A stretch of 64,000 nt of DNA, taken from positions 1-64,000 of the forward strand of contig SWDS01000010.1 of the NCBI GenBank assembly GCA_005116745.1, read 5' to 3'. Below are positions 1 to 64,000 of this stretch, piece by piece (the stretch's first letter is position 1; each line of letters starts with the position of its first letter). The notes under the pieces are model-generated. The model was not told the DNA's origin and made no database searches. It saw only the letters and a list, made by a program, of their open reading frames with translations. Made by a program: the position numbers and the translations under genes. The stretch comes from Nitrospira sp. Its GTDB lineage: Bacteria; Nitrospirota; Nitrospiria; Nitrospirales; Nitrospiraceae.

Positions 1-229
1 CCCCCCCCCCTACCCCCAAAATGCAGTTATCCACAGGGGGCGAGGGACCCCCACAGCTTACGCTCACAGATTCTGACCCCTTAAAAGTACCTGGAGGCCG
101 CCCACACCCGCATGTCAACCATGGAGAAGGCTAGAGGTGCTCCCCATCAATATGTTCAGTGTGGGCCTATATTAATCAATCAAATATGATTTATAATAGC
201 TACATAACTTAACTGAAGGAGAAGTATTT
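1..229. other. Non-coding start of window with one DnaA-box-like site
   Basis: No convincing gene is seen. It begins with a run of cytosines and holds a perfect TTATCCACA at 27-35, which equals the strong DnaA-box consensus. A TATAAT at 192-197 is a possible -10 box for the gene starting at 230, but no good -35 box is present. A single DnaA box may be chance. Confidence 0.35.
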
Positions 230-637
230 ATGCGTCTCATCACTGCGAAAGAATACATGAAACTAGACCGGTCACCGGGTTCACCCCTGCACAACAAACC
301 GTTTGAACCGTATTGGAAACTGGTCAAAGGCTGTTTGAGTAAACGGGACCACTTAAAAGAGGTCGTGGTGGATGCGATGTTAAATGGCATCCCGCTCAAC
401 GATCCGGCCAAGCTTCGTAGGGCGGGGGAGTGGGAGGTCCGAGGATGGCTTACGTCTGAGGCCGTGCGTGAGTACTGCCGAGTGAACGGGTTCAGGCGTG
501 TGTTCCCACAAGCGAAGGACACCTGGCATGTCACAGGCCAGATCGAATCCCCGTCCGTAAGGTCCTTGAACCCTTGCACGCATGGGGAGAGGCGTGGAGC
601 GAGCAAAGACTGCACCGCTACCACTGTCGCCGAATAG
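230..637 (+). CDS. Hypothetical protein of the integrated element
   Basis: A 135-residue protein with no recognised domain. It is basic, with many Arg and Lys, and holds a helix-rich middle part (about residues 30-90). The start is well supported: AAGGAGAAG lies just upstream of the ATG. The last third (from about residue 105) is rich in Ser, Thr, Cys and Arg and looks less ordered. An overlapping minus-strand frame at 172-657 lacks a ribosome-binding site and has a composition typical of a shadow, so the + strand reading is preferred. It stands alone, with 680 non-coding bases after it. The function is unknown; a DNA-binding or element-maintenance role is only a guess from the context. Confidence 0.55.
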   Translation: MRLITAKEYMKLDRSPGSPLHNKPFEPYWKLVKGCLSKRDHLKEVVVDAMLNGIPLNDPAKLRRAGEWEVRGWLTSEAVREYCRVNGFRRVFPQAKDTWHVTGQIESPSVRSLNPCTHGERRGASKDCTATTVAE

Positions 638-1318
638 GAGAAGGTACAGGGTGCCACCTTGAAGACGAATTATGATCCAGCTACTTGCTGCCGGTGCTTT
701 TGCATGACCGGTGATCCTCTCCCGTGATCCTGCCCTGGACTACGAGCAGACCTAGGGTGAGCCGAACCCTGATCTGTGTCTAGGCCGACCACTCCCTGCA
801 CGCCGGTGCACCGTCACCGAACGATATGACGACATCTGCGCCAGAATGCGCTTCTTTGCTGGACCTGGTTCTGTGAATCAGCGCGACCGTAGCGGGCTTC
901 AAGACGCGTTGTGACCCCGCAAGACGGCCTAGGCCAGCCAATCCCCCGCGAGAATACTCCCCCCCTTACTTCGTCCGGTTCGTTGGGTAAGGGAGGGCGT
1001 TGCATTGTCACGCCCCAGGAGGCCCACCGTCAGCCGTGATAGGGCAGTGCCCGGCACGTTGCATCACCAAGTGAATCAACGGTAATAGCGCATTTGTGAT
1101 AAGTAAAAACCCTAAGACCTGTATAATGCTTGGGAGAGACGATTAGACGAAGCCTCCTGGGCAAGACGTGGACGCCTGGTTAAGGCTGAGCTTGGGGCAG
1201 GGGGGGGAAGGACACATGACTCGTGAGGCAATTCAATGACTTCCGATGATGCCGAGGTGGCCCACACAGGTTCCCCTGAAGGCCGCCAAGGTATGAGGAA
1301 AGGAGGGGAGATCTAGCT
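638..1318. other. Non-coding stretch within the element
   Basis: No open frame here has a ribosome-binding site and plausible protein content; the minus frames at 814-1011 and 1180-1473 look like chance. A TATAAT at 1122-1127 is a possible -10 box for the gene at 1319, without a clear -35 partner. No strong hairpins or tandem repeats were noticed. Confidence 0.4.
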
Positions 1319-1681
1319 ATGTCATACGCTGATCCGACATGTCCGAAGTGCGGGGCAACGCTTACGGGGGTTGGGGGTTCCGTAGACCCGCTGTTTGATT
1401 TGAAGGTAGCCGCAGCCTTGATTCCGATGCGGTACGCCTCGCTGAAGAAGTTCCTCTGTCGGCACAAGGCCATGTTCCCCGCCCGCTACCGGCTGGCAGG
1501 GGACCGGCGCCGTCGGCGGTTGTTGTCGGTGACGGGGATCAACAAGATCCGCGAGACGGTTATCCGAGGGCCGGACCGTCCGACGTTTGATGAGCTACTG
1601 GCACAATTCGACGCGACCCTGAAGTTTCAGGCGGGTGGGGGGCCTGCCGTGACAGGCGACCCCTGGTCCCTGCCTGAGTAG
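1319..1681 (+). CDS. Small zinc-ribbon / helix-turn-helix-like protein
   Basis: A 120-residue protein. It opens with a Cys-x-x-Cys knuckle (CPKCGA, residues 8-13), which could bind zinc, although no second Cys pair is visible. Residues about 25-75 resemble the MerR/excisionase-type helix-turn-helix: a short alpha-rich segment followed by a very Arg-rich wing (DRRRRRLLS). The ATG is preceded by AAAGGAGGGG. It lies ahead of the ATPase gene and may act as a DNA-binding accessory protein of the element. Function is inferred only from composition and context. Confidence 0.55.
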   Translation: MSYADPTCPKCGATLTGVGGSVDPLFDLKVAAALIPMRYASLKKFLCRHKAMFPARYRLAGDRRRRRLLSVTGINKIRETVIRGPDRPTFDELLAQFDATLKFQAGGGPAVTGDPWSLPE

Positions 1682-1839
1682 GCACGAGACGAGAGCACAA
1701 CCTTTAACTATGAGGAGGCGATTCGATGCCAGTGTAAGAGTCCACATTCGATGAGCCGGTTGAACTCGGTGTGTCTGCGTCATATGTGACGCGCATTGTT
1801 GGCATAAACCATCAACCCCTTTACGAAAGGAGGAGCATC

Positions 1840-3348
1840 ATGGAGTCATTCAGCAGTGGGAATGAGGTGCAGTCGGGATCTACGAACGGGACTGGTGGCA
1901 ACACAGCGATTGCAGTCCCCGATCTGAAAACAGTCCGTCGCACGGTTCAGAAGCACTTCCCAAGCCTATGGGCAGCCGTGGAAGTATCGCTTTCCGCATG
2001 TGCCACGTTACTACTCAAGGACAATGTGAACCCTGTCACGATGATTATTGTGGGGCCTCCCTCAGCAGGCAAAACAACGGTGACGAATATGTTTGAGGAG
2101 GCCCAATGGAACGGTCAAACGCTCTGTTATCGCTCTGACGGGTTCACGCCTGCCTCATTTGTCAGCCACTCGGCCAAGGCTTCGAGAGGTGAACTGGAGA
2201 AAATTGATCTTCTTCCTAAGATCAAGAATCGAGTCTTGCTGACGCCGGAGTTGGCGCCGATTTTTCGAGGCGACCAGGATGAACTTACGAGGCGGTTTGC
2301 TACTTTAACCCGTGTGCTGGATGGCCAAGGCTTGAAGACTGATAGTGGCACCCATGGAGAACGCGGGTACGAGGGTGAGTACGTGTTCGTATGGATCGGC
2401 GCCACGACGCCATTTGACGGGCAGGTATGGAAGGTGATGGCGCAATTGGGGAGCCGATTGTTTTTCCTGCTCTTGGACACTGGAGGCCACTCAACATCGA
2501 AGGAGACGCTAGACGACCTTATTGCCTCTCATCAGGGCATTTCATATGCAGTGAAATTACAAGAATGTAAAAGTGTCACCGGAGCGTTTCTGACTGCCCT
2601 CTTCACGCACCATAGAGGGCCTCGCCAGGTCGAGTGGGAATCAAGTCACAATCCTCAAGTTGTTCTGGAAGGCATCGGGCGGTTCGCGATGTTAATAGCA
2701 CAAATGCGGACACCCTATGAACCAGATAGCAAACCGGAGAAGGAGGACCCTAAACGGGCTAATTCGGTTCTCTATAACTTAGCCTGTGGTCATGCCCTCG
2801 TTCACGGGCGGACTGTCCTGACAGAGGCCGACCTTCCCATGGTGTCTCAAGTGGCCTTGTCTTCGCTGCCGAGGCAACGGCGGGCATTGTGGATTGCATT
2901 CGCTCAGCAGAATGGCAAGCCATTAACTGTGCAGCAAGCCATGACTGCTCTGAAAGTCTGTCGCCACACGGCAGAGACTCGCATGAAGGAGATGGAGTGG
3001 CTGGGGGTGGCGACATTCACTACCCCAGGTAACGGGCAGGCCTCCACATTACTCGTACATCCAGACTGGTCCTGGTTCGTTTCTGGCACAGGGCGCGAGT
3101 TCGTGCTTGGGACAACCTGGCAAAATTCCGGGGATGCGTGCGAGCCTGGCACCATTTCACCTAGTACAAGTCCAGAAAGAGAAGAAAGAAGAGGAGACGC
3201 ACACGCACCCCCTAAGAATTGCCAGGTTCATCTATTGGCAGTGGGAACCCCGTCAACCCGAGCCCGCCTTGAGTGGGCAGCTTTGGGGAGTGAGGCGGCG
3301 ACCTCAGCTTCACGCAACAATGACGAGATACAGCCAGAGGGTGTGTAA
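1840..3348 (+). CDS. P-loop ATPase with C-terminal winged helix, probable element replication protein
   Basis: A 502-residue protein. A clear Walker A motif (GPPSAGKT, residues 72-79, Lys78) follows a hydrophobic strand. An acidic segment after a hydrophobic strand (VLLTPELAP) is a possible Walker B region, and an Arg-rich segment follows. Residues about 365-435 look like a winged helix (QQAMTALKVCRHTAETRMKE). This layout fits the helicase, primase-helicase or DnaC-like loaders that small integrative elements carry, but no single family is certain. The start at 1840 is chosen because AAAGGAGGAGC lies right before it; the same frame is open 69 bases further upstream with no good ribosome site. 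The C-terminal 80 residues look disordered. Confidence 0.7.
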   Translation: MESFSSGNEVQSGSTNGTGGNTAIAVPDLKTVRRTVQKHFPSLWAAVEVSLSACATLLLKDNVNPVTMIIVGPPSAGKTTVTNMFEEAQWNGQTLCYRSDGFTPASFVSHSAKASRGELEKIDLLPKIKNRVLLTPELAPIFRGDQDELTRRFATLTRVLDGQGLKTDSGTHGERGYEGEYVFVWIGATTPFDGQVWKVMAQLGSRLFFLLLDTGGHSTSKETLDDLIASHQGISYAVKLQECKSVTGAFLTALFTHHRGPRQVEWESSHNPQVVLEGIGRFAMLIAQMRTPYEPDSKPEKEDPKRANSVLYNLACGHALVHGRTVLTEADLPMVSQVALSSLPRQRRALWIAFAQQNGKPLTVQQAMTALKVCRHTAETRMKEMEWLGVATFTTPGNGQASTLLVHPDWSWFVSGTGREFVLGTTWQNSGDACEPGTISPSTSPEREERRGDAHAPPKNCQVHLLAVGTPSTRARLEWAALGSEAATSASRNNDEIQPEGV

Positions 3349-3361
3349 GAGGGGGTGCACA

Positions 3362-3553
3362 ATGGACAACACAGAACACGCACAGATAGACCGTTATATC
3401 AATGCACCTGAATTAGGCACCTGCTACGGTGATAGCTCGTTCACTATTCACCGCCTTCGGACGCGAGAGTTGCCCTGTGTGGGGAGTGAGCGAGGGCGAC
3501 GGCATCACGTGGGTTCAGTAGTTATCCCTGAACACCTGAGCGAGTCACAGTAG
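3362..3553 (+). CDS. Small hypothetical protein
   Basis: A 63-residue frame that starts 13 bases after the ATPase stop. The ribosome site is GGGGGTG, six bases or so before the ATG. The protein is mixed polar with several His and Arg and shows no domain. It sits in line between the ATPase and the excisionase-like gene and is probably cotranscribed with both. The frame extends upstream to 3107 into the ATPase gene, but that part is a shadow. Whether it is translated is uncertain. Confidence 0.35.
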   Translation: MDNTEHAQIDRYINAPELGTCYGDSSFTIHRLRTRELPCVGSERGRRHHVGSVVIPEHLSESQ

Positions 3554-3561
3554 GTCACATC

Positions 3562-3891
3562 ATGGCTGAAGTCGTCTCTCATACCGAACGAGATAGGGAC
3601 CCCGCAACTGTCTCGTTCGTTGAGATACAACAAGAAGCTCCGCCACAGGCCATGGTAAAGCCTAAGCGGGGGGCGTCTGTGAAGCACAGAGCAACCAGGC
3701 CAGAAGGCTATAAGCGGCTCTATTCCATTACTGAGGCCGGTCACTACCTTGGCCGGTCCTCGTGGTCTGTGAGGCGATTAGTATGGGCGGGGGCATTACC
3801 CCAGGTTCGTGCCGGAGGTCGCGTGCATCTGGATATCCGGGACTTGGATGAGTTCATCGAACAGAACAAAGTACGGGAGGAGTCAGGGTGA
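3562..3891 (+). CDS. Excisionase-like HTH DNA-binding protein
   Basis: A 109-residue protein. Residues 52-100 match the HTH_17/excisionase pattern: YSITEAGHYLGRSSWSVRRL, then a short wing with a basic turn (VRAGGRVHLDI) and the usual ending DLDEFIEQ. This fold binds DNA next to attachment sites and turns integrase towards excision, or acts as a local regulator. The first 50 residues look disordered and basic. It lies two genes before the integrase, in the same direction, as expected for an excisionase. The ribosome site is weak. A role as recombination directionality factor is inferred from family and position. Confidence 0.65.
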   Translation: MAEVVSHTERDRDPATVSFVEIQQEAPPQAMVKPKRGASVKHRATRPEGYKRLYSITEAGHYLGRSSWSVRRLVWAGALPQVRAGGRVHLDIRDLDEFIEQNKVREESG

Positions 3892-3907
3892 TACGCTGAT
3901 CGTCGGC

Positions 3908-3937
3908 TTGACAAGGGGACAGAGTAGGTGTTATCTG
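3908..3937 (+). promoter_or_regulatory. Probable promoter of the XRE repressor gene
   Basis: A perfect TTGACA lies at 3908-3913 and TATCTG at 3932-3937, 18 bases apart. The -35 box is strong and the -10 weak. The start point would fall near 3944, only a few bases before the ATG at 3948, which would give a leaderless or nearly leaderless transcript, as known for the lambda cI gene from PRM. Confidence 0.45.
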
Positions 3938-3947
3938 ATACGATAAC
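3930..3947. promoter_or_regulatory. Perfect inverted repeat, likely repressor operator
   Basis: GTTATC, six bases, GATAAC form a perfect palindrome that ends directly at the ATG of the XRE-type gene and overlaps the presumed -10 region. The size and place fit an operator for the dimeric HTH protein encoded just downstream, giving autorepression. This is inferred from position and symmetry. Confidence 0.55.
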
Positions 3948-4130
3948 ATGAAGATCAAAGCTATTCGAGAGGAGCAAGGGCTGTCGCTCCGAGCACTGGC
4001 GGCCAAGGCCAAGATGGGGTATCCGTACCTGTGCAATGTGGAGAACGGGAAGGCGGACCCCTCACTGAGTACGCTCAGACGTTTGGCCAAGGCCTTAAGG
4101 GTCACCGTAGGGGAGCTGATAGACGAGTAA
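3948..4130 (+). CDS. XRE/Cro-family transcriptional regulator
   Basis: A 60-residue protein that is almost only a helix-turn-helix domain of the Cro/C1 type: residues 4-58 with LRALAAKAKMGYPYL as the recognition part, then NGKADPSLSTLRRLAKAL and GELIDE. The pattern is that of small repressors in phages and mobile elements. No ribosome-binding site precedes the ATG; a palindrome abuts it instead, so the message may be leaderless and the gene autoregulated. Its stop is ten bases before the integrase start, so it probably forms a unit with the integrase and controls it. Confidence 0.8.
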   Translation: MKIKAIREEQGLSLRALAAKAKMGYPYLCNVENGKADPSLSTLRRLAKALRVTVGELIDE

Positions 4131-4139
4131 GGAGGCACT

Positions 4140-5408
4140 ATGGGCATGCTGTATCGGCGAAAGAAGCGTGATTCAGTCACCGGTCTTCTCGTAGCGCAGG
4201 GGCCCTGGTGGATCAAGTTTTATGACAATGGCCGCCCCATTCGTGAAAGCACTGGGACCACTGATAGAACAGAAGCTCGCCGCCGATTGAAGGAGAAGGA
4301 AGGCAAGGTTTCTGAGGGGCTCTATCAAGGGCCACAGGTCGAGCGGACGAAGTTTGAGGATCTTGTACAGGGAATCAAGCAAGACTATACGTTGAACGAA
4401 CGGAAATCATCACGGCGGCTCAATGACTACATTACGCATTTGTCTACCTCGTTCGGCCAGATGAGAGCGAGGGCCATCACAACAGACAAGATTACGGCAT
4501 ACATCGCAAAGCGGCGAGAACAGGGGGCCGCAAACGGAACGATCAACCGTGAGCTTGGATGCTTGAAACGAATGTTCAAGCTGGCTCATCAGCAGACCCC
4601 GCCGAAGGTAGCGCGTATTCCCCATATTCCCATGCTTGAAGAACACAACGTTCGTTCAGGATTTCTGGAGCATGAGGACTTTCTGGCCTTGAGAGGTGCA
4701 TTGCCCGACTATGCCAAGGTTGCCGTGACGTTGGCCTACTATAGCGGCATGCGGATGGGGGAAGTATGTTCACTCGAATGGAAGCAGATCAATTGGACTG
4801 AGGGGAAGCTGTACCTTCGGGCACAGGAGACAAAAACGAATACTCCAAGAATTCTATATCTCACTGGCGACTTGCTGAAGGTTCTATCCGCCTGGAAGGG
4901 GCACTGTGAGAAGAAATGGCCGTCCTGCCAGTGGATTTGCCATAGGGGAGGGATACGGCTTGAAAGCCTAAAGCATTCCTGGCGTAACGCTTGTCAGCGT
5001 GTCGGATTAGGTACGATGGTCAAGGATGAGGAGACAGGTGAACTGGTTTGGAAGGGGCCTATCCCTCACGACTTCCGCCGAACTGCGGTTCGGAACATGG
5101 TGAGGGCGGGGATACCTGAGAAGATTGCTATGGCTATCTCAGGACACAAGACCCGTTCGGTTTTTGATCGATACAACATCGTAAATGAAACTGACCTGGC
5201 GAGAGCCGCAAAAAGCCTGTCTGACTACTTCGAGCGAGAAAAACAAATGAGTATGGGCACACTGGCGGGCACACTCATCGAAGCCGCTCAATTACCGACT
5301 AGTGATGAAGACCCTGAACTTGTTGGAATGTCAGCGGGAAGTATGGAGCTGGCGAGAGGAATCGAACCTCCAACCTGCGGTTTACAAAACCGCTGCTCTG
5401 CCGATTGA
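4140..5408 (+). CDS. Tyrosine recombinase / site-specific integrase
   Basis: A 422-residue phage-type integrase. The N-terminal part (about 1-70) resembles the arm-binding domain, about 70-165 is the SAM-like core-binding domain, and about 170-370 the catalytic domain. The catalytic set is visible: Arg205 (SGMRMGE), His310 and Arg313 (PHDFRR), His336 (SGHKTRS) and the nucleophile Tyr345 (DRYNI). AAGGAGG stands seven bases before the ATG. The last 20 residues are read antisense through the tRNA-Thr gene, which is known for integrases whose attachment site lies in the tRNA. It should catalyse insertion into, and excision from, this tRNA. Confidence 0.92.
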   Translation: MGMLYRRKKRDSVTGLLVAQGPWWIKFYDNGRPIRESTGTTDRTEARRRLKEKEGKVSEGLYQGPQVERTKFEDLVQGIKQDYTLNERKSSRRLNDYITHLSTSFGQMRARAITTDKITAYIAKRREQGAANGTINRELGCLKRMFKLAHQQTPPKVARIPHIPMLEEHNVRSGFLEHEDFLALRGALPDYAKVAVTLAYYSGMRMGEVCSLEWKQINWTEGKLYLRAQETKTNTPRILYLTGDLLKVLSAWKGHCEKKWPSCQWICHRGGIRLESLKHSWRNACQRVGLGTMVKDEETGELVWKGPIPHDFRRTAVRNMVRAGIPEKIAMAISGHKTRSVFDRYNIVNETDLARAAKSLSDYFEREKQMSMGTLAGTLIEAAQLPTSDEDPELVGMSAGSMELARGIEPPTCGLQNRCSAD

Positions 5409-5419
5409 GCTACGCCAGC
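5347..5419 (-). tRNA. tRNA-Thr (anticodon TGT)
   Basis: Read on the minus strand, the 73 bases fold as a standard cloverleaf. The acceptor stem is GCTGGCG with CGCCAGC, the D arm GCTC/GAGC, the anticodon stem GCGGT/ACCGC with loop TTTGTAA (anticodon TGT, threonine ACA codons), a five-base variable loop, and a T arm with loop TTCGATT. No CCA is encoded. The integrase gene runs into its 3' half from the other strand, so this tRNA is the likely integration site and was restored on insertion. Confidence 0.95.
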
Positions 5420-5452
5420 CTGCTTGCGAATTGAGTCCACACGTCGCATCGC

Positions 5453-5482
5453 ACAGTACCAATGGGCTGGAGAATCTGTCAA
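5453..5482 (-). promoter_or_regulatory. Probable tRNA-Thr promoter
   Basis: On the minus strand TTGACA (5482-5477) is followed after 18 bases by TACTGT (5458-5453). The start point would fall near 5446, about 27 bases before the mature 5' end of the tRNA. The -35 box is perfect and the -10 box weak. Confidence 0.45.
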
Positions 5483-5594
5483 GAAGTCTCCCACCCATCA
5501 GATCGCAGCCAAGTAACTGATATAACTTGCATTAGATACCATGGGTCATTATTCTAACCCCGCATCGAGGTTCGTATTCCAAATGGTATCACCT

Positions 5595-7046
5595 ATGAGT
5601 CAAGCCCACGTGCTCGTTGTCGATGACGACCCTGCCGTCCGGGATGTTCTGCAGGAAGTCCTGAGGCAGGAGGAGTATTGCGTCTCTACAGCCGAGGACG
5701 GTGCGGCGGCAATCCAGGCGGTGAAGGACTCGGTGATTCACATCGTGATCACTGATTTTCAGCTGCCCGATATCGATGGACTTGAGATCATCGATCGCCT
5801 GGCGAAGCTCGACGCAAAGATCATTCCCATCATGATGACCGGATTCGGTACGATTGAAACCGCGGTCCGGGCCATGAAGTCTGGCGCATTTGACTTCATC
5901 ACCAAGCCGTTTGACCTTGAAACTGTGGCCGTGGTGGTTCGGAAGGCGGCAGAGTTCCTTCGGCTTCGACAAGAAAACCATCTCTTGCGGAAGGCCGTAC
6001 GCGATCAATATCGACTTGAACATCTGGTGGGCGCCAGCGAGCCGATCCAACAGGTGATGGAGTTTGTCCACAAAGTCGCCGACAGCGATAGCACGGTGAT
6101 GATTCAAGGCGAAAGCGGTACCGGCAAGGAGTTGGTGGCGCGGATGCTCCACTTCAATAGTCTTCGCAAGGATCGTCCGTTGGTCCCGGTGAACTGTGGC
6201 GCGATCCCTGAAAATTTGTTGGAGTCGGAACTCTTTGGGCATGAAAAAGGCGCGTTCACAGGAGCCACGCACTCGCGAATGGGACGTTTTGAACTGGCAA
6301 ACGGGGGGACCATCTTCCTCGATGAAATCGGCGAAATGAGCTTGCCCTTACAAGTGAAAATTCTTCGAGTGTTACAAGAACGGGAATTTGAACGCGTCGG
6401 CGGAAATCGGACGATTCATGTGGATGTGCGGATTATTGCCGCGACGAATCAGGATTTGGAAACGCTGGTTGAAGAAAAGCGATTTCGTAAAGATCTATTC
6501 TATCGGCTCAATGTGATCCCTATCGTGATTCCCCCTCTACGAGAACGCCGGAGCGATATTCCGCTCCTGATCGACCATTTCCTGACTCGCTTCAATCAGA
6601 CCAAGCACACGCAGGTGTCAGGCCTTGCTCCCGATGTGCTGCACATGTTGACCGAGTACGACTGGCCTGGCAACATTCGGGAATTAGAGAACATGATCGA
6701 GCGATTGGTCGTGCTGAAGAAGCAGGGCGTCCTGTCCGTTGGAGATTTACCTGAGAAAATCTGTCGGAGGCCGCCGGTCCCTGAGCTCAAGGAGCAGTTC
6801 ATCCGGTTCAGTGAGGACGGCATCAATCTTTCCAGAGAGGTTGAACAGTACGAAAAACATCTCATCATGGAAGCCCTGCGGAAAGCTAATGGCGTCACCT
6901 CGCGGGCAGCGCAGTTGCTCCACTTGAACCGGACGACGTTGGTTGAAAAGCTGAAACGTAAAGGGGTGGATCCACGATCTCAATTGGAAACCCTCCCGCT
7001 CTGGCCACGCTCTTCCAGTCAAAAGATTGACGACCTATCGACCTAG
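5595..7046 (+). CDS. Sigma-54-dependent response regulator (NtrC family), probable flagellar master activator
   Basis: A receiver domain (about 1-120, phospho-acceptor Asp54, acidic pocket DDD at 10-12) is followed by an AAA+ sigma-54 activation domain with GESGTGKE, the sigma-54 contact loop GAFTGA and Walker B LDEIGE. A Fis-type helix-turn-helix (RAAQLLHLNRTTLVEKL) ends the protein. It activates sigma-54 RNA polymerase by ATP hydrolysis. No kinase gene is adjacent, and the next operon begins with a sigma-54-like promoter, so an FlrA/FleQ-like top position in the cascade is plausible. Unlike FleQ, the receiver looks intact. The frame is open upstream to 5541 with ATGs at 5541 and 5583; none has a good ribosome site, so the start is uncertain. 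Confidence 0.85.
   Translation: MSQAHVLVVDDDPAVRDVLQEVLRQEEYCVSTAEDGAAAIQAVKDSVIHIVITDFQLPDIDGLEIIDRLAKLDAKIIPIMMTGFGTIETAVRAMKSGAFDFITKPFDLETVAVVVRKAAEFLRLRQENHLLRKAVRDQYRLEHLVGASEPIQQVMEFVHKVADSDSTVMIQGESGTGKELVARMLHFNSLRKDRPLVPVNCGAIPENLLESELFGHEKGAFTGATHSRMGRFELANGGTIFLDEIGEMSLPLQVKILRVLQEREFERVGGNRTIHVDVRIIAATNQDLETLVEEKRFRKDLFYRLNVIPIVIPPLRERRSDIPLLIDHFLTRFNQTKHTQVSGLAPDVLHMLTEYDWPGNIRELENMIERLVVLKKQGVLSVGDLPEKICRRPPVPELKEQFIRFSEDGINLSREVEQYEKHLIMEALRKANGVTSRAAQLLHLNRTTLVEKLKRKGVDPRSQLETLPLWPRSSSQKIDDLST
7018..7031. promoter_or_regulatory. Palindrome GTCAA-N4-TTGAC, possible activator site
   Basis: The perfect inverted repeat lies inside the end of the regulator gene, about 105 bp before the -24/-12 promoter at 7135. 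Enhancer sites of NtrC-type activators usually lie 80-200 bp upstream. As I recall it, the Pseudomonas FleQ binding sequence also has GTCAA and TTGAC arms with four bases between. That it is the site of the regulator encoded at 5595 is inference. Confidence 0.4.
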
Positions 7047-7134
7047 CCGATGCCAATCCTGACGCGATCTATCCAAGTTCTCGATTTGCCTCGATAACTC
7101 ATCTGATTTCATGAGAGTTTTCGAACTGTCTCCA

Positions 7135-7150
7135 GGGCATGAGCTTTGCT
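7135..7150 (+). promoter_or_regulatory. Sigma-54-type promoter of the TPR-kinase-regulator operon
   Basis: GGGCATGAGCTTTGCT matches the consensus TGGCACGN4TTGCW at GGCA, at the G before the spacer and at all of TTGCT. Start of transcription would be near 7161, just before the GTG at 7165, which leaves almost no leader; this oddity lowers the confidence somewhat. Confidence 0.55.
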
Positions 7151-7164
7151 GATGCCCTATCGCC

Positions 7165-9339
7165 GTGTATCGATACTATTTACGATATTGCCAACTCATC
7201 TTCTCGATTGCCGCTTGGACCGCGTGCTCTTCGCTGGCAATTGGGGCGGTTCCCTCGCAGCCGACTCCCTCACCCACCGCGGTCACCGAACAAGCAACGT
7301 CGATACGGAACCCGGTACCGATTGAGGGACTTGTGCAACCTTTGCCTGATGACGGGCCTCGTCAAGAAGGCCAATCGTCGGGCATTGAGGGACTCGCTTG
7401 GCAAGAAGGCCAGTCTGCGTATCGGAAGAACGCCTGGCCGGAGGCGCAACGGTTCTTTGGGAAAATCGTCAAGGAACATCCTGAAAGCCCGCTTGCCCCA
7501 TCGGCGAAAGCCTTCTTGGTCGAGCTCTTGTTGCAGGATGAGGTCTCGGGGAAAACCCGATCCGAGGCGATTCAGGAGTACAAAACGCTGCTTCGGGATT
7601 ATCCGCAGTCGCCGAACGCTCGGAGGGCAGAATGGCGGATCGCGGATTTGTATTTCGAGCAAGGTGCGTTTCAAGAAGCACAAGCATTTTACGAGAACGC
7701 GATGGCCCATTCCGTCAATCTTCCCTTCGATAGTAATCGGGCGTTGCTCGGTCTTGGGTATACGTTCATGGCCATGGGGAAATGGAGTGATGCCGAGCAC
7801 GCATTTGCCAATGTGCGAAAGCGAAGTGAGGACGAGCAGTTGCTCCAAGGAGCGACGTTGGGATTGGCCCATGCACTGTTCAGAGAGCAACGATTTTCTG
7901 AAGCGCAGCCGATCTACCACCTCAGTTATCAGCGATGGCCGCACCTCCTACGAGGCGACCCGCTGTCGCTTCAGCGGTATGCTGTCACGCAGGTGAAACT
8001 ACACCAGGAGGTCTCTGCACGAGAACTCATGTTGCTCTTTTACAATCTCTATCCCCGCCATGAGTATGCGCCTGCGGCCCTGCTGCATGTGGCTGAAGGG
8101 TTGCGGGCAGGTGCCAAACCGATGCTCGCCGAGTTTGTCTATGCGCTGATCCCTGTGCTCTATCCGTACAACGAGTCGGGTACAACGGCCAAACTGCGGC
8201 TGGCCGCACTCCGCGCAGAGACCATGTTGCCGGCTGGAAGCAATGCGATCGGGCTCACAGTCAGCGCCATGATCCACGGCGTGCCGGTTCCGGACCAGAC
8301 CGATGCCTCCTACCGATCGCTGCTGGAAGAGATTGCGACTCGAGAGGGGAGCAATCCAATGGGCAGCGAGGCCCGATATTACCTTGGGAAGGGGTATGAA
8401 CACGCAGGAGACACGAATCGTGCGCTTCAAACCTACAAGGAGATTACGCTTCGCGCGACCAATAAGAACGACCTATGGGCCATGAAATCCGCAGAGCGCC
8501 TGTCTGCTCTGTTGACACCCTGGATCGAGGCGGCGATCGCATCGCGCGACGATCTGACGGTTGTCAGTCTCTTTCACAGGCAGGGAGCCATGGCCGAACA
8601 GCAGTATGGGCGTTCCCCTCTGTTGCTGAACATCGCGGAATCCCATCGGCGTCTTGGCTTTTCACCGGAAGCCGTGCGGCTGTATCAGCAGATTCTTAAA
8701 TCACACAATGAATCGGTGTTACTCGAAACGGCTTTGATCGGACTTGGAGGGATCTATCTGGATCAGCGAGATCCTGAGGCCGCCAGAAAAGTGCTGGAGC
8801 GATACCGGTTTCAATTCCCTATCGGTAAATACAACGCGGAGGTGCTGCATCTTTTGATTGAGACCATGAGGCAACAGCGGGATCTGCAAGGGCTTCTCCA
8901 CCTGTGCCGGATGTGGTTGTTGCGCCACCCGGTTCATCCAGAACGACCAGCGATGTATGTCGAGTTAGCCAAGACACTGGGAGAACTGGATAAGCTGGAT
9001 GAGTCTGCCCTGGCCTATGAAGAGGCCTTCAAGGCCGGCGCGGTGCAAGCATCCACTACGCTTGTCTCCTATGCCGATACGTTATCTCGATTGAATCGAC
9101 ATGAGCGGGCTATTACAGCCTATCAATTAGTGCTGGCCAAGAAACCAAATGTGTCTCACGCCGATTGGGCACGGCTGCAAACAGCCAATCATTGGGCGGC
9201 ATTGAAGCAATATGATCGCGCCATTGTGGCGCTGGCCGAGCTCGATGGCATGGACGATCCAATCATCAATCGCCTTTCAGCGTCCCTGAAAACAAGTGTG
9301 CGAGCGGTCAGTCATTCGAGGAAGCAGGAGGGGCTATGA
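7165..9339 (+). CDS. Secreted TPR-repeat protein ahead of the flagellar two-component genes
   Basis: A 724-residue protein starting with GTG. Residues 8-28 form a hydrophobic segment ending near AIGA, so a signal peptide or membrane anchor is likely. From about residue 65 on it is made of tetratricopeptide-type helix pairs (for example GQSAYRKNAWPEAQRFFGK and AEWRIADLYFEQGAFQEAQ), giving a long solenoid for protein contacts outside the cytoplasm. No enzyme motif was seen. It overlaps the kinase gene by 4 bp (ATGA), so it is cotranscribed and translation is coupled. A role in sensing or assembly linked to the kinase is possible but unproven. No in-frame start exists upstream of 7153, and no ribosome site precedes the GTG. 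Confidence 0.75.
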   Translation: MYRYYLRYCQLIFSIAAWTACSSLAIGAVPSQPTPSPTAVTEQATSIRNPVPIEGLVQPLPDDGPRQEGQSSGIEGLAWQEGQSAYRKNAWPEAQRFFGKIVKEHPESPLAPSAKAFLVELLLQDEVSGKTRSEAIQEYKTLLRDYPQSPNARRAEWRIADLYFEQGAFQEAQAFYENAMAHSVNLPFDSNRALLGLGYTFMAMGKWSDAEHAFANVRKRSEDEQLLQGATLGLAHALFREQRFSEAQPIYHLSYQRWPHLLRGDPLSLQRYAVTQVKLHQEVSARELMLLFYNLYPRHEYAPAALLHVAEGLRAGAKPMLAEFVYALIPVLYPYNESGTTAKLRLAALRAETMLPAGSNAIGLTVSAMIHGVPVPDQTDASYRSLLEEIATREGSNPMGSEARYYLGKGYEHAGDTNRALQTYKEITLRATNKNDLWAMKSAERLSALLTPWIEAAIASRDDLTVVSLFHRQGAMAEQQYGRSPLLLNIAESHRRLGFSPEAVRLYQQILKSHNESVLLETALIGLGGIYLDQRDPEAARKVLERYRFQFPIGKYNAEVLHLLIETMRQQRDLQGLLHLCRMWLLRHPVHPERPAMYVELAKTLGELDKLDESALAYEEAFKAGAVQASTTLVSYADTLSRLNRHERAITAYQLVLAKKPNVSHADWARLQTANHWAALKQYDRAIVALAELDGMDDPIINRLSASLKTSVRAVSHSRKQEGL

Positions 9340-10637
9340 CGAGTGCTATGACCAAACATCCGGAAGAACAGGCGCTGCTGCAAGCCGCCTTCAGAAGTTT
9401 TGATGAGGCGGCTCACACGTTGCAGCAGTCATACAGTGCGTTGACGACACGTGTGGAGCAGATGGATCTGGAGTTGGCACAGAGCAACGAGGCGCTCCGC
9501 CGTCAGCTGTGTGACAACGAGGCCATGCGTGTCCATCTGGACGGGATTCTTGAGTCCTTGTCTATGGGGGTCTTGGTGATGGACGACTGCGAAATGATCA
9601 CTCGCAGCAATCGCGCCGCCGAGGCGCTCCTTGGCGTGACAGATGACGAACTGCGGAACCGTCGTGCGTCTGACTTATTGGCGGGTGCTGGTCTTGGCGT
9701 GTGTGATCGGCCTCAACGCATCGGTCAGGCCGTCGTCTCCATTAGCCAGGTTCCACTTCACAACGATTCCGGAGCGCACTCCGGACACCTCATCCTGTTT
9801 CAGGACGTCACGCGTATTTATCAACTGGAAGAACAGTTGCAGCGCAAGGAACGACTGGCGGCCATGGGAGAGCTGATCGGTCGGATCGCCCATGAGATCA
9901 GAAATCCATTGGGCAGCGTCGAGCTCTTCGCGTCCATGCTGCAGCGAGATCTCGGCGAGCAGTCGTCCGGCAAACGCTACGCGCAACAAATCTCGGAGGC
10001 CGTCCAGTCGATGGATCGCTTACTGACCAATCTGTTGCTGTATACGCGGCCGGTTCACTTGGCTCGTGGCTGGCACTTAGCCGAAGCATTGATCGGCGAA
10101 TCGATCAAGTTGGCGGCCCATGCGATTACCAAAGTGCCGGTGGACATCCGAGTGGAGATCAGTCCAGACATTCATTCGATGTGGTGTCACGATGGCCAGT
10201 TGAAACAAGTGCTCGTGAATCTGGTGGTGAACGCAGTGCAGGCGATGCCAAATGGAGGGGTTCTGGCGATCAGTCTTTGCCAGGAGCCGTCGCGGACACT
10301 TGGTCTACCCGCTGTTCGACTCACTGTCCTGGATTCTGGGATTGGCATCCCTCCGGCCCATCAGTCACGCATATTCGATCCGTTCTTCTCGACGAAAGAT
10401 GACGGGACCGGCCTTGGTCTGGCGATTGTCTATTCAATTGTGGATGCGCACCAGGGACGGATTGATGTCGACAGTACAGTCGGGCAGGGCACCGCATGCT
10501 CCATTATTCTGCCTCATCCAGCAATCGGTGGAGATCCCCATGCGGTGCAGACTCCAATTCGGAACGAGCTGGAATCGAGTCAATCCTACCCGAGTGAGCA
10601 CACGATGGCGTTAGTGGAGGAGTGGTCTCATGAATGA
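9336..10637 (+). CDS. PAS-containing sensor histidine kinase, FlrB/FleS-like
   Basis: A 433-residue cytoplasmic kinase with no membrane segment. A coiled-coil-like N-terminus (about 15-65) leads to a PAS domain (about 68-165), the dimerisation/phospho-acceptor box with His186 (RIAHEIRNP), and an ATPase domain with the N box (NLVVNAVQA), DSGIGIP and GTGLGLA. The size, missing transmembrane part and place directly before an NtrC-type regulator match FlrB of Vibrio and FleS of Pseudomonas, which phosphorylate FlrC/FleR to switch on middle flagellar genes. It overlaps both neighbours. GCAGGAGGGG precedes the ATG. Confidence 0.88.
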   Translation: MTSAMTKHPEEQALLQAAFRSFDEAAHTLQQSYSALTTRVEQMDLELAQSNEALRRQLCDNEAMRVHLDGILESLSMGVLVMDDCEMITRSNRAAEALLGVTDDELRNRRASDLLAGAGLGVCDRPQRIGQAVVSISQVPLHNDSGAHSGHLILFQDVTRIYQLEEQLQRKERLAAMGELIGRIAHEIRNPLGSVELFASMLQRDLGEQSSGKRYAQQISEAVQSMDRLLTNLLLYTRPVHLARGWHLAEALIGESIKLAAHAITKVPVDIRVEISPDIHSMWCHDGQLKQVLVNLVVNAVQAMPNGGVLAISLCQEPSRTLGLPAVRLTVLDSGIGIPPAHQSRIFDPFFSTKDDGTGLGLAIVYSIVDAHQGRIDVDSTVGQGTACSIILPHPAIGGDPHAVQTPIRNELESSQSYPSEHTMALVEEWSHE

Positions 10638-12045
10638 CCCCGAGAAGAGTAACCCTCTTTCTGACACTGGTGACGAGCGCGAGCGCATTCTCATCGTCGA
10701 TGATGACTCATCGATGCGAACGGCACTGATGGAGACGGTCAAGCGACTCGGCTATTCCGTACAAGGGGCAGTCGATGGCATGGATGCCATTGAACGGATT
10801 CCCCATTTTCGCCCATGGATGGTGCTGACCGATCTCAAGATGCCGCGTCTGAATGGGCTCGAATTGATTAAGGAAGTCAAGGCGCGCGCGCCTCATGCGA
10901 CGATCGTTCTGATGACGGCGTATGGGGCCATAGAGACCGCTGTCGAGGCCATGAAGTTGGGCGCCAGCGAGTATCTCTTGAAACCGTTTTCCATGGACTT
11001 GCTGGAGCGAGTCATCGTGAATCTCAAGTCGGGACGAGACGTAAGGACCATCACGGGTCACCCTTCTCACCCAACGGAAAACCGGGCTCTGCTAAGCCAG
11101 GACCCAGGCATGATCAGGCTCTTAAGCACGATCGAAGGGGTCGCGTCTAGTCAGGCCACAGTCTTGATCCAAGGAGAGAGTGGCACCGGAAAAGAGCTAT
11201 TAGCCAGGTTTATCCATAATCGAAGCCCGCGGGCGCATCGCCCGTTCATCGCGGTGAATTGTGCGGCACTACCGGATGGGCTCCTCGAGAGTGAGCTCTT
11301 TGGCCACGAGCGTGGTGCGTTCACTGGGGCGGTGATCAAAAAAATCGGCAAGTTTGAGATGGCGCATATGGGCACATTGCTCCTGGACGAAATCAGTGAA
11401 ATGAACCTGAGTTTGCAGGCCAAGTTACTGCGTGTCTTACAGGAGCGCGAAGTCGATCGGATCGGGGGGCGCGACCCTGTGTCAGTCAATATACGGGTGA
11501 TCGCGACGACCAATCGAGCGCTCTATCGGGAAGTTGAGCAAGGACGTTTCCGAGAGGATCTCTACTATCGTCTGAACGTCTTTCCGGTCACCGTTCCACC
11601 GCTCCGTGAACGTACGATCGATATTCCATTGCTCGCGCGTCATTTTGTGAGTCAGTCGGCCACGAGGAACGGTCTCACGCCACCGGCATTGTCTGATAGC
11701 GCGTGTGCGCACTTACAACGGCTGGCATGGAAGGGAAATGTCCGTGAATTAGAGAATGTCATGGAACGGGGGGTGTTGCTGGCAGGGCCTGGTCCTATCC
11801 TTCCCGAACACTGTCCGCCTGAACTGAACGGAGAACAGCGAGTCCAGTCTGCCCATCCGCAACAACCGGCTAATGGATCGTTGTGGGAAATGGAACGAGA
11901 GCTCATTTTTAAGACATTGGCACGTGTGAAGGAGAATCGTACGCATGCGGCGAAAGAGTTGGGGATCAGCATTCGTACGTTACGAAATAAGCTGCGAGAG
12001 TATCGAGAAGGTGAACGACCCTGTTCGATTACCGGAGGACCATAA
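10630..12045 (+). CDS. Sigma-54-dependent response regulator, FlrC/FleR-like
   Basis: A 471-residue NtrC-family activator. It has a receiver with Asp68 (VLTDLKMP), an AAA+ domain with GESGTGKE, GAFTGA and LDEISE, and a C-terminal Fis-type helix-turn-helix (HAAKELGISIRTLRNKL). It overlaps the kinase gene by 8 bp, so the two are a cognate pair. By analogy with FlrC/FleR it should activate middle flagellar operons (basal body, hook) from sigma-54 promoters; such promoters are seen before flgB, fliK, fliL and flgF. The kinase match and gene order support this; the exact targets are inferred. Confidence 0.88.
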   Translation: MNDPEKSNPLSDTGDERERILIVDDDSSMRTALMETVKRLGYSVQGAVDGMDAIERIPHFRPWMVLTDLKMPRLNGLELIKEVKARAPHATIVLMTAYGAIETAVEAMKLGASEYLLKPFSMDLLERVIVNLKSGRDVRTITGHPSHPTENRALLSQDPGMIRLLSTIEGVASSQATVLIQGESGTGKELLARFIHNRSPRAHRPFIAVNCAALPDGLLESELFGHERGAFTGAVIKKIGKFEMAHMGTLLLDEISEMNLSLQAKLLRVLQEREVDRIGGRDPVSVNIRVIATTNRALYREVEQGRFREDLYYRLNVFPVTVPPLRERTIDIPLLARHFVSQSATRNGLTPPALSDSACAHLQRLAWKGNVRELENVMERGVLLAGPGPILPEHCPPELNGEQRVQSAHPQQPANGSLWEMERELIFKTLARVKENRTHAAKELGISIRTLRNKLREYREGERPCSITGGP

Positions 12046-12048
12046 GAG

Positions 12049-12091
12049 CGGCAAGAATTGCCGACCGGCAAGTTTGTGCGATGGCGGCAAG
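12049..12091. promoter_or_regulatory. Putative activator-binding region upstream of flgB
   Basis: CGGCAA-GAA-TTGCCG (12049-12063) is a perfect inverted repeat. Two further direct copies of CGGCAAG follow at 12066-12072 and 12085-12091. They lie about 90-130 bp before the -24/-12 promoter at 12181, the usual distance for enhancer sites of NtrC-type activators. A near copy of the palindrome (12 of 15 bases) lies before fliK. Binding by the FlrC-like protein is inferred. Confidence 0.5.
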
Positions 12092-12180
12092 AATCAAACG
12101 GAGGATCATAGGCGAGGGGTGAGAAAACCAATGGGCGTTGTAGGAGGCTACGTCCCGGGCTCTCACTCCGGCATTCGGGC

Positions 12181-12196
12181 AGGCATTATGGTTGCA
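12181..12196 (+). promoter_or_regulatory. Sigma-54-type promoter of the flgB operon
   Basis: AGGCATTATGGTTGCA matches TGGCACGN4TTGCA at GGCA and TTGCA with the right GG-N10-GC spacing. The start point would be near 12207, 27 bases before flgB. Confidence 0.7.
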
Positions 12197-12233
12197 ATGA
12201 TACCGTGCCGGGGATGGAAAGGAGTCTAGAGGC

Positions 12234-12644
12234 ATGACAATCTTTGACAAGACCATGCGACTGCTACAGCGGAGTTTGGATCTTCGCAGCGCACGACAGC
12301 GTGTGATCACCTCAAATCTAGCCAATGAAGAAACGCCGGGCTATCGCGCATCCGAATTGACCTTTCTGGACCAATTGCAGTCGGCCCACAAGGGGCGCCT
12401 GCCAATCGTCATGGCGGCGACTCAGTCTCGACATTTCGGCATGCATGGGCCGCAGGGTGTACAGGCCGTGGCGGGAAAAATCGGTGAAGTTCCTGCCGGC
12501 GATCTGCCGCTTGATGCCAACTCCGTCAATCTTGAACTGGAGATGGCCAAATTGTCCGAGAACGCCATGCAGTACAACACAGCGGCCACGCTACTGGCCA
12601 AGAAGTTTCACGGATTGTTGAATGTAATTCGAGAAGGGAGATAA
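12234..12644 (+). CDS. flgB: Flagellar proximal rod protein FlgB
   Basis: A 136-residue rod protein. The N-terminus carries the rod/hook family helix with the motif ITSNLANEETPGYRA (residues about 22-36), and the C-terminus the matching helix (SENAMQYNTAATLLAKKF). FlgB assembles with FlgC, FlgF and FliE as the rod of the basal body in the periplasm, exported by the type III apparatus. It is the first gene of the flgBC-fliEFGHIJ operon and follows a sigma-54-type promoter. AAAGGAGTCTAG precedes the ATG. The length is normal for the family. Confidence 0.96.
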   Translation: MTIFDKTMRLLQRSLDLRSARQRVITSNLANEETPGYRASELTFLDQLQSAHKGRLPIVMAATQSRHFGMHGPQGVQAVAGKIGEVPAGDLPLDANSVNLELEMAKLSENAMQYNTAATLLAKKFHGLLNVIREGR

Positions 12645-12714
12645 CGCTTAGCCCGCTCGAATCGCCGACATCGGCATGCGGTTGACGGTTGACGCTTGAT
12701 AGAGGAGGTTCATC

Positions 12715-13164
12715 ATGGAAATGTCCGACAGTATGGCTGTATCGGTATCCGGTTTAGACGCCCAACGGCGGCGACTCAATGTCATTGCGAGCAATCTTGC
12801 GAACGCCCAATCAACGAAAACACCGACTGGGGGTCCGTACAAGCGGCGGGATGTCGTCTTTCGCTCAACAGCGGTGCCAAGCGCATTTCATGGGACGTTT
12901 CGACAAATCGCCGTTGGGCCGTCGGCACATGCGCTCGAAGGGGTCTCCGTCGCTCGAGTGGTGGAAGATTCCAAACCAGGTCAACTCATCTATGACCCTC
13001 ATCATCCGGATGCCGATTCCAAAGGGTTTGTGCGTCTTCCCAATGTGAATGTCATGGAAGAAATGGTGAATATGATGGGCGCGTCACGTGCGTACGAAGC
13101 GAACGTTCAAGCCATCAACGCAACACGTGCCATGTGGAACAAGGCACTGGAAATTGGGAGGTAA
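12715..13164 (+). CDS. flgC: Flagellar proximal rod protein FlgC
   Basis: A 149-residue rod protein. It has the conserved N-terminal rod motif (NVIASNLANAQSTKTPTGGPYKR) and the typical C-terminus with NVNVMEEMVNMMGASRAYEANV, which forms the paired rod helix. It builds the rod with FlgB. A gap of 70 bases separates it from flgB and includes GAGGAGG near the start. Its stop codon nearly touches fliE. Confidence 0.96.
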   Translation: MEMSDSMAVSVSGLDAQRRRLNVIASNLANAQSTKTPTGGPYKRRDVVFRSTAVPSAFHGTFRQIAVGPSAHALEGVSVARVVEDSKPGQLIYDPHHPDADSKGFVRLPNVNVMEEMVNMMGASRAYEANVQAINATRAMWNKALEIGR

Positions 13165-13166
13165 TG

Positions 13167-13469
13167 ATGAATCCGATTTACGGTCCAACATCAGGTATCA
13201 CTCCGATTCCCGATGTGGCCTCAGGCGGGTCGGCCGGAACGGCAGGTGCCTCGGGGTTCATGGATTCGCTCAAATCCGCAATCGGAAAGGTCAACGACAC
13301 GCAAATGGAAGCCGGCCGAGCGGTAGGTGATCTTATGACAGGCGAGACGCAGGACCTTCACCGTACGATGGTCGCGTTGCAGCAAGCAGACGTGTCGTTC
13401 CAATTGATGATGCAAATCCGGAACAAACTGGTCACGGCCTATGAAGAGATTCAACGGATGCAAGTGTAA
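13167..13469 (+). CDS. fliE: Flagellar MS-ring/rod junction protein FliE
   Basis: A 100-residue protein that links the FliF ring to the rod. The C-terminal half is conserved (GETQDLHRTMVALQQADVSF ... RNKLVTAYEEIQRMQV). Two ATGs follow each other at 13164 and 13167; 13164 overlaps the flgC stop, and GGGAGG is best spaced for 13167. The gene lies in the usual place between flgC and fliF. Confidence 0.95.
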   Translation: MNPIYGPTSGITPIPDVASGGSAGTAGASGFMDSLKSAIGKVNDTQMEAGRAVGDLMTGETQDLHRTMVALQQADVSFQLMMQIRNKLVTAYEEIQRMQV

Positions 13470-13501
13470 GCGGTCAGGCCCGATGAAGGAGCGTGGGTAG
13501 A

Positions 13502-15067
13502 ATGTTTTCCAAGTTTTCCATCAATCAACGGATGATCATTCTCATTGCCCTGGCGGGGTCGGTGGCGGGCCTCATCGCGCTCACACTCTGGACGCAGCAG
13601 CCTGATATGCAGGTGTTGTTCACCAATCTTGGCGGCGAAGACGCGGCTGCGATCATCGATAAGTTGAAAGAGACGAAAGTACCATATGAAACAACCGGTG
13701 GTGGAGCGACGGTGCTGGTTCCTAGCGCCCAAGTCCACGATCTCCGATTGCAACTTGCGACTCAAGGGCTTCCCCATGGAGGTGGGGTCGGCTTCGAGAT
13801 TTTCGATCGTACGTCGATCGGCATGTCCGAATTCGTGCAGAAGCTCAACTATCGGCGCGCCTTACAGGGCGAGTTGGCAAGAACCATCGCGCAGCTGCCG
13901 GAAGTCGAACGGGCGCGGGTTCATCTGGCGCTTCCTGAACGGCGACTCTTCGCCAACGAACAGGAGAAAGCGCGTGCGTCCGTGATCGTGTCACTGCGCA
14001 ATGGCCAACAGCTCGCTCAGGCGCAGGTGCAAGGGGTCATCCATTTGGTGTCCAGCAGCGTGGAGGGCTTGCAGGCTCGCGATGTGACCGTGGTAGATGG
14101 GCATGGCCGTATGCTGTCGTCCACCATGACGGAGGAGACCGCCGGGTTATCGAATACCCAGCTCGAATATCAGCGGAGCATTGAAAAAGATGTCGAAACG
14201 CGTATCCAGACGATGCTCGAGCGGATTGTCGGTTCCAATAAAGCCGTGGTGCGTGTGTCCAGCGTCGTGGACTTTCGCAAGGTGGAAACCACCGAAGAGC
14301 GCTATGATCCGAACAGCCAGGTCGTGAGGAGCGAACAACGCGGGCAAGAAAAGGCGAATGGCACCAACGGCGTCAGCGGCGGTGTACCGGGTGTCCAGTC
14401 AAACGTTCCGCCTGGAACAGATCAGGAGCTCCCGCAAACTAGTTCGAACAATAGTCAGACGAAAAATGAAACAGTCAACTACGAGATCAGTCGAACCGTG
14501 TCAAAAATTACTGAGCCCGTAGGCGTCATCAAACAATTATCCGTGGCTGTGCTGGTCGATGGGATCTATGAAACTGCTAAAACCGGTGATGGGCAGTCGA
14601 CGGAGACGCCGGCTGCCGCACGCAAATACATCCCACGTTCGGAAGAAGATCTCAAGCGGATTGAGGACATCGTCAAGAAAGCGATGGGCTTTTCGCCCGA
14701 GCGGCAGGATCAGGTTCAGGTCGTGAACGTGCAATTCGGCACCGAACCGGAAGAGCTGCAAGGTGCAACAGCAGACGTCGTGGCCGAGGGGCCAAAGCCA
14801 TGGTTGCCGTATCTTCGTTATGGTGTCGGGATCTTATTGTTTGCGGTGATTCTCTTGTTCGTGGTCCGTCCGCTATTGGCCATGTTGGGTTCAACGACGG
14901 AGCAGATGCAGACCGACGCGATGGTCTCGGGGTTACCTGGGGCTCAGGCCATGGCGCAAGGCTCATTGACGCATGCACCGGATCGAGCTCAAATCATCGA
15001 CATGGCGAGAAAGAATCCCGACACGACGGCGGTGGTCGTGAAGCAGTGGCTCAAGAATCCTTCATAA
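13502..15067 (+). CDS. fliF: Flagellar MS-ring protein FliF
   Basis: A 521-residue inner membrane protein that forms the MS ring. One membrane segment lies near the N-terminus (residues about 12-32) and another near the C-terminus (about 430-455); between are ring-building motifs with the typical FQRALQGELARTI-like segment and a disordered periplasmic loop rich in Asn, Gly and Ser. The C-terminal cytoplasmic tail binds FliG. The ATG at 13502 is preferred to the GTG at 13493, which lies too close to AAGGAG. The gene starts 32 bases after fliE. Confidence 0.96.
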   Translation: MFSKFSINQRMIILIALAGSVAGLIALTLWTQQPDMQVLFTNLGGEDAAAIIDKLKETKVPYETTGGGATVLVPSAQVHDLRLQLATQGLPHGGGVGFEIFDRTSIGMSEFVQKLNYRRALQGELARTIAQLPEVERARVHLALPERRLFANEQEKARASVIVSLRNGQQLAQAQVQGVIHLVSSSVEGLQARDVTVVDGHGRMLSSTMTEETAGLSNTQLEYQRSIEKDVETRIQTMLERIVGSNKAVVRVSSVVDFRKVETTEERYDPNSQVVRSEQRGQEKANGTNGVSGGVPGVQSNVPPGTDQELPQTSSNNSQTKNETVNYEISRTVSKITEPVGVIKQLSVAVLVDGIYETAKTGDGQSTETPAAARKYIPRSEEDLKRIEDIVKKAMGFSPERQDQVQVVNVQFGTEPEELQGATADVVAEGPKPWLPYLRYGVGILLFAVILLFVVRPLLAMLGSTTEQMQTDAMVSGLPGAQAMAQGSLTHAPDRAQIIDMARKNPDTTAVVVKQWLKNPS

Positions 15068-15076
15068 TATGTGACT

Positions 15077-16069
15077 ATGGCAAAGACTCTGACGGGCGAA
15101 CAAAAGGCAGCCATTCTCCTTCGTGCGATTGGAGAAGAATCAGCTGCCCAGGTTATGAAACAACTTGACCCCAAAGAAATTAAGCGGCTGGGAACATTTA
15201 TGAGTGGCACGGCTCAGATTTCGCGGGATGAGGAAGATGCCGTCATCTCGGATTTCCAGACTGCCAGCGCGTCCGGCGACGTTCAGTTCCAGGGAAAAGA
15301 GTTTATCAGGAGCGTCCTTATCAAGGCGTTGGGCCCAGAAAAGGCGGCGCGGGTCATCGAATCGATGACTCGGAAAAGCTATCCGGGGCTGGACGCGATG
15401 AAGTGGGTCGATGTGAAAACGCTTGTCCAAATGTTGAAGATCGAGCATGCACAAACCGTGGCGGTCGTGCTGGCGCATCTTGAGAGCGAACAAGCTGGGC
15501 AAGTGCTTGCAGGATTTCCTGAGGCGCTACGTGGAGACGTGGCGATTCGGTTGGCCACCATGGAGGAGGTGCAGCCAGATGTCTTGGAAGAGCTCAGCCT
15601 GAGCATACAAGAGACACTCTTGGCCAGTACGGGACTGGGGTCGCAGAGCCTCGGTGGGGCTGAGGTGATGGCCAACATCTTGACGCGCATGGATAAGACC
15701 AATGAGGGGGGCATTATGGCCAAGATCGCGGAGAAGAGCCAGCCGTTGGCGGACGCGATTCGGGCGCTCATGTTTGTCTTCGATGACCTGGGGAAGATCG
15801 ATGATCGCGGCTTGCAGGAATTGATGAAAGAGATCAGCAAGGACGACCTTCCGCTCGCTCTTCGTGGTGCCAATCCTGAGCTGAAGGAGAAATTCTTCAA
15901 GAATATGTCGAGCCGTGCCGCAGAAATGTTGAAGGAAGATATGGAGGCAAAAGGGCCGGTGAAGGTGTCCGATGTCGAGAGAGCCCAGCAGAATATTCTG
16001 AAAGTCTGCCGCAAGCTGGAAGAAGAGAACCGCATCGTCATCTCAGGCGCAGGGGAGGAGATGCTGTAG
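15077..16069 (+). CDS. fliG: Flagellar motor switch protein FliG
   Basis: A 330-residue switch protein. The N-terminus (TGEQKAAILLRAIGEE) binds FliF, the middle armadillo part contacts FliM, and the C-terminal domain carries the charged helix that meets the stator (FVFDDLGKIDDRGLQELMKE). It forms the rotor top of the C ring and generates torque. The ATG at 15077 begins a typical FliG sequence; a GTG two codons upstream is possible. No clear ribosome site is seen, and coupling with fliF, nine bases upstream, is likely. Confidence 0.96.
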   Translation: MAKTLTGEQKAAILLRAIGEESAAQVMKQLDPKEIKRLGTFMSGTAQISRDEEDAVISDFQTASASGDVQFQGKEFIRSVLIKALGPEKAARVIESMTRKSYPGLDAMKWVDVKTLVQMLKIEHAQTVAVVLAHLESEQAGQVLAGFPEALRGDVAIRLATMEEVQPDVLEELSLSIQETLLASTGLGSQSLGGAEVMANILTRMDKTNEGGIMAKIAEKSQPLADAIRALMFVFDDLGKIDDRGLQELMKEISKDDLPLALRGANPELKEKFFKNMSSRAAEMLKEDMEAKGPVKVSDVERAQQNILKVCRKLEEENRIVISGAGEEML

Positions 16070-16083
16070 TGACGAGGGGAACC

Positions 16084-17094
16084 ATGCCGGCAGTGGCCAG
16101 TTCCGAGCGAAGCGTGTCGCGCTTTCAAGCGACGGTCCTGATTGTTGATGCCGACGAAGGGGTCCGAAACGTGTTTCACGAACTCCTTCAGCCGGAACGA
16201 GTGTCGATTCGATTCTCGGGCTCAGGACTGGAGGCGCTTGCAATGGTCAAGCAGAAGGCTCCCGCACTGCTGATCGTTGACGCCTCCTTGCCGGATCGAG
16301 ATGGTATCGCAGTTCTGGAAGATGCACAGCGGATCGACAATCGCATGATTGGAGTTGTGATGACTGAGGCCGCCTCGGTGGAACTTGCCGCCCGTGCGAT
16401 GAGAGCCGGTTCCAGCGATTTATTGACGAAACCTTTTCAACCGGACATTGTTCTCGCTACGGTTCGCCGACTACTAGAACTCCACCGGCTGCGCGCCGAC
16501 CAGACGGTCTTGAAACATGCTGCGGTGCGGTCCGGCGCGGTACAAATCCAGAGTGTGCCTTTCCAAACATTTGGGGATGAGGGCGAACGGAAAGGCGTTG
16601 ATGGGCCGACGGAATATGAGCGAGGGCTGGAAGAAGGCCGGCGATATTCGGACACGCAACGTCAACAAGATCTTGTGGTCTTGACCGAGGCTGTTGGAAG
16701 ATTTGATGCCGCTCGCTCCGTGCTTCAGCAGACGATCGACGATGAAGTCATCGCGCTCGCGCTGCAGATCGTGTCTAAGATCCTGCATGAATCGGCCGAG
16801 TCCCGGCGTGAACAGATCGTCATGCAGGTCAAGGCAGCACTCGGCACCGTTCAAGCGTCGGATGGCGTGGTGATACAAGTGCATCCGGCTGACGCGGCCG
16901 TTCTTGAAGCCGTTCGAGCGGAGCTGATCGGACGGCAACAGGTCGCACTGACACTCACCATTGAGCCGGTCGCTTCTCTTCAGCGAGGAAGCTGCCTGCT
17001 GCACACCGCGACGCGATTAGTCGATGCCTCCCTCGATACACAGTTATTCCGCTTGGGCGATGCCCTAAGGAACAGGGCGCAGCATGAGTCTTAG
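16084..17094 (+). CDS. fliH: FliH with an N-terminal CheY-like receiver domain
   Basis: A 336-residue protein with two parts. Residues about 16-135 are a receiver domain with all the key residues: acidic pair near Asp22/Asp24, phospho-acceptor Asp66 (LIVDASLP), Thr94 (VVMTEA) and Lys116 (LTKPF). Residues about 180-325 match the FliH/YscL family, the export-ATPase regulator that binds FliI and the C ring (DDEVIALALQIVSKIL; GVVIQVHPADAAV). FliH usually has a short disordered N-terminus instead. The gene lies between fliG and fliI as usual and overlaps fliI by 11 bases. GAGGGGA precedes this ATG; a GTG at 16069 overlapping the fliG stop is another possible start. Control of export by phosphorylation is inferred. 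Confidence 0.88.
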   Translation: MPAVASSERSVSRFQATVLIVDADEGVRNVFHELLQPERVSIRFSGSGLEALAMVKQKAPALLIVDASLPDRDGIAVLEDAQRIDNRMIGVVMTEAASVELAARAMRAGSSDLLTKPFQPDIVLATVRRLLELHRLRADQTVLKHAAVRSGAVQIQSVPFQTFGDEGERKGVDGPTEYERGLEEGRRYSDTQRQQDLVVLTEAVGRFDAARSVLQQTIDDEVIALALQIVSKILHESAESRREQIVMQVKAALGTVQASDGVVIQVHPADAAVLEAVRAELIGRQQVALTLTIEPVASLQRGSCLLHTATRLVDASLDTQLFRLGDALRNRAQHES

Positions 17095-18391
17095 CCAGCT
17101 AATCGAGCGCGTCGACCCCATCGAAGTTTCCGGAAGGGTGGCGCAAGCAGTTGGGATCGTCGTGGAAGGGTATGGGCCGATGACGACGGTCGGAGAGCTC
17201 TGCCGCATCACGCGAGAGGTGGCTGGAGGGCCGATCGCGGCGGAGGTTGTGGGATTTCGGGGGGATCGTGTTCTCCTGATGCCACTGGGCGATATGCATG
17301 GGATCGGGCCACGAAGTCGAATTACCATGTCTGGCCACGTGGCCAATCTTGCTGTCGGGCCAGGCTTGTTAGGACGAGTGCTCGACGGCTGTGGCAATCC
17401 AATGGATGGCAAAGGGCCGTTGACGGCTACGGAGCGGTATCCACTCTATGCTGGCGCACCGAATCCGTTACAACGAGCTCGTCTACGCGTCCCACTTGAT
17501 CTCGGCGTGCGTGCCATCAACGGGTTTTTGACCTGTGGACGCGGACAGAAGATGGGCATCTTTTCCGGTTCCGGGGTTGGCAAGAGTGTGTTGCTGGGAA
17601 TGATCAGCCGATACACGAAAGCGGATGTCAATGTCATTGCGCTCATCGGAGAACGAGGCCGTGAGGTCAACGAATTCCTGGAACGCGATCTGGGTGCAGA
17701 GGCACTCAGACGCTCAGTGGTGGTGGTAGCGACGTCCGACCAAGCCCCGCTCATACGGCTGCGCGCGGCGTTAGTCGCGACAACCATTGCTGAATACTTC
17801 CGTGACGGGGGAAAACAGGTGTTGCTGTTGATGGATTCACTCACGCGATTGGCCTATAGCCAGAGGGAGGTGGGGTTAGCGATTGGAGAGCCTCCGACGA
17901 CCAAAGGCTATACCCCCTCCGTGTTTACGCTCTTGCCGAAGTTGCTGGAACGTGTTGGGACTGGACCAGGTCCAGGAACCATTACCGGATTGTATACCGT
18001 GCTGGTCGATGGCGATGATCTCAGTGACCCCATCGCCGATACGGTGCGCTCGATTCTGGACGGCCATATTGTCTTGTCTCGCACATTGGCCGCCCGCAAT
18101 CACTTTCCTGCGATCGATCTCCTCCAGAGTACCAGCCGTGTGATGCGGGATATCGTCGGGCGACCACATTACGATGCCTCCAGAAAGGTCCTTGAGTTGG
18201 TGGCACGATATCGCCAATCCGAGGATCTTGTTGTGTTGGGAGCCTATAAACCAGGAATGAACGTAGCGCTCGACCGTGCCGTTCAAGCGCAGGACGCGAT
18301 CAATGATTATTTGCGGCAAGACGTTGACCAGCCGGCAGGGCTGCCTTCGTCGGCGCAGCTACTTGAGACGCTGGCCCAGCAGGCAGCATGA
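17084..18391 (+). CDS. fliI: Flagellum-specific export ATPase FliI
   Basis: A 435-residue ATPase of the type III export apparatus, related to the F1 beta subunit. It has Walker A (GSGVGKS, residues 162-168), GERGREV, the Walker B strand VLLLMDSLTR and the catalytic-site part QREVGLAIGEPP. It hydrolyses ATP at the base of the export gate to unload substrates from chaperones. Its start overlaps fliH by 11 bases and its end fliJ by 4, so the three products are made together. Confidence 0.97.
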   Translation: MSLSQLIERVDPIEVSGRVAQAVGIVVEGYGPMTTVGELCRITREVAGGPIAAEVVGFRGDRVLLMPLGDMHGIGPRSRITMSGHVANLAVGPGLLGRVLDGCGNPMDGKGPLTATERYPLYAGAPNPLQRARLRVPLDLGVRAINGFLTCGRGQKMGIFSGSGVGKSVLLGMISRYTKADVNVIALIGERGREVNEFLERDLGAEALRRSVVVVATSDQAPLIRLRAALVATTIAEYFRDGGKQVLLLMDSLTRLAYSQREVGLAIGEPPTTKGYTPSVFTLLPKLLERVGTGPGPGTITGLYTVLVDGDDLSDPIADTVRSILDGHIVLSRTLAARNHFPAIDLLQSTSRVMRDIVGRPHYDASRKVLELVARYRQSEDLVVLGAYKPGMNVALDRAVQAQDAINDYLRQDVDQPAGLPSSAQLLETLAQQAA

Positions 18392-18828
18392 GCCTCGAGT
18401 CCTTGCGGAAACTGCGTGCTCAGACCGTAGAGGCGTTGATGATGGAGTTGGCACAGATCGCCCGCACGTTGGCTCAGAGCGAGGAACGGTATCACGACCT
18501 TGAATCTATAATTCAGGAGGAGGTCGTTACCTACGATCGACAATCTGCGCAAGGACTTACCATTGAAGCGTGGTTGGAACGGCAGGGGCGGATAGATTCG
18601 CAACAGGCAGCGTTGTGCCGAGTGCGTCGAGAGATTACTCAAGCTGTCGAGGCGTGGCAGCAGACCAAGGCGCGTCTCGTTGAAGCCAGTCAGGAACGCA
18701 AGCTCCTTGACCTTGTCGCCGACAAGCGCCAGGAAGCGCAACGTGCCGATGCGGCGCGTCAGGAACAACGGACGATGGATGAGGCTGCGAGTCGCCAACA
18801 TTTCACGCGACGAGAGAGTCACTCATGA
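18388..18828 (+). CDS. fliJ: Flagellar export protein FliJ
   Basis: A 146-residue protein made almost fully of charged helices with heptad character, as in FliJ, the coiled coil that sits in the FliI hexamer and helps to couple ATP hydrolysis with export. Sequence identity in this family is low; identification rests on position directly after fliI, size and the two-helix coiled-coil pattern. It overlaps the previous and following genes by 4 bases each. Confidence 0.88.
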   Translation: MSLESLRKLRAQTVEALMMELAQIARTLAQSEERYHDLESIIQEEVVTYDRQSAQGLTIEAWLERQGRIDSQQAALCRVRREITQAVEAWQQTKARLVEASQERKLLDLVADKRQEAQRADAARQEQRTMDEAASRQHFTRRESHS

Positions 18829-19574
18829 GGACCGGATCCATGAGAGGTTGGGCAGAGCGTTTCCGTGTCGACAGTCTTGGGCGTACCGTGAAAATAGAGT
18901 CGAGAAAAAACCGGCACTCCCAGTTTGTGACGATGATTGGTGGGATCGTCGGCTCGACTGTCCTCTTCTGGGTCATGGTGCAATTGGGACAAGCCTCCTC
19001 CGAACCGAAGGCCAAAACGGAGGCGGTGACGACGAGTGGGCTGACACAGGGTATGCCATCGGAAGCACAGGAGGCAGAGAGTTCAAGAGCGGAGTCTGAT
19101 GACGGTGCGAAGCTGTTGGCTCCACCAGCGGTCCGGGGGCCCGCGATAGATGTGCCTCGTGAAGTGCTGGATATGCTGGCACAGCGAAAGCGCGATCTTG
19201 ACCGGCGCGAGCAAGCGCTGCGCCAGAACGAAGAACGACTGATGATGGTGAGGGGGCAGATCGAGGAGCTCTTGGACCAGAACGAAGCCTTGGAAAAGAA
19301 GATCCAGAGCGCGCAAGCCAAAGCTTCAGCAGCACAAGCCAAAACCCCTGTGGAAAAGAAGGGGGCAGTACAGGACCAACGGACACAGCTCGCAAAGATC
19401 TACGAATCCATGCCGTCTGAGGACGCCGCCTTGCGTCTTGAACATATGCCCGATCGAAAAGCGATTGAAATCCTCAAGCTGGTGAAAGCCAAGACGGCCG
19501 GCGCGATCCTCGCGCAAGTCAAAGCCGACCGAGCTGCGAAGCTCACGGAGCAGTTGTTGACACACACGCCGTAG
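18825..19574 (+). CDS. MotE-like membrane protein with C-terminal MgtE-N-type domain
   Basis: A 249-residue protein. A single membrane segment (about residues 38-58) is followed by an Ala/Glu/Gln-rich linker and a coiled coil (about 110-165), and by a C-terminal domain with IYESMPSEDAALRLEHMP and AIEILKLVKAKTAGAILAQV. This layout matches MotE of epsilonproteobacteria and FlbB-type proteins, which sit in the periplasm around the motor and help stator proteins. The domain is also called the MgtE intracellular N domain. Position after fliJ and before fliK is common for such genes. The role in this organism is inferred from the family. Confidence 0.72.
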   Translation: MRTGSMRGWAERFRVDSLGRTVKIESRKNRHSQFVTMIGGIVGSTVLFWVMVQLGQASSEPKAKTEAVTTSGLTQGMPSEAQEAESSRAESDDGAKLLAPPAVRGPAIDVPREVLDMLAQRKRDLDRREQALRQNEERLMMVRGQIEELLDQNEALEKKIQSAQAKASAAQAKTPVEKKGAVQDQRTQLAKIYESMPSEDAALRLEHMPDRKAIEILKLVKAKTAGAILAQVKADRAAKLTEQLLTHTP

Positions 19575-19790
19575 AACTTCTCCGGTGCCCTCAGAAATTC
19601 TCGTTTGCCAGACAGTCTGTGTGCCTGTTATCTTGCGACCATCCTGTCCTCGGCCTAGCACTCACGCCTCGCTGGAAGATGCTCTTGCCATTAGCATGTT
19701 TGGAGCAAGTGCGCGAAGACTACGCTCGAAATGTTCCTCACCATTGGAAAGATCCTTCTCCTTCAAAAATAGCCATTCATGTATTTGACT

Positions 19791-19805
19791 CGGCCAGTTT
19801 TGCCG
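19791..19805. promoter_or_regulatory. Putative activator site upstream of fliK
   Basis: CGGCCAGTTTTGCCG equals the flgB palindrome CGGCAAGAATTGCCG in 12 of 15 bases and lies about 94-108 bp before the -24/-12 element at 19899. The larger hairpin CTCGGC/GCCGAG (19789-19807) also exists, so a terminator-like fold of the preceding transcript is an alternative, though no T tract follows. Confidence 0.45.
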
Positions 19806-19898
19806 AGCACGCTGTAAAGTTTTCCTCTCTCCGGACAACACCGTCAAGGCGCTCATAAAAACTAGCCTGATTATCCGCGATGTTGCACGCGGCTCACC

Positions 19899-19914
19899 TG
19901 GCATGAGGCTTGTA
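19899..19914 (+). promoter_or_regulatory. Sigma-54-like promoter of fliK-flgDE (weak -12)
   Basis: TGGCATGAGGCTTGTA matches TGGCACGN4TTGCA except for C to T at the -12 position, which usually weakens the promoter, and one base in the spacer side. The start would be near 19925, just upstream of the fliK ATG at 19951. The activator site upstream supports it. Confidence 0.45.
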
Positions 19915-19950
19915 TTCCCCTTTGCTCGAATCACACGAGGACTGGTGTAT

Positions 19951-21801
19951 ATGGATTTCACTCTGGCTGACATGATTCCCCATCCATCCGGAGCTCCTGC
20001 TGATACGGGAGTCAGACCGTCTCGAGCCTCGACGGCTTCCAGTTCCAGCGGTAGCCGGAAAAGCTTTTCTGCTGAGCTCCAAGGGGCTCGTGCGGACGAA
20101 CGGAGGATGGAGGCTCGTGAAGCAGCAGAGGCGCGATCAGCGAGCATGGCTGAGCGTCAGGCTCGATCGAGGGAAGTAAAAGATCAGAATGCTGCATCAT
20201 CTCAGGCTGAGCGTGCTGAGGTGAGATCAACGGACAAGTCTGAACGTGAGGCCCAATCGAGGGAAACACAAGCCCAGAATGCGTCTGCTACTCCGGCCGA
20301 GCGTGCTGAGGCGCGATCGACGAACAAGTCTGAACGTGGGGCTCACTCGACGGAAAGAAGTGAGGAGAATCCATCGTTAACTCCGGCCGAGCGTGCGAAC
20401 GGATCATCGTCTGAGGCTCAGGTCCAAGATGGAAATGGATCCAGTAGTGATGTACGGAGGGGCGCTGAAGATTCCAGGACTACTTTGGACGTCGCAGCTC
20501 ACCCGGGCCAGTCTGGTCTTGATGCTCAAGGACAAGCGCTGGTGATGTTCGTCTCCCCGGTTCCACCTCAGGAAGTGGATCCGGCGAATGATCAGAGGAA
20601 TGTTGATACGGAAGGCGAGGGAGATTTAGCTGAGCAGGATCACGGGGCTGAGCGGAACGCCAAGTCAGGCGACGGTGGTTCACCGTCTCCGCTGATAGCG
20701 CCGAGGGCTACGAATTCTGCTGTGGCGGTATCTGATCTGCCGGCAGGCCATGCTCGGCCTGAGCATGAACGGAACTCTCCGCTTGATCGATCTGCTCCTG
20801 AACCAGACACTCAGGTGGTTGCTCGTAGCAGTGATTCGCACAAGGCTCAAGTCGTCAAGCCCGCTTCCTCTATGGTTGCGGATGATGTCGGTCTTGAGAC
20901 AGCGAATCGTGTGGACACTCGTCCAGCGTCTGTGGAGTTGCAGCCCAGTTCGGCTCTTCCTCAGCCCGAGACGATTGTGCGTCAGGTTTCCCCTACCTCT
21001 CTGGGGGTGCGGTTGCCGGATGGCAAGTTGGAATCCCCTAAGCCTAATCCCATGATGCGCGATGAGGTCTCGGCCGATCGCTCCAATCCAGTTCAGATGC
21101 ACGGGTATGCGCAATCTCTTCAGGATGCTCAGGATAGCGGAGTGAGGACGTCGGGGGGGGGCCAACAGGGACAGCGTGCGAGTGTTGATGGGACCGAGGG
21201 GTTCCGTGAGCTCTGGGGTGATCGACAGGAGCTTCAGCGCGATCAGAGCGAGATTAAGTTACCACAGGCAACCGTCAGTGATCGCCCAGTCTCTGATGGA
21301 CAGGCGACAGAGTCGATGATGGCTGGTGCTCATGGGCGTGTCGTCTCCAGTCCACTCTCTCCCCCCCCTCCCACTGCGATGAGTCCGGCGCAACCAGCCA
21401 TACCTTCTCAGGAGACGGCTGAGTCGTCGATGCGGTTCATGACACGATCGGTCGTGCTTGATGTGGCACAGCCTGACTTGGGGCATGTGAATATACGCGT
21501 GGCGATGACGAACGATATGGTGCATACCTATTTGTCAGCTGACAGACTTGAGGTGGGACAAGTGTTCGTCAACGGACAAGATCGCCTGCAAGCTGCGTTG
21601 CAGGCCAACGGGTTGGACATGGGACAATTCCGTGTGGACATCGATCGGCAGAGTGCCGGTCGTTCGTTCCAGCAGGACTCGTCTCCGGAACAGGGACACA
21701 GTCGGCATCAGGGATCGACGGGAACGCCGTGGGGGCAGAGTCCAGACCGACAGGATGCTCCACGCACATCGCCCCATGGCCTCTTGAATGTCGTGGCGTA
21801 G
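19951..21801 (+). CDS. fliK: Flagellar hook-length control protein FliK
   Basis: A 616-residue protein. The first 450 residues are hydrophilic and low in complexity, with imperfect repeats of the type AERAEARSTNKSER, as is normal for the ruler part of FliK. The C-terminal domain (about 490-580; VVLDVAQPDLGHVNIRVAM ... VNGQDRLQAALQANGLDMG) is the Flg_hook domain that contacts FlhB and switches export specificity. The ATG at 19951, after CGAGGAC, is chosen; the upstream ATG at 19903 lies within the likely promoter. Gene order fliK-flgD-flgE is common. FliK is exported and measures hook length. Confidence 0.88.
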   Translation: MDFTLADMIPHPSGAPADTGVRPSRASTASSSSGSRKSFSAELQGARADERRMEAREAAEARSASMAERQARSREVKDQNAASSQAERAEVRSTDKSEREAQSRETQAQNASATPAERAEARSTNKSERGAHSTERSEENPSLTPAERANGSSSEAQVQDGNGSSSDVRRGAEDSRTTLDVAAHPGQSGLDAQGQALVMFVSPVPPQEVDPANDQRNVDTEGEGDLAEQDHGAERNAKSGDGGSPSPLIAPRATNSAVAVSDLPAGHARPEHERNSPLDRSAPEPDTQVVARSSDSHKAQVVKPASSMVADDVGLETANRVDTRPASVELQPSSALPQPETIVRQVSPTSLGVRLPDGKLESPKPNPMMRDEVSADRSNPVQMHGYAQSLQDAQDSGVRTSGGGQQGQRASVDGTEGFRELWGDRQELQRDQSEIKLPQATVSDRPVSDGQATESMMAGAHGRVVSSPLSPPPPTAMSPAQPAIPSQETAESSMRFMTRSVVLDVAQPDLGHVNIRVAMTNDMVHTYLSADRLEVGQVFVNGQDRLQAALQANGLDMGQFRVDIDRQSAGRSFQQDSSPEQGHSRHQGSTGTPWGQSPDRQDAPRTSPHGLLNVVA

Positions 21802-21822
21802 CTCAGAAGGGAGAGACCGGAC

Positions 21823-22476
21823 ATGATCGATGTATCGACACTGAACTCGGCAGGAACTCCAGCGACCGCGCGCAAAACCGGACCTCAACAACTAGGGCAG
21901 GAAGATTTTCTCAAATTGCTCGTCACGCAATTAAAGAACCAGGACCCTTTAAAACCAACCGACAATGCCGAATTTGTTTCGCAACTCACTCAATTCAGTC
22001 AGTTGGAACAAACCGCGAAGCAGTCACAGCTCCTTCAGAAGAGTCTTGATGCGCAGAGCGCCTCCTTGCAGTTCACGCTGCTGCCCATGGTTGGTCGCCG
22101 CATCAGCATTGATCATACGCTCACGCAGTTGGAGAATGGTCAGGCCTCGCTGACCTATGCACTCGAAAAGAATGCGGCTCGCGTGCAGATTACGATTTTA
22201 GATGAGAATCGTCAGGTCGTGCGAACGTTGGACTCCACGGGACTTCAAGCGGGGCTCAACAAGGTGCAATGGGACGGGAAGGATAATAAAGGTGTCGCGA
22301 TGACGGCCGGTGTGTACGAGTATGCCCTCGCTGCCGTCGATCGCCAGGGTGTATCAGTTGTCGCCAAGGGCCGCGCACAACTCACAGTGACGGGTGTGCG
22401 TATGGAGGAGGGAGAACCAAAGCTGGCTGTCGGAGCGTTATCCGTGGATCCGTCTGATATTGAGGAAGTGCAATAG
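21823..22476 (+). CDS. flgD: Flagellar hook cap / assembly protein FlgD
   Basis: A 217-residue hook-capping scaffold. The N-terminus holds the conserved motif FLKLLVTQLKNQDPLKPTDN (residues about 28-47) followed by FVSQLTQFSQLEQ, and the C-terminal part has the FlgD Ig-like/tudor fold with the motif VQWDGKDNKGVAMTAGVYEY. It caps the growing hook and is removed at completion. It starts 21 bases after fliK with GAAGGGAGAG upstream. Confidence 0.95.
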   Translation: MIDVSTLNSAGTPATARKTGPQQLGQEDFLKLLVTQLKNQDPLKPTDNAEFVSQLTQFSQLEQTAKQSQLLQKSLDAQSASLQFTLLPMVGRRISIDHTLTQLENGQASLTYALEKNAARVQITILDENRQVVRTLDSTGLQAGLNKVQWDGKDNKGVAMTAGVYEYALAAVDRQGVSVVAKGRAQLTVTGVRMEEGEPKLAVGALSVDPSDIEEVQ

Positions 22477-22518
22477 GAGAGACCTATCCGAACTGGTTGA
22501 AGAGGGAGGGGGGCATCC

Positions 22519-23877
22519 ATGGGAATTCTGTCGTCATTGTTTGCCGGAGTCAGTGGGCTCAATGCGAATGGTACGGCGCTCTCCGTCATCGGTAACAATA
22601 TTGCCAATCTCAGTACCGTTGGCTTTAAAGCGAGTAAGGCGTCATTTGCCGACTTGATCAGTTCCTCGATTTCCGGTGGATCGGGCGCGATTCAGACGGG
22701 CATCGGTGTCGCGCTCACTTCGGTACAAGGGAACTTCTCTCAAGGGTCACTATCCACATCGAGCAACGTGCTGGATCTGGCCATCGACGGCAACGGATTT
22801 TTCATTGTCAAAGATGCACAGAATGCCACGTTCTATTCTCGTGCTGGTCTGTTCCGGCTCGACAAGGACAATAATGTCGTTGATCCGACAGGGTTCAAGT
22901 TACAGGGCTTTCTTGCAGACACCACTGGTGCAATTACAGGGAACATCGGTGACGTTGCGTTACCCTCGACGACGGCCTCGCCACGTGCCACGACGACGGC
23001 GCAGGTCGCTACTAATTTGAGATCCAACACAACCATCGGGCCCACCTTTCTGCTGAGCGATCCTTCGGGTACCTCCAATTTCTCCACGTCCATCACGGTG
23101 TTTGACTCGCTTGGTAACAGTCACTTGCTGACCACCTATTTCACGAAGACTGCGGCCAATACGTGGGACTATAATGTTGTTGCGGCTTTGCCAGACATTG
23201 ACACATCTGGTTACAATGCTGCCAATCAGGACTCGACGCTCGGCATCGTTCGCGTGGGGACTGGGACCTTGACCTTCGGGACGAATGGCACTTTGCTCAA
23301 CGAGAGCGTGGTCACTCGGTACGACGATGGTACCGCGGCGGGGACCGCTGGAGCTGCGCCGGGACAGTTGCAGATTGATTTTGTCGGTGCCACAGCAAAC
23401 CAGCTCATGACCATGGACTTTGGGTCGAATACCACGAGTGGGGGAAACGGGCTTGATGGAACAACGCAATTCGGGGCCGAATCAGCACTGGTACAGCAGA
23501 CCCAAGATGGGTATGCTGCCGGCTCACTCCAGGCCTTTTCCGTCGATGCGAATGGTATCATCAGCGGACGATTCTCCAATGGGCAACTCCGCGCTCTGGC
23601 ACAGGTCGTCCTCGCCCGTTTCCCCGATCCGATTGGCTTGACCAGGACGGGAAAAAATACCTTTGCCCAGTCCGGCAACTCCGGTCAGCCGGTCAATGGA
23701 ACTCCGGACAGCGCCGGGTTGGGACGTGTCTTGTCCAACTCACTGGAGTTGTCAAATGTCGATCTTGGTGAAAGTTTTATCGATATGATCGCGGCGCAGC
23801 GAGGGTTCCAGGCAAACTCGCGTGTAATCACCACGTCCGACGAAATCTTACAGGAATTGGTTAATCTAAAACGGTAG
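22519..23877 (+). CDS. flgE: Flagellar hook protein FlgE
   Basis: A 452-residue hook subunit. It has the rod/hook N-terminus (NGTALSVIGNNIANLSTVGF) and C-terminus (VDLGESFIDMIAAQRGFQAN), and between them the hook domains D1-D2 with the typical FSQGSL, LDLAIDGNGFFIV, VFDSLGNSH and FSNGQL motifs. It polymerises outside the cell as the universal joint. The length is normal. A perfect 10-bp hairpin follows the stop. Confidence 0.96.
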   Translation: MGILSSLFAGVSGLNANGTALSVIGNNIANLSTVGFKASKASFADLISSSISGGSGAIQTGIGVALTSVQGNFSQGSLSTSSNVLDLAIDGNGFFIVKDAQNATFYSRAGLFRLDKDNNVVDPTGFKLQGFLADTTGAITGNIGDVALPSTTASPRATTTAQVATNLRSNTTIGPTFLLSDPSGTSNFSTSITVFDSLGNSHLLTTYFTKTAANTWDYNVVAALPDIDTSGYNAANQDSTLGIVRVGTGTLTFGTNGTLLNESVVTRYDDGTAAGTAGAAPGQLQIDFVGATANQLMTMDFGSNTTSGGNGLDGTTQFGAESALVQQTQDGYAAGSLQAFSVDANGIISGRFSNGQLRALAQVVLARFPDPIGLTRTGKNTFAQSGNSGQPVNGTPDSAGLGRVLSNSLELSNVDLGESFIDMIAAQRGFQANSRVITTSDEILQELVNLKR

Positions 23878-23895
23878 ATCTGCTCTTTCGCGGTA

Positions 23896-23924
23896 GGGCT
23901 GGGAGCGATAAGGACTCCCAGCCC
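23896..23924 (+). terminator. Hairpin after flgE
   Basis: GGGCTGGGAG, a nine-base loop and CTCCCAGCCC form a perfect 10-bp stem 18 bases after the flgE stop. The tract behind is pyrimidine-rich (CTCCCTCC) but not a pure T run, so it may act as a terminator or as a message-stabilising structure. Confidence 0.55.
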
Positions 23925-23955
23925 CTCCCTCCTTCACTCCGCCCTCTCATCCGGT

Positions 23956-24025
23956 GTCAAGTTCTACTCGTGGCCATTATCCAGCGCCCTGTCAGCTTCT
24001 TGACGGTGTCAAGAGGTTGCTTGAC
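23956..24025. promoter_or_regulatory. Cluster of GTCAAG/CTTGAC boxes upstream of fliL
   Basis: Boxes lie at 23956-23961 (GTCAAG), 23999-24004 (CTTGAC), 24008-24013 (GTCAAG) and 24020-24025 (CTTGAC), making two inverted pairs with 3- and 6-base spacers. They lie about 105-175 bp upstream of the -24/-12 promoter. The arms resemble the GTCAA/TTGAC palindrome at 7018. They may bind one of the NtrC-type activators. Confidence 0.4.
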
Positions 24026-24128
24026 AGCAGCGCTGCTGCGCCCAGTCGTGCGTGGTGTATGTCGTATGGAAGCATGCGCCAGATATAGGGATTCATGATT
24101 CTTGCTGCCGATGAGTCGCAACGTGTAG

Positions 24129-24144
24129 TGGCATATGCATTGCA
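24129..24144 (+). promoter_or_regulatory. Sigma-54-type promoter of the fliL operon
   Basis: TGGCATATGCATTGCA matches the consensus TGGCACGN4TTGCA at all of TGGCA and TTGCA, with the correct spacing. The start would be near 24155, about 29 bases before fliL. Confidence 0.72.
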
Positions 24145-24183
24145 GTCTCCGCTCCGGGCCAACGAGTTAATGGAGGAGGAGTT

Positions 24184-24735
24184 ATGGCAGATGCAGCCGC
24201 AGGTGACGAAAAAGCTTCCGCAGCGGCCCCCGCTCCGGCGTTCCCCATCAAACTGCTCATTATTGTCTCAGTCATTGCCTTGGTATTCGGGGTTGGTGGG
24301 GCATTCGTCGTCGTCAAATTCCTTGGAGGGAGCAGCAAAGGGGCTGAAAGTTCAGCGGATCACAAAGGTGAGGCCGAGGAAAAGGTCGAGTCTAAGGGCG
24401 AGGCTGGTGGAAAACATGGTCAGGCCTCGTCGTCTGGTGTCATGTTCGATGTGGATCCTTTCATCGTCAATCTCGCAGACACCCAGGAAGTGCGGTATTT
24501 GAAGTTGACTCTCAAGCTCGAGGTGGACAGCGAAGCGGTCTCTACTGAACTGTCCACACGAATTCCTCAGCTACGGGATGCAGTCCTGGTCTTGCTTAGC
24601 AGCAAGGACGTCAATGCAGTCAGAACGACGCAGGGGAAATTCCAGCTCCGTGATGAAATTACTCAGCGCATCAACGGGCTCCTGAAGAAGCCGGGAGTAC
24701 GATCGGCCTATTTTACTGAATTTGTCCTTCAGTAA
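24184..24735 (+). CDS. fliL: Flagellar basal body-associated protein FliL
   Basis: A 183-residue single-pass inner membrane protein. The membrane segment is at about residues 24-44 (LLIIVSVIALVFGVGGAFVV); a charged linker follows, then the conserved periplasmic domain (MFDVDPFIVNLAD ... RYLKLTLKLEVD ... RIPQLRDAVLVLLSSK). FliL rings the stators and supports motor function. It opens the fliLMNOPQR-flhBAFG-fliA operon. GGAGGAGG lies before the ATG. Confidence 0.94.
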   Translation: MADAAAGDEKASAAAPAPAFPIKLLIIVSVIALVFGVGGAFVVVKFLGGSSKGAESSADHKGEAEEKVESKGEAGGKHGQASSSGVMFDVDPFIVNLADTQEVRYLKLTLKLEVDSEAVSTELSTRIPQLRDAVLVLLSSKDVNAVRTTQGKFQLRDEITQRINGLLKKPGVRSAYFTEFVLQ

Positions 24736-24746
24736 CCGCAGACACC

Positions 24747-25727
24747 ATGGAAAAGATTCTATCGCAGGACGAAATCGATGCGCTCTTGAAGGGCGTGGTG
24801 TCTGGCGAAGTGGACACGGCTCCGAAGGAATCTGCTCAGGAAGCCACAGGGGTCAAGGGCTATGATCTGTTCAGTCAGGAGCGAATCATCCGTGGGCGGA
24901 TGCCAACCCTGGAGATGATCAACGATCGCTTTATTCGTCGTCAAACCGTTGTCTGGACCAGCATGTTTCGGGAGGCCATTGATTTTGCCATCGTTGGGAC
25001 CCAGGTGATCAAATTCGGGGAGTTTCTGAAAAAGGTTCCGATGCCCTCATCGTTGAATGTCTTTCATATGACTCCGCTGCGAGGGAGTGGCCTCTTCGTG
25101 ATGGATGCGTTCCTTGTGTACCTGATCGTGGACTATTTTTTTGGAGGGAAAGGTCAGACCCATGTGAAGCCCGAGGGGCGAGAATTCACATCCGTCCAAC
25201 TGCGGATTATTAAGAAGTTGTTACTCCAATCGCTTGTCGATCTCGAAAAGGCCTGGCATGCCGTTGTGCCGATCAAGGTCGAGTATGTGCGGTCTGAGAG
25301 TAACCCTCAGTTCGCGATGGTGGTGACCGCATCTGAAATCGTCGTCGTCGTGACCTTACAGGTCATCTTAGGGGAAACCGCCAGGGATCTATACATTGTG
25401 TATCCCTACAGCATGCTCGAACCGATCAAAGAGAAGCTCTATTCCGGTCTCATCTCCGATCAACTCGATCAAACCGGCGAGTGGGGCCAGCGATTCCAAG
25501 AGCGATTGCACGAGTGTCCGCTGCCGATTACGGTGCGGATGGGAACCGCCACGGTCACGGTGAAGGATGTGATGAATTTTGCACCGGGTGATGTGATCTT
25601 ACTTGACCAGCATCCAGGAGATCCGCTCGACTGCTATATCGAGGGACATCACAAATTTCAGGGCAGTCCTGGCATTTACAAGGGCAATCACGCATGCCGC
25701 GTGACCAAAGTATTGAACGAGTCGTGA
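24747..25727 (+). CDS. fliM: Flagellar motor switch protein FliM
   Basis: A 326-residue C-ring protein. The N-terminal motif LSQDEIDALLKG (residues 4-15) is the CheY-P binding segment; the middle CheC-like domain binds FliG, and the C-terminal SpoA domain (ITVRMGTATVTVKDVMNFAPGD) pairs with FliN. It relays chemotactic signal to rotation direction. It lies 11 bases after fliL. The intact EIDALL motif implies that a CheY acts on it, although no chemotaxis gene is in the window. Confidence 0.97.
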   Translation: MEKILSQDEIDALLKGVVSGEVDTAPKESAQEATGVKGYDLFSQERIIRGRMPTLEMINDRFIRRQTVVWTSMFREAIDFAIVGTQVIKFGEFLKKVPMPSSLNVFHMTPLRGSGLFVMDAFLVYLIVDYFFGGKGQTHVKPEGREFTSVQLRIIKKLLLQSLVDLEKAWHAVVPIKVEYVRSESNPQFAMVVTASEIVVVVTLQVILGETARDLYIVYPYSMLEPIKEKLYSGLISDQLDQTGEWGQRFQERLHECPLPITVRMGTATVTVKDVMNFAPGDVILLDQHPGDPLDCYIEGHHKFQGSPGIYKGNHACRVTKVLNES

Positions 25728-25746
25728 CACCATCGAGAGAGTAACT

Positions 25747-26115
25747 ATGGCTGAATCAGACTCCGCAACGCATTTCGATTCTCAGACGACCGGGAACCCA
25801 TCCCCGCAGCCGGCTTCGTTTCCGTCTGTCCAAAGCGCAGAGACGGGTGGAACTCCCAAGAATATTGATTTCATTTTGGATATTCCCATGAGCGTGACCG
25901 TGTTTGTCGGATCCACGAAGATGGCCATTCGAGATTTGTTGCAACTCGCGCAAGGCTCCGTCATTGAGCTGGATAAAGTCGCGGGCGAGCCGATGGAAGT
26001 GATGGTGAACAACAAGCTGGTGGCGCGCGGTGAAGTCGTGGTCGTCAACGAGAAGTTTGGTATTCGCTTGACGGATGTGGTGAGCGCGGCGGAACGCGTG
26101 CAGCACTTGCGCTGA
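25747..26115 (+). CDS. fliN: Flagellar motor switch protein FliN
   Basis: A 122-residue protein. The C-terminal SpoA domain is typical (DIPMSVTVFVGSTKMAIRDL ... VIELDKVAGEPMEVMVNNK ... GEVVVVNEKFGIRLTDV). It forms the base of the C ring and binds FliH to dock the export ATPase. The first 40 residues are disordered and Pro/Ser-rich. It starts 19 bases after fliM. Confidence 0.96.
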   Translation: MAESDSATHFDSQTTGNPSPQPASFPSVQSAETGGTPKNIDFILDIPMSVTVFVGSTKMAIRDLLQLAQGSVIELDKVAGEPMEVMVNNKLVARGEVVVVNEKFGIRLTDVVSAAERVQHLR

Positions 26116-26134
26116 ATGATCCGAAGGAGAGGCC

Positions 26135-26542
26135 GTGATTGATCTGTGGGAAAGTCTGTTCCGTACCGTCGCAGCCCTGGCCATCGTGCTGGTGTTGATG
26201 GGGCTTGTCGCGGTGGCGGTCCGGCGAGTGATGGGGCAACGACTGGGAGTTGCCGGCGGGCGTCCGCTCGTACGGGTCTTGGCCAGTGGCTATATCGCTC
26301 CACGCAAGACCATTTCCGTCGTGTCGGTTGCGGGAGAATATTTGATTGTGGGGACGACCGCGACCGATCTTGTGCCGCTCGGACGCATCAGCGATTCAGC
26401 CGAATTGCGGGATATGCTCTCTCTCAACAGCGAGAACGCCTCCACTGAAGCGGCGCCGGCCTCTCAGGAAAGGTTTGCGTCCTGGCTGCGGCGTTTCCCG
26501 TTCGGTGCGTTGCATCATAACAAGGGACTTCATGGCCGATAA
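26135..26542 (+). CDS. fliO: Flagellar biosynthetic protein FliO
   Basis: A 135-residue membrane protein with one N-terminal membrane segment (about 10-32) followed by a small cytoplasmic domain (VRVLASGYIAPRKTISVVSVAGEYLIVGTT region). FliO is a poorly conserved assembly factor for the FliP ring; the identification rests on place between fliN and fliP, size and topology. It starts with GTG after GAAGGAGAGG and overlaps fliP by 11 bases. Confidence 0.85.
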   Translation: MIDLWESLFRTVAALAIVLVLMGLVAVAVRRVMGQRLGVAGGRPLVRVLASGYIAPRKTISVVSVAGEYLIVGTTATDLVPLGRISDSAELRDMLSLNSENASTEAAPASQERFASWLRRFPFGALHHNKGLHGR

Positions 26543-27299
26543 GCACAAGTCGCACGCGCACAGATTCTTGGGGATTCTCCTCGGAGGGATCATGTTGCTT
26601 GTGATGCCGCTGTCAGAAGCGGTCGCGGCCGGCCCATCGGTGAGCATCGACTTTGGCGCGGATGGTCCAAAACAAACCGCGGTGGTGATCCAGATTCTCG
26701 TTTTGCTCACGGTGCTCTCCTTGGCACCGGCCTTGTTCATCATGGTGACGTCCTTTACCAGGATCGTGATCGTGTTGGCTTTTCTTCGACAAGCGCTCGG
26801 AACGCAGTCCGTTCCTCCCAATCAAGTCTTGCTGTCCTTGGCGTTGTTTCTGACGATGTTCATCATGGCTCCGGTGGGGCAGGCCGTCTATAACAACGCG
26901 CTCCAACCATTGATGGCTGAGCAGATCTCCTATGAAGAGGCGTGGAAGAAGGGCATCGAGCCGGTGCGAGGCTTTATGCTGCGTCAGGTACGGGAAAAGG
27001 ATCTCGAACTGTTCATCACGCTGAGTCACGTGCCAAAGCCAGATCGGGTTGAGGACGTGCCAACCCAGGCGATCATCCCGGCTTTCATTCTGAGCGAGCT
27101 GCGGATTGCCTTTCAAATTGGATTCTTAATCTATATCCCTTTTCTCATCGTCGATATGGTTGTGGCCAGTATTCTCATGTCGATGGGCATGATGCTTCTT
27201 CCGCCTGTCGTGATCTCGCTGCCGTTTAAGCTGATCTTGTTCGTTTTGGCCGATGGGTGGTACTTGGTCGTGGGGTCAATGGTGAGAAGTTTTCACTAG
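26532..27299 (+). CDS. fliP: Flagellar export gate protein FliP
   Basis: A 255-residue inner membrane protein. It has a cleavable-looking signal peptide (residues about 12-33), then membrane segments around FRIVIVLAFLRQALG-type and PAFILSELRIAFQIGFLIYI, which are FliP signatures. FliP forms the pentameric core of the export gate with FliQ and FliR. The ATG at 26532 after AAGGGA is chosen, overlapping fliO by 11 bases. The longer upstream frame is a shadow of fliO. Confidence 0.97.
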   Translation: MADKHKSHAHRFLGILLGGIMLLVMPLSEAVAAGPSVSIDFGADGPKQTAVVIQILVLLTVLSLAPALFIMVTSFTRIVIVLAFLRQALGTQSVPPNQVLLSLALFLTMFIMAPVGQAVYNNALQPLMAEQISYEEAWKKGIEPVRGFMLRQVREKDLELFITLSHVPKPDRVEDVPTQAIIPAFILSELRIAFQIGFLIYIPFLIVDMVVASILMSMGMMLLPPVVISLPFKLILFVLADGWYLVVGSMVRSFH

Positions 27300-27361
27300 G
27301 GCTGAGCGGTTTGTTGATAGACGACATCGGATGGTCAAGTGCCGAGAAGAGGGATGATCAC

Positions 27362-27631
27362 GTGACACCAGAAATGGTAACGGAACTGGCCAGACAAGCG
27401 TTAGAAACGACGTTGTTGGTGTCGTCACCGATTCTGGGGCTGAGTTTGTTCATCGGTCTGGCTATTAGTGCGCTCCAAGCCATGACGCAACTGAACGAAG
27501 CCACGCTCACGTTTGTTCCGAAAGTGGTGGTCTTGTTTGTGGCGTTGCTGCTCTTTCTCCCCTGGATGCTGAGCACCATGACCACGTATATGGCCAATCT
27601 CCTCATGAATATTCCCAACTATGTGCATTAA
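27362..27631 (+). CDS. fliQ: Flagellar export gate protein FliQ
   Basis: An 89-residue protein with two membrane helices (about 15-38 and 50-72), the standard FliQ size. The motif ISALQAMTQLNEATLTFVPK between the helices is typical. It starts with GTG after AGAGGGATG. Directly behind the stop lies a 120-bp palindromic repeat that separates it from fliR by 212 bases. Confidence 0.93.
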   Translation: MTPEMVTELARQALETTLLVSSPILGLSLFIGLAISALQAMTQLNEATLTFVPKVVVLFVALLLFLPWMLSTMTTYMANLLMNIPNYVH

Positions 27632-27632
27632 C

Positions 27633-27752
27633 AGGATGTTGAAAAAGTCTTCCAGCTTCGTTCTCGCATCGCTCAGAGGCTCAACGTACCGAAGCGTACG
27701 CCTCGCCTCTTCGCTCGCTGTGGCCTTGCTGGAAGGCCTTTTTGAACATCCT
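27633..27752 (+). repeat. Palindromic repeat element, copy 1 (between fliQ and fliR)
   Basis: The 120-bp unit begins AGGATGTTGAAAAAG and ends with the near perfect complement CTTTTTGAACATCCT, giving about 24-bp terminal inverted repeats. The inside holds a GC-rich part with several short inverted stretches (TCGCTCAGAG, GTACCGAAGCGTAC). A clearly related copy in the same direction lies at 29704-29823. It has no transposase and looks like a MITE or a REP-like hairpin. I recall similar units as frequent in Nitrospira genomes, which a search should confirm. Confidence 0.75.
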
Positions 27753-27843
27753 GCGGGCTATGGGCATCCGGTCTATGACATCCAAGCTGTGTGGAGTTGC
27801 GGATATCAGAATAGTTCTTCAATGACCTGCTAGTACGAGGCGA

Positions 27844-28632
27844 ATGGCGTTGACGCAGACCATCCAGATTCTCCTTCCAGAATTCCAAGGATTCTTGGTC
27901 CTTATTTCCCGTATCGGTGGGCTGTTGGCTGCGTTGCCGGTGTTGAGCGGGCGGGCTGTTCCGGCGAAAATCAAACTGGCGCTCGTCTTGGCGTTGGGCG
28001 TGTTGTTGGCTCCCATCGTTCCACTCCCAGCCGTGCCCTATGACCCTGTTGTCATGGCCGCCGGACTCATCAATGAAATGGTCATCGGTTTGGCGATCGG
28101 ACTGGCCGTGCGATTATTTTTTGGGGCGCTGGAATTGGCCGGAGAGGTGATTGGCGTGCAGATGGGCTTCGGCGTGGTGCAACTGTTCGATCCCACGACA
28201 GCCGAACAGACCCCCATCATCGGCCAATACTTCACCCTTCTCGCGACTCTCATCTTCCTCTCGCTGAACGGACATCTGTTGCTGGTGGCGACGATTATCT
28301 CAAGCTATGAATCCATTCCGGCATTTGGCGCCTCTCTCACAGGAGGCATGGGGGAGGCGATTCTCCGCCTCGCTCAGAACATGTTTGTGGTGGGGTTGAA
28401 GTTGGCCGTGCCGGTACTTGTCATCATCCTCCTGATCAATCTTCTTCTCGCGTTGCTGGGACGGGCGGTCAGTCAGATCAACGTATTTGTGTTGAGTTTC
28501 CCTGTCACGATCGCCGGCGGGTTGGCGGTGATGTCGCTGTCCGCGCCGTTTGTGACGGAACTGTTAGTTCGAGAAATGGAGCGACTGCAATTCACGATTG
28601 ATGAGCTTCTGAGGGCGTTGGGACATGGCTGA
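27844..28632 (+). CDS. fliR: Flagellar export gate protein FliR
   Basis: A 262-residue polytopic membrane protein with about six helices. Typical parts are FLVLISRIGGLLAALPVLSG near the N-terminus and LAGEVIGVQMGFGVVQLFDP in the middle. FliR completes the FliP5-FliQ4-FliR1 export gate. It overlaps flhB by 8 bases. The long leader is due to the repeat element. Confidence 0.95.
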   Translation: MALTQTIQILLPEFQGFLVLISRIGGLLAALPVLSGRAVPAKIKLALVLALGVLLAPIVPLPAVPYDPVVMAAGLINEMVIGLAIGLAVRLFFGALELAGEVIGVQMGFGVVQLFDPTTAEQTPIIGQYFTLLATLIFLSLNGHLLLVATIISSYESIPAFGASLTGGMGEAILRLAQNMFVVGLKLAVPVLVIILLINLLLALLGRAVSQINVFVLSFPVTIAGGLAVMSLSAPFVTELLVREMERLQFTIDELLRALGHG

Positions 28633-29701
28633 GGATCGAAGTAATAAGACCGAACCCGCGACGCCGAAACGGAAAGAGGACGCGCGCAAGAAAGGACAGA
28701 TCGCGATCAGTCGCGATCTGTCGACGGCCGTGATCCTCTTGAGTGGCGTCGGGCTGCTGGCGGCCATGTTGCCGGTTGGTCTTCAGAAAATGACGGAGAT
28801 GACTCGTCAAGGGCTTACGCTCTCGTTTCCCTTAGCGTTCTATAAAGACATGTCTATCGAACAGGTGTACGAAGTCGTCATCCATGCCGGCCTCACCGTG
28901 GTGATGCTGAGTCTTCCGGTCGTGCTGGGCATTCTGGTCATGGGGAGCGGTGCGTCGTTGCTGCAATCAGGGTTGTTATGGCGTGCTGATGCGATTCAAC
29001 TGGATGCCACACGCATCAGTCCGATCAAAGGGTTATCTCGATTATTCTCATTGCGGTCTGTGATCGAGCTGGTCAAGGGGCTCCTCAAAATCGCGATTGT
29101 GACGGGTGTCGGTGTGTGGGTTGCGCGGTATGACGTACTCCAGATTCCAGGGTTAATCGGGTTCGATATGGGTACCGCCCTGGGTGTTACTGGACGGCTC
29201 GCCTTGAAGGTTGGATTGGCTGTCGCTGGGGCGATCGCGGTCCTAGCCGGGTTTGACTATTTCTACCAGCGCTATGAGTGGGAACGCAGTCTGCGGATGT
29301 CGAAGGAAGAGGTCAAGGAGGAACACAAGTCCGCGGAAGGCGATCCGCTCATTAAGGGTCGCGTGCGGACACTCCAACGAGAGCTGACCAGGAAACGCAT
29401 GATGGCCGCCGTGAAAACGGCGGACGTGGTGGTGACCAATCCGACACATCTGGCTGTCGCGCTGAAGTATGACACCACCACGATGGGAGCTCCTGTGGTG
29501 GTTGCTAAAGGAGCTGGCTTTGTCGCTGAGCGTATCCGTGAGTTGGCTCGACATCACGGGGTGCCAGTGATCGAACAGAAGTTCGTGGCGAGAACACTCT
29601 ATAAACTCGTCGAGATTGGCAAGGAGATTCCAAACGATCTGTATCGTGCGGTTGCGGAGATTCTCGCGTTTGTGTATCGCGCCAGAGGTGTGACTCCATG
29701 A
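28625..29701 (+). CDS. flhB: Flagellar export switch protein FlhB
   Basis: A 358-residue protein. The N-terminus (SNKTEPATPKRKEDARKKGQ) and four membrane helices are typical, and the cytoplasmic part has the autocleavage motif NPTH (Asn272). Cleavage there and contact with FliK switch export from rod/hook to filament substrates. Its start overlaps fliR by 8 bases. Its stop codon lies three bases before the second palindromic repeat. Confidence 0.97.
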   Translation: MAEDRSNKTEPATPKRKEDARKKGQIAISRDLSTAVILLSGVGLLAAMLPVGLQKMTEMTRQGLTLSFPLAFYKDMSIEQVYEVVIHAGLTVVMLSLPVVLGILVMGSGASLLQSGLLWRADAIQLDATRISPIKGLSRLFSLRSVIELVKGLLKIAIVTGVGVWVARYDVLQIPGLIGFDMGTALGVTGRLALKVGLAVAGAIAVLAGFDYFYQRYEWERSLRMSKEEVKEEHKSAEGDPLIKGRVRTLQRELTRKRMMAAVKTADVVVTNPTHLAVALKYDTTTMGAPVVVAKGAGFVAERIRELARHHGVPVIEQKFVARTLYKLVEIGKEIPNDLYRAVAEILAFVYRARGVTP

Positions 29702-29703
29702 AC

Positions 29704-29823
29704 AGGATGCTGAGAAAGTCCGCCAGCGGTGTTCTCGCGTCGCTCAGAGTCTTAACGTACCGAAGCGTAGGCCTCGCCTCTTCGCTCGCTACGGCCTTGC
29801 TGGACAGCTATTGTGAGCATCCT
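29704..29823 (+). repeat. Palindromic repeat element, copy 2 (between flhB and flhA)
   Basis: It begins AGGATGCTGAGAAAG and ends with GTGAGCATCCT, as the partner of copy 1 (27633-27752), with the same orientation and a clearly similar inside (CTCGCGTCGCTCAGAG; ACGTACCGAAGCGTAGGCC). The terminal complement is less perfect. It starts just after the flhB stop codon. Confidence 0.72.
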
Positions 29824-29909
29824 GAAGTTGTTCCGACGTCAGCAGGTACGGAAACATTCCGTCATGGTGTGTGCATCACCCGAATGTGTTCTTAGACTTC
29901 TAGGAGATT

Positions 29910-31997
29910 ATGGCAACGGCAATCGAACCGATAGAACAACCTCAGTTCATCAAGCATCCGGACATTGTCATCTCCCTTGGGGTGGTGGCTATTCTCATGG
30001 TGATGCTGTTGCCATTGCCGCGCTTTGTACTCGATCTGTTGTTAAGTTTCGATATCACGCTGTCGGTGATTATCTTGCTCGTAGGACTTCAAGTGCGGCG
30101 CCCCATTGAGTTCTCGGTATTTCCATCGATTTTGCTAGTGATTACATTGTTCCGGCTGTCCCTCAACATTGCCTCCACGCGACTGATATTGCTGCATGGC
30201 AACGAAGGGGCAGGAGCTGCCGGCGAGGTGATTCGGGCGTTCGGCAACTTCATCGTCGGGGGTAATTACACGGTTGGTCTGGTCGTCTTCTCGATTCTCG
30301 TGATCATTAATTTCGTCGTGGTGACAAAGGGAGCCGGACGTGTCGCCGAGGTTGCCGCCCGCTTCACCTTGGATGCCATGCCCGGAAAGCAGATGAGTAT
30401 TGATGCGGATCTGAATGCTGGTGTGATCAATGAGGCAGACGCACGCCGCCGTCGCCGAGAAATAGCGGAAGAAGCGGACTTTTACGGATCGATGGACGGA
30501 GCCAGCAAGTTTGTTCGTGGCGATGCCATTGCCGCCGTCATTATCGTCTTCGTCAACATCATCGGCGGATTGGCGATCGGGATTCTGCAACAGGGTATGA
30601 GTCCGGGACTGGCGGCTCAAACCTATACCGTGCTGACGGTTGGTGAGGGATTGGTCGCGCAGATCCCTGCTCTGATCGTGTCGACTGCCGCCGGTATCGT
30701 GGTGACTCGCGCCGCCTCGGACACGGATTTAGGCGGGGAGATGACGCGGCAACTCTTGACCTCCCCCAAACCCGTGGGCATGGCTGCGGGTATCCTCATT
30801 GCGCTTGGATTGGTACCTGGGCTTCCGCATGTGGCGTTCTTAGCATTAGGGAGTGCCCTTGCGTGGGTCGCCTATCACCTCCATCTGCGCGAGCAGGTTC
30901 AAGCCGTTCCCACCCCCACTCCCAGCATGCCCAAGACCGAGGACGGTCAGACCCGAGTGATCCCGCTCGATCTTATGGAGGTGCAGGTGGGGTACGGCTT
31001 GATCGGTCTTGTCGAGGGAACGCAGGGCACCGCCTTGCTCGATCGGATTAAAGCGCTCCGGCGGCAATTTGCGGAATCGATGGGCTTTGTCGTCCCTCCC
31101 ATTCATATCCGTGACAATCTCCAGCTGCGTCCGAACGAATACGCCATCATGTTGAAGGGCGTGGAGGTGGCCAAGGCTGATGTCTTACCTGGGCATTTGT
31201 TAGCGATCGATCCAGGGACCGGTCAACGCGGCTTGGTGCAGGGCATTGCAACCAAGGAGCCTGCATTTGGGTTGCCTGCACTCTGGGTGCCTGAAGATGC
31301 GAGGGAGCAGGCTCAAATGGCGGGGTATACCGTGGTGGATGCAGGCTCGGCCATCGCCACACATCTATCCGAGTTGATCAAACGCCATAGTGCTGAACTG
31401 TTGGGACGGCAGGAGGTGCAAACGCTTTTGGATGAAGTGGGACAATCACATCCGAAGTTGGTGGAGGAACTCATTCCCACGCTGCTGCCCCTCGGAACAG
31501 TCGTCAGGGTTCTCGGAAACTTGCTCAAGGAGGGCATTCCGATTCGGGATCTCCGGTCGATCCTCGAGGCAATTTCTGATCATGCCACCACCACCAAAGA
31601 TGCAGAAGTCCTGACCGAGTATGCACGGCAGGCGCTGGCTCGCACAATTACCAAGCAGTATCTCGCATCTGACGGTAGTCTGCAGGTCATTACCCTGGAT
31701 CCTCGGCTAGACCGGTCATTGGCCGAACAAGCCGCGGCATTGCCGCCTGGGGCCATGTTGAACCTTGACCCCACGCTCTCTCACAAGCTGTTAACTGGTC
31801 TCAAACAGGCTGCCGAACGGGTTGCGGCTCGCGGGCAGCAGCCGATCGTACTCTGTTCGCAGGTTGTTCGCCGCCATCTCCGTCGACACAGCGATCGTCA
31901 GTTGCATGCCGTTCCCGTCATGGGACTCAATGAAGTGGATGCGTTTGTCCGCCTGCAGTCGTTAGATACGGTGCGGATCGATTTTGAATTGGCGTAG
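29910..31997 (+). CDS. flhA: Flagellar export gate protein FlhA
   Basis: A 695-residue protein, normal for FlhA. About eight membrane helices (first 300 residues) include the FHIPEP family signature (RVAEVAARFTLDAMPGKQMS and DADLNAGVINEADA). The cytoplasmic domain (about 340-690) forms the nonameric ring that docks chaperone-substrate complexes. It uses proton motive force for export. The ATG follows TAGGAGAT. It begins 86 bases after the repeat element. Confidence 0.97.
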   Translation: MATAIEPIEQPQFIKHPDIVISLGVVAILMVMLLPLPRFVLDLLLSFDITLSVIILLVGLQVRRPIEFSVFPSILLVITLFRLSLNIASTRLILLHGNEGAGAAGEVIRAFGNFIVGGNYTVGLVVFSILVIINFVVVTKGAGRVAEVAARFTLDAMPGKQMSIDADLNAGVINEADARRRRREIAEEADFYGSMDGASKFVRGDAIAAVIIVFVNIIGGLAIGILQQGMSPGLAAQTYTVLTVGEGLVAQIPALIVSTAAGIVVTRAASDTDLGGEMTRQLLTSPKPVGMAAGILIALGLVPGLPHVAFLALGSALAWVAYHLHLREQVQAVPTPTPSMPKTEDGQTRVIPLDLMEVQVGYGLIGLVEGTQGTALLDRIKALRRQFAESMGFVVPPIHIRDNLQLRPNEYAIMLKGVEVAKADVLPGHLLAIDPGTGQRGLVQGIATKEPAFGLPALWVPEDAREQAQMAGYTVVDAGSAIATHLSELIKRHSAELLGRQEVQTLLDEVGQSHPKLVEELIPTLLPLGTVVRVLGNLLKEGIPIRDLRSILEAISDHATTTKDAEVLTEYARQALARTITKQYLASDGSLQVITLDPRLDRSLAEQAAALPPGAMLNLDPTLSHKLLTGLKQAAERVAARGQQPIVLCSQVVRRHLRRHSDRQLHAVPVMGLNEVDAFVRLQSLDTVRIDFELA

Positions 31998-32015
31998 CTC
32001 ATCGTCAGGTAAGCC

Positions 32016-33350
32016 ATGAAGGTCAAAACATTTCACGCGCTCACAATGCAGGATGCCATGCGCGCCATCAAGGAAGAACTCGGGCCGGATGCCATCATCT
32101 TGTCTACTAAAGAGGTGCGTGAGGGAGGGCGAGTCGTCCAGGCATTCAATCGACCGGTTCTGGAAGTGATGGCCGCATCCGATCAAGATGCCCAACGGCC
32201 CTCTCAGGTGGCAGACAACGTGTCACGCGGTGCTGCGCCGGGGAGACCGTCTCATGAAGGGTCGGAGGCCCTGCCGACGTTTCAACAGACCTTGCACGGG
32301 ATGCTGAAGCCGAATCGCGAGGCGACGACACCACCCGCCGGTCGGTCCGCCTCGTCGAAGCCATCTCGAGTGCACGTGAAGCTGAATCGTCGTCGACAGT
32401 TCCGCACCGTCGTGAACGAATTGGGGCGCCTATTGGAGGACTTATCGCGGGAAAATGTCCGGTCAATCGGAAGTCAACCGGTGCCGATGCTGGCCTGGCT
32501 GCGCCACTCGCTGATCGAGCAGGGGATGAAGGCTTCCACCGTGGAGTTCCTGATACATGAGGCGTGCAAGACGGACCAAGTATCCGATCCAGGCGACGAT
32601 GAATCGATTCGGCGTGCACTACAGCGTGAGATCTCCACTCGTGTGCGAACGAGCGAGTCGCTCCAGAATGGAGAGGGATCGCCCTCAATCGGTCTTCTGA
32701 TCGGACCTAGTGGAGCCGGGAAGACCGCGGCTGTGGCCAAGCTGGCTTCCTATTATCGGCTTGAGCAGCGGAGATCCGTTGCCCTCATTACCTTTGATAC
32801 GTATCGGGACACTGCAGTGGAGCAGCTGCGTCGGTATGCCAAGGTCGTGGGGGTGCCATTCGCTTGCGCCGTGTCAGCTCGACAAGTCCATCAAGGGCTC
32901 CGTCGTCATACGCGAGTAGATCGTGTGCTGATCGACATGCCTGGGATCGGACCAGGTGACCTGGCATTGGCGAAAGAACTGCAACGGCTGCTTCCACAGG
33001 GGGCCGTCACCACTCATCTAGTCCTTCCGGCTTCCACCAGGGAGCAGGAGCTCTGTCGGATTACGAGACGCCTCAGTGATCTACCCCAGCTGCGTCTTCT
33101 GTTCACGAAGCTCGATGAGACGGAATCGTTTGGCACCATTTTTGAAGTTGCGCATCAAACCGGGGTGCCGCTTTCCTATTGGAGCATCGGACGGCGAGTT
33201 CCTGGGGATATCGAGGTTGCCTCATCGGAACGTTTGGCGGCGTTGTTGACTGCAGAACCCTCGACCAATTCTCAGGAGGTTGTCAATCGGGTCGGTCAAT
33301 CATCCGGCGCAATTCCTGCATTAGTGGAAGCCGCAATTCACCACGGATAA
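32016..33350 (+). CDS. flhF: Flagellar placement GTPase FlhF
   Basis: A 444-residue SRP-type GTPase. The N-terminus (MKVKTFHALTMQDAMRAIKEELGPDAIILST) is typical. The G domain from about 225 has GPSGAGKT (from residue 230), DTYRDTAVEQLR and TKLDET. In the G3 region the sequence is IDMPGIG instead of the usual D-T-A-G. FlhF fixes the pole and number of flagella, together with FlhG. It lies 18 bases after flhA and before flhG as usual. The central linker (about 70-125) looks disordered. Confidence 0.95.
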   Translation: MKVKTFHALTMQDAMRAIKEELGPDAIILSTKEVREGGRVVQAFNRPVLEVMAASDQDAQRPSQVADNVSRGAAPGRPSHEGSEALPTFQQTLHGMLKPNREATTPPAGRSASSKPSRVHVKLNRRRQFRTVVNELGRLLEDLSRENVRSIGSQPVPMLAWLRHSLIEQGMKASTVEFLIHEACKTDQVSDPGDDESIRRALQREISTRVRTSESLQNGEGSPSIGLLIGPSGAGKTAAVAKLASYYRLEQRRSVALITFDTYRDTAVEQLRRYAKVVGVPFACAVSARQVHQGLRRHTRVDRVLIDMPGIGPGDLALAKELQRLLPQGAVTTHLVLPASTREQELCRITRRLSDLPQLRLLFTKLDETESFGTIFEVAHQTGVPLSYWSIGRRVPGDIEVASSERLAALLTAEPSTNSQEVVNRVGQSSGAIPALVEAAIHHG

Positions 33351-33369
33351 TCTGGTTGGAGGTCTCGCT

Positions 33370-34239
33370 ATGCCGTTTGGAACAAGAAGGTCTGTCCTTA
33401 TGTCGGAGGATCTGAGTCGTGGAGATGGGTCATCCACTCGCGTCATCGCGGTGTCCAGCGGCAAGGGAGGAGTCGGCAAGTCTAATGTGGTTGCGAACCT
33501 TGCGGTGTCACTCACGAAGGTTGGGAAGCGGGTGCTGATTTTGGATGCCGACCTCGGCTTAGGTAATCTGGATGTCCTCCTGGGGCTCGTTCCGCAGCAT
33601 ACGATCGAAGACGTATTGAGAGGCACACATACGCTTGATGAGATCGTGCTCAGCGGCCCAGCGGGCATCCATGTGCTTCCGGCCAGTTCCGGCGTTGCCC
33701 GTCTGACGGCGCTGACAGAAGCCCAACAGGTGATGATCCAGGAACAGTTGGCCCAGCTCACGTCAGAGATGGATGTGCTCTTGATCGATACCGGGGCGGG
33801 CATCTCGCCAAACGTCACTTTTTTTGCCTCTGCGGCAGATGAGACGATCATCGTCGTCTCGCCGGAGCCGACATCGCTCACGGATGCCTATGCGCTGATC
33901 AAAGTCTTGGCCCGTCAGTATCGAGAACGCCGTTTCAAAGTACTGGTGAATCAGGCGAAGAGTCCCCGTGAAGCGGCTGAAGTATTCGGGAAGTTGGATG
34001 TGGCGGTGGATCATTTTCTTCATGTGGCCGTCGAATTAGTCGGGGCAATCCCTTATGACGACTATGTGCATTTGGCCGTCATGCAACAGAAGGCGCTCTG
34101 TGAGTTATTCCCAGATGCACCAGCAGCCCAAGCATTCCGGAGGTTGGCACATCAAGTTATCCAATGGCCGAGGCCTGATCTCCCTAAAAGTTCCGTCCAG
34201 CTTGTATGGCAACGGGCGGTGACGCCGGCGAGTAACTGA
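33370..34239 (+). CDS. flhG: MinD-like ATPase FlhG (FleN/YlxH)
   Basis: A 289-residue MinD/ParA-type ATPase. The deviant Walker A motif GKGGVGKS is at about residues 34-41, followed by LILDADLGLGNLDVLLGL and LIDTGAGIS. It limits the number of flagella by acting on FlhF and, in Pseudomonas, on FleQ. A C-terminal amphipathic helix is expected but not obvious. TTGGAGG precedes the ATG. It lies between flhF and fliA, as in many bacteria with polar flagella. Confidence 0.94.
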   Translation: MPFGTRRSVLMSEDLSRGDGSSTRVIAVSSGKGGVGKSNVVANLAVSLTKVGKRVLILDADLGLGNLDVLLGLVPQHTIEDVLRGTHTLDEIVLSGPAGIHVLPASSGVARLTALTEAQQVMIQEQLAQLTSEMDVLLIDTGAGISPNVTFFASAADETIIVVSPEPTSLTDAYALIKVLARQYRERRFKVLVNQAKSPREAAEVFGKLDVAVDHFLHVAVELVGAIPYDDYVHLAVMQQKALCELFPDAPAAQAFRRLAHQVIQWPRPDLPKSSVQLVWQRAVTPASN

Positions 34240-34263
34240 CCAACGATCGGACATGGGAAGATC

Positions 34264-35013
34264 ATGAGCAAGACTGCATTACCACACGAGCGAAAAGCAT
34301 TTGCGGCCCAGGCAGCCAGACGTGAAGAGCTGATCAAGGAGTTTGCTCATGTTATTCGCGCGATGGCCCATCGACTGGCCTTCCGCCTCCCGGCGTACCT
34401 CGACGCGGAGGATCTGATTTCGGTTGGCACCATTGGACTCATGGATGCCATGGATAAGTATGACCCCACACGAGAAGCGAAGTTTAAGACGTATGCGGAG
34501 TTCAGAATTCGTGGCGCCATGCTTGATGAGATTCGATCGATGGATTGGATCCCGAGATCGGTTCATGAACGCATCGGCTTGCTCCAAAAGACGCACACGA
34601 TGCTGATGAGCCGATTGGGTCGGCCGCCCCATGATGAAGAGGTGGCGACGGAACTGAAGATGTCCCTGGAAGAGCTAGATGATTTCATTACGCGGGCCAG
34701 AGGGGCGGTGATGATTAGTGTGGACGATTTAGGCCTTCATGAACCAGACGGGCATAAAGTGGTCAAGATGTTGGCCGATACGCACACGCCGGATCCCTTG
34801 TCCTCATTGGTCAACGAGCGTGAACGTGCATTGATTGCCGATGCTATCCACAAGTTGCCGGAAAAAGAGCGCCTTGTTCTGAGCTTGTATTACTACGAGG
34901 AGCTTACGATGAAGGAAATCGGAGAGTTACTAAAGGTCACTGAATCACGGGTTTGCCAAATCCATACGAAGGCTATCATCCAGCTCAAGGCACTCTTGCA
35001 TAAACCGAGTTGA
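34264..35013 (+). CDS. fliA: RNA polymerase sigma factor FliA (sigma-28)
   Basis: A 249-residue sigma factor of the sigma-28 group: region 2 (DLISVGTIGLMDAMDKYDP, FKTYAEFRIRGAMLDEIRS), region 3 and region 4 (LPEKERLVLSLYYYEELTMKEIGELL). It directs late flagellar transcription and is held by FlgM until the hook is ready. It ends the fliL-fliA operon; a 627-bp non-coding region follows. Sigma-28-like promoter sequences are seen before flgM, the HD-GYP gene and the PilZ gene. Confidence 0.97.
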   Translation: MSKTALPHERKAFAAQAARREELIKEFAHVIRAMAHRLAFRLPAYLDAEDLISVGTIGLMDAMDKYDPTREAKFKTYAEFRIRGAMLDEIRSMDWIPRSVHERIGLLQKTHTMLMSRLGRPPHDEEVATELKMSLEELDDFITRARGAVMISVDDLGLHEPDGHKVVKMLADTHTPDPLSSLVNERERALIADAIHKLPEKERLVLSLYYYEELTMKEIGELLKVTESRVCQIHTKAIIQLKALLHKPS

Positions 35014-35640
35014 TGCTATCCGCCGACCGACTCGGCAGGGTGCTCGATTCTCAACGTGGCTCGGCTTCAGTTCTGAGTCCTAGAACCCCGTACCACTCTA
35101 GACGAGATCTCGACTAGCACCTGCTATAGCCAGGTCCTCAATCAGCAATCAAGATTATGCATATGCACATGAAGGTCTCACATCATACGTTCCCACGATT
35201 GGTGCAACGATCGCTTGTATGGTGGTCTGCCTCAGCAACGGTGTGTGGCAGAAACATAGGGTGGATGGGGACGACACTGGCTGATTCTGGGAGCTTGGCT
35301 GACGTCCTAGCGAATGGTCGAGTACACGAAGCGAGGCACCCACGAATCGTGGCTGTTCCATTGCTATGGTTGACACGACCAGCCGTACATCCCTTCCCTA
35401 CAGTTTTGGGTTGGCATGAGGCGTCCCTCACCAGTCAGTACTGGGAATAATTTTCACCTCAGTGGGTAGAATCCACCCTCGCAGTATGGCAGAGGGATTC
35501 CATACCAGCCTGTTGTTCCACAGCGGAAGTCAGTTCATGCCTGCATTTGGCTGAGTTCGCATTCGATATACAGTAATCTCTGTTCGGAACGAATCTGGCA
35601 TAAGGGTTGCTGTCTCTCGAAGAGAAAAGGAGTCGGCAAT
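35014..35640. other. Intergenic region fliA-flgF
   Basis: 627 bases with no believable gene. The only clear signals are at the right end: an inverted repeat GTATGG/CCATAC (35484-35505) and a sigma-54-type promoter (35596-35611). Small chance frames on both strands lack ribosome sites. A small RNA cannot be excluded. Confidence 0.5.
35596..35611 (+). promoter_or_regulatory. Sigma-54-type promoter of the flgF operon
   Basis: TGGCATAAGGGTTGCT matches the consensus at all of TGGCA and TTGCT with correct spacing. The start would be near 35622; flgF starts at 35641 after AAAAGGAG. The inverted repeat 91-112 bases upstream may be an activator site, but it differs from those of flgB and fliK. Confidence 0.72.
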
Positions 35641-36411
35641 ATGAATCGAGGTATCTATTCCATCTTGTCTGGCGCACTCGCCCATGAGCGGCGCATGCAA
35701 GTGTTTGCGAACAATATGGCTAATGTGAATACCGCTGGCTTCAAGCAGGATGAGCAGGCCTTCAAAGCCATATTCCCACGGTACCATTCGGTCGCTCCCA
35801 CTGGAGGCCGAACTGTGGGATTGGCTCAGCAGATCACGGCCAGACCATTCGGACCATCTGAGCGTGTGTTTGTCGCACCACATCAGATCAAGACCACATT
35901 TGAGCCAGGCCGCATCCGATTGACCGGCAATCCGCTGGACGTTGCCATTCAAGGGCAAGGGTTCTTTGAGGTACAGACGCCACAAGGGTCTCGATACACC
36001 CGCAACGGCATGCTGTCACTGGATAATCAACGCCGGCTGGTGACAGGACTTGGCTATCCCGTGATGGGGACGAGGGGTGAGATCAAGATTCCTCCAGGAA
36101 AATTAGAGATTACGTCACAGGGAGACATCAAAGTCGATGCTAAACCTGTGGCGACAATCAAAGTCATGGAATTTGCGGCTGAAAACATGCCGCAGAAGTC
36201 GTCGGAAGGGCTGTTCTTCTCGGAGAAAGGCACGGTGAGCAAGAATCCGGAGATTCAGGTTGGGCACATCGAAGAGTCCAACGTCAATTCCATTGGCGAG
36301 ATGGTGAAGATGCTTGCGGGTATGCGCAACTATGAATCAACGCAAAAGCTGATTCAATCGCTTGATCGTATGACTGAGGTCACGATTCAAGATGTAGGAC
36401 GAGTGCTCTAA
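35641..36411 (+). CDS. flgF: Flagellar rod protein FlgF
   Basis: A 256-residue proximal rod protein. The rod motif (MQVFANNMANVNTAGFKQDE) is at the N-terminus, NPLDVAIQGQGFFEVQ in the middle and SNVNSIGEMVKMLAGMRNYE at the C-terminus. It is shorter than FlgG and is called FlgF by order (before flgG) and size. AAAGGAG precedes the ATG. Confidence 0.92.
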   Translation: MNRGIYSILSGALAHERRMQVFANNMANVNTAGFKQDEQAFKAIFPRYHSVAPTGGRTVGLAQQITARPFGPSERVFVAPHQIKTTFEPGRIRLTGNPLDVAIQGQGFFEVQTPQGSRYTRNGMLSLDNQRRLVTGLGYPVMGTRGEIKIPPGKLEITSQGDIKVDAKPVATIKVMEFAAENMPQKSSEGLFFSEKGTVSKNPEIQVGHIEESNVNSIGEMVKMLAGMRNYESTQKLIQSLDRMTEVTIQDVGRVL

Positions 36412-36502
36412 GACTGTGAAGTGTCGTTGGTCGTCGGTCATTCGTACACATCAGCTCGTGCGTGTCAGGTTTTACGAACGGCAAGATACGTAGGAGGATT
36501 CC

Positions 36503-37294
36503 ATGATTCGTGCCATGTGGACCGCAGCGACCGGAATGACGGCTCAGCAGATCAATGTTGACACGGTCGCCCATAACCTTGCCAACGTCAACACCAACTC
36601 CTTTAAACGCAGCCGAGCTGAGTTTGCGGACCTGCTGTATCAGATTCAACGACTCCCCGGTACCAGCGCCTCCAATGTCGGGGTCTTTCCAGTCGGCATC
36701 CAGGTTGGGGCAGGGGTACGCCCAACGACTGTTGCGAAAGAATGGATTCAGGGGAATATGCGCCAAACGAACAACGAGACGGATTTGGCGATCGATGGAG
36801 CAGGGTTTTTTCAAGTCTCCCGTCCTGATGGGACGATCATGTATACCCGCAATGGATCGTTTAAGCGTGACAATGTGGGCAATCTCGTGACCGGCGACGG
36901 TGATCTTCTCAATCCCGTGATTACGATCCCGTCCGGCGCGCTCAAGTTGGATATCGGGCAGGACGGCACGGTCTCCGTTTTGCTGCCAGGTGTGACGCAG
37001 TCGTCGCAAGTGGGGCAAATTCAATTGACTCGGTTCGACAATCCTTCCGGGTTGGTCGCGATGGGGGGCAATCTCTTTATTGATAGCTTTGCTTCCGGTC
37101 CTCCGACGCAGGGGACCGGCGGCTTCACCACCGGATTCGGGACGATCCAGCAAGGATTCTTGGAGAGTTCGAATGTTAATCTCGCCGAAGAAATGGTCAA
37201 TATGATCATTGCGCAGCGAAGTTACGAGATTAATTCCAAGACGATTCAGGCGTCCGACGAAATGATGGCCATTGCAAACAATCTCAGACGATAA
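36503..37294 (+). CDS. flgG: Flagellar distal rod protein FlgG
   Basis: A 263-residue rod protein with the classic FlgG length. Motifs: MTAAQQ-like start (GMTAQQINVDTVAHNLANVN), a FlgG-specific stretch GIQVGAGVRP, TDLAIDGAGFFQV, and the C-terminus SNVNLAEEMVNMIIAQRSYEIN. It forms the distal rod through the P and L rings. TAGGAGGA precedes the ATG, 91 bases after flgF. Confidence 0.96.
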   Translation: MIRAMWTAATGMTAQQINVDTVAHNLANVNTNSFKRSRAEFADLLYQIQRLPGTSASNVGVFPVGIQVGAGVRPTTVAKEWIQGNMRQTNNETDLAIDGAGFFQVSRPDGTIMYTRNGSFKRDNVGNLVTGDGDLLNPVITIPSGALKLDIGQDGTVSVLLPGVTQSSQVGQIQLTRFDNPSGLVAMGGNLFIDSFASGPPTQGTGGFTTGFGTIQQGFLESSNVNLAEEMVNMIIAQRSYEINSKTIQASDEMMAIANNLRR

Positions 37295-37304
37295 GGAGCG
37301 GCTC

Positions 37305-38105
37305 ATGTCTAGGATTTGGCTGACCATGATCATGCTCCTTTCATCTGTAGTCTTCGACGTGACGACATCACGTGCAGGACCTAGTGGTGGGTCTCGGCCC
37401 ATCCTATCTGAGTCCCGAGGTCCGATTCATCAGGCGACCGACACCGTTGTGGACCGACCGGCTGTCAGTGAGGTCAGTCCTGATCTCATTCGGAAGGCCA
37501 TTCAGAAACATCTGGAGAGCGACTGGGGGCACAAGGTTAAGACGGTACATGTGACGGTGTTGGATCCCGCGGATTCTGTGATGCTCCCCGGCGGGACGGT
37601 GGAGTTGCAAGTTACTCCCAACTCGCTGGAAGAAGGTCTAGGACGGCGGATGTTTCATGTGGAGGCGGTCGCAAACGGGAAATCTCGGAAAACGATCCAG
37701 GTTGTTGCTGATATTGCGGCGATGATCGACGCGGTTGTTGTCACCCGTTTTCTGAAGGCCGATGAACTGATTGATATGAGCGATCTCAAGACGGTCGGAT
37801 TGCGGGTTCATCAGGTGAACCATTCCTTCATCACCGATCAAGCAGAGGTCATCGGAAAGAGCGCATCACGGCCTCTTCCGCCCGAGACACCGCTACGCCC
37901 AGCCTTTGTGAAGCCTCCGTTGGTGATGAAGAAGGGTGATCGAGTCCTCATCGAGGCGCGGCGTGGAGGCCTGTCGATTCGGGCGAGTGGCGTAACGAAA
38001 GCAAACGGACAAGTCGGACAGACCGTCATGGTCACCAATCTGGAGTCCGGTCGGGAGCTAAGAGCCAAAGTGGTGGCTCCAAATCTTGTTGAGGTGGAGT
38101 TCTAG
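37305..38105 (+). CDS. flgA: P-ring assembly chaperone FlgA
   Basis: A 266-residue periplasmic protein. A signal peptide covers about the first 22 residues. The C-terminal SAF-type domain (VVVTRFLKADELIDMSDLK ... VMKKGDRVLIEARRGGLSIRASG ... GQTVMVTNLESGRELRAKV) is typical of FlgA, which helps FlgI to form the P ring. AAGGAGCGG lies before the ATG at 37305; the frame is open further upstream but within the end of flgG. Confidence 0.93.
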   Translation: MSRIWLTMIMLLSSVVFDVTTSRAGPSGGSRPILSESRGPIHQATDTVVDRPAVSEVSPDLIRKAIQKHLESDWGHKVKTVHVTVLDPADSVMLPGGTVELQVTPNSLEEGLGRRMFHVEAVANGKSRKTIQVVADIAAMIDAVVVTRFLKADELIDMSDLKTVGLRVHQVNHSFITDQAEVIGKSASRPLPPETPLRPAFVKPPLVMKKGDRVLIEARRGGLSIRASGVTKANGQVGQTVMVTNLESGRELRAKVVAPNLVEVEF

Positions 38106-38127
38106 CTGAATCGTGGCAGAGAACACC

Positions 38128-38829
38128 ATGCATTTTCACTGTAATCTGCTTTTTCATATGGCCGTACGTAGCCTGGTCATCACCATCGCCCTGCACGGAT
38201 GTTCAAGCCCGCCGAGCCCGTCGAGCAAGGTGACTGTGCCGCTGCTCCCTCCTCCAAAGACGCTTGGCTCGCTCTGGCAGGAAGAAAACGGACGAGCCTA
38301 TCTCTATGAAGATATGCGTGCTATGCGGATCGGGGATATTCTGACTGTGAAAATCTCCGAAGTTCATAAAGGGTCCAAGTCAGCCGATACGGCGGTTCAA
38401 CGGGATTCGACGATTAAGAACGGCATGGTCGGCAGTGGTATGGGATATATCGGGCTTCCAGGGATCCGCTTCAGCGATGAAACAAAGCGTGGCTTCGGAA
38501 TCAATGCGAACGCTAATAACAAGTTCGATGGGAAAGGTTCCACCAATCGTGAAGGCACATTGACAGGGACCATCTCTGCGATCGTGACAGAGGTGCTTCC
38601 CAACGGGGATCTTCGGATCGAGGGACGACGTGAGGTGAGTGTCAACAGTGAAAAGCAGCTGATGACGATTGGTGGGATTGTCCGGCGTGTCGATGTGGAT
38701 ACCAAGAATACAGTGGCTTCAAGTGCCATTGCGGACGCTAAAATCGAATACTCAGGCTTGGGTGTGCTGGACGATGTGCAGCGACCCGGGTGGTTGATCC
38801 GTATTCTCAATTGGGTCTATCCGTTCTGA
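38128..38829 (+). CDS. flgH: Flagellar L-ring lipoprotein FlgH
   Basis: An outer membrane lipoprotein that forms the L ring. The signal has a lipobox ending L-H-G-C (Cys25 from this start). The conserved body includes GSLWQEENGRAYLYEDMRAMRIGDILTV-type sequence and GRREVSVNSEKQ. The start is unclear: GTG at 38113, ATG at 38128 and ATG at 38158 are possible, none with a strong ribosome site; the last would give the shortest, most typical lipoprotein signal. It is followed by a small unknown gene and flgI. Confidence 0.93.
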   Translation: MHFHCNLLFHMAVRSLVITIALHGCSSPPSPSSKVTVPLLPPPKTLGSLWQEENGRAYLYEDMRAMRIGDILTVKISEVHKGSKSADTAVQRDSTIKNGMVGSGMGYIGLPGIRFSDETKRGFGINANANNKFDGKGSTNREGTLTGTISAIVTEVLPNGDLRIEGRREVSVNSEKQLMTIGGIVRRVDVDTKNTVASSAIADAKIEYSGLGVLDDVQRPGWLIRILNWVYPF

Positions 38830-38843
38830 GGGGAAGAGGGGCT

Positions 38844-39119
38844 ATGACGGTTCAGCCGAGACGAAAACCGACTCCGAGAAGCATGCTCAAGCGGCGTCCG
38901 TTGAATCTTCGTACGCTTCAAATGATGGTGCAGAGTGGGGTTGTCCGACGGGCAGATTTTGATCCTCCCACGTTTGGGAGCAGAACGCGATTCCATGCGT
39001 TAGATGATGCTGATCACGCTTCGAGGAAAGATTCGGCTTCTGAACAAGGATGGCTGTCGCGCATCATACTTGGTCCTCGGTTACAGGTCTCTGTTCCCAA
39101 ATGTTCATGGAGAGGATAG
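38844..39119 (+). CDS. Small unknown protein between flgH and flgI
   Basis: A 91-residue, strongly basic protein with no recognised domain and no signal peptide. GAGGGGCT lies before the ATG, 14 bases after flgH. Its end overlaps only the untranslated part before the flgI start chosen here. Genes in this place are usually absent: flgH and flgI are neighbours in most bacteria. The Arg/Lys-rich N-terminus and the C-terminal hydrophobic stretch (WLSRIILGPRLQVSV) give no clear clue. A cytoplasmic helper in ring or rod assembly is a guess. Confidence 0.6.
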   Translation: MTVQPRRKPTPRSMLKRRPLNLRTLQMMVQSGVVRRADFDPPTFGSRTRFHALDDADHASRKDSASEQGWLSRIILGPRLQVSVPKCSWRG

Positions 39120-39130
39120 GTGCCGCATAC

Positions 39131-40270
39131 ATGTTCATACGGTGGATCGCTCTAGTCAATGTGCTGGTCCTGACCAGTGGTGTGTTGACACCTTCCGGCG
39201 CCGATGCGGTGAGGATCAAGGATATTGGCATGATTGAAGGAGTCCGTGAAAACCAGTTGCTTGGTTACGGTTTGGTGGTTGGTCTGGACAGTACCGGCGA
39301 CCGAGTCATCGGTGGACAGTTCACGATTCAGGCAATGATGTCCATGTTGAATAAGATGGGCGTCAACCTGGTGATCGATCCCATCCAGTTATTAACGAGA
39401 AACATCGCCTCGGTGATGGTGACCGCCAAGCTGCCTCCATTCTCCAAACCAGGGATGACACTGGATGCCTTGGTGTCGTCGATGGCGAATGCAAAAAGCC
39501 TGCAAGGCGGGACGCTCTTGCTCACGCCGTTAAAAGCAGCCAATCAGCAAGTATTTGCCGTCGCGCAGGGACCAGTCTCAATCGGTGGTTTTCTCGGCGG
39601 GACGGGAGGGGCTGGCGGCGCCACAGTGACGAAGAATCATCAGGCGGCTGGTGTGGTTCCTGGTGGCGCCATTATCGAGAAGGAGCTTCCTGTCGACATT
39701 GACTCATGGGCGACCGTTTCTGTGCTTCTCCGCCAACCCGATTTTACGACTGCCATCAGGACTGCCGAGGCCATCGAGAGTGCCTTTGGGAAAGGCAGTG
39801 CATCAGCCACGAATGCCGGATCTGTGAAGGCGACAATCCCTCAAGTGTTTCAGGGGCGCGTCGTCGAATATATCGCATCGATCGAGGGACTTGATGTGAC
39901 CGTCGATTCTATAGCCAAAGTCGTGGTGAATGAACGGACCGGCACGGTGGTATTGGGAGAACATGTACGGATTTCCACATGTGCGATTTCTCACGGCAAT
40001 CTCACGATCTCGGTCAAGAACACGTTGAACGTGTCACAGCCGACGGCGCCACTCATTGGTTCGTCCGCAGGACAGACGACTGTCACACCGGATGTGCAGA
40101 CAGAGATTAAGGAGCAGGAGTCGAGGCTCCTGGTGGTGGATGAGACGGTAACATTGGGGGACGTCGTACGGGCTCTCAATGCAGTAGGAGTGACGCCGCG
40201 TGACCTTGTCGCAATACTCTCGGCTCTGAGGTCGGCAGGAGCGCTGCAAGCGAACCTTGAAATCATTTAG
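39131..40270 (+). CDS. flgI: Flagellar P-ring protein FlgI
   Basis: A 379-residue periplasmic protein that forms the P ring. A signal peptide (about 1-26) ends before VRIKDIGMIEGVRENQLLGY, the start of the mature protein. Further typical parts are MLNKMGVNL, ASVMVTAKLPPF and the C-terminal LSALRSAGALQANLEII. GGATAGG precedes the ATG at 39131; ATGs at 39101 and 39107 are other options. Confidence 0.95.
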   Translation: MFIRWIALVNVLVLTSGVLTPSGADAVRIKDIGMIEGVRENQLLGYGLVVGLDSTGDRVIGGQFTIQAMMSMLNKMGVNLVIDPIQLLTRNIASVMVTAKLPPFSKPGMTLDALVSSMANAKSLQGGTLLLTPLKAANQQVFAVAQGPVSIGGFLGGTGGAGGATVTKNHQAAGVVPGGAIIEKELPVDIDSWATVSVLLRQPDFTTAIRTAEAIESAFGKGSASATNAGSVKATIPQVFQGRVVEYIASIEGLDVTVDSIAKVVVNERTGTVVLGEHVRISTCAISHGNLTISVKNTLNVSQPTAPLIGSSAGQTTVTPDVQTEIKEQESRLLVVDETVTLGDVVRALNAVGVTPRDLVAILSALRSAGALQANLEII

Positions 40271-40287
40271 ATGGACGAGTGCTACCT

Positions 40288-40677
40288 ATGAACACGCTAG
40301 AACAATACGGAATCCATTCCGGGCCCTCTTCACCAGCATACGTGGATCCTGGATTGACCAGACGCGCGAGTCATCTTGTGTCTCAGATGAGTGCCTCGAC
40401 ATCGCAGGACCCTGCGGCGGCACGTCAACAAATGGTCCAAGCTGGCCAACAGTTCGAGGCCTATTTTGTCTCCTATTTACTGAAGGTAATGAGGGAAACG
40501 GTTCCTGAGGGAAGCATCACCAACAAGCAAGGGGCGTATTTCTACTCATTTTATGACGAGGAAATTGGGAAACGGGCAGCCGAGTCTGGGGGGATAGGCA
40601 TTGCCAAGATGGTTCAGGAGTATGCGCAACAATATTTTTCCTCATCCCCCCCGAAACGCTCAAGTTCTTCTGGGTAA
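40288..40677 (+). CDS. flgJ: Rod-binding protein FlgJ (N-terminal domain only)
   Basis: A 129-residue protein that matches the N-terminal rod-binding half of FlgJ (AGQQFEAYFVSYLLKVMRETVP ... YFYSFYDEEIGKRAAESGGIGIAKM). The muramidase domain of enterobacterial FlgJ is missing, as in many bacteria, so another enzyme must open the cell wall. A GTG at 40279 is an alternative start. The promoter of flgM overlaps its 3' end. Confidence 0.9.
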   Translation: MNTLEQYGIHSGPSSPAYVDPGLTRRASHLVSQMSASTSQDPAAARQQMVQAGQQFEAYFVSYLLKVMRETVPEGSITNKQGAYFYSFYDEEIGKRAAESGGIGIAKMVQEYAQQYFSSSPPKRSSSSG

Positions 40678-40687
40678 GAACCGATAA
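40660..40687 (+). promoter_or_regulatory. Sigma-28-like promoter of flgM
   Basis: TCAAGTTC (40660-40667), 12 bases, ACCGATAA (40680-40687). The E. coli consensus is TAAAGTTT-N11-GCCGATAA. The same -35 octamer and spacing occur before the HD-GYP gene. A late FliA-dependent promoter at flgM is known in enteric bacteria. Confidence 0.6.
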
Positions 40688-40764
40688 GAAGCTCGACCGG
40701 GGTAAAGTCAATAATTCTCTCGGATTGAGAGCTGAGAGGCGAGAGCCGGGGAAGGAGCGATAAC

Positions 40765-41070
40765 ATGCAGATTTCAGGCCATGGGAAGGTAGATCATCTT
40801 GCCAAACTGTTACTTGGGGTTCAGGACATCGAGGGGATAGGTAATCGGCAAGCGGCTGCCCGCACCCAGGTGGGTAAAGATGAGGTTCAGATCTCGGCCC
40901 AAGCGAAGGAACTTCAACGGATTCGGGAGCTGGCGAATCAGCCTGACCCTGAACGGAATGAACAGGTGGAGCGCATCAGGCGCGCGCTTGACAGCGGAAC
41001 ATACGATATCAGTGGCCGCGCGGTTGGCGATGCCATCGTGAAGCAGGTTCTAACCGACGCCGTACTCTGA
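40765..41070 (+). CDS. flgM: Anti-sigma-28 factor FlgM
   Basis: A 101-residue protein. The C-terminal half fits FlgM (DEVQISAQAKELQRIREL ... RNEQVERIRRALDSGTYDISGRAVGDAIVKQ). It binds FliA and is exported through the finished hook, which releases FliA for late genes. GGGAAGGAG precedes the ATG. It leads flgN, flgK and flgL in the same direction. Confidence 0.93.
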   Translation: MQISGHGKVDHLAKLLLGVQDIEGIGNRQAAARTQVGKDEVQISAQAKELQRIRELANQPDPERNEQVERIRRALDSGTYDISGRAVGDAIVKQVLTDAVL

Positions 41071-41128
41071 GCCTCTTCGATCCAGTATAGCTGGCAAGCG
41101 ACGAACGAGTCTCCGATATGGCCCATGG

Positions 41129-41653
41129 ATGGGCAGGTTGTCGATTGTGAATACATTAATTTCTCTCGATCAGTTGACCCATATTCTCACCCGCGAATCC
41201 GTACAGTGTGATCTCCTGTCACAAAACATCACCCAAGAGCGGGAAGCCATCAAGTGCATGGCGCTTCAGGAGTTCGTCTCGATCAATCAATCAAGGATTT
41301 CAATTCTTGAGTGCTTGCACAGCCTGAAGGAAGAACTGGATGGTCTGCTGGAAGGCTTGGCAGTTGCCTACTACGTACCAGAAGCGGGGCGAACGCTGAC
41401 AGAAATTCTACGCCGGACTCACAGTCCACAGGCAGGGTTCATTCTAGAACAGTATGAGCGGCTTGCGGAGAAGGTCCGTGTGGTGAAGCACGATATCGCG
41501 GTCAATCAGGTGCTGATCAAGAATGTTCAATCGTTTCTTATTCGAGCCATGGAGGCTCACCACCAACTGCTTCCGGGGGAGGCCCTCTATACCGTGTCGG
41601 GCTCTCAAAGCAATCGCGGCGTGTCGGCGGCGTTGATCAAGCGGCAGGGGTAA
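41129..41653 (+). CDS. flgN: Flagellar export chaperone FlgN
   Basis: A 174-residue, helix-rich protein of the FlgN family: long antiparallel helices with a C-terminal binding helix. It keeps FlgK and FlgL ready for export. The sequence of this family is weakly conserved; place between flgM and flgK supports the call. The ATG at 41129 has no good ribosome site; a GTG at 41147 after GGGCAGG is an alternative. The stop is 6 bases before flgK. Confidence 0.85.
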   Translation: MGRLSIVNTLISLDQLTHILTRESVQCDLLSQNITQEREAIKCMALQEFVSINQSRISILECLHSLKEELDGLLEGLAVAYYVPEAGRTLTEILRRTHSPQAGFILEQYERLAEKVRVVKHDIAVNQVLIKNVQSFLIRAMEAHHQLLPGEALYTVSGSQSNRGVSAALIKRQG

Positions 41654-41659
41654 AAATCG

Positions 41660-43684
41660 ATGGGAATTACCGGTATATTCGATATTGCAAAGACGGCTCT
41701 CTTCACAGCTCAACAAGCATTGACGGTCACTGCTCATAATATCAGCAACGTCAATACTCCTGGATTTTCTCGACAGGAGGTCATCCTGACTGAAAGTCAT
41801 CCTATCCAAGGCCGTCCCGGACAAGTCGGCACAGGAGTGAGCGTTGAGGCAATCCGCCGAGTGGTGGATAAATATCTGAATCGAGAATTGACGAACGCTG
41901 AGGAAGGCGTGGGCCAATTCACCGTCACCAGTGATGAACTGCGGAGATTGGAGAGCTTGTTTGCTGACACGCGCGGGCGAGGCTTGGCGGGGCAACTGGA
42001 TGAGTTTTTTAAGGCTCTGCAGGATGCAACAACGACACCTTCCCAGACTACCCCTCGCTCAGTGGTATTAGCAAAAGCCTCGACGCTGGCGAGCTCCTTC
42101 CATCAGATCAATGCGGACTTAGGCGAAACTCGTCGTGCCATCAACGTGCAAATCGGTGTGACGATCAGTGAGACCAATGGTTTCACCAGAATCATCGCGG
42201 AACTGAACGGGAAGATTAAATCAGCTGAGATCAGTGGTCAAAATGCCAATGACCTTCGCGATCAGCGTGATCTGGCTATTAATCAGTTGGCTACACGAGT
42301 AGATGTGTCGACACTTGAGCGATCTGACGGCACCGTCTCTGTCTTCACGGCTCGTGGGCTGGTCTTGGTCGAGCAGGAAACGACACGCAATCTCGTTGGG
42401 GTTGAGTCATCTGATAATCAGGGCCTTCTGGACATTGGGTACGACATTGGAGGAACCCAGCCGAGCATCATCAGTGATTTCATTTCTAGTGGAAAACTCC
42501 GTGGGCTTCTTGACGTGCGAGATGGAACGATTCCTTCGGTTCAACGAGACATTGATGCGCTGGCGGGATCGATATTGAATGAGGTGAATCAAATTCATCG
42601 CAGAGGATATGGTCTTGATGGCACTACTGGGCAAGACTTCTTTTCCGGATTATCCGTTACCACCAAAGCGTCAATCAAAAATAGTGGGTCTGGCCTGATC
42701 GGCAATGGAATAGTCACGGCACCGAGTGTCCTGACCTTCCATGACTATGAGATTAAGTTTAGCGGAACTAGCGGGTATACGATCCTCGATGCAACGACTG
42801 GGACTGGCATCAAAGGCAATTACACGGGAACGGCGATCGTTCCTCCGACCGTCGATGCTCCGTTCAACATTACTGGAGGGGTAAACGATACGTTGGTTGT
42901 CTCGGTAGATGGAACGACATCGGGAACCATTACGCTGAGTGGGGCAGTCTCTCCTGGACAACCCTATACCTCAGGCGAAGCATTGGCAGCTGAACTCCAG
43001 AGCAAAATCAACGCGGACGCCACGCTTGTTTCTGCTGGTCGGCAGGTCGCGGTGGTGTTTGAGAGTACGACGAATCGATTGGTGCTGCGGTCCAACTCTG
43101 TCGGTGGAACGAGTTCAGTTGATGTGACCGGAGGAACCGCAAGGGGGGGGCTTGGATTATCTGCCGGGACCAGCACCGCCGCATCCGGTACCTATAGCGG
43201 CCCACAAACATTTCACATTGATGGGATCTCCGTTACGGTGACTGGAGCGCCAGCTGCCACTGATGTCTTGAGCGTGAACACTCGTGAGAACGCTGCAAGA
43301 GATCTGACTGTTGCCCTGTCAGACCCCGCCAAGATCGCTCTATCATCGACGCGCGCTGGCGTTCCTGGGAACAACCAAAATGGACTGGCGCTTGTTAGTC
43401 TCCAGTCGAAAGCCGTTGCCGGGATTGGGAAGACGACGTTTGTGGATGCGTATCGCAAGACCGCAACGAATCTCGGAATTGCCTCGCAGGCGGCGAGTCA
43501 GCGCCTCGATGCGGAAGAAGTTCGTCATGAGCAATTACAGAGCTTCCATGCGCAAGTGTCCGGTGTGTCGCTCGATGAAGAGCTTGTAAATCTCCTCAAG
43601 TATCAGCGGGCGTTTGAAGCCGCTTCGCGCATGATCGTTGCTGCCGATGAAATGATGTCGACGTTAATCTCGCTGAAACGATAG
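41660..43684 (+). CDS. flgK: Hook-filament junction protein FlgK (HAP1), enlarged
   Basis: A 674-residue junction protein, longer than the usual 450-560. It has the FlgK N-terminus (ALTVTAHNISNVNTPGFSRQ) and C-terminus (LLKYQRAFEAASRMIVAADE). Extra material lies at about 355-540: a YEIKFSGTSGYTILD module (from 362), a flagellin-IN-like module (about 410-505) with DGTTSGTITL and LQSKINADATLVSAG, and a third module (about 512-535). Related modules occur in FlgL next door. It joins hook and filament and is exported with FlgN. Confidence 0.95.
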   Translation: MGITGIFDIAKTALFTAQQALTVTAHNISNVNTPGFSRQEVILTESHPIQGRPGQVGTGVSVEAIRRVVDKYLNRELTNAEEGVGQFTVTSDELRRLESLFADTRGRGLAGQLDEFFKALQDATTTPSQTTPRSVVLAKASTLASSFHQINADLGETRRAINVQIGVTISETNGFTRIIAELNGKIKSAEISGQNANDLRDQRDLAINQLATRVDVSTLERSDGTVSVFTARGLVLVEQETTRNLVGVESSDNQGLLDIGYDIGGTQPSIISDFISSGKLRGLLDVRDGTIPSVQRDIDALAGSILNEVNQIHRRGYGLDGTTGQDFFSGLSVTTKASIKNSGSGLIGNGIVTAPSVLTFHDYEIKFSGTSGYTILDATTGTGIKGNYTGTAIVPPTVDAPFNITGGVNDTLVVSVDGTTSGTITLSGAVSPGQPYTSGEALAAELQSKINADATLVSAGRQVAVVFESTTNRLVLRSNSVGGTSSVDVTGGTARGGLGLSAGTSTAASGTYSGPQTFHIDGISVTVTGAPAATDVLSVNTRENAARDLTVALSDPAKIALSSTRAGVPGNNQNGLALVSLQSKAVAGIGKTTFVDAYRKTATNLGIASQAASQRLDAEEVRHEQLQSFHAQVSGVSLDEELVNLLKYQRAFEAASRMIVAADEMMSTLISLKR

Positions 43685-43699
43685 GCGAAGGAGCATGCT

Positions 43700-45469
43700 A
43701 TGCGCGTGACGGAACAACAGACGTTGGGATTCTTGCTCAACAACTATCAACGAGCTCGCTCCAGAGCGTTGAAGTTGCAGGAGCATCTCGCCACTGGCAA
43801 GCAGGTGTTGCAACCTTCCGATGATCCCGGCCGTTTCCACCGGATCGTTGGAGAAAAAGCGATTTTGGGAAAACTAGAACAGTATCTTCGCAATGTGAAA
43901 GCGGCAACCACGCGGGTTGATTTAGCCGATACCTCGCTCCAAGGGACGACGACGACTCTCTCTCGCATTAGACAACTGGCGGTTCAATATGCGTCCGATA
44001 CCAATGGAGCGGCGGATCGGGCCACTGGTGGACATGAAATCAAAGAGTTACTGCAACATCTGCTCCAACTAGGAAACACCGAGTTTGATGAGAACCAACC
44101 GGTGTTTGGAGGTACGAGCCGCCACGGGTTCGCTGCGGGTTTGGCGCTGGCTACGCCTGTGACCGTGACGAACGCCGTGACAGATACCTTGACGGTCAAG
44201 GTTGACGGGATTACGTCGGGCACGATCGATCTCACCGGCGGTACCGAGACGCTTGGCGGTTCTGAATTAGCCGCACGAGTGCAGAGCCGTATCAATGCTG
44301 ATTCAGCCTTAGTTGCCGCGGGGAAAAATGTCTCTGTCACCTATGCAGAGGGTCGTCTTGCCATTTCTTCGAGTTCTGACGGACCGACTTCGAAAGTAGA
44401 AGTGGTAGGCGGTTCGGCACGAGCCCTGCTTGGGTTCAATGGTGGCAGTGCCGGCGTCGGTACGACAACTTTTGTGACAACCGTGGCGACAGATGCGGCA
44501 GCTACGAACAGTGGAGGAGCATTGGTCTCGCAAGGGGAAATCGTGAGTGCGAGTGCGAACTCTTTCGATAACTATGCCATAAGATTCACAGGGTCGGGAT
44601 CTTTCGATGTCCTCAATATTTCAGCGCCAGTGACGGTGACGGCTAATTCTTCCAATGTTGGTCGCGTGGGCAGAATTGATGCTGGTATCGCGGATCCTCA
44701 GCGAACTACTCTTAACGCGTATGAAGTACAGTTTACTTCAGCGGCACAGTATTCGGTCCTGAACACGACAACGGCAACGACCATTTCAACTGGGAACTCC
44801 TACGTGTCGGGTGGTGCCATCGAATTTGATGGTCTCCGCGTGGTGCTTGCAAATGGGAACCAGGGAGGACCCACCACTGGAGATCGATTCTCGGTCGCGG
44901 TTGCTCCGAAAACAGTCCTTTCCAATCAGCCATACACATCGGGTGGTCCGATCGTCTTTGATGGAATTCAATTGAGCATCACCAACGGTGCTTCAGCGCC
45001 GGCTGCGGGAGATCTGTTCCGGGTCGTGGCACACACGAAGTATGCGGGAGATTCCGGGAGCCATCTCATTGAAGTAGCGGACGGGCAGGTGATTCCCACC
45101 AACGTGCCAGGCGATAAAGCGTTCAGCGGATCCACCGTCAATCTCTTCGATACCGTGCAACGTCTCATCGCGGCGCTACGAGGAAATCACAAAGCCGGAA
45201 TTGTTGAGAGCTTGGGTGATCTTGACCGAGCCATCGGTCAAGTGTCTGCTGCGTTGGGTACCATCGGTGCCGTGACGAACCGATTGGAATCGACGTCTGT
45301 GGCCTTGCAGGAGTCCAAAGATTTGGCGACAAACCAGTTGTCGTCATTCGAAGACATCGATCTGGCACGAACGATCTCAGATTTGACACTGCAAGAGTAT
45401 GCGATTCAGGCGGCGGGTGCTACGCTTGGTCGCTTGTTTGATAACTCTCTCCTCAAGCATCTGCGGTGA
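43700..45469 (+). CDS. flgL: Hook-filament junction protein FlgL (HAP3), enlarged
   Basis: A 589-residue protein, nearly twice the enteric FlgL. The flagellin-like N-terminus (ARSRALKLQEHLATGKQVLQ) and C-terminus (ESKDLATNQLSSFEDIDLAR) are intact. Between them lie a flagellin-IN-like module (about 162-250), two YxxxFT modules (from 292 and 341) and two GG-I-FDG modules (about 371 and 415), which also occur in FlgK. It starts 15 bases after flgK and forms the last ring before flagellin. Confidence 0.94.
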   Translation: MRVTEQQTLGFLLNNYQRARSRALKLQEHLATGKQVLQPSDDPGRFHRIVGEKAILGKLEQYLRNVKAATTRVDLADTSLQGTTTTLSRIRQLAVQYASDTNGAADRATGGHEIKELLQHLLQLGNTEFDENQPVFGGTSRHGFAAGLALATPVTVTNAVTDTLTVKVDGITSGTIDLTGGTETLGGSELAARVQSRINADSALVAAGKNVSVTYAEGRLAISSSSDGPTSKVEVVGGSARALLGFNGGSAGVGTTTFVTTVATDAAATNSGGALVSQGEIVSASANSFDNYAIRFTGSGSFDVLNISAPVTVTANSSNVGRVGRIDAGIADPQRTTLNAYEVQFTSAAQYSVLNTTTATTISTGNSYVSGGAIEFDGLRVVLANGNQGGPTTGDRFSVAVAPKTVLSNQPYTSGGPIVFDGIQLSITNGASAPAAGDLFRVVAHTKYAGDSGSHLIEVADGQVIPTNVPGDKAFSGSTVNLFDTVQRLIAALRGNHKAGIVESLGDLDRAIGQVSAALGTIGAVTNRLESTSVALQESKDLATNQLSSFEDIDLARTISDLTLQEYAIQAAGATLGRLFDNSLLKHLR

Positions 45470-45541
45470 GTCCGCCTCTCAAGTTTGTTCCGCGTATGGC
45501 CGATAGTTCAATGTGCCATTGTCAAACTAAGGACGTCTTGT

Positions 45542-45787
45542 ATGTTAGTGCTCACACGACGACGTGGCGAAGGGGTGACGATTGGTCCCGATATTCGTGT
45601 GATCATCCTTGGCGTGAAGGGCGGGCAAGTGAGACTTGGAATCGAAGCTCCATCAACCGTGGCCGTTCATCGAGAAGAAGTGTATGCACGGATTCAGGAT
45701 GAGAATCGATTGGCCGCGAAGACCCAGGCTGTGCCTCTGGATGCCTTTCGCCGATTAATCCCTCTGAAACAGCGCATTGCTCAATGA
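45542..45787 (+). CDS. csrA: Carbon storage regulator CsrA
   Basis: An 81-residue RNA-binding protein. The start [15 protein letters not shown], the core [20 protein letters not shown] and [11 protein letters not shown] are diagnostic. It binds GGA motifs in messages, often of flagellin, and blocks translation. The ATG at 45542 is 73 bases after flgL; TAAGGACG is the ribosome site. It lies before fliW, its protein antagonist. The C-terminal tail is longer than in E. coli (61). Confidence 0.97.
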
Positions 45788-45797
45788 GGTTGCATCA

Positions 45798-46280
45798 GTG
45801 AAATGTATGTCGACCCGATTTGGTTCATTTGAGGTTCGCAGTGAAAGTCTCATTACATTTCCGTCAGGGGTTCTTGGGTTTCCTGAGCAGCATCGGTATG
45901 TGATGTTGGATCATGATGCCGAGGCTCCTATCAAGTGGCTTCAATCGGTTGAAGAGCCAGAACTGGCCTTTGTCATTCTGGACCCAAACACGTTTCATTC
46001 TGACTATCATGTTGAGGTACCCGCTGATGCGTTAGTAGAGATCAAGGCGCAAGTGGGAGAGGAGTTAGCCATTGCGGTGATCTTGACCATTCCCTCAGAT
46101 GATCCGGATCGGATCACTGCGAATCTGCGAGGTCCGCTACTCATCAGTCACAAAACAAAACTGGGAAAGCAGCTGGTCCTTTCCGATGATTTCCCTACCA
46201 GGCACCCGTTGTTTCCGATCTCCGAGTCCCAACCGCCAACGCCGGAACAGGTTTCTCCTCCTGTAGAATGTCAAATCTAG
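45798..46280 (+). CDS. fliW: Flagellar assembly factor FliW
   Basis: A 160-residue protein with the FliW pattern: ITFPSGVLGFPEQHRYVMLD, PIKWLQSVEEPELAFVILDP and LRGPLLISHKTKLGKQLVL. FliW binds CsrA and flagellin; when flagellin is exported, FliW is free to block CsrA. It starts probably with GTG at 45798 (GAGG 9 bases before); the ATG at 45807 is an alternative. It comes 10 bases after csrA. The flagellin gene, the third partner, is not in the window. Confidence 0.94.
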   Translation: MKCMSTRFGSFEVRSESLITFPSGVLGFPEQHRYVMLDHDAEAPIKWLQSVEEPELAFVILDPNTFHSDYHVEVPADALVEIKAQVGEELAIAVILTIPSDDPDRITANLRGPLLISHKTKLGKQLVLSDDFPTRHPLFPISESQPPTPEQVSPPVECQI

Positions 46281-46418
46281 CCAATAGATGTTGCGACTAT
46301 TCTGGTACTCTGGATGGTTTGCTGGCCTTGTGGTACCGACCGTTTGATCTGACTTAGCCTGCCTGGCTCAGACCTGAGGGATCCTCAAAAAATAGGAAAG
46401 CTATTGTGTCGGCCTTGA

Positions 46419-49310
46419 TCAGGCCGCTGCCTGAGTGATCGGCTGATAACCCTGCCGGTGGGATTCAAGTACACGGACGAGTCGTGCGACTTCGAGTTCG
46501 AGCTGCGCGTAGACGGGCGGGGCGTCGTGGAGCGTATTAAGGCGGCCAACTGCTTCGAGCCGACCGGCAGTCAGTGCGACTTCTGAGGCGCACAGGTTTC
46601 CGGCGGTCCCTTTGAAAGTGTGTGCCAGTCGTTCAACGGTGATCGAATCTGCATCGGCCAAGGCTGTTCTAATGTCAGTGAGCATAGTGTGGTAGCGATC
46701 AAGAAATAGGCAGACGAGTTGAGCAAACAACTCACTGTCGCCACCGATGTTCTGATACATTTGTTCAGGATCAAAGATCCCTCTGGTCGGGTCGATCCTG
46801 ATAGGAGTTGGCTTCTGGTTGCCGGTTACGACCACATTGGGTGGCGTGGATACCCAACGAGCCAGGGCGCTCCGCAGTTCATTGAGTTTGATCGGTTTGG
46901 CGAGATAATCGTCCATCCCTGTCGCCAAACAGCGTTCGCGATCGCCTTGCATCGCATTGGCGGTGACCGCAATGATCGGAATATGCGGAGTCGATTGTGG
47001 TGCCTTGTCTGAACCGTTTGGGCTTTCACCGGGCGAGTCATGCGATGCGACTGCAGCTTCATCGTTGCGAATGCTTCGGGTTGTCTCAAACCCATCCATA
47101 ACGGGCATCTGACAATCCATCAGGATGGCGGCATAGTCTCCCTTGGCGAGCGCCGTCAGCGCTTCTTGACCGTTTCCAACGACGTCTGGTTGGTAGCCAA
47201 GTTTTTCCACCATCCGCACCGCGAGCTTCTGGTTGACAATGTTGTCTTCCACGACTAACACGCGCTGATGGTGCACATGCTCCGCGACCATATGCCTGGT
47301 GACGAGTTGCGGCACGACTGATCGCGTGTGAGTTGTTTGTGGCTCTTGGCTCTCGAGCAGACCCAGAACCGTCCGAAGGCAGTCGCGTAATTCATCATGG
47401 CGGATGGGTTTCGGCAGGTAGCCCATCGCGCCCGCCTGGCGGGCCTGTTCTGCATGGCCACGCTGCAGCATTGAGGTCATGACGACGAGACGAATGCTGG
47501 ATCCAGCCGGGTGACTTTGCAGCTCTCGTGCAAGTTGCAACCCATCCTTTCCGGGCATGATGACGTCCAAGATCGCGAGATCGTACGGCGTTCCCCGCTG
47601 TGCCGCCTCCGCGATGCGGTGCAAAGCCGATTCGGCATCTTCTGCAAGGTCGTCCACCATTCCCCAACCGGATACCAGATGGTGGAGGATCACGCGATTC
47701 GATTCATTGTCATCAACGATCAAGACACGCTTTCCGGTGAGATCTCCGGTCGGGAGAATTGCACATGGAGAATCGACTTGTTTCTGGAGGCGCGCGGTGC
47801 ACCAGAAGGTGCTCCCCTTTCCCTCGGTGCTGCGCACTCCGATCTGCCCACCCATTAATTCCACGAGTTGCTTTGATATGGACAGGCCAAGGCCGGTGCC
47901 GCCATATTTTCTGGTCGTGGAACTGTCCGCCTGCACAAACGGACGGAACAGTTTGTCTTGAGTGTTGGGATTGATTCCAATGCCGCTGTCCGTGACTTCG
48001 AAGCGAATGACGGTTGTGTCGAGGAGGTCTTCTTCGAGATAGGCCTGCAGGGTCACCTCGCCCTTGTCCGTAAACTTCACCGCGTTGGCAACCAGATTGG
48101 TGAGGATCTGACGTAGGCGGCCTGGGTCACCTTTGAGTCCCGTCGGAACTGCGGCGTGTACCAGTCCGGTTAGCTCCAGCCCTTTCGTCTCTGCCCGCTC
48201 AGCGAATTGTGCCAACACCTGCTCCACTGTGGTTCTCAGATTGAAGTCGAGGCGTTCCAGTTCCAGCTTTCCTGCCTCAATCTTACTGCATTCGAGTACG
48301 TCGTTGATCAGCTGCAACAGTGCTTCGCCGCACTGCCGAATGGTCTCTGCGTAGGATTGTTGTTCGGACGTCAAGGACGTCTCCATCAACAGGCTTGTCA
48401 TGCCGATCACCCCGTTCATGGGGGTGCGTAGTTCATGACTGACGGTTGCGAGAAATGCTGTCTTGACGCGTGCCGATTCCTTCGCCACCTCCAGGGCTTG
48501 GTCCAGGCAGCGGTTGCTCTGGAGAAGTTGGTCGGCGGAGAGTTGGAGCGCCTGCTGCGTTTTATGGACGCTCGTCATGTCGATGGCATAGCCACGCACG
48601 ACGTCATGCGTGAGAACCGGGCAGAAGGTCCATGAAAAACTGGCTTCTGGAAGTACGATTGCCTCATCATGAAGCACATAGCCTGTGGTGAGACAGCGTT
48701 GCACGATGTCCGGAAGGCTACGCGGGGCGACGTTGGGAAATCCTTCGAGGCTGTATCCGAATTGAGTGAGCAGGGAGATCATCGCTGGATTGGCATACAA
48801 CAGGCTCATCTGCCGGTCCAGTTCGATCATCGGTAAGGGACTTTCCTCAGCGATCGCGGCCAACCGATTGCAATCCTGCTCCAATTCTCGTTCATGAGAC
48901 AAGTCTCGGATGCTGAGAATCAGTACGGCCTTTCCATTGAATGTGCCGGGTGCGCAGGCCCATTCTACGGGAACGGGAGGGGTTGCTTTCCGCAAGAGGA
49001 GCTGTTGCATGACAGAAGTTGGCCGGCGGCTTTTAAGGACTCCGTTCAGTTGTGCTGTTATAGTGGTTGCGTCGGATCGAGTGAGTCTCGACCACAGGGA
49101 TGGAAAGAAGCGGACCGTAGAGGAAGGAAACCGTGGCCCAAGCAACCGATGGCTCTCCCGATTAACGGACAATACGGTGAGATCAGCATCAAGAATGACG
49201 GTGGCCAGCGGAAGCCCTTCGAGCAGATCGAAGCCTGTCGACGCTGTAGGAAGTGAAGCAGCTAGACGACGTCCGACGCGTCTTCGTTTCCGTCCAAATG
49301 GCTTCATCAT
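46419..49310 (-). CDS. Hybrid sensor histidine kinase (PAS-kinase-REC-REC-Hpt), BarA/GacS-like layout
   Basis: A 963-residue kinase. Order: PAS-type domain (about 20-140), a second PAS (about 145-260), coiled linker, phospho-acceptor His292 (VSHELRTPMNGV), ATPase domain (DSGIGINPNTQ, GTGLGLSI), receiver 1 (Asp582), receiver 2 (Asp732) and a C-terminal Hpt domain with His897 (LAHTFKGTAGNL). No membrane segment is seen. The domain chain resembles BarA/GacS-type phosphorelays, apart from the second receiver and the missing membrane part. It overlaps the HD-GYP gene by 4 bases and is likely transcribed with it. Its target is unknown; it points towards csrA-fliW tail to tail. Confidence 0.9.
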   Translation of the reverse strand: MMKPFGRKRRRVGRRLAASLPTASTGFDLLEGLPLATVILDADLTVLSVNRESHRLLGPRFPSSTVRFFPSLWSRLTRSDATTITAQLNGVLKSRRPTSVMQQLLLRKATPPVPVEWACAPGTFNGKAVLILSIRDLSHERELEQDCNRLAAIAEESPLPMIELDRQMSLLYANPAMISLLTQFGYSLEGFPNVAPRSLPDIVQRCLTTGYVLHDEAIVLPEASFSWTFCPVLTHDVVRGYAIDMTSVHKTQQALQLSADQLLQSNRCLDQALEVAKESARVKTAFLATVSHELRTPMNGVIGMTSLLMETSLTSEQQSYAETIRQCGEALLQLINDVLECSKIEAGKLELERLDFNLRTTVEQVLAQFAERAETKGLELTGLVHAAVPTGLKGDPGRLRQILTNLVANAVKFTDKGEVTLQAYLEEDLLDTTVIRFEVTDSGIGINPNTQDKLFRPFVQADSSTTRKYGGTGLGLSISKQLVELMGGQIGVRSTEGKGSTFWCTARLQKQVDSPCAILPTGDLTGKRVLIVDDNESNRVILHHLVSGWGMVDDLAEDAESALHRIAEAAQRGTPYDLAILDVIMPGKDGLQLARELQSHPAGSSIRLVVMTSMLQRGHAEQARQAGAMGYLPKPIRHDELRDCLRTVLGLLESQEPQTTHTRSVVPQLVTRHMVAEHVHHQRVLVVEDNIVNQKLAVRMVEKLGYQPDVVGNGQEALTALAKGDYAAILMDCQMPVMDGFETTRSIRNDEAAVASHDSPGESPNGSDKAPQSTPHIPIIAVTANAMQGDRERCLATGMDDYLAKPIKLNELRSALARWVSTPPNVVVTGNQKPTPIRIDPTRGIFDPEQMYQNIGGDSELFAQLVCLFLDRYHTMLTDIRTALADADSITVERLAHTFKGTAGNLCASEVALTAGRLEAVGRLNTLHDAPPVYAQLELEVARLVRVLESHRQGYQPITQAAA

Positions 49311-50566
49311 GCAGCTCGCGAAAGGCCTTGGTCTAGGTGTATGCCGATGTTGACTCGTTCTTTGCTGGGGTCTAGGACACGCAACACCGTTCGGATTGTG
49401 TGGTCGGAGGATGGTGTCGCTAGGTCGATGTCAATTGGCGTGGCATACGAGCCTCCTTGCGGGTCGGTCGTGACTTTGACCAGGGGTTTGAGTCGTTGCT
49501 GAGGGTTGACTCCGATGACCACCGCCTGTTCGCCGGTATTGAGTCTGACGAGGCTTCCGACTGGGTAGACTCCGATGCTTCGAATCAGGAGCTCCACGAG
49601 AGATTTTTCAAATAGCCCTTGTTCTCCAGCCAAGAAGAGTTGCCGAACGGCATCGTGTGGAATCATGGCCTGTCGTGTGCCGCGCCGACTCACCATGCCG
49701 TCATAAAAATCGACGATGCCGACGATCTGCGCTAAGTGAAAAATCTGATCATTGCATGACTTGGCTGGAAATCCACCTCCATTGAAGCGCTCATGATGCT
49801 CTCTGACGATGCGTAGGACGTCCTCGTGCATGCCTGGTTGCTCGGAGAGGAGTGTGACGCCAAGCTTACAATGCTGTTCGAGCAAGGTCTTATCTTGTCC
49901 GCTACATTCCTCCCGCTTGCGAACAAGATTGCGTGGGAGGCGGACATATCCCGCGTCATGGAGTAAGGCGCCCATGCCGATTTGTTCTTGTGCTGTGTGA
50001 TCCAATCCGCTTTCCACAGCCACCACGAGCGACAAGATGCAGGTGTCGAGTGCATGAGTTGTCAGTGAGCGGTCGAACTGTTTAATTTTCTGAATGGCGA
50101 GCTGAGTCGCCATCTCGGCACGATGGTTGAGAACTTGGCCTAACACGCTTGATACGATGGCTTTGGTGGCTTCGGGAGACGGTGGAATGCCACGCTCAAG
50201 ATCCTCGAAAATGCGCTCAACCGCTTCTTGAGCCTGGGCGTAAATTGCCGTGGCAGAATGATCGTGAGGTTGAATCTCCGGCGTACATTCGGGCGTTTGA
50301 TCCGGAGGGGCTGGGACATCGACGCTGGGAGATTGCTGGTTTGCAGCATGTTGTGTAGTCGCTGAAGGCTCCGATGGGAGGTCGGACCCTTTACTGGTAT
50401 CGATGCTCACCATCCTGATCCCATGTTGCTTCATGAGTTGGATGGTCTGTTGATCCTTGATCAGGCGTTTATGGGAGAGGAAGGGGGTTCGGTACCACGG
50501 GACATCCATCTCTGTGATGAACATGCCGGGAATCAGCTGCTCGATGGCGATACGTTTTACTGTCAT
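49307..50566 (-). CDS. HD-GYP domain c-di-GMP phosphodiesterase
   Basis: A 419-residue protein. The N-terminal DUF3391-type part (IEQLIPGMFITEMDVPW) is common in HD-GYP enzymes; the catalytic domain has His203-Asp204 (LLHDAGYVRLP) and the loop HHERFNGGGFP (257-267). The usual HHERxDGxGYP reads Asn for Asp and GFP for GYP here, so activity or specificity might differ. It should degrade c-di-GMP and so favour motility. A sigma-28-like promoter lies 70 bases upstream; the kinase gene follows with a 4-base overlap. Confidence 0.88.
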   Translation of the reverse strand: MTVKRIAIEQLIPGMFITEMDVPWYRTPFLSHKRLIKDQQTIQLMKQHGIRMVSIDTSKGSDLPSEPSATTQHAANQQSPSVDVPAPPDQTPECTPEIQPHDHSATAIYAQAQEAVERIFEDLERGIPPSPEATKAIVSSVLGQVLNHRAEMATQLAIQKIKQFDRSLTTHALDTCILSLVVAVESGLDHTAQEQIGMGALLHDAGYVRLPRNLVRKREECSGQDKTLLEQHCKLGVTLLSEQPGMHEDVLRIVREHHERFNGGGFPAKSCNDQIFHLAQIVGIVDFYDGMVSRRGTRQAMIPHDAVRQLFLAGEQGLFEKSLVELLIRSIGVYPVGSLVRLNTGEQAVVIGVNPQQRLKPLVKVTTDPQGGSYATPIDIDLATPSSDHTIRTVLRVLDPSKERVNIGIHLDQGLSRAA

Positions 50567-50635
50567 AAGTCGTCGGACTCCTAGTCAGAAAGGTCTCTGG
50601 TCGGACATGGCAATAGAGGAAAGATCCCACGGGCG

Positions 50636-50663
50636 TTATCGGCGGGGCAGGCCTCGAACTTGA
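50636..50663 (-). promoter_or_regulatory. Sigma-28-like promoter of the HD-GYP/kinase operon
   Basis: On the minus strand TCAAGTTC (50663-50656), 12 bases, GCCGATAA (50643-50636). The -10 octamer is perfect against the enteric consensus, and the -35 octamer equals that of flgM with the same spacing. Confidence 0.7.
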
Positions 50664-50724
50664 TTGCATCATGCCGTATGGTTATTGGTTTGATGTCACT
50701 GCTCGCGACCGACCGCGTTGTGGC

Positions 50725-50751
50725 TCAAGATTGACCGATAGTTACCGATAG
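50725..50751 (+). promoter_or_regulatory. Sigma-28-like promoter of the PilZ gene
   Basis: TCAAGATT (50725-50732), 11 bases, ACCGATAG (50744-50751). Six of eight bases match the enteric consensus in each box, with the standard spacing. The start would be near 50758, some 43 bases before the ATG at 50801. It is divergent to the HD-GYP promoter. Confidence 0.58.
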
Positions 50752-50800
50752 AGGTCATCAGAGTTGGTTGGTGTCAGGTGATTGTGTTGGAGTGAGGGTT

Positions 50801-51523
50801 ATGAACGATATCGTCGTATCCGTCCCCCCTGCAGCGTCCTTTTTATCGGTCGGACTGGCACTGAAGCTATCCTTCGCACGTGATCAGCAGAAGGTCATGT
50901 ACGGTACGACGCTTCTTGGATGGAAGGATCATGCGTGGCTTGTCTGCGAATGGCCGCTTCAGCTCGGCCATGACCAGCAGATTGCCGCCGGTACCCCATG
51001 TACCATCAGCTATTTGCATGGCGGGAAGTTGGTCGGGTATCGCAGTGAAATACGCGAGCTGATTACGATGCCGGTTCCGTTGCTCTTTGTAGCATATCCC
51101 AAATCGGTGGAAGAGATGCATCTGCGGAAACATATCCGTGTATCTGCCAACGAACCGACCTTGATGATGCGAGCGACTCATGACAATCCATCAGTATCCG
51201 CGCTACCTACCACAGACTATTTTGGTGGTCTGTTACAGGATCTCAGTGAGGGAGGGTGCAGTGTGCTCGTGGTTCGAACACCGGCCTGGCTTCGACCAGG
51301 CACAACCGTGCACATGGAATTTGAATTGCCAGGCTTGGGGCATATCACCAACCTAGCCGGTATCGTGAAGAATACCGACACGCGAGGAGGCGAGGACATC
51401 ATCGGGATCGAGTTTCACTTCAATCACCTCGAGTACATTGAATATCGTGGGTGGGGCGGATCAGTTCGAAACGCCATAGAACAATGGACGGCACAGAAAG
51501 CCATCGCCTTACCGCCCTTGTGA
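50801..51523 (+). CDS. PilZ-domain c-di-GMP receptor, YcgR-like flagellar brake
   Basis: A 240-residue protein with an N-terminal YcgR-type domain (about 1-100) and a PilZ domain whose c-di-GMP motif is visible: Arg109 and Arg113 (RKHIR) and Asp147, Ser149, Gly152 (DLSEGG). In E. coli YcgR binds the motor when c-di-GMP is high and slows rotation. The ATG at 50801 follows GGAGTGAGGG; a TTG frame start at 50768 is less likely. Its promoter looks FliA-dependent, as for ycgR. Confidence 0.88.
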   Translation: MNDIVVSVPPAASFLSVGLALKLSFARDQQKVMYGTTLLGWKDHAWLVCEWPLQLGHDQQIAAGTPCTISYLHGGKLVGYRSEIRELITMPVPLLFVAYPKSVEEMHLRKHIRVSANEPTLMMRATHDNPSVSALPTTDYFGGLLQDLSEGGCSVLVVRTPAWLRPGTTVHMEFELPGLGHITNLAGIVKNTDTRGGEDIIGIEFHFNHLEYIEYRGWGGSVRNAIEQWTAQKAIALPPL

Positions 51524-52008
51524 CAGCTGGCACTCCCATCCTTCCTGAGAACATTCTTTCCATATTGATCGGTAAAATTTTCCTACTCCTTCCCATTTGA
51601 GAATCGTAATCCTGGCTTTATGTCGGAAATCCAGACGATTACAGTGGCATGTATTTTGAAAGTAGTTGTTTCAGCTGCTCGAAGCAAAAAAAGTTGGAGT
51701 GAATGCCATGGATGGCCTCAGCTCAACTCAACGTAACCAACGCTCAATCCGCGATGATGTCTTGCATACGACACGATCGATCGTCACCACAGTAATTGCC
51801 TGATCCAGTGGCTTCGCACGTATCCCCGATTGATGAAGGAAGACGTCATTGAGGAATATCGCTACTTCGATTGACAGATGTCATGGATAACATGTGTCCT
51901 CTGCCTGCGAAGAGTGTTGGAAGAATCTATGAGTCGTACTGGTGGAGGGGTGGGGCAAGTCAGAAATGCTGGGTGTGATACGAATGCAACAGCCGTAAGC
52001 AGGGCACA
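51524..52008. other. Intergenic region between the PilZ gene and the glycan cluster
   Basis: 485 bases without a clear gene. TGGCATGTATTTTGAA at 51645-51660 resembles a sigma-54 promoter but lacks the -12 GC. Two short overlapping frames at 51708-51803 and 51758-51874 might be a frame-shifted small gene. No terminator was identified. Confidence 0.4.
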
Positions 52009-53262
52009 ATGAACACTGGTGGTAGAACGATGAAGTCCATTTATATTCCATGGACACTTGCGCAGTACCTGAACGGTGCACACCCATTGCTTGTCAGTGT
52101 GCTGGATGGCTTGGCTGGCCAGGTCAGGATTGTAGGGCCTCAAGTCAATGCCACGGTGGATCATACTGAGTTTGCTGCCAACTATGGCCGTCTAGGTGAT
52201 GAATTGCGTGTGTTGACGGGTGTGGATGGTGACACCGTCCAGCGTTTTATCGCGACCAGGTATCATTTGTCCGATGCCTTAGCGCCACCGAATAGCATAG
52301 CATTTCACCACACCATCCTTCCGTCTCTCCGGCATAGCAGCATCGTGCATTTGGAAACTCCTATTCTGTTCTTTTGGCCTGAGGTGTCTCATGGGAAATT
52401 TTCCAGGGGCTCCTCACTGGTAGACCATCCGTTTTATCCCATGATCAGCGCATCGCTCGCACATTCAAATATTAAGAAGATTGTGTCGCATTCGGCTACC
52501 GGACTTCGGTATTTGCGAGGCTTGTTCCCTGATCCTGCGATTCAGGGTAAGACTGCGCATATTCCGCTCATGCCATTCGTGCAGCGGAGTGTCAAGCGGG
52601 CCAGGCAACTGCCAGGTGGGCAGCCGGTCCCACTCACAACGGGCCGGCGGCGGCTTCTGTTCACAAATTCGTTTCATGGCGAGCCGTCCAGCTTTTGGGT
52701 GCGGGGTGGTGTTACTACCCTGCTGGCCTTTCAGCAGGTGGGCGAAGAGATCCCACTGGAGTTGGTCATTGTCGGATCGATTCCCGATGATTTGACCGAA
52801 GAGGTTGCAGATATCTTGCGCTCCCCCTACGTGCTGCACGTTCCAAGGACTGCAGAGTCCGAGTTGCAAGCATATTATGATAGCGCGGATGTGATGCTCT
52901 TGCCTTCAGTCGGGCTTCACTCCATGTCTATCACGCGAGCAATCTGCAGCGGGTGCTATGTGCTGTGTTCCGACGTGCCAGGGGTAGAGGAATATGTGAC
53001 GGATCAGGCAGTCGGCCTGATCCTGAACGGCACAGCAGGGAAACGTGTGTACTTCGATGACACCAAAGTCGATCTCTTGCTAGATGATTATGAGTCGGTG
53101 AAGCAAATCAACTTTGACAATGTGAATACGGTGGCGGAAGCCTTGTACGGCAGGCTCATGGCTGTACCCTGCCGGAATCAGATTCCCTCCGCCTCTCAAT
53201 ATGATGATCCGCATATGCTGATGAGGGCAGCAGAACTGTTTCGGGCGGCATGTGCGGCATGA
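52009..53262 (+). CDS. Glycosyltransferase, GT4-like
   Basis: A 417-residue protein. The C-terminal Rossmann half is visible: GRRRLLFTNSFHG, LELVIVGSIPDDL and YYDSADVMLLPSVGLHSMSITRAICSGCYVLCSDVPGVEEYV, which contains the acidic/hydrophobic pattern of GT4 donors sites but with an unusual Ser-Met-Ser-Ile in place of the common E-x7-E. The N-terminal half is unusual, so the acceptor is not known. It is the first gene of the glycan cluster. A second ATG lies at 52030. Confidence 0.7.
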   Translation: MNTGGRTMKSIYIPWTLAQYLNGAHPLLVSVLDGLAGQVRIVGPQVNATVDHTEFAANYGRLGDELRVLTGVDGDTVQRFIATRYHLSDALAPPNSIAFHHTILPSLRHSSIVHLETPILFFWPEVSHGKFSRGSSLVDHPFYPMISASLAHSNIKKIVSHSATGLRYLRGLFPDPAIQGKTAHIPLMPFVQRSVKRARQLPGGQPVPLTTGRRRLLFTNSFHGEPSSFWVRGGVTTLLAFQQVGEEIPLELVIVGSIPDDLTEEVADILRSPYVLHVPRTAESELQAYYDSADVMLLPSVGLHSMSITRAICSGCYVLCSDVPGVEEYVTDQAVGLILNGTAGKRVYFDDTKVDLLLDDYESVKQINFDNVNTVAEALYGRLMAVPCRNQIPSASQYDDPHMLMRAAELFRAACAA

Positions 53263-53436
53263 GAGTGGTTGTTCCGCACGGCGTTGCCTCGATGCGTGGG
53301 ATGGCAAGTGGGTCGCCGCATTCATTGTGGCTTTGGGTTCTGGGACGTGTACGGAAGGCAATTCAAGTCGGGTCAGGAATGGTGGCGTGTGTCTGGTTAG
53401 TCGTTATGCTCCCGCAAAAACTGGTTAGGTAAGAGC

Positions 53437-56400
53437 ATGTTACTCAATCGAGGATACACAAAGCCTATGGGGAAGCCGAGAGTCCTGCTTCTGCAACTGG
53501 AGTTTTCAACATGGAAACAGGCGAAAGCTTGGTCCTACTTGGGGAACTTCGCGGTGGAGGATGGTCTCCGTGCCAACGGTTGTGAGTGCGTGACGATTCC
53601 GGCACTCTGCGACATACCGGACACTTCACCGTCATCCTGGTTGCATCATGCGAAAAATCTATTGGCTGGCCAACGATTTGATCAGGTCTGGCTATGGCTG
53701 GTTCACAATCGATACTCGGATGCATTTCTTGAATGGGTTGACACGTTGGCACCGGTGAGGGTCGGCCTAATCATGGAGTCCTTGGAGTATAGCGAGGAAG
53801 ACTGTCGCCGCTGGCCGCATTTGCGGGAGCGGGCAGAGTTCGTCGAACGGCAGGTGCGACATATGACGCATGTGTTAGCAGCGGACGAGCATGATGCCGA
53901 AGTACTCAATCGTTCAGGCCTGGTTCAGGCTGTCTTCTGGCCCTCTGCGGTTCCGACTCGCTTCATAACCTCGACCATCGAGTGTCCATCGCATCGTGAG
54001 GCAGCATTTTATGGAGAACTCTATGGAGAACGGAAGTCGTGGCTGGCACTTCCCGGTCTGACGGACTTGCTGGTTCATCCGCCTTCTGCTGAAGCTGCGA
54101 CCGACTATCCTCGGTTATTCGATACACTCCATCAGCAGATGCAGGAGCGCTTGGGGTCTGGGTGGCGACCTGATTTTTCCGCACTTGTGGAATATGTGGG
54201 AGTGTGGCGCCGCTTGCGTGAAGCTATCTTTGCCAATTGGTTGACAAGCCTGAAAACCTGGAGTGCCATCGTCAATCTCCCTAGCTTGTTTCAATCCTAT
54301 GCAGGACGTGTGGTGGAAGCGATGGCTGCGGGTCGTCCCGCGATCTCCTGGGAGATTCCCAATCGGCCTCGTACGCATCAGCTATTCAAGGATGGTCGGG
54401 AAATTCTGCTTTACCCCAAGGATCGTCCCGCAGGCTTGAGAGAACATGTGGAACGGATTTCTCGCGACGCTACCTACGCGAGGGACATTGCCACGGCTGC
54501 TCGCGCAGCACTGCTCCGATCTCATACGGCAGAAGCTCGCGCACGGCAGTGGTTGGATTGGATTATGACCGGGCAGCCGACCCGCAATTGTAAGGAACCA
54601 GCGGAAGGGCCGGCAGTTCTGCAGACAGGCTTGTCTCGGCAGGTGGTTCAGGCCTCGACGACGGTCTTCGTGCTAACGGTGGATGATCCTGTCTTGGAAG
54701 CTTGCCTGGAGGCTTTGCACAAACAGGAAGGGCTACCTTTCAAGCTGGATATCATCAGAAATGTTTATCCCTTCAGTGCTGCGGCACAACGGATGATCAC
54801 CGATTGTGCAACCGAATTCTTTCTCCAGGTCGATGAGGACATGATTCTCCATCCGGATGCAGTGATGACGATGGAAGCCACGATCAGGCAGGCGCCGGAT
54901 GATGTGGGGATGATCTGTTTCCATTTGTTCGACGAGGATCGTGGTGTGCCGATCCAAGGGGTAAAAATCTATCGAACGGCGCTCATGAAGTCGCTGGTGT
55001 TTCAAGATGTCAAAGCCAGCGAGATGGATCTTCTGGAGCAGATGGGCCATCACGGCATCAAATGGATCCTCCATCCTGACGTCAAGGGCCGCCATGGCAC
55101 GTCCTATACGGTCGACACCATCTATCGTCGTTACAAGACCATGTACGAGAAGGATATTCGGCAATGGAACGTCCTGACGTCCGATATCTGCCGCAAGGCG
55201 GACTCATTTCGCCAAACAGGCGATCCGCTCCAGCTTTTTGCGTTGCTGGGCGCGGCGCACGGTATTATTAATGCCCCCCTAGCGGTCGACAGCGAGAAGG
55301 ACGCCCGTCTCTACAACCTCGTGGAACTTGATGTGTTCAGGCGGTTGCTTCTAGGGAATCCACCGGTGCCCCAACCCTATACCGCGGGGAGGCAAGCGCC
55401 GCCACCAACGCATGAGCCGATTCCGTTTGAGCATGTGCAGTGGAAGCCGGAGGGTGATCAGAATCCGGCGCGCATGATTGTGGACTGTGCCACGAAGCAG
55501 GAGAACGGAGCGCGAACCAAATCAGTACTGATTGTGACGCCGCATTTTTGGCCATCGGTCGGAGGTGTGGAGCGTGTCGCGGAAGAGCTTGGAGTCGGAT
55601 TGTTGGGTTACGGGTACCACGTCGATATTGCCACCTATCCAAATCCCACGCGTCACCTCACGACGCACAGGGGACTCTCGATCATTACCCTGTCTCCTCA
55701 TGATCGTCAAGAAGGGACGGTTCACGTCTGTGCTCTGGAAGTGGAGCGGCTCATCAGTTCAGGAGAATACGACACCTGTGTGATGTTGGGCGCACCGGTC
55801 AATGGTCTGTTCTACGGAGCGATGACAGGATTGTTATCAAATAAGACCCGACTGATCTTTCAGCCGACGATGAATAAAGAAATCTGCGAACTGTTGTCGT
55901 CCAGCATGAGTCACGCCAAAGACCTTGTGGTTCGACTCGCGGCTTGTGCCCATCACCTCGTGGTGTTGTCGGAGCAAGGCTGCGATGCCTTCTTCTTCGG
56001 GCAATATGGTCTCAAGACGACCTATTTGCCTAACGGCATCCCGGCCCAGCAGTCCCACACCGAGTTTCGCAAAGAGTACGGAATCTCATCTGACGCATTT
56101 CTCATCCTTCATATTGCAAACCTCTACCCGGTTAAAAATCACCTGGGTTTGCTCGATGTGTTTGCGTCTGTCCCGCAAGGCGCGAAACTCGTTTTGGTCG
56201 GCCACCTGACAGATAACGCGGAGTATGTCGCCCAAGTTCGGCGGGTGCTGGCAAGCAGGTCGGAGGTGCTTTATATTCCAGGACTTTCATCCGAGGGCGT
56301 CGCCGCAGCCATGCGAGCGGCGGATGTCCTGGTGGTGCCCTCGCATGCGGAGGCTTCTCCGCTGTGCATCCTTGAAGCGATGAGCCATCAATTGCCGTGG

Positions 56401-59400
56401 ATGGCAACGCCCGAATGCGACGCCGCGCATGAACAAGCTGGCGGCGTGGTGATTCCCTTAGTCGACTTCAGACGGGCTGTCAAACTGCTGATGCGAGAAC
56501 CGGCATTGCGCCGAACACTCGGTGAAACGGGCTACGCGCACTGGGAAGCCTGCCGTCAATGGTCTGCGGTGTTGGAGGGATGGATAGAACTGATCAAAAC
56601 GGATCGCTTGACCAGATCATATATGATGCCACCAGACTTGGTTGAGCGTACGACTGCGCAACGACAGGCATTCGCGACACAATTAGGTCGCGCCGAGCCA
56701 GAATTCGGCGGGATGACATCCGTCGGCAGTAAGCCGTCGATACGCGACGTGGCAAAGCAGACCAACGGAGGGAGCATGAAGTCGGACGCGTTTTATGTGA
56801 ACCTGTTTGTCAATGCTCCGGCATGGTCTACACCCAATCCGAACGCTGACGAAGCGGCACGGTGGAGCAAGATCGCGGCCTTCCTGGAGTACATCCTTCG
56901 CCGCGAACGCCAGCAGGAGCCGAACAAACAGCTCAGAATGTTGGATGTTGGGTGTGGTCGAGGCTGGTTGACCAATCTCGCCACAATGTACGGGACCTGT
57001 GAAGGCATTGAGCCGGTTGCCGGCGTCGTCGAGCACGCGCACAAGCTGTTCCCTCACCTCAAGTTCGAAGCGGGCATGGCGGATAGTGTCTTGACCCGTT
57101 CAGATTTTGCTCCCTATGACGTGGTGCTTACGTCCGAAGTCATCGAGCATGTCCCGCATGGGCAAAAGGAAAAGTTTCTGGCGCAGCTAGCCCAGCTCCT
57201 CAAGCCTGAGGGCTATCTCATTCTCACGACTCCGCGGGGTGAAATGTGGGAACAGTGGAAGACGATTGCGCCGCCGAATCAGCCGGTTGAAGACTGGGTT
57301 ACCGAAGAGCAACTACGCACATTGCTTAGAGGAGAGGGGTTCACAGAATCGGGGCTTGAGCGCATTCATGTCGAAGTACCGAATCTTCGGTATATACCGG
57401 CTCCGACTCCGGCCGACGTACGTTCCATGAATCTGATACCGATCTATCAAGTGTGGGCTTGCCAGCGGACCGCCGACCCAGCGGCTATTCCTTTTACACG
57501 CGTTCCGAAAGTGTCCGTCATCGTGCCGACATACAACCGGCCGGAGCGTCTGAGGGCAGCGCTCGCCAGTCTGGCCGCGCAAACATATCAGGACTTCGAG
57601 GTTATCGTGGTGAACGACTTCGGCTCCGAGGTGGAGTCCATCATCGCCGCCTGCGCTGATCGATCTCGCATCACGACGATCTGCCATGATCGAAACCGTG
57701 GGTTGGCCGCGGCGCGAAACAGTGGACTGCGCGTGGCGAAGGGCACGTACGTAGCCTATCTTGACGATGATGATCGGTATCTCTCGAATCATCTGGAAAC
57801 GCTGGCTGCGTATCTCGATCGCCACGAATGCCGTATTGCCTACACCGATGCGTGGCGCGTGCATGAACGACAGATCGACGGCCAGTATGTCGAGACTGCG
57901 CGAGACGTGCCGTACTCGAAGGAATTCAGTCCGGCTGATCTCCTGGTCAGCAACTATTTTCCCGTGTTGTGCGTCATGCATGCGCGGCAATGTGTGGACG
58001 AGGTAGGGGGATTCGACGAATCGCTGTTTGCGCACGAGGATTGGGATCTCTGGATTAGAATGGCGACCAGGTTTCCTTTCAAGCATCTGCCTGTGACGAC
58101 GGCGGAATTCACATGGCGAAGTGACGGCTCGTCCATGACAAGCGGAACCAGGGATGCCTATTGGCGCACAACCGAGATCATCTATCGTAAGTATGCGCCC
58201 TACGCGGAACGCATTGCCGGTGTACGGGAGGGCCAGCAGCGGAATCTCCAAAAGTTCCAGGCCGAAGCGTCCGCGAAGTCCTACGTCTGTTCGGTAATCA
58301 TTCCCGTATGGAACTGCTGTGAGTTGACTCGTCAATGTTTAGCGGCTCTAGTCAAGACGACCGAGGGAATATCATGGGAACTGATCGTCGTCGACAACCA
58401 CTCGACCGATGATACGGCTTCCTTCCTCTCTAGCCTTGCTGGCGACGTTCAAATAATCAGCAACCAGGAAAATCTTGGATTTGCGAAAGCCTGCAACCAA
58501 GGGGCACGAGTCGCGCGCAGCCAATATCTTGTGTTCTTGAACAATGACACGATCCCACAGCCAGGCTGGCTTTCCTCACTGGTGTCCGAAGTGGACGCCC
58601 ATCCGGAAGTGGGTATCGTCGGTAGCAAGCTCTTGTATCCTGATGGCACGGTGCAACATGCTGGCGTCGTTCGGGACCTGGAGCATCGCTTGCCCTATCA
58701 TATCTATAAATCCTTCGCTGGTGATCATCCGGTCGTCAATCAACGGCGTGAATTCCAGATCGTCACGGCTGCTTGTCTGCTGATCCGGAGATCTTTGTTC
58801 GAGGAAGTGGGCGGGTTCGACGAAGGATATGTGAACGGATTCGAAGATGCGGATCTGTGTCTGAAAGTGCGGGAGCGCGGCTATGTGATCGTCTATCAAC
58901 CCCGAAGCGTTGTTCTTCATCTCGAAAGCCAAACTGCCGGAAGGAAGATTCACGACGACACAAACGCGATTCGTTTCTTGGATCGGTGGGAGGAGCAATG
59001 GTGGGCGGCCGACGAAGATCTGCACTTCTATATCAGTGGCTACAAATTTAAACGCATCTTCCGTAATGGGCAACTGGGTGGCGATATTGTGCGATTGGAC
59101 GATGTGAAGGATGGGGCCATTTGGGCGCATGTGGCGGCAGTCCAAACCGCTGCACTGAAGAAGGATTGGGAATCTGTCAAACGTGAACTACAATTGGTGG
59201 AGAATTGGCCGAACGACCAGTTTGTGCTGTCCTGGGGCGCGATGGTGGCCGAGCGTCTCCAAGCGCCGATCAGCCGTACTAAGTTTCTCTCGCGCTATGT
59301 GGCGTTGGTCGATGCGCCCACAGAACGGCTCGCGCTGATCCGAGCCTTGCTGGAACAGAAGGATTTGGTGGGGGCAGAGGAACAGCTCCGGGTCTTACTC

Positions 59401-59901
59401 GCGTCTTCCCCGAGTCATGCAGAAGGACTGTTGCTGAGAGGCATCCTGTGCATGCAGCGGGAACAGTATGAGCAAGCGGAGATGGCCTTTGGTTTGGCGA
59501 TGCGAGAAGGAGCCGATCGCAAGAAATGTCTCATGGGAATGGGAATGGCCGCAATGGGACGGGCCTACACACAGGGAGCCTGGGAGCATTTTCTACACGT
59601 GTTAGAGGAGCATCCAGACGATGCCGAAGCCATCCATTGGCTCTTACGCGCCGGTACGGCACAAAACCGCTGGGATGAGCTGAGCCGGCATTTGTGCAAG
59701 TATTTGGTGCGCAATCCGGCCGACTTGGCGATCCGTTTTGCGCTGGCGGGTGCGTTGGTTCGGGGAGAGCACATCGAGGCGGCAAGTCTGGAATACGAAA
59801 CGCTTCGTACGCTTGCGCCGACATTCGATGGTTTGAACGAACTTGGTCAAGTTATCGCAAGAAAACAAGCCGTCTCCACAATGGAAGCCGCGCACTCTTG
59901 A
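53437..59901 (+). CDS. Giant multi-domain glycosyltransferase / methyltransferase
   Basis: A 2154-residue protein with several enzyme modules in one chain: a CgeB-like glycosyltransferase (about 13-375, VVEAMAAGRPAIS); a GT2-like fold (about 404-560) with the DxD-like DEDMI; a GT4 module (about 690-1055) with PHFWPSVGGVERVAEELG and SHAEASPLCILEAM; an SAM methyltransferase (about 1110-1330, LDVGCGRGWLT at 1168); a GT2 (about 1357-1600, VIVPTYNRPERL and YLDDDDR); a second GT2 of the rhamnosyltransferase kind (about 1615-1870, VIIPVWNCCELT, FLNNDTI); and TPR-type helices (about 1890-2140). It probably builds a glycan chain on a protein or carrier; flagellin is plausible because of the neighbourhood. 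The start at 53437 follows GTAAGAG; ATG at 53467 is possible. Confidence 0.85.
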   Translation: MLLNRGYTKPMGKPRVLLLQLEFSTWKQAKAWSYLGNFAVEDGLRANGCECVTIPALCDIPDTSPSSWLHHAKNLLAGQRFDQVWLWLVHNRYSDAFLEWVDTLAPVRVGLIMESLEYSEEDCRRWPHLRERAEFVERQVRHMTHVLAADEHDAEVLNRSGLVQAVFWPSAVPTRFITSTIECPSHREAAFYGELYGERKSWLALPGLTDLLVHPPSAEAATDYPRLFDTLHQQMQERLGSGWRPDFSALVEYVGVWRRLREAIFANWLTSLKTWSAIVNLPSLFQSYAGRVVEAMAAGRPAISWEIPNRPRTHQLFKDGREILLYPKDRPAGLREHVERISRDATYARDIATAARAALLRSHTAEARARQWLDWIMTGQPTRNCKEPAEGPAVLQTGLSRQVVQASTTVFVLTVDDPVLEACLEALHKQEGLPFKLDIIRNVYPFSAAAQRMITDCATEFFLQVDEDMILHPDAVMTMEATIRQAPDDVGMICFHLFDEDRGVPIQGVKIYRTALMKSLVFQDVKASEMDLLEQMGHHGIKWILHPDVKGRHGTSYTVDTIYRRYKTMYEKDIRQWNVLTSDICRKADSFRQTGDPLQLFALLGAAHGIINAPLAVDSEKDARLYNLVELDVFRRLLLGNPPVPQPYTAGRQAPPPTHEPIPFEHVQWKPEGDQNPARMIVDCATKQENGARTKSVLIVTPHFWPSVGGVERVAEELGVGLLGYGYHVDIATYPNPTRHLTTHRGLSIITLSPHDRQEGTVHVCALEVERLISSGEYDTCVMLGAPVNGLFYGAMTGLLSNKTRLIFQPTMNKEICELLSSSMSHAKDLVVRLAACAHHLVVLSEQGCDAFFFGQYGLKTTYLPNGIPAQQSHTEFRKEYGISSDAFLILHIANLYPVKNHLGLLDVFASVPQGAKLVLVGHLTDNAEYVAQVRRVLASRSEVLYIPGLSSEGVAAAMRAADVLVVPSHAEASPLCILEAMSHQLPWMATPECDAAHEQAGGVVIPLVDFRRAVKLLMREPALRRTLGETGYAHWEACRQWSAVLEGWIELIKTDRLTRSYMMPPDLVERTTAQRQAFATQLGRAEPEFGGMTSVGSKPSIRDVAKQTNGGSMKSDAFYVNLFVNAPAWSTPNPNADEAARWSKIAAFLEYILRRERQQEPNKQLRMLDVGCGRGWLTNLATMYGTCEGIEPVAGVVEHAHKLFPHLKFEAGMADSVLTRSDFAPYDVVLTSEVIEHVPHGQKEKFLAQLAQLLKPEGYLILTTPRGEMWEQWKTIAPPNQPVEDWVTEEQLRTLLRGEGFTESGLERIHVEVPNLRYIPAPTPADVRSMNLIPIYQVWACQRTADPAAIPFTRVPKVSVIVPTYNRPERLRAALASLAAQTYQDFEVIVVNDFGSEVESIIAACADRSRITTICHDRNRGLAAARNSGLRVAKGTYVAYLDDDDRYLSNHLETLAAYLDRHECRIAYTDAWRVHERQIDGQYVETARDVPYSKEFSPADLLVSNYFPVLCVMHARQCVDEVGGFDESLFAHEDWDLWIRMATRFPFKHLPVTTAEFTWRSDGSSMTSGTRDAYWRTTEIIYRKYAPYAERIAGVREGQQRNLQKFQAEASAKSYVCSVIIPVWNCCELTRQCLAALVKTTEGISWELIVVDNHSTDDTASFLSSLAGDVQIISNQENLGFAKACNQGARVARSQYLVFLNNDTIPQPGWLSSLVSEVDAHPEVGIVGSKLLYPDGTVQHAGVVRDLEHRLPYHIYKSFAGDHPVVNQRREFQIVTAACLLIRRSLFEEVGGFDEGYVNGFEDADLCLKVRERGYVIVYQPRSVVLHLESQTAGRKIHDDTNAIRFLDRWEEQWWAADEDLHFYISGYKFKRIFRNGQLGGDIVRLDDVKDGAIWAHVAAVQTAALKKDWESVKRELQLVENWPNDQFVLSWGAMVAERLQAPISRTKFLSRYVALVDAPTERLALIRALLEQKDLVGAEEQLRVLLASSPSHAEGLLLRGILCMQREQYEQAEMAFGLAMREGADRKKCLMGMGMAAMGRAYTQGAWEHFLHVLEEHPDDAEAIHWLLRAGTAQNRWDELSRHLCKYLVRNPADLAIRFALAGALVRGEHIEAASLEYETLRTLAPTFDGLNELGQVIARKQAVSTMEAAHS

Positions 59902-59976
59902 ATGGATTCAGCGTGCCGTGTGTGCTGAACCCGACGCGTTCTCCACTGGCTTAGTGCGAATAGAAGGTAAAAAGAA

Positions 59977-61152
59977 ATGCCACGCGCACTTGTCATACAA
60001 CTGGCCCGATTGGGAGATCTGGTGCAATCGCTGCCGGCCATTACACAGCTCCGCGTCCGTCATCCCGAGACGCAATTGGATCTGCTCTGTCCGTCTCATC
60101 TTGCTGAGGTGGGACGTCTGCTGCCTGGCATTGAGAAGGTCCTTGAGTGGGATGGAGCGGCCTGGCAGCGCCGGGCAATGGCTGCCCAGCAGGACGTACG
60201 CGCGGAGCATCTTGCCGAGGTCGAAACAACCTTGATGGCGCTGGCGCCGGACCGCTACGACTGCGCGTATGTCCTCAATCAACATCGTCGGGCGCTGGTG
60301 GCCGGCTCCTTACTTGCTCGAGAGGTGAAAGGACCATTGCTATATGGGCCGCTCGGCGAGACGCTGACACCTTGGGCTGCCTACGTACGTGATGTGGCGC
60401 AGCGGCGTCTAGGGCAACGTGTGCATTTGGCTGATGCCTTCTGCGGACTCTGTGGAGTTTCTCCGCCTGGGCATATCACTCCCCTCGTTCCTCCCGCTGT
60501 CCGATTGCCTGAGGACTTGGAACTGATCGGCAAACATGGTGATCCATGGATCGCGCTTATTGTCGGAGCAGGGGAGGTCGAGCGGTGTGTGCCCACGGAG
60601 GTCTGGCGCCGGTGGATCACCTCATTTCTTGCGTCCACGTCGCGGGGACGTGTCGTACTTGTCGGAACAGAGTGCGAACGAGCCGCAGAGATTCAATCGC
60701 TGCTGCCTCCATCGGCTCTGGGTCGGATTTGGGACACGACGGGTCGCACGTCGCTGTCGCAGCTTGCGGCCATTCTCGTTCGCTGTCATCAAGTCGTCGG
60801 TTCGGATACAGGTCCCCTGCATCTCGCTGCGGCGCTTGGCAGGCCGGTGATCGGTTGGTATTTTGCGCGGGCACGGGTCCATGAAACGGGACCGTATGGA
60901 ACGAACCATTGGGTGTGGCAATCAGAGCATGGAGATGTGGACGAACGGGGGGTGCTCGCGCCATGCCAATGGCCGGTCGATGAGACCATCTCGCTTTTGT
61001 CTCATCAAGTTCCCACATCCACAGAGAATTGGTCGTTGTGGGCAAGCCACCGGGATGAGTTGGGAGCCTACTATGTTGAGGCAGGGCATGAAGCGATCGC
61101 GCCGCTTCAGCGAACGCAGATCTGGAAGGAACTACAACCATCTCCGGTGTGA
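59977..61152 (+). CDS. GT9 family glycosyltransferase (heptosyltransferase-like)
   Basis: A 391-residue protein. The N-terminus ALVIQLARLGDLVQSLPAI and the C-terminal VGSDTGPLHLAAALGRPVIGWYF are typical of the GT9/heptosyltransferase family, which transfers heptose or a related sugar from ADP- or other nucleotide sugars. The motif near the end reads LAPCQWP, as in other GT9 proteins. The acceptor is unknown; place in the cluster suggests surface or flagellar glycan. It begins 75 bases after the giant gene. Confidence 0.85.
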   Translation: MPRALVIQLARLGDLVQSLPAITQLRVRHPETQLDLLCPSHLAEVGRLLPGIEKVLEWDGAAWQRRAMAAQQDVRAEHLAEVETTLMALAPDRYDCAYVLNQHRRALVAGSLLAREVKGPLLYGPLGETLTPWAAYVRDVAQRRLGQRVHLADAFCGLCGVSPPGHITPLVPPAVRLPEDLELIGKHGDPWIALIVGAGEVERCVPTEVWRRWITSFLASTSRGRVVLVGTECERAAEIQSLLPPSALGRIWDTTGRTSLSQLAAILVRCHQVVGSDTGPLHLAAALGRPVIGWYFARARVHETGPYGTNHWVWQSEHGDVDERGVLAPCQWPVDETISLLSHQVPTSTENWSLWASHRDELGAYYVEAGHEAIAPLQRTQIWKELQPSPV

Positions 61153-61164
61153 CAAGAGGTTTCG

Positions 61165-62982
61165 GTGGAGTATCTCAATCAAAATATAGAACGCCTACAT
61201 CACTCCTCATCGGCTCTTATTCGTGCTGTGAAGGAAAGTTCCGGTGGGGTACTCGCGGTTGTACCCTCTCGCGAAGGCTCTCCTTCGGCCATGTACCAAG
61301 GGCAATGGGTCCATAGCGCGTACGATCCGAAGAAAGAGGCCAGATCGTGGGCTGAGCAACAAGTCAAGGAATGGAAAACCGGAGAGTTGGGCGTTGTTCT
61401 CGGCGTCGGGCTGCTCTATCACGTGGAGGCACTGGCGATTGTGAAGCCCCACGATTCGCGCCTAGCCGTCGTGATTCCTGATGTTGCGGTCTTCAAAGAT
61501 GCGCTTGGCATTCGCGCTCTTGGAACATGGCTCGATACGGTTCAGTGGATGATCGGCACACCGGAGGAAATGGCCGAGCAGCTAGCGTCACAATCAGCAC
61601 CTCTGCGGTTCTTTACATACGGGCCAGCTGCGCGACTGCATATCGAAGCGCATCAGCGGCTTGAGACGAACCTGCGCCGACTTGTGGCCAGCAAAGCAGG
61701 AGGGCAGTTGCATGTTGCAGTGGTCGGCCCGATCTATGGGGGATCCTTACCGATTGCTCGGTATGTCGTGTCGGCGTTGAACGAGCTGGGGCATCGGGTC
61801 AGTTGGCTTGACCACAGTGCCCATCACGCGAGCTACGAAACCTTTGGATCCTTCCGCGAGGATCGGCATCGACTGACTGTGCAGAGCCGCTTTGCCGACG
61901 TGCTGAGTCTGAGCACGATCACCCACATTGCAGAAGATCCCCCGGACCTCGTTCTAGCTATCGCGCAGGCTCCGTTGACGTTGGCGGTCTTGCAGCATCT
62001 GCGGAAGAAGAAGTTTCCGACGGCGATGTGGTTCGTGGAAAACTATCGACACCTCACCTACTGGCAGCAACTAGCGGGGGGGTATGACTACTGGTTCGTC
62101 ATTCAACAATCCGAATGTATCGAGGCATTGAAACGCGCTGGGGCTGCTCACGTTCATTACCTTCCCATGGCGGCGGACCCCAGTGTCCATCATCCCTTAG
62201 CGCTAACATCCGCCGAGCAACTGGAATACGGCGCTGATGTGTCATTTGTCGGAGCAGGGTATGCGAATCGACGGAGTCTGTTGCCGCAGTGGCTCTCTCC
62301 TGAGTGGACCTTCAAGCTATGGGGGAATGAATGGGATGGAGTCAGCGACCTTTCCAGAGTCCTTCAACGGAACGGCGCCCGTATCGACACCGAGACATGC
62401 ATGAAGGTGTTTAATGCGACAGCTGTGAATCTGAACCCACATTCCTCTTCCGGCATGGGCTTGGATCCTCATCCGGATTTCGTCAATCCTCGCACCTTTG
62501 AGCTGGCCGCATGCGGAGCCTTTCAATTGGTCGATGAAAGAACGCTCCTTCCCGATCTCTTTACGTCCGAGGAAGTCGTGCGGTTTCGTCGAGCTGAAGA
62601 GGTACCACAGTTGATCCGGACATGGCTCAAGGAATCGCCAGGTCGACGAGCCTCTGCCGAGGCTTCACGCCGGCGTGTTTTGCGAGACCATACCTATCGG
62701 CACCGTCTGCAAGAGCTCCTGGCTGTCGTCGGTATGCGTCAGCCAGATCGAATCGGCTCGATCTTGCGAGGGGACCGATCGACGACCGTACTGAAGGAAC
62801 GCGCTGCTACGATGCCTGAACTTATTCCCTTACTCAGCAAGTTTCCGCCCGGTCAACGAGTCGAGCTGAAAGATCTTGCCGCAGATATTCGAACGCGAGC
62901 ACCAGGTCGCCAACTTGCCCGCGAAGAGTTGTTAGTGTTGATGCTCGACAGTTATCGAGCTGAACAAAGAGACTTGGTATGA
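61165..62982 (+). CDS. CgeB/YkvP-like glycosyltransferase
   Basis: A 605-residue protein. The first 175 residues hold GVGLLYHVEALAIVKP, a glycine-rich stretch that resembles the N-terminal part of Maf/DUF115-related proteins. From 183 (HVAVVGPIYGGSLPIARYVV) a glycosyltransferase fold starts, with VSFVGAGYANRRSLL at about 359 and SGMGLDPHPDFVNPRTFELAACG at about 430 as in CgeB-family proteins. The last 90 residues are helical. It starts with GTG after AGAGG, 12 bases behind the GT9 gene, and overlaps the next by 4. Confidence 0.72.
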   Translation: MEYLNQNIERLHHSSSALIRAVKESSGGVLAVVPSREGSPSAMYQGQWVHSAYDPKKEARSWAEQQVKEWKTGELGVVLGVGLLYHVEALAIVKPHDSRLAVVIPDVAVFKDALGIRALGTWLDTVQWMIGTPEEMAEQLASQSAPLRFFTYGPAARLHIEAHQRLETNLRRLVASKAGGQLHVAVVGPIYGGSLPIARYVVSALNELGHRVSWLDHSAHHASYETFGSFREDRHRLTVQSRFADVLSLSTITHIAEDPPDLVLAIAQAPLTLAVLQHLRKKKFPTAMWFVENYRHLTYWQQLAGGYDYWFVIQQSECIEALKRAGAAHVHYLPMAADPSVHHPLALTSAEQLEYGADVSFVGAGYANRRSLLPQWLSPEWTFKLWGNEWDGVSDLSRVLQRNGARIDTETCMKVFNATAVNLNPHSSSGMGLDPHPDFVNPRTFELAACGAFQLVDERTLLPDLFTSEEVVRFRRAEEVPQLIRTWLKESPGRRASAEASRRRVLRDHTYRHRLQELLAVVGMRQPDRIGSILRGDRSTTVLKERAATMPELIPLLSKFPPGQRVELKDLAADIRTRAPGRQLAREELLVLMLDSYRAEQRDLV

Positions 62983-64000
62983 AGAGATCAGGAGCTGAAC
63001 ACAGAAGGTCCAACGTCGAGATGAAACAGGTCCTGATCATCAACATCACCCGGATGGGCGATCTCGTACAGATGGGAGCGCTCTTGAGCCGGCTTCAAGA
63101 AGAATGGCCGGGCGTGGCCGTGGATCTGGTTGTGGATCGCCGGTTCGCTCCAATCGCTGGGCTGCTGAAGGGTTTGCGAGATGTGATCACGTTCGACTTT
63201 CATGCTCTGATCGATGAAAGTCGGGCAGCGGTAAAGGATGTGACCGCGCTCTATCGGGATGTGGCGGTATGGGCCAAGCCATTGCTGGAACGTCGGTATA
63301 ACCGGGTCATCAATTTAACGTTTAACCAACCGAGTGCATTGTTGGCAGGCTATATCGGCGCTTCCGACATTCGTGGAGCCCGAAGTGCTTGGGATGGCGG
63401 CATGGTTGTCGACAATCCATGGATGGCGTATTTCTGCGACTTCCACCAATTCCGTCGGTTGAATCGATTTAATCTGGTCGACGTCTATGCGTTGGGTGGG
63501 AGCGGACCTGGAGCGTTTAGTCCGTTGCAGCTTTCAATTGCCGAGGAGGCACGAGCGTGGGCGCGGCAGGCTCTCGATGAGGCCCCTGATTGGATTGCCG
63601 TTCAGGCCGGGGCGAGTGACAGTATGAAGGCGTGGCGTCCGCATCTTTTTGGACTCACGCTCGCGCGCCTCAGTCAACAATGGCACGGGGGGATCGTCTT
63701 CATTGGTAGCACCGAAGAGGAAGCGGCTATTGCCGAAGTCACGCAAGTGTATAAACAGGCTGGCGGGCAGAACCCGGTCAAGAATATGGCAGGCTGTACG
63801 ACCGTGAGTCAGCTTGCCGGGTTGTTGGCGGAGTGCCGAGCTCTGTTGACGAATGATACTGGCCCCATGCATGTCAGCGTGGCGGCGGGCACACCTGTCA
63901 TCGATCTTTCCGTGGGGCATGTTGATTTTCAGGAAACTGGACCCTATGGCCCAGGCCACTGGGTTGTTCAGCCGGATCTTGAGTGTGCCCCCTGTGGATT
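62979..64000 (+). CDS. GT9 family glycosyltransferase, 3' end cut by window
   Basis: The frame stays open to the window end (340 codons visible). The sequence begins, after a short basic lead, with VLIINITRMGDLVQMGALL and contains IAVQAGASDSMKAWRP and LLTNDTGPMHVSVAAGTPVI, which are GT9 family marks like those of the gene at 59977; the end shows ECAPCG, the usual start of a Cys-rich GT9 tail. The ATG overlaps the previous stop (ATGA); an ATG at 63021 is a possible start. Confidence 0.82.
   Translation, partial: MKRSGAEHRRSNVEMKQVLIINITRMGDLVQMGALLSRLQEEWPGVAVDLVVDRRFAPIAGLLKGLRDVITFDFHALIDESRAAVKDVTALYRDVAVWAKPLLERRYNRVINLTFNQPSALLAGYIGASDIRGARSAWDGGMVVDNPWMAYFCDFHQFRRLNRFNLVDVYALGGSGPGAFSPLQLSIAEEARAWARQALDEAPDWIAVQAGASDSMKAWRPHLFGLTLARLSQQWHGGIVFIGSTEEEAAIAEVTQVYKQAGGQNPVKNMAGCTTVSQLAGLLAECRALLTNDTGPMHVSVAAGTPVIDLSVGHVDFQETGPYGPGHWVVQPDLECAPCG

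Follow-up and report, generated by a model that had tools for sequence, protein, structure and literature searches.

We identified a pair of sigma-28-like sites that point outwards from a 116-base stretch (positions 50636-50751) between an HD-GYP gene, here HD-GYP(a), and a ycgR-like gene in a Nitrospira genome. It is highly likely that this stretch comprises two divergent FliA promoters, which would drive ycgR and the operon of HD-GYP(a) and a hybrid kinase together with the late flagellar class, with the YcgR-like protein as the presumed brake on the motor, HD-GYP(a) probably impaired in catalysis and its paralogue, HD-GYP(b), as the likelier enzyme to release the brake.

Genes at the locus

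The window, that is, the whole stretch of DNA that was analysed, extends over the first 64 kb of contig C10, in a genome of 3.86 Mb, and is largely a flagellar region. It carries flgE, fliM, flhA (FHIPEP), fliA, flgF, flgA, flgH, flgI and flgJ, as well as an SRP54-type GTPase gene that is presumably flhF. Further genes are flgM, flgN, flgK, flgL, csrA and fliW, followed by the hybrid kinase, HD-GYP, ycgR and glycosyltransferase genes. Between flgF and flgA there is also an open frame of 340 aa (36380-37402, minus strand) that lies largely opposite other frames; a search for Pfam and NCBIfam matches to it returned none, and it is probably not a gene.

HD-GYP(a) (49307-50566, minus strand) consists of a DUF3391 and an HD-GYP domain (HD_5), and its matches at 92-95% identity among the named relatives are Nitrospira metagenome-assembled genomes. 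The gene overlaps by 4 bases with that of a hybrid histidine kinase (46419-49310, minus strand; PAS, PAS, HisKA, HATPase, receiver domains and Hpt), and the kinase lies downstream of HD-GYP(a) in 74/79 named loci. On the other side of the gap, the YcgR-like protein (50801-51523, plus strand; PilZNR and PilZ domains) contains the c-di-GMP motifs RKHIR and DLSEGG, matching RxxxR and D/NxSxxG, and both motifs are present in all 71 relatives examined. The brake mechanism of YcgR is credited to Paul 2010 and Fang and Gomelsky 2010, as these are cited in two articles (PMC5635695, PMC5300878), and the Nitrospira protein would, by analogy, be expected to brake this motor in a c-di-GMP-dependent way. 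Between ycgR and flagellin, we also observed a run of glycosyltransferase genes (52009-62982), one of them encoding a protein of 2154 aa that carries multiple glycosyltransferase and methyltransferase domains, which possibly serves flagellin glycosylation.

Two divergent sigma-28-like sites in the gap

The two outward-pointing sites reported by the first-pass annotation were found letter for letter. The one facing HD-GYP(a) (50636-50663, minus strand; TCAAGTTC-N12-GCCGATAA) is located ~70 nt upstream of the ATG and reads in full, from 50663 to 50636, TCAAGTTC-GAGGCCTGCCCC-GCCGATAA. Its counterpart facing ycgR (50725-50751, plus strand; TCAAGATT-N11-ACCGATAG) is located ~50 nt upstream of the ATG at 50801 and reads in full TCAAGATT-GACCGATAGTT-ACCGATAG. 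Both have a TAAA/TCAAG-like -35 box, a GCCGATAA-like -10 box and sigma-28 spacing, and neither a sigma-70-like promoter nor a terminator-like site was found when these were looked for between HD-GYP(a) and ycgR.

We searched the 3.86 Mb genome with the strict pattern TCAAGN{14,18}CCGATA, which gave 15 matches compared with 6 for the reversed pattern used as a control. Eight of the 15 fall in a 52 kb flagellar and chemotaxis stretch (C10:40.6-91.8 kb), where they precede HD-GYP, ycgR, flgM, csrA-fliW, flagellin, an HTH gene and two chemoreceptor-like genes. The site before the gene for the anti-sigma-28 factor FlgM (40765-41070) is at 40660-40687 and that before csrA-fliW at 45479-45506, both on the plus strand. 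A similar site precedes csrA in several relatives, which suggests that these regulators of flagellin translation are also under FliA control. The remaining sites of this set (loci L066 and L067), with genes judged from their translations, precede flagellin (C10:65317), the small HTH gene, which is followed by a cheY-like gene (C10:72774), and the two chemoreceptor-like genes (C10:85490 and 91742). Outside the cluster, sigma-28-like sites precede an Hpt-like and response-regulator pair (C1:125718; L068) and a PAS/GAF-like sensor gene (C6:380981; L070), again judged from translations. Four strict matches (C1:308967, C6:562006, C8:239602 and C10:732531) have no convincing flagellar gene among the downstream frames, and some of these may be chance matches.

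A two-box matrix was trained on six other sites of the genome, those before flgM, csrA-fliW, flagellin, the two chemoreceptor-like genes and the HTH gene, with both gap sites left out. The gap sites score 23.7 and 23.4 with this matrix, in a test that is partly circular because the pattern that collected the training sites was derived from the gap sites themselves. The next-best untrained site in 160 kb, inside a glycosyltransferase gene, reaches 19.4, and six order-2 Markov sequences of equal length have peak scores of 15.8-19.5, none higher. Non-circular support comes from the flagellar company of the other pattern matches and from conservation.

Conservation of the promoter pair

In the 30 loci closest to the one in the window, the two promoters occur at matching places with few exceptions. 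Mean pairwise identity between close relatives is 0.93 for the -10 box and 0.94 for the -35 box of the HD-GYP(a) promoter, compared with 0.59 for its spacer, and 0.91 and 0.85 for the respective boxes of the ycgR promoter, compared with 0.53 for its spacer, which is mostly N12 in close relatives. Between the promoters the identity is 0.56, and in the leaders 0.62-0.63. The divergence of the spacers and flanks around them shows that selection acts on the boxes. As a separate observation, close relatives share, at ~90% conservation, a block around TCATCAG (50753-50763) just 3' of the ycgR -10 box, where transcription is expected to start; this is almost the level of the promoter boxes.

More broadly, the strict divergent pair is present in 68/79 named Nitrospirota loci, which are related by descent and so do not represent 68 independent events. 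These loci, for which gene starts were corrected, extend down to 38% protein identity, and those with the pair include N. moscoviensis (L135). The N. defluvii group (L168-L170, L173 and L175) has TAAAG or TCAGG variants, and one of the sites is lost or altered in a few relatives (L106, L117, L127 and L130).

The gap sites repeat a single consensus in inverted orientation about a centre, as would be expected of the operator dyad of a transcription factor. We consider this very improbable and rejected it, given that the two -35 boxes lie anywhere from 2 to 119 bp apart among relatives (mostly ~70), with free spacer letters, whereas the internal spacing of each site stays at 11-12. Moreover, single copies of the element precede flgM, csrA, flagellin and the chemoreceptor-like genes, and the gap offers no other promoter-like site. 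Coincidental matches within non-coding DNA of the gap can practically be dismissed as an explanation: patterns of this kind are common if two mismatches are allowed, but here an exact pair in the correct outward orientation scores above random sequence, and conservation of the boxes genus-wide on a diverged background contradicts chance. Thus, both gap sites are very probably sigma-28 (FliA) promoters, and their sequence, spacing, orientation, conservation and regulon company make co-expression of HD-GYP(a) and ycgR with the late flagellar class the best inference.

Linkage to fliA

The presumed reader of the gap sites is encoded in the window itself by fliA (sigma-28; 34264-35013, plus strand), the product of which scores 255 bits with TIGR02479 (cut-off 189.6) and has FliA chains among its best PDB matches. 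In a sample of 59 Nitrospira genomes, including that of the window, an HD-GYP(a) orthologue is present in 50. FliA is above the family cut-off in 52, to which G053 adds a large fragment at a contig edge. The sites are accompanied both by a FliA gene in the genome and by linkage of the HD-GYP(a) gene to fliA: it occurs in 50/53 genomes with fliA and in 0/6 without (G002, G015, G021, G036, G046 and G047; Fisher p = 2e-6, a value that ignores shared ancestry and genome incompleteness). Likewise, ycgR was found in none of these six genomes, and both HD-GYP(a) and ycgR are absent from the FliA-positive genomes G014, G020 and G054.

A second HD-GYP protein

In species more distantly related to that of the window, HD-GYP(a) faces a second HD-GYP gene, b; its product is ~30% identical to a, and ycgR comes after it. 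The gap between b and ycgR is usually ~9 bases in these species, which suggests that, where b adjoins ycgR, the latter rides on the b promoter. In the lineage of the window, b is missing from the locus, and a close relative of b is encoded elsewhere in this genome (C6:958110-959327). All b proteins form one clade with support of 100/100 in a tree whose rooting is arbitrary and some rows of which are fragments.

A sigma-28-like site, TTAAGATTTGCTGACGCGGACCGATAA, lies ~60 nt upstream of the ATG of the displaced b gene; it was located from genome-wide match lists with one mismatch, which served this purpose only, being too noisy for regulon definition. Such a site precedes 19/22 b copies of the window's lineage, second copies of tandem pairs included. 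Tandem duplication of b was observed in several species (L087, L090, L091, L099 and L085), with a sigma-28-like site before one or both copies. The recurrence of a sigma-28-like site before b or ycgR across the different arrangements argues that FliA control is the preserved feature.

Is HD-GYP(a) a phosphodiesterase?

Aligned with PmGH (4mcw), the HD-GYP(a) residues H171, H203, D204, H232, H257, H258 and D286 fall on the metal ligands, D286 being Asn in one relative. Tyr207 falls on Lys225, so that HD-GYP(a) retains an HD-GYP domain with metal ligands and lacks the Lys of HDxGK; its second motif is HHERFNGGGFP. At the HDxG position, a proteins have Tyr in 76/79 and Gln in 3/79 cases and never Lys, and b proteins have Lys in 29/30. 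The b protein encoded at C6:958110 contains HDIGK, the metal ligands and HHExx(D/N)GxGYP, with N for D in its own copy (HHERVNGAGYP). In PmGH, the K225A substitution had an effect like the loss of a metal ligand (PMC4159591), and for the V. cholerae HD-GYP set a good correlation was found between activity and the conservation of such residues (PMC4212101). The label of phosphodiesterase previously given to the gene at 49307-50566 is therefore not supported, even though the metal ligands are kept: because Tyr occupies the position of a Lys that PmGH needs, HD-GYP(a) is, by analogy, probably not an ordinary phosphodiesterase and its catalysis is probably impaired.

A doubtful alternative is that HD-GYP(a) works as a c-di-GMP phosphodiesterase despite the change from Lys to Tyr, in which case brake and release would be complete at this locus alone. 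Such activity would be in line with the conservation of the gene, the seven shared metal ligands and the retention of equivalents of PmGH Asp183, Asp308, Arg314 and Lys317, the last as Arg, and PmGH tolerates changes in its GYP motif with little effect on activity (PMC4159591). Against it stand the K225A result, the prevalence of Tyr and absence of Lys at that position in the family, and the presence in many of the same genomes of the canonical paralogue b with its own sigma-28-like site.

We therefore favour an impaired HD-GYP(a) that, having lost the catalytic lysine, probably binds c-di-GMP or a partner. More tentatively, HD-GYP(a) might have evolved from a phosphodiesterase into a c-di-GMP receptor or adaptor that keeps its metal- and base-binding residues and reports c-di-GMP through the hybrid kinase to a phosphorelay at the time of flagellum completion, with the active b and YcgR setting the brake; we hypothesize that the kinase feeds this c-di-GMP input into the phosphorelay. 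As the phosphodiesterase holding the brake off, b (C6:958110) is a likelier candidate than HD-GYP(a). The earlier proposal that the motor gets its brake and the means of release at the same moment from the two genes at this gap is thus supported as regards their sigma-28-like promoters, whereas the release falls more plausibly to b.

Proposed mechanism

The following scheme adds predicted promoter activity, FliA dependence, timing, brake function and enzyme activities to the computed sites, their match to the late-class sites of the genome, their conservation, the linkage to fliA and the paralogue and motif data. Upon completion of the hook-basal body, FlgM would be exported and FliA freed. 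RNA polymerase with FliA would then read rightwards into ycgR and leftwards into the operon of HD-GYP(a) and the hybrid kinase, and would also transcribe flagellin, the chemoreceptor-like genes, flgM and csrA-fliW. HD-GYP(b) would be made from its own sigma-28-like promoter in this genome and, in other species, from the gap considered here. At low c-di-GMP, YcgR would stay off the motor, and with rising c-di-GMP it would engage. Feedback on FliA and on flagellin is known, and having flgM and csrA-fliW under the same type of promoter would agree with it.

Comparison with known systems

In E. coli, pdeH and ycgR are unlinked; BifA of Pseudomonas is an EAL-type enzyme. The Nitrospira arrangement resembles that of E. 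coli pdeH and ycgR in the predicted FliA control over a c-di-GMP phosphodiesterase and a PilZ motor brake. Among the FliA-dependent class 3 genes of E. coli is pdeH (yhjH), and ycgR is likewise under FliA (PMC5635695, PMC5300878), as the first-pass annotation stated for the latter. Unlike in E. coli, where the enzyme is of the EAL type, the Nitrospira genes encode HD-GYP proteins and are either divergent at one locus or, for ycgR, in an apparent operon with b; furthermore, the operon includes a hybrid kinase and its HD-GYP is altered. Similarly, the phosphodiesterase gene bifA is FliA-dependent in P. putida and P. aeruginosa (PMC5300878, PMC4866697), and the rise of BifA driven by FliA has been proposed to act as positive feedback that promotes motility (PMC5300878, PMC4866697, PMC5026340), whereas in Nitrospira a PilZ gene is linked with a pair of HD-GYP paralogues. 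Given pdeH/yhjH and bifA as precedents (PMC5635695, PMC5300878, PMC4866697), FliA control of a phosphodiesterase is not unexpected, contrary to the earlier remark on the phosphodiesterase-kinase operon.

HD-GYP(a) belongs with PmGH (4mcw) and Bd1817 (3tm8) in the HD-GYP family by sequence, with aligned metal ligands. It differs from PmGH in the Tyr at Lys225, and Bd1817, an inactive structural relative, also departs at this position (HDYGH in the alignment). In the open-access literature that we searched, no publication dealt with FliA targets in Nitrospira or with the function of its HD-GYP proteins, and no explicit example of a FliA-dependent HD-GYP protein was found; such absence is no proof of novelty.

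To conclude, FliA control over both a motor brake and a phosphodiesterase is a known principle, and what differs here is the use of HD-GYP rather than EAL proteins, the linkage to ycgR, the altered paralogue with its kinase, and the phylum. The annotated phosphodiesterase adjoining ycgR is probably not the active enzyme, which is probably b, and annotations of this locus should be read with that warning in mind. Our results suggest that FliA control of the brake and the phosphodiesterase, known in proteobacteria with EAL enzymes, extends to another phylum with HD-GYP proteins. This analysis provides a prediction, testable and genus-wide, of the way in which c-di-GMP would be linked to the completion of the flagellum in Nitrospira, which are key nitrifiers and difficult to manipulate.
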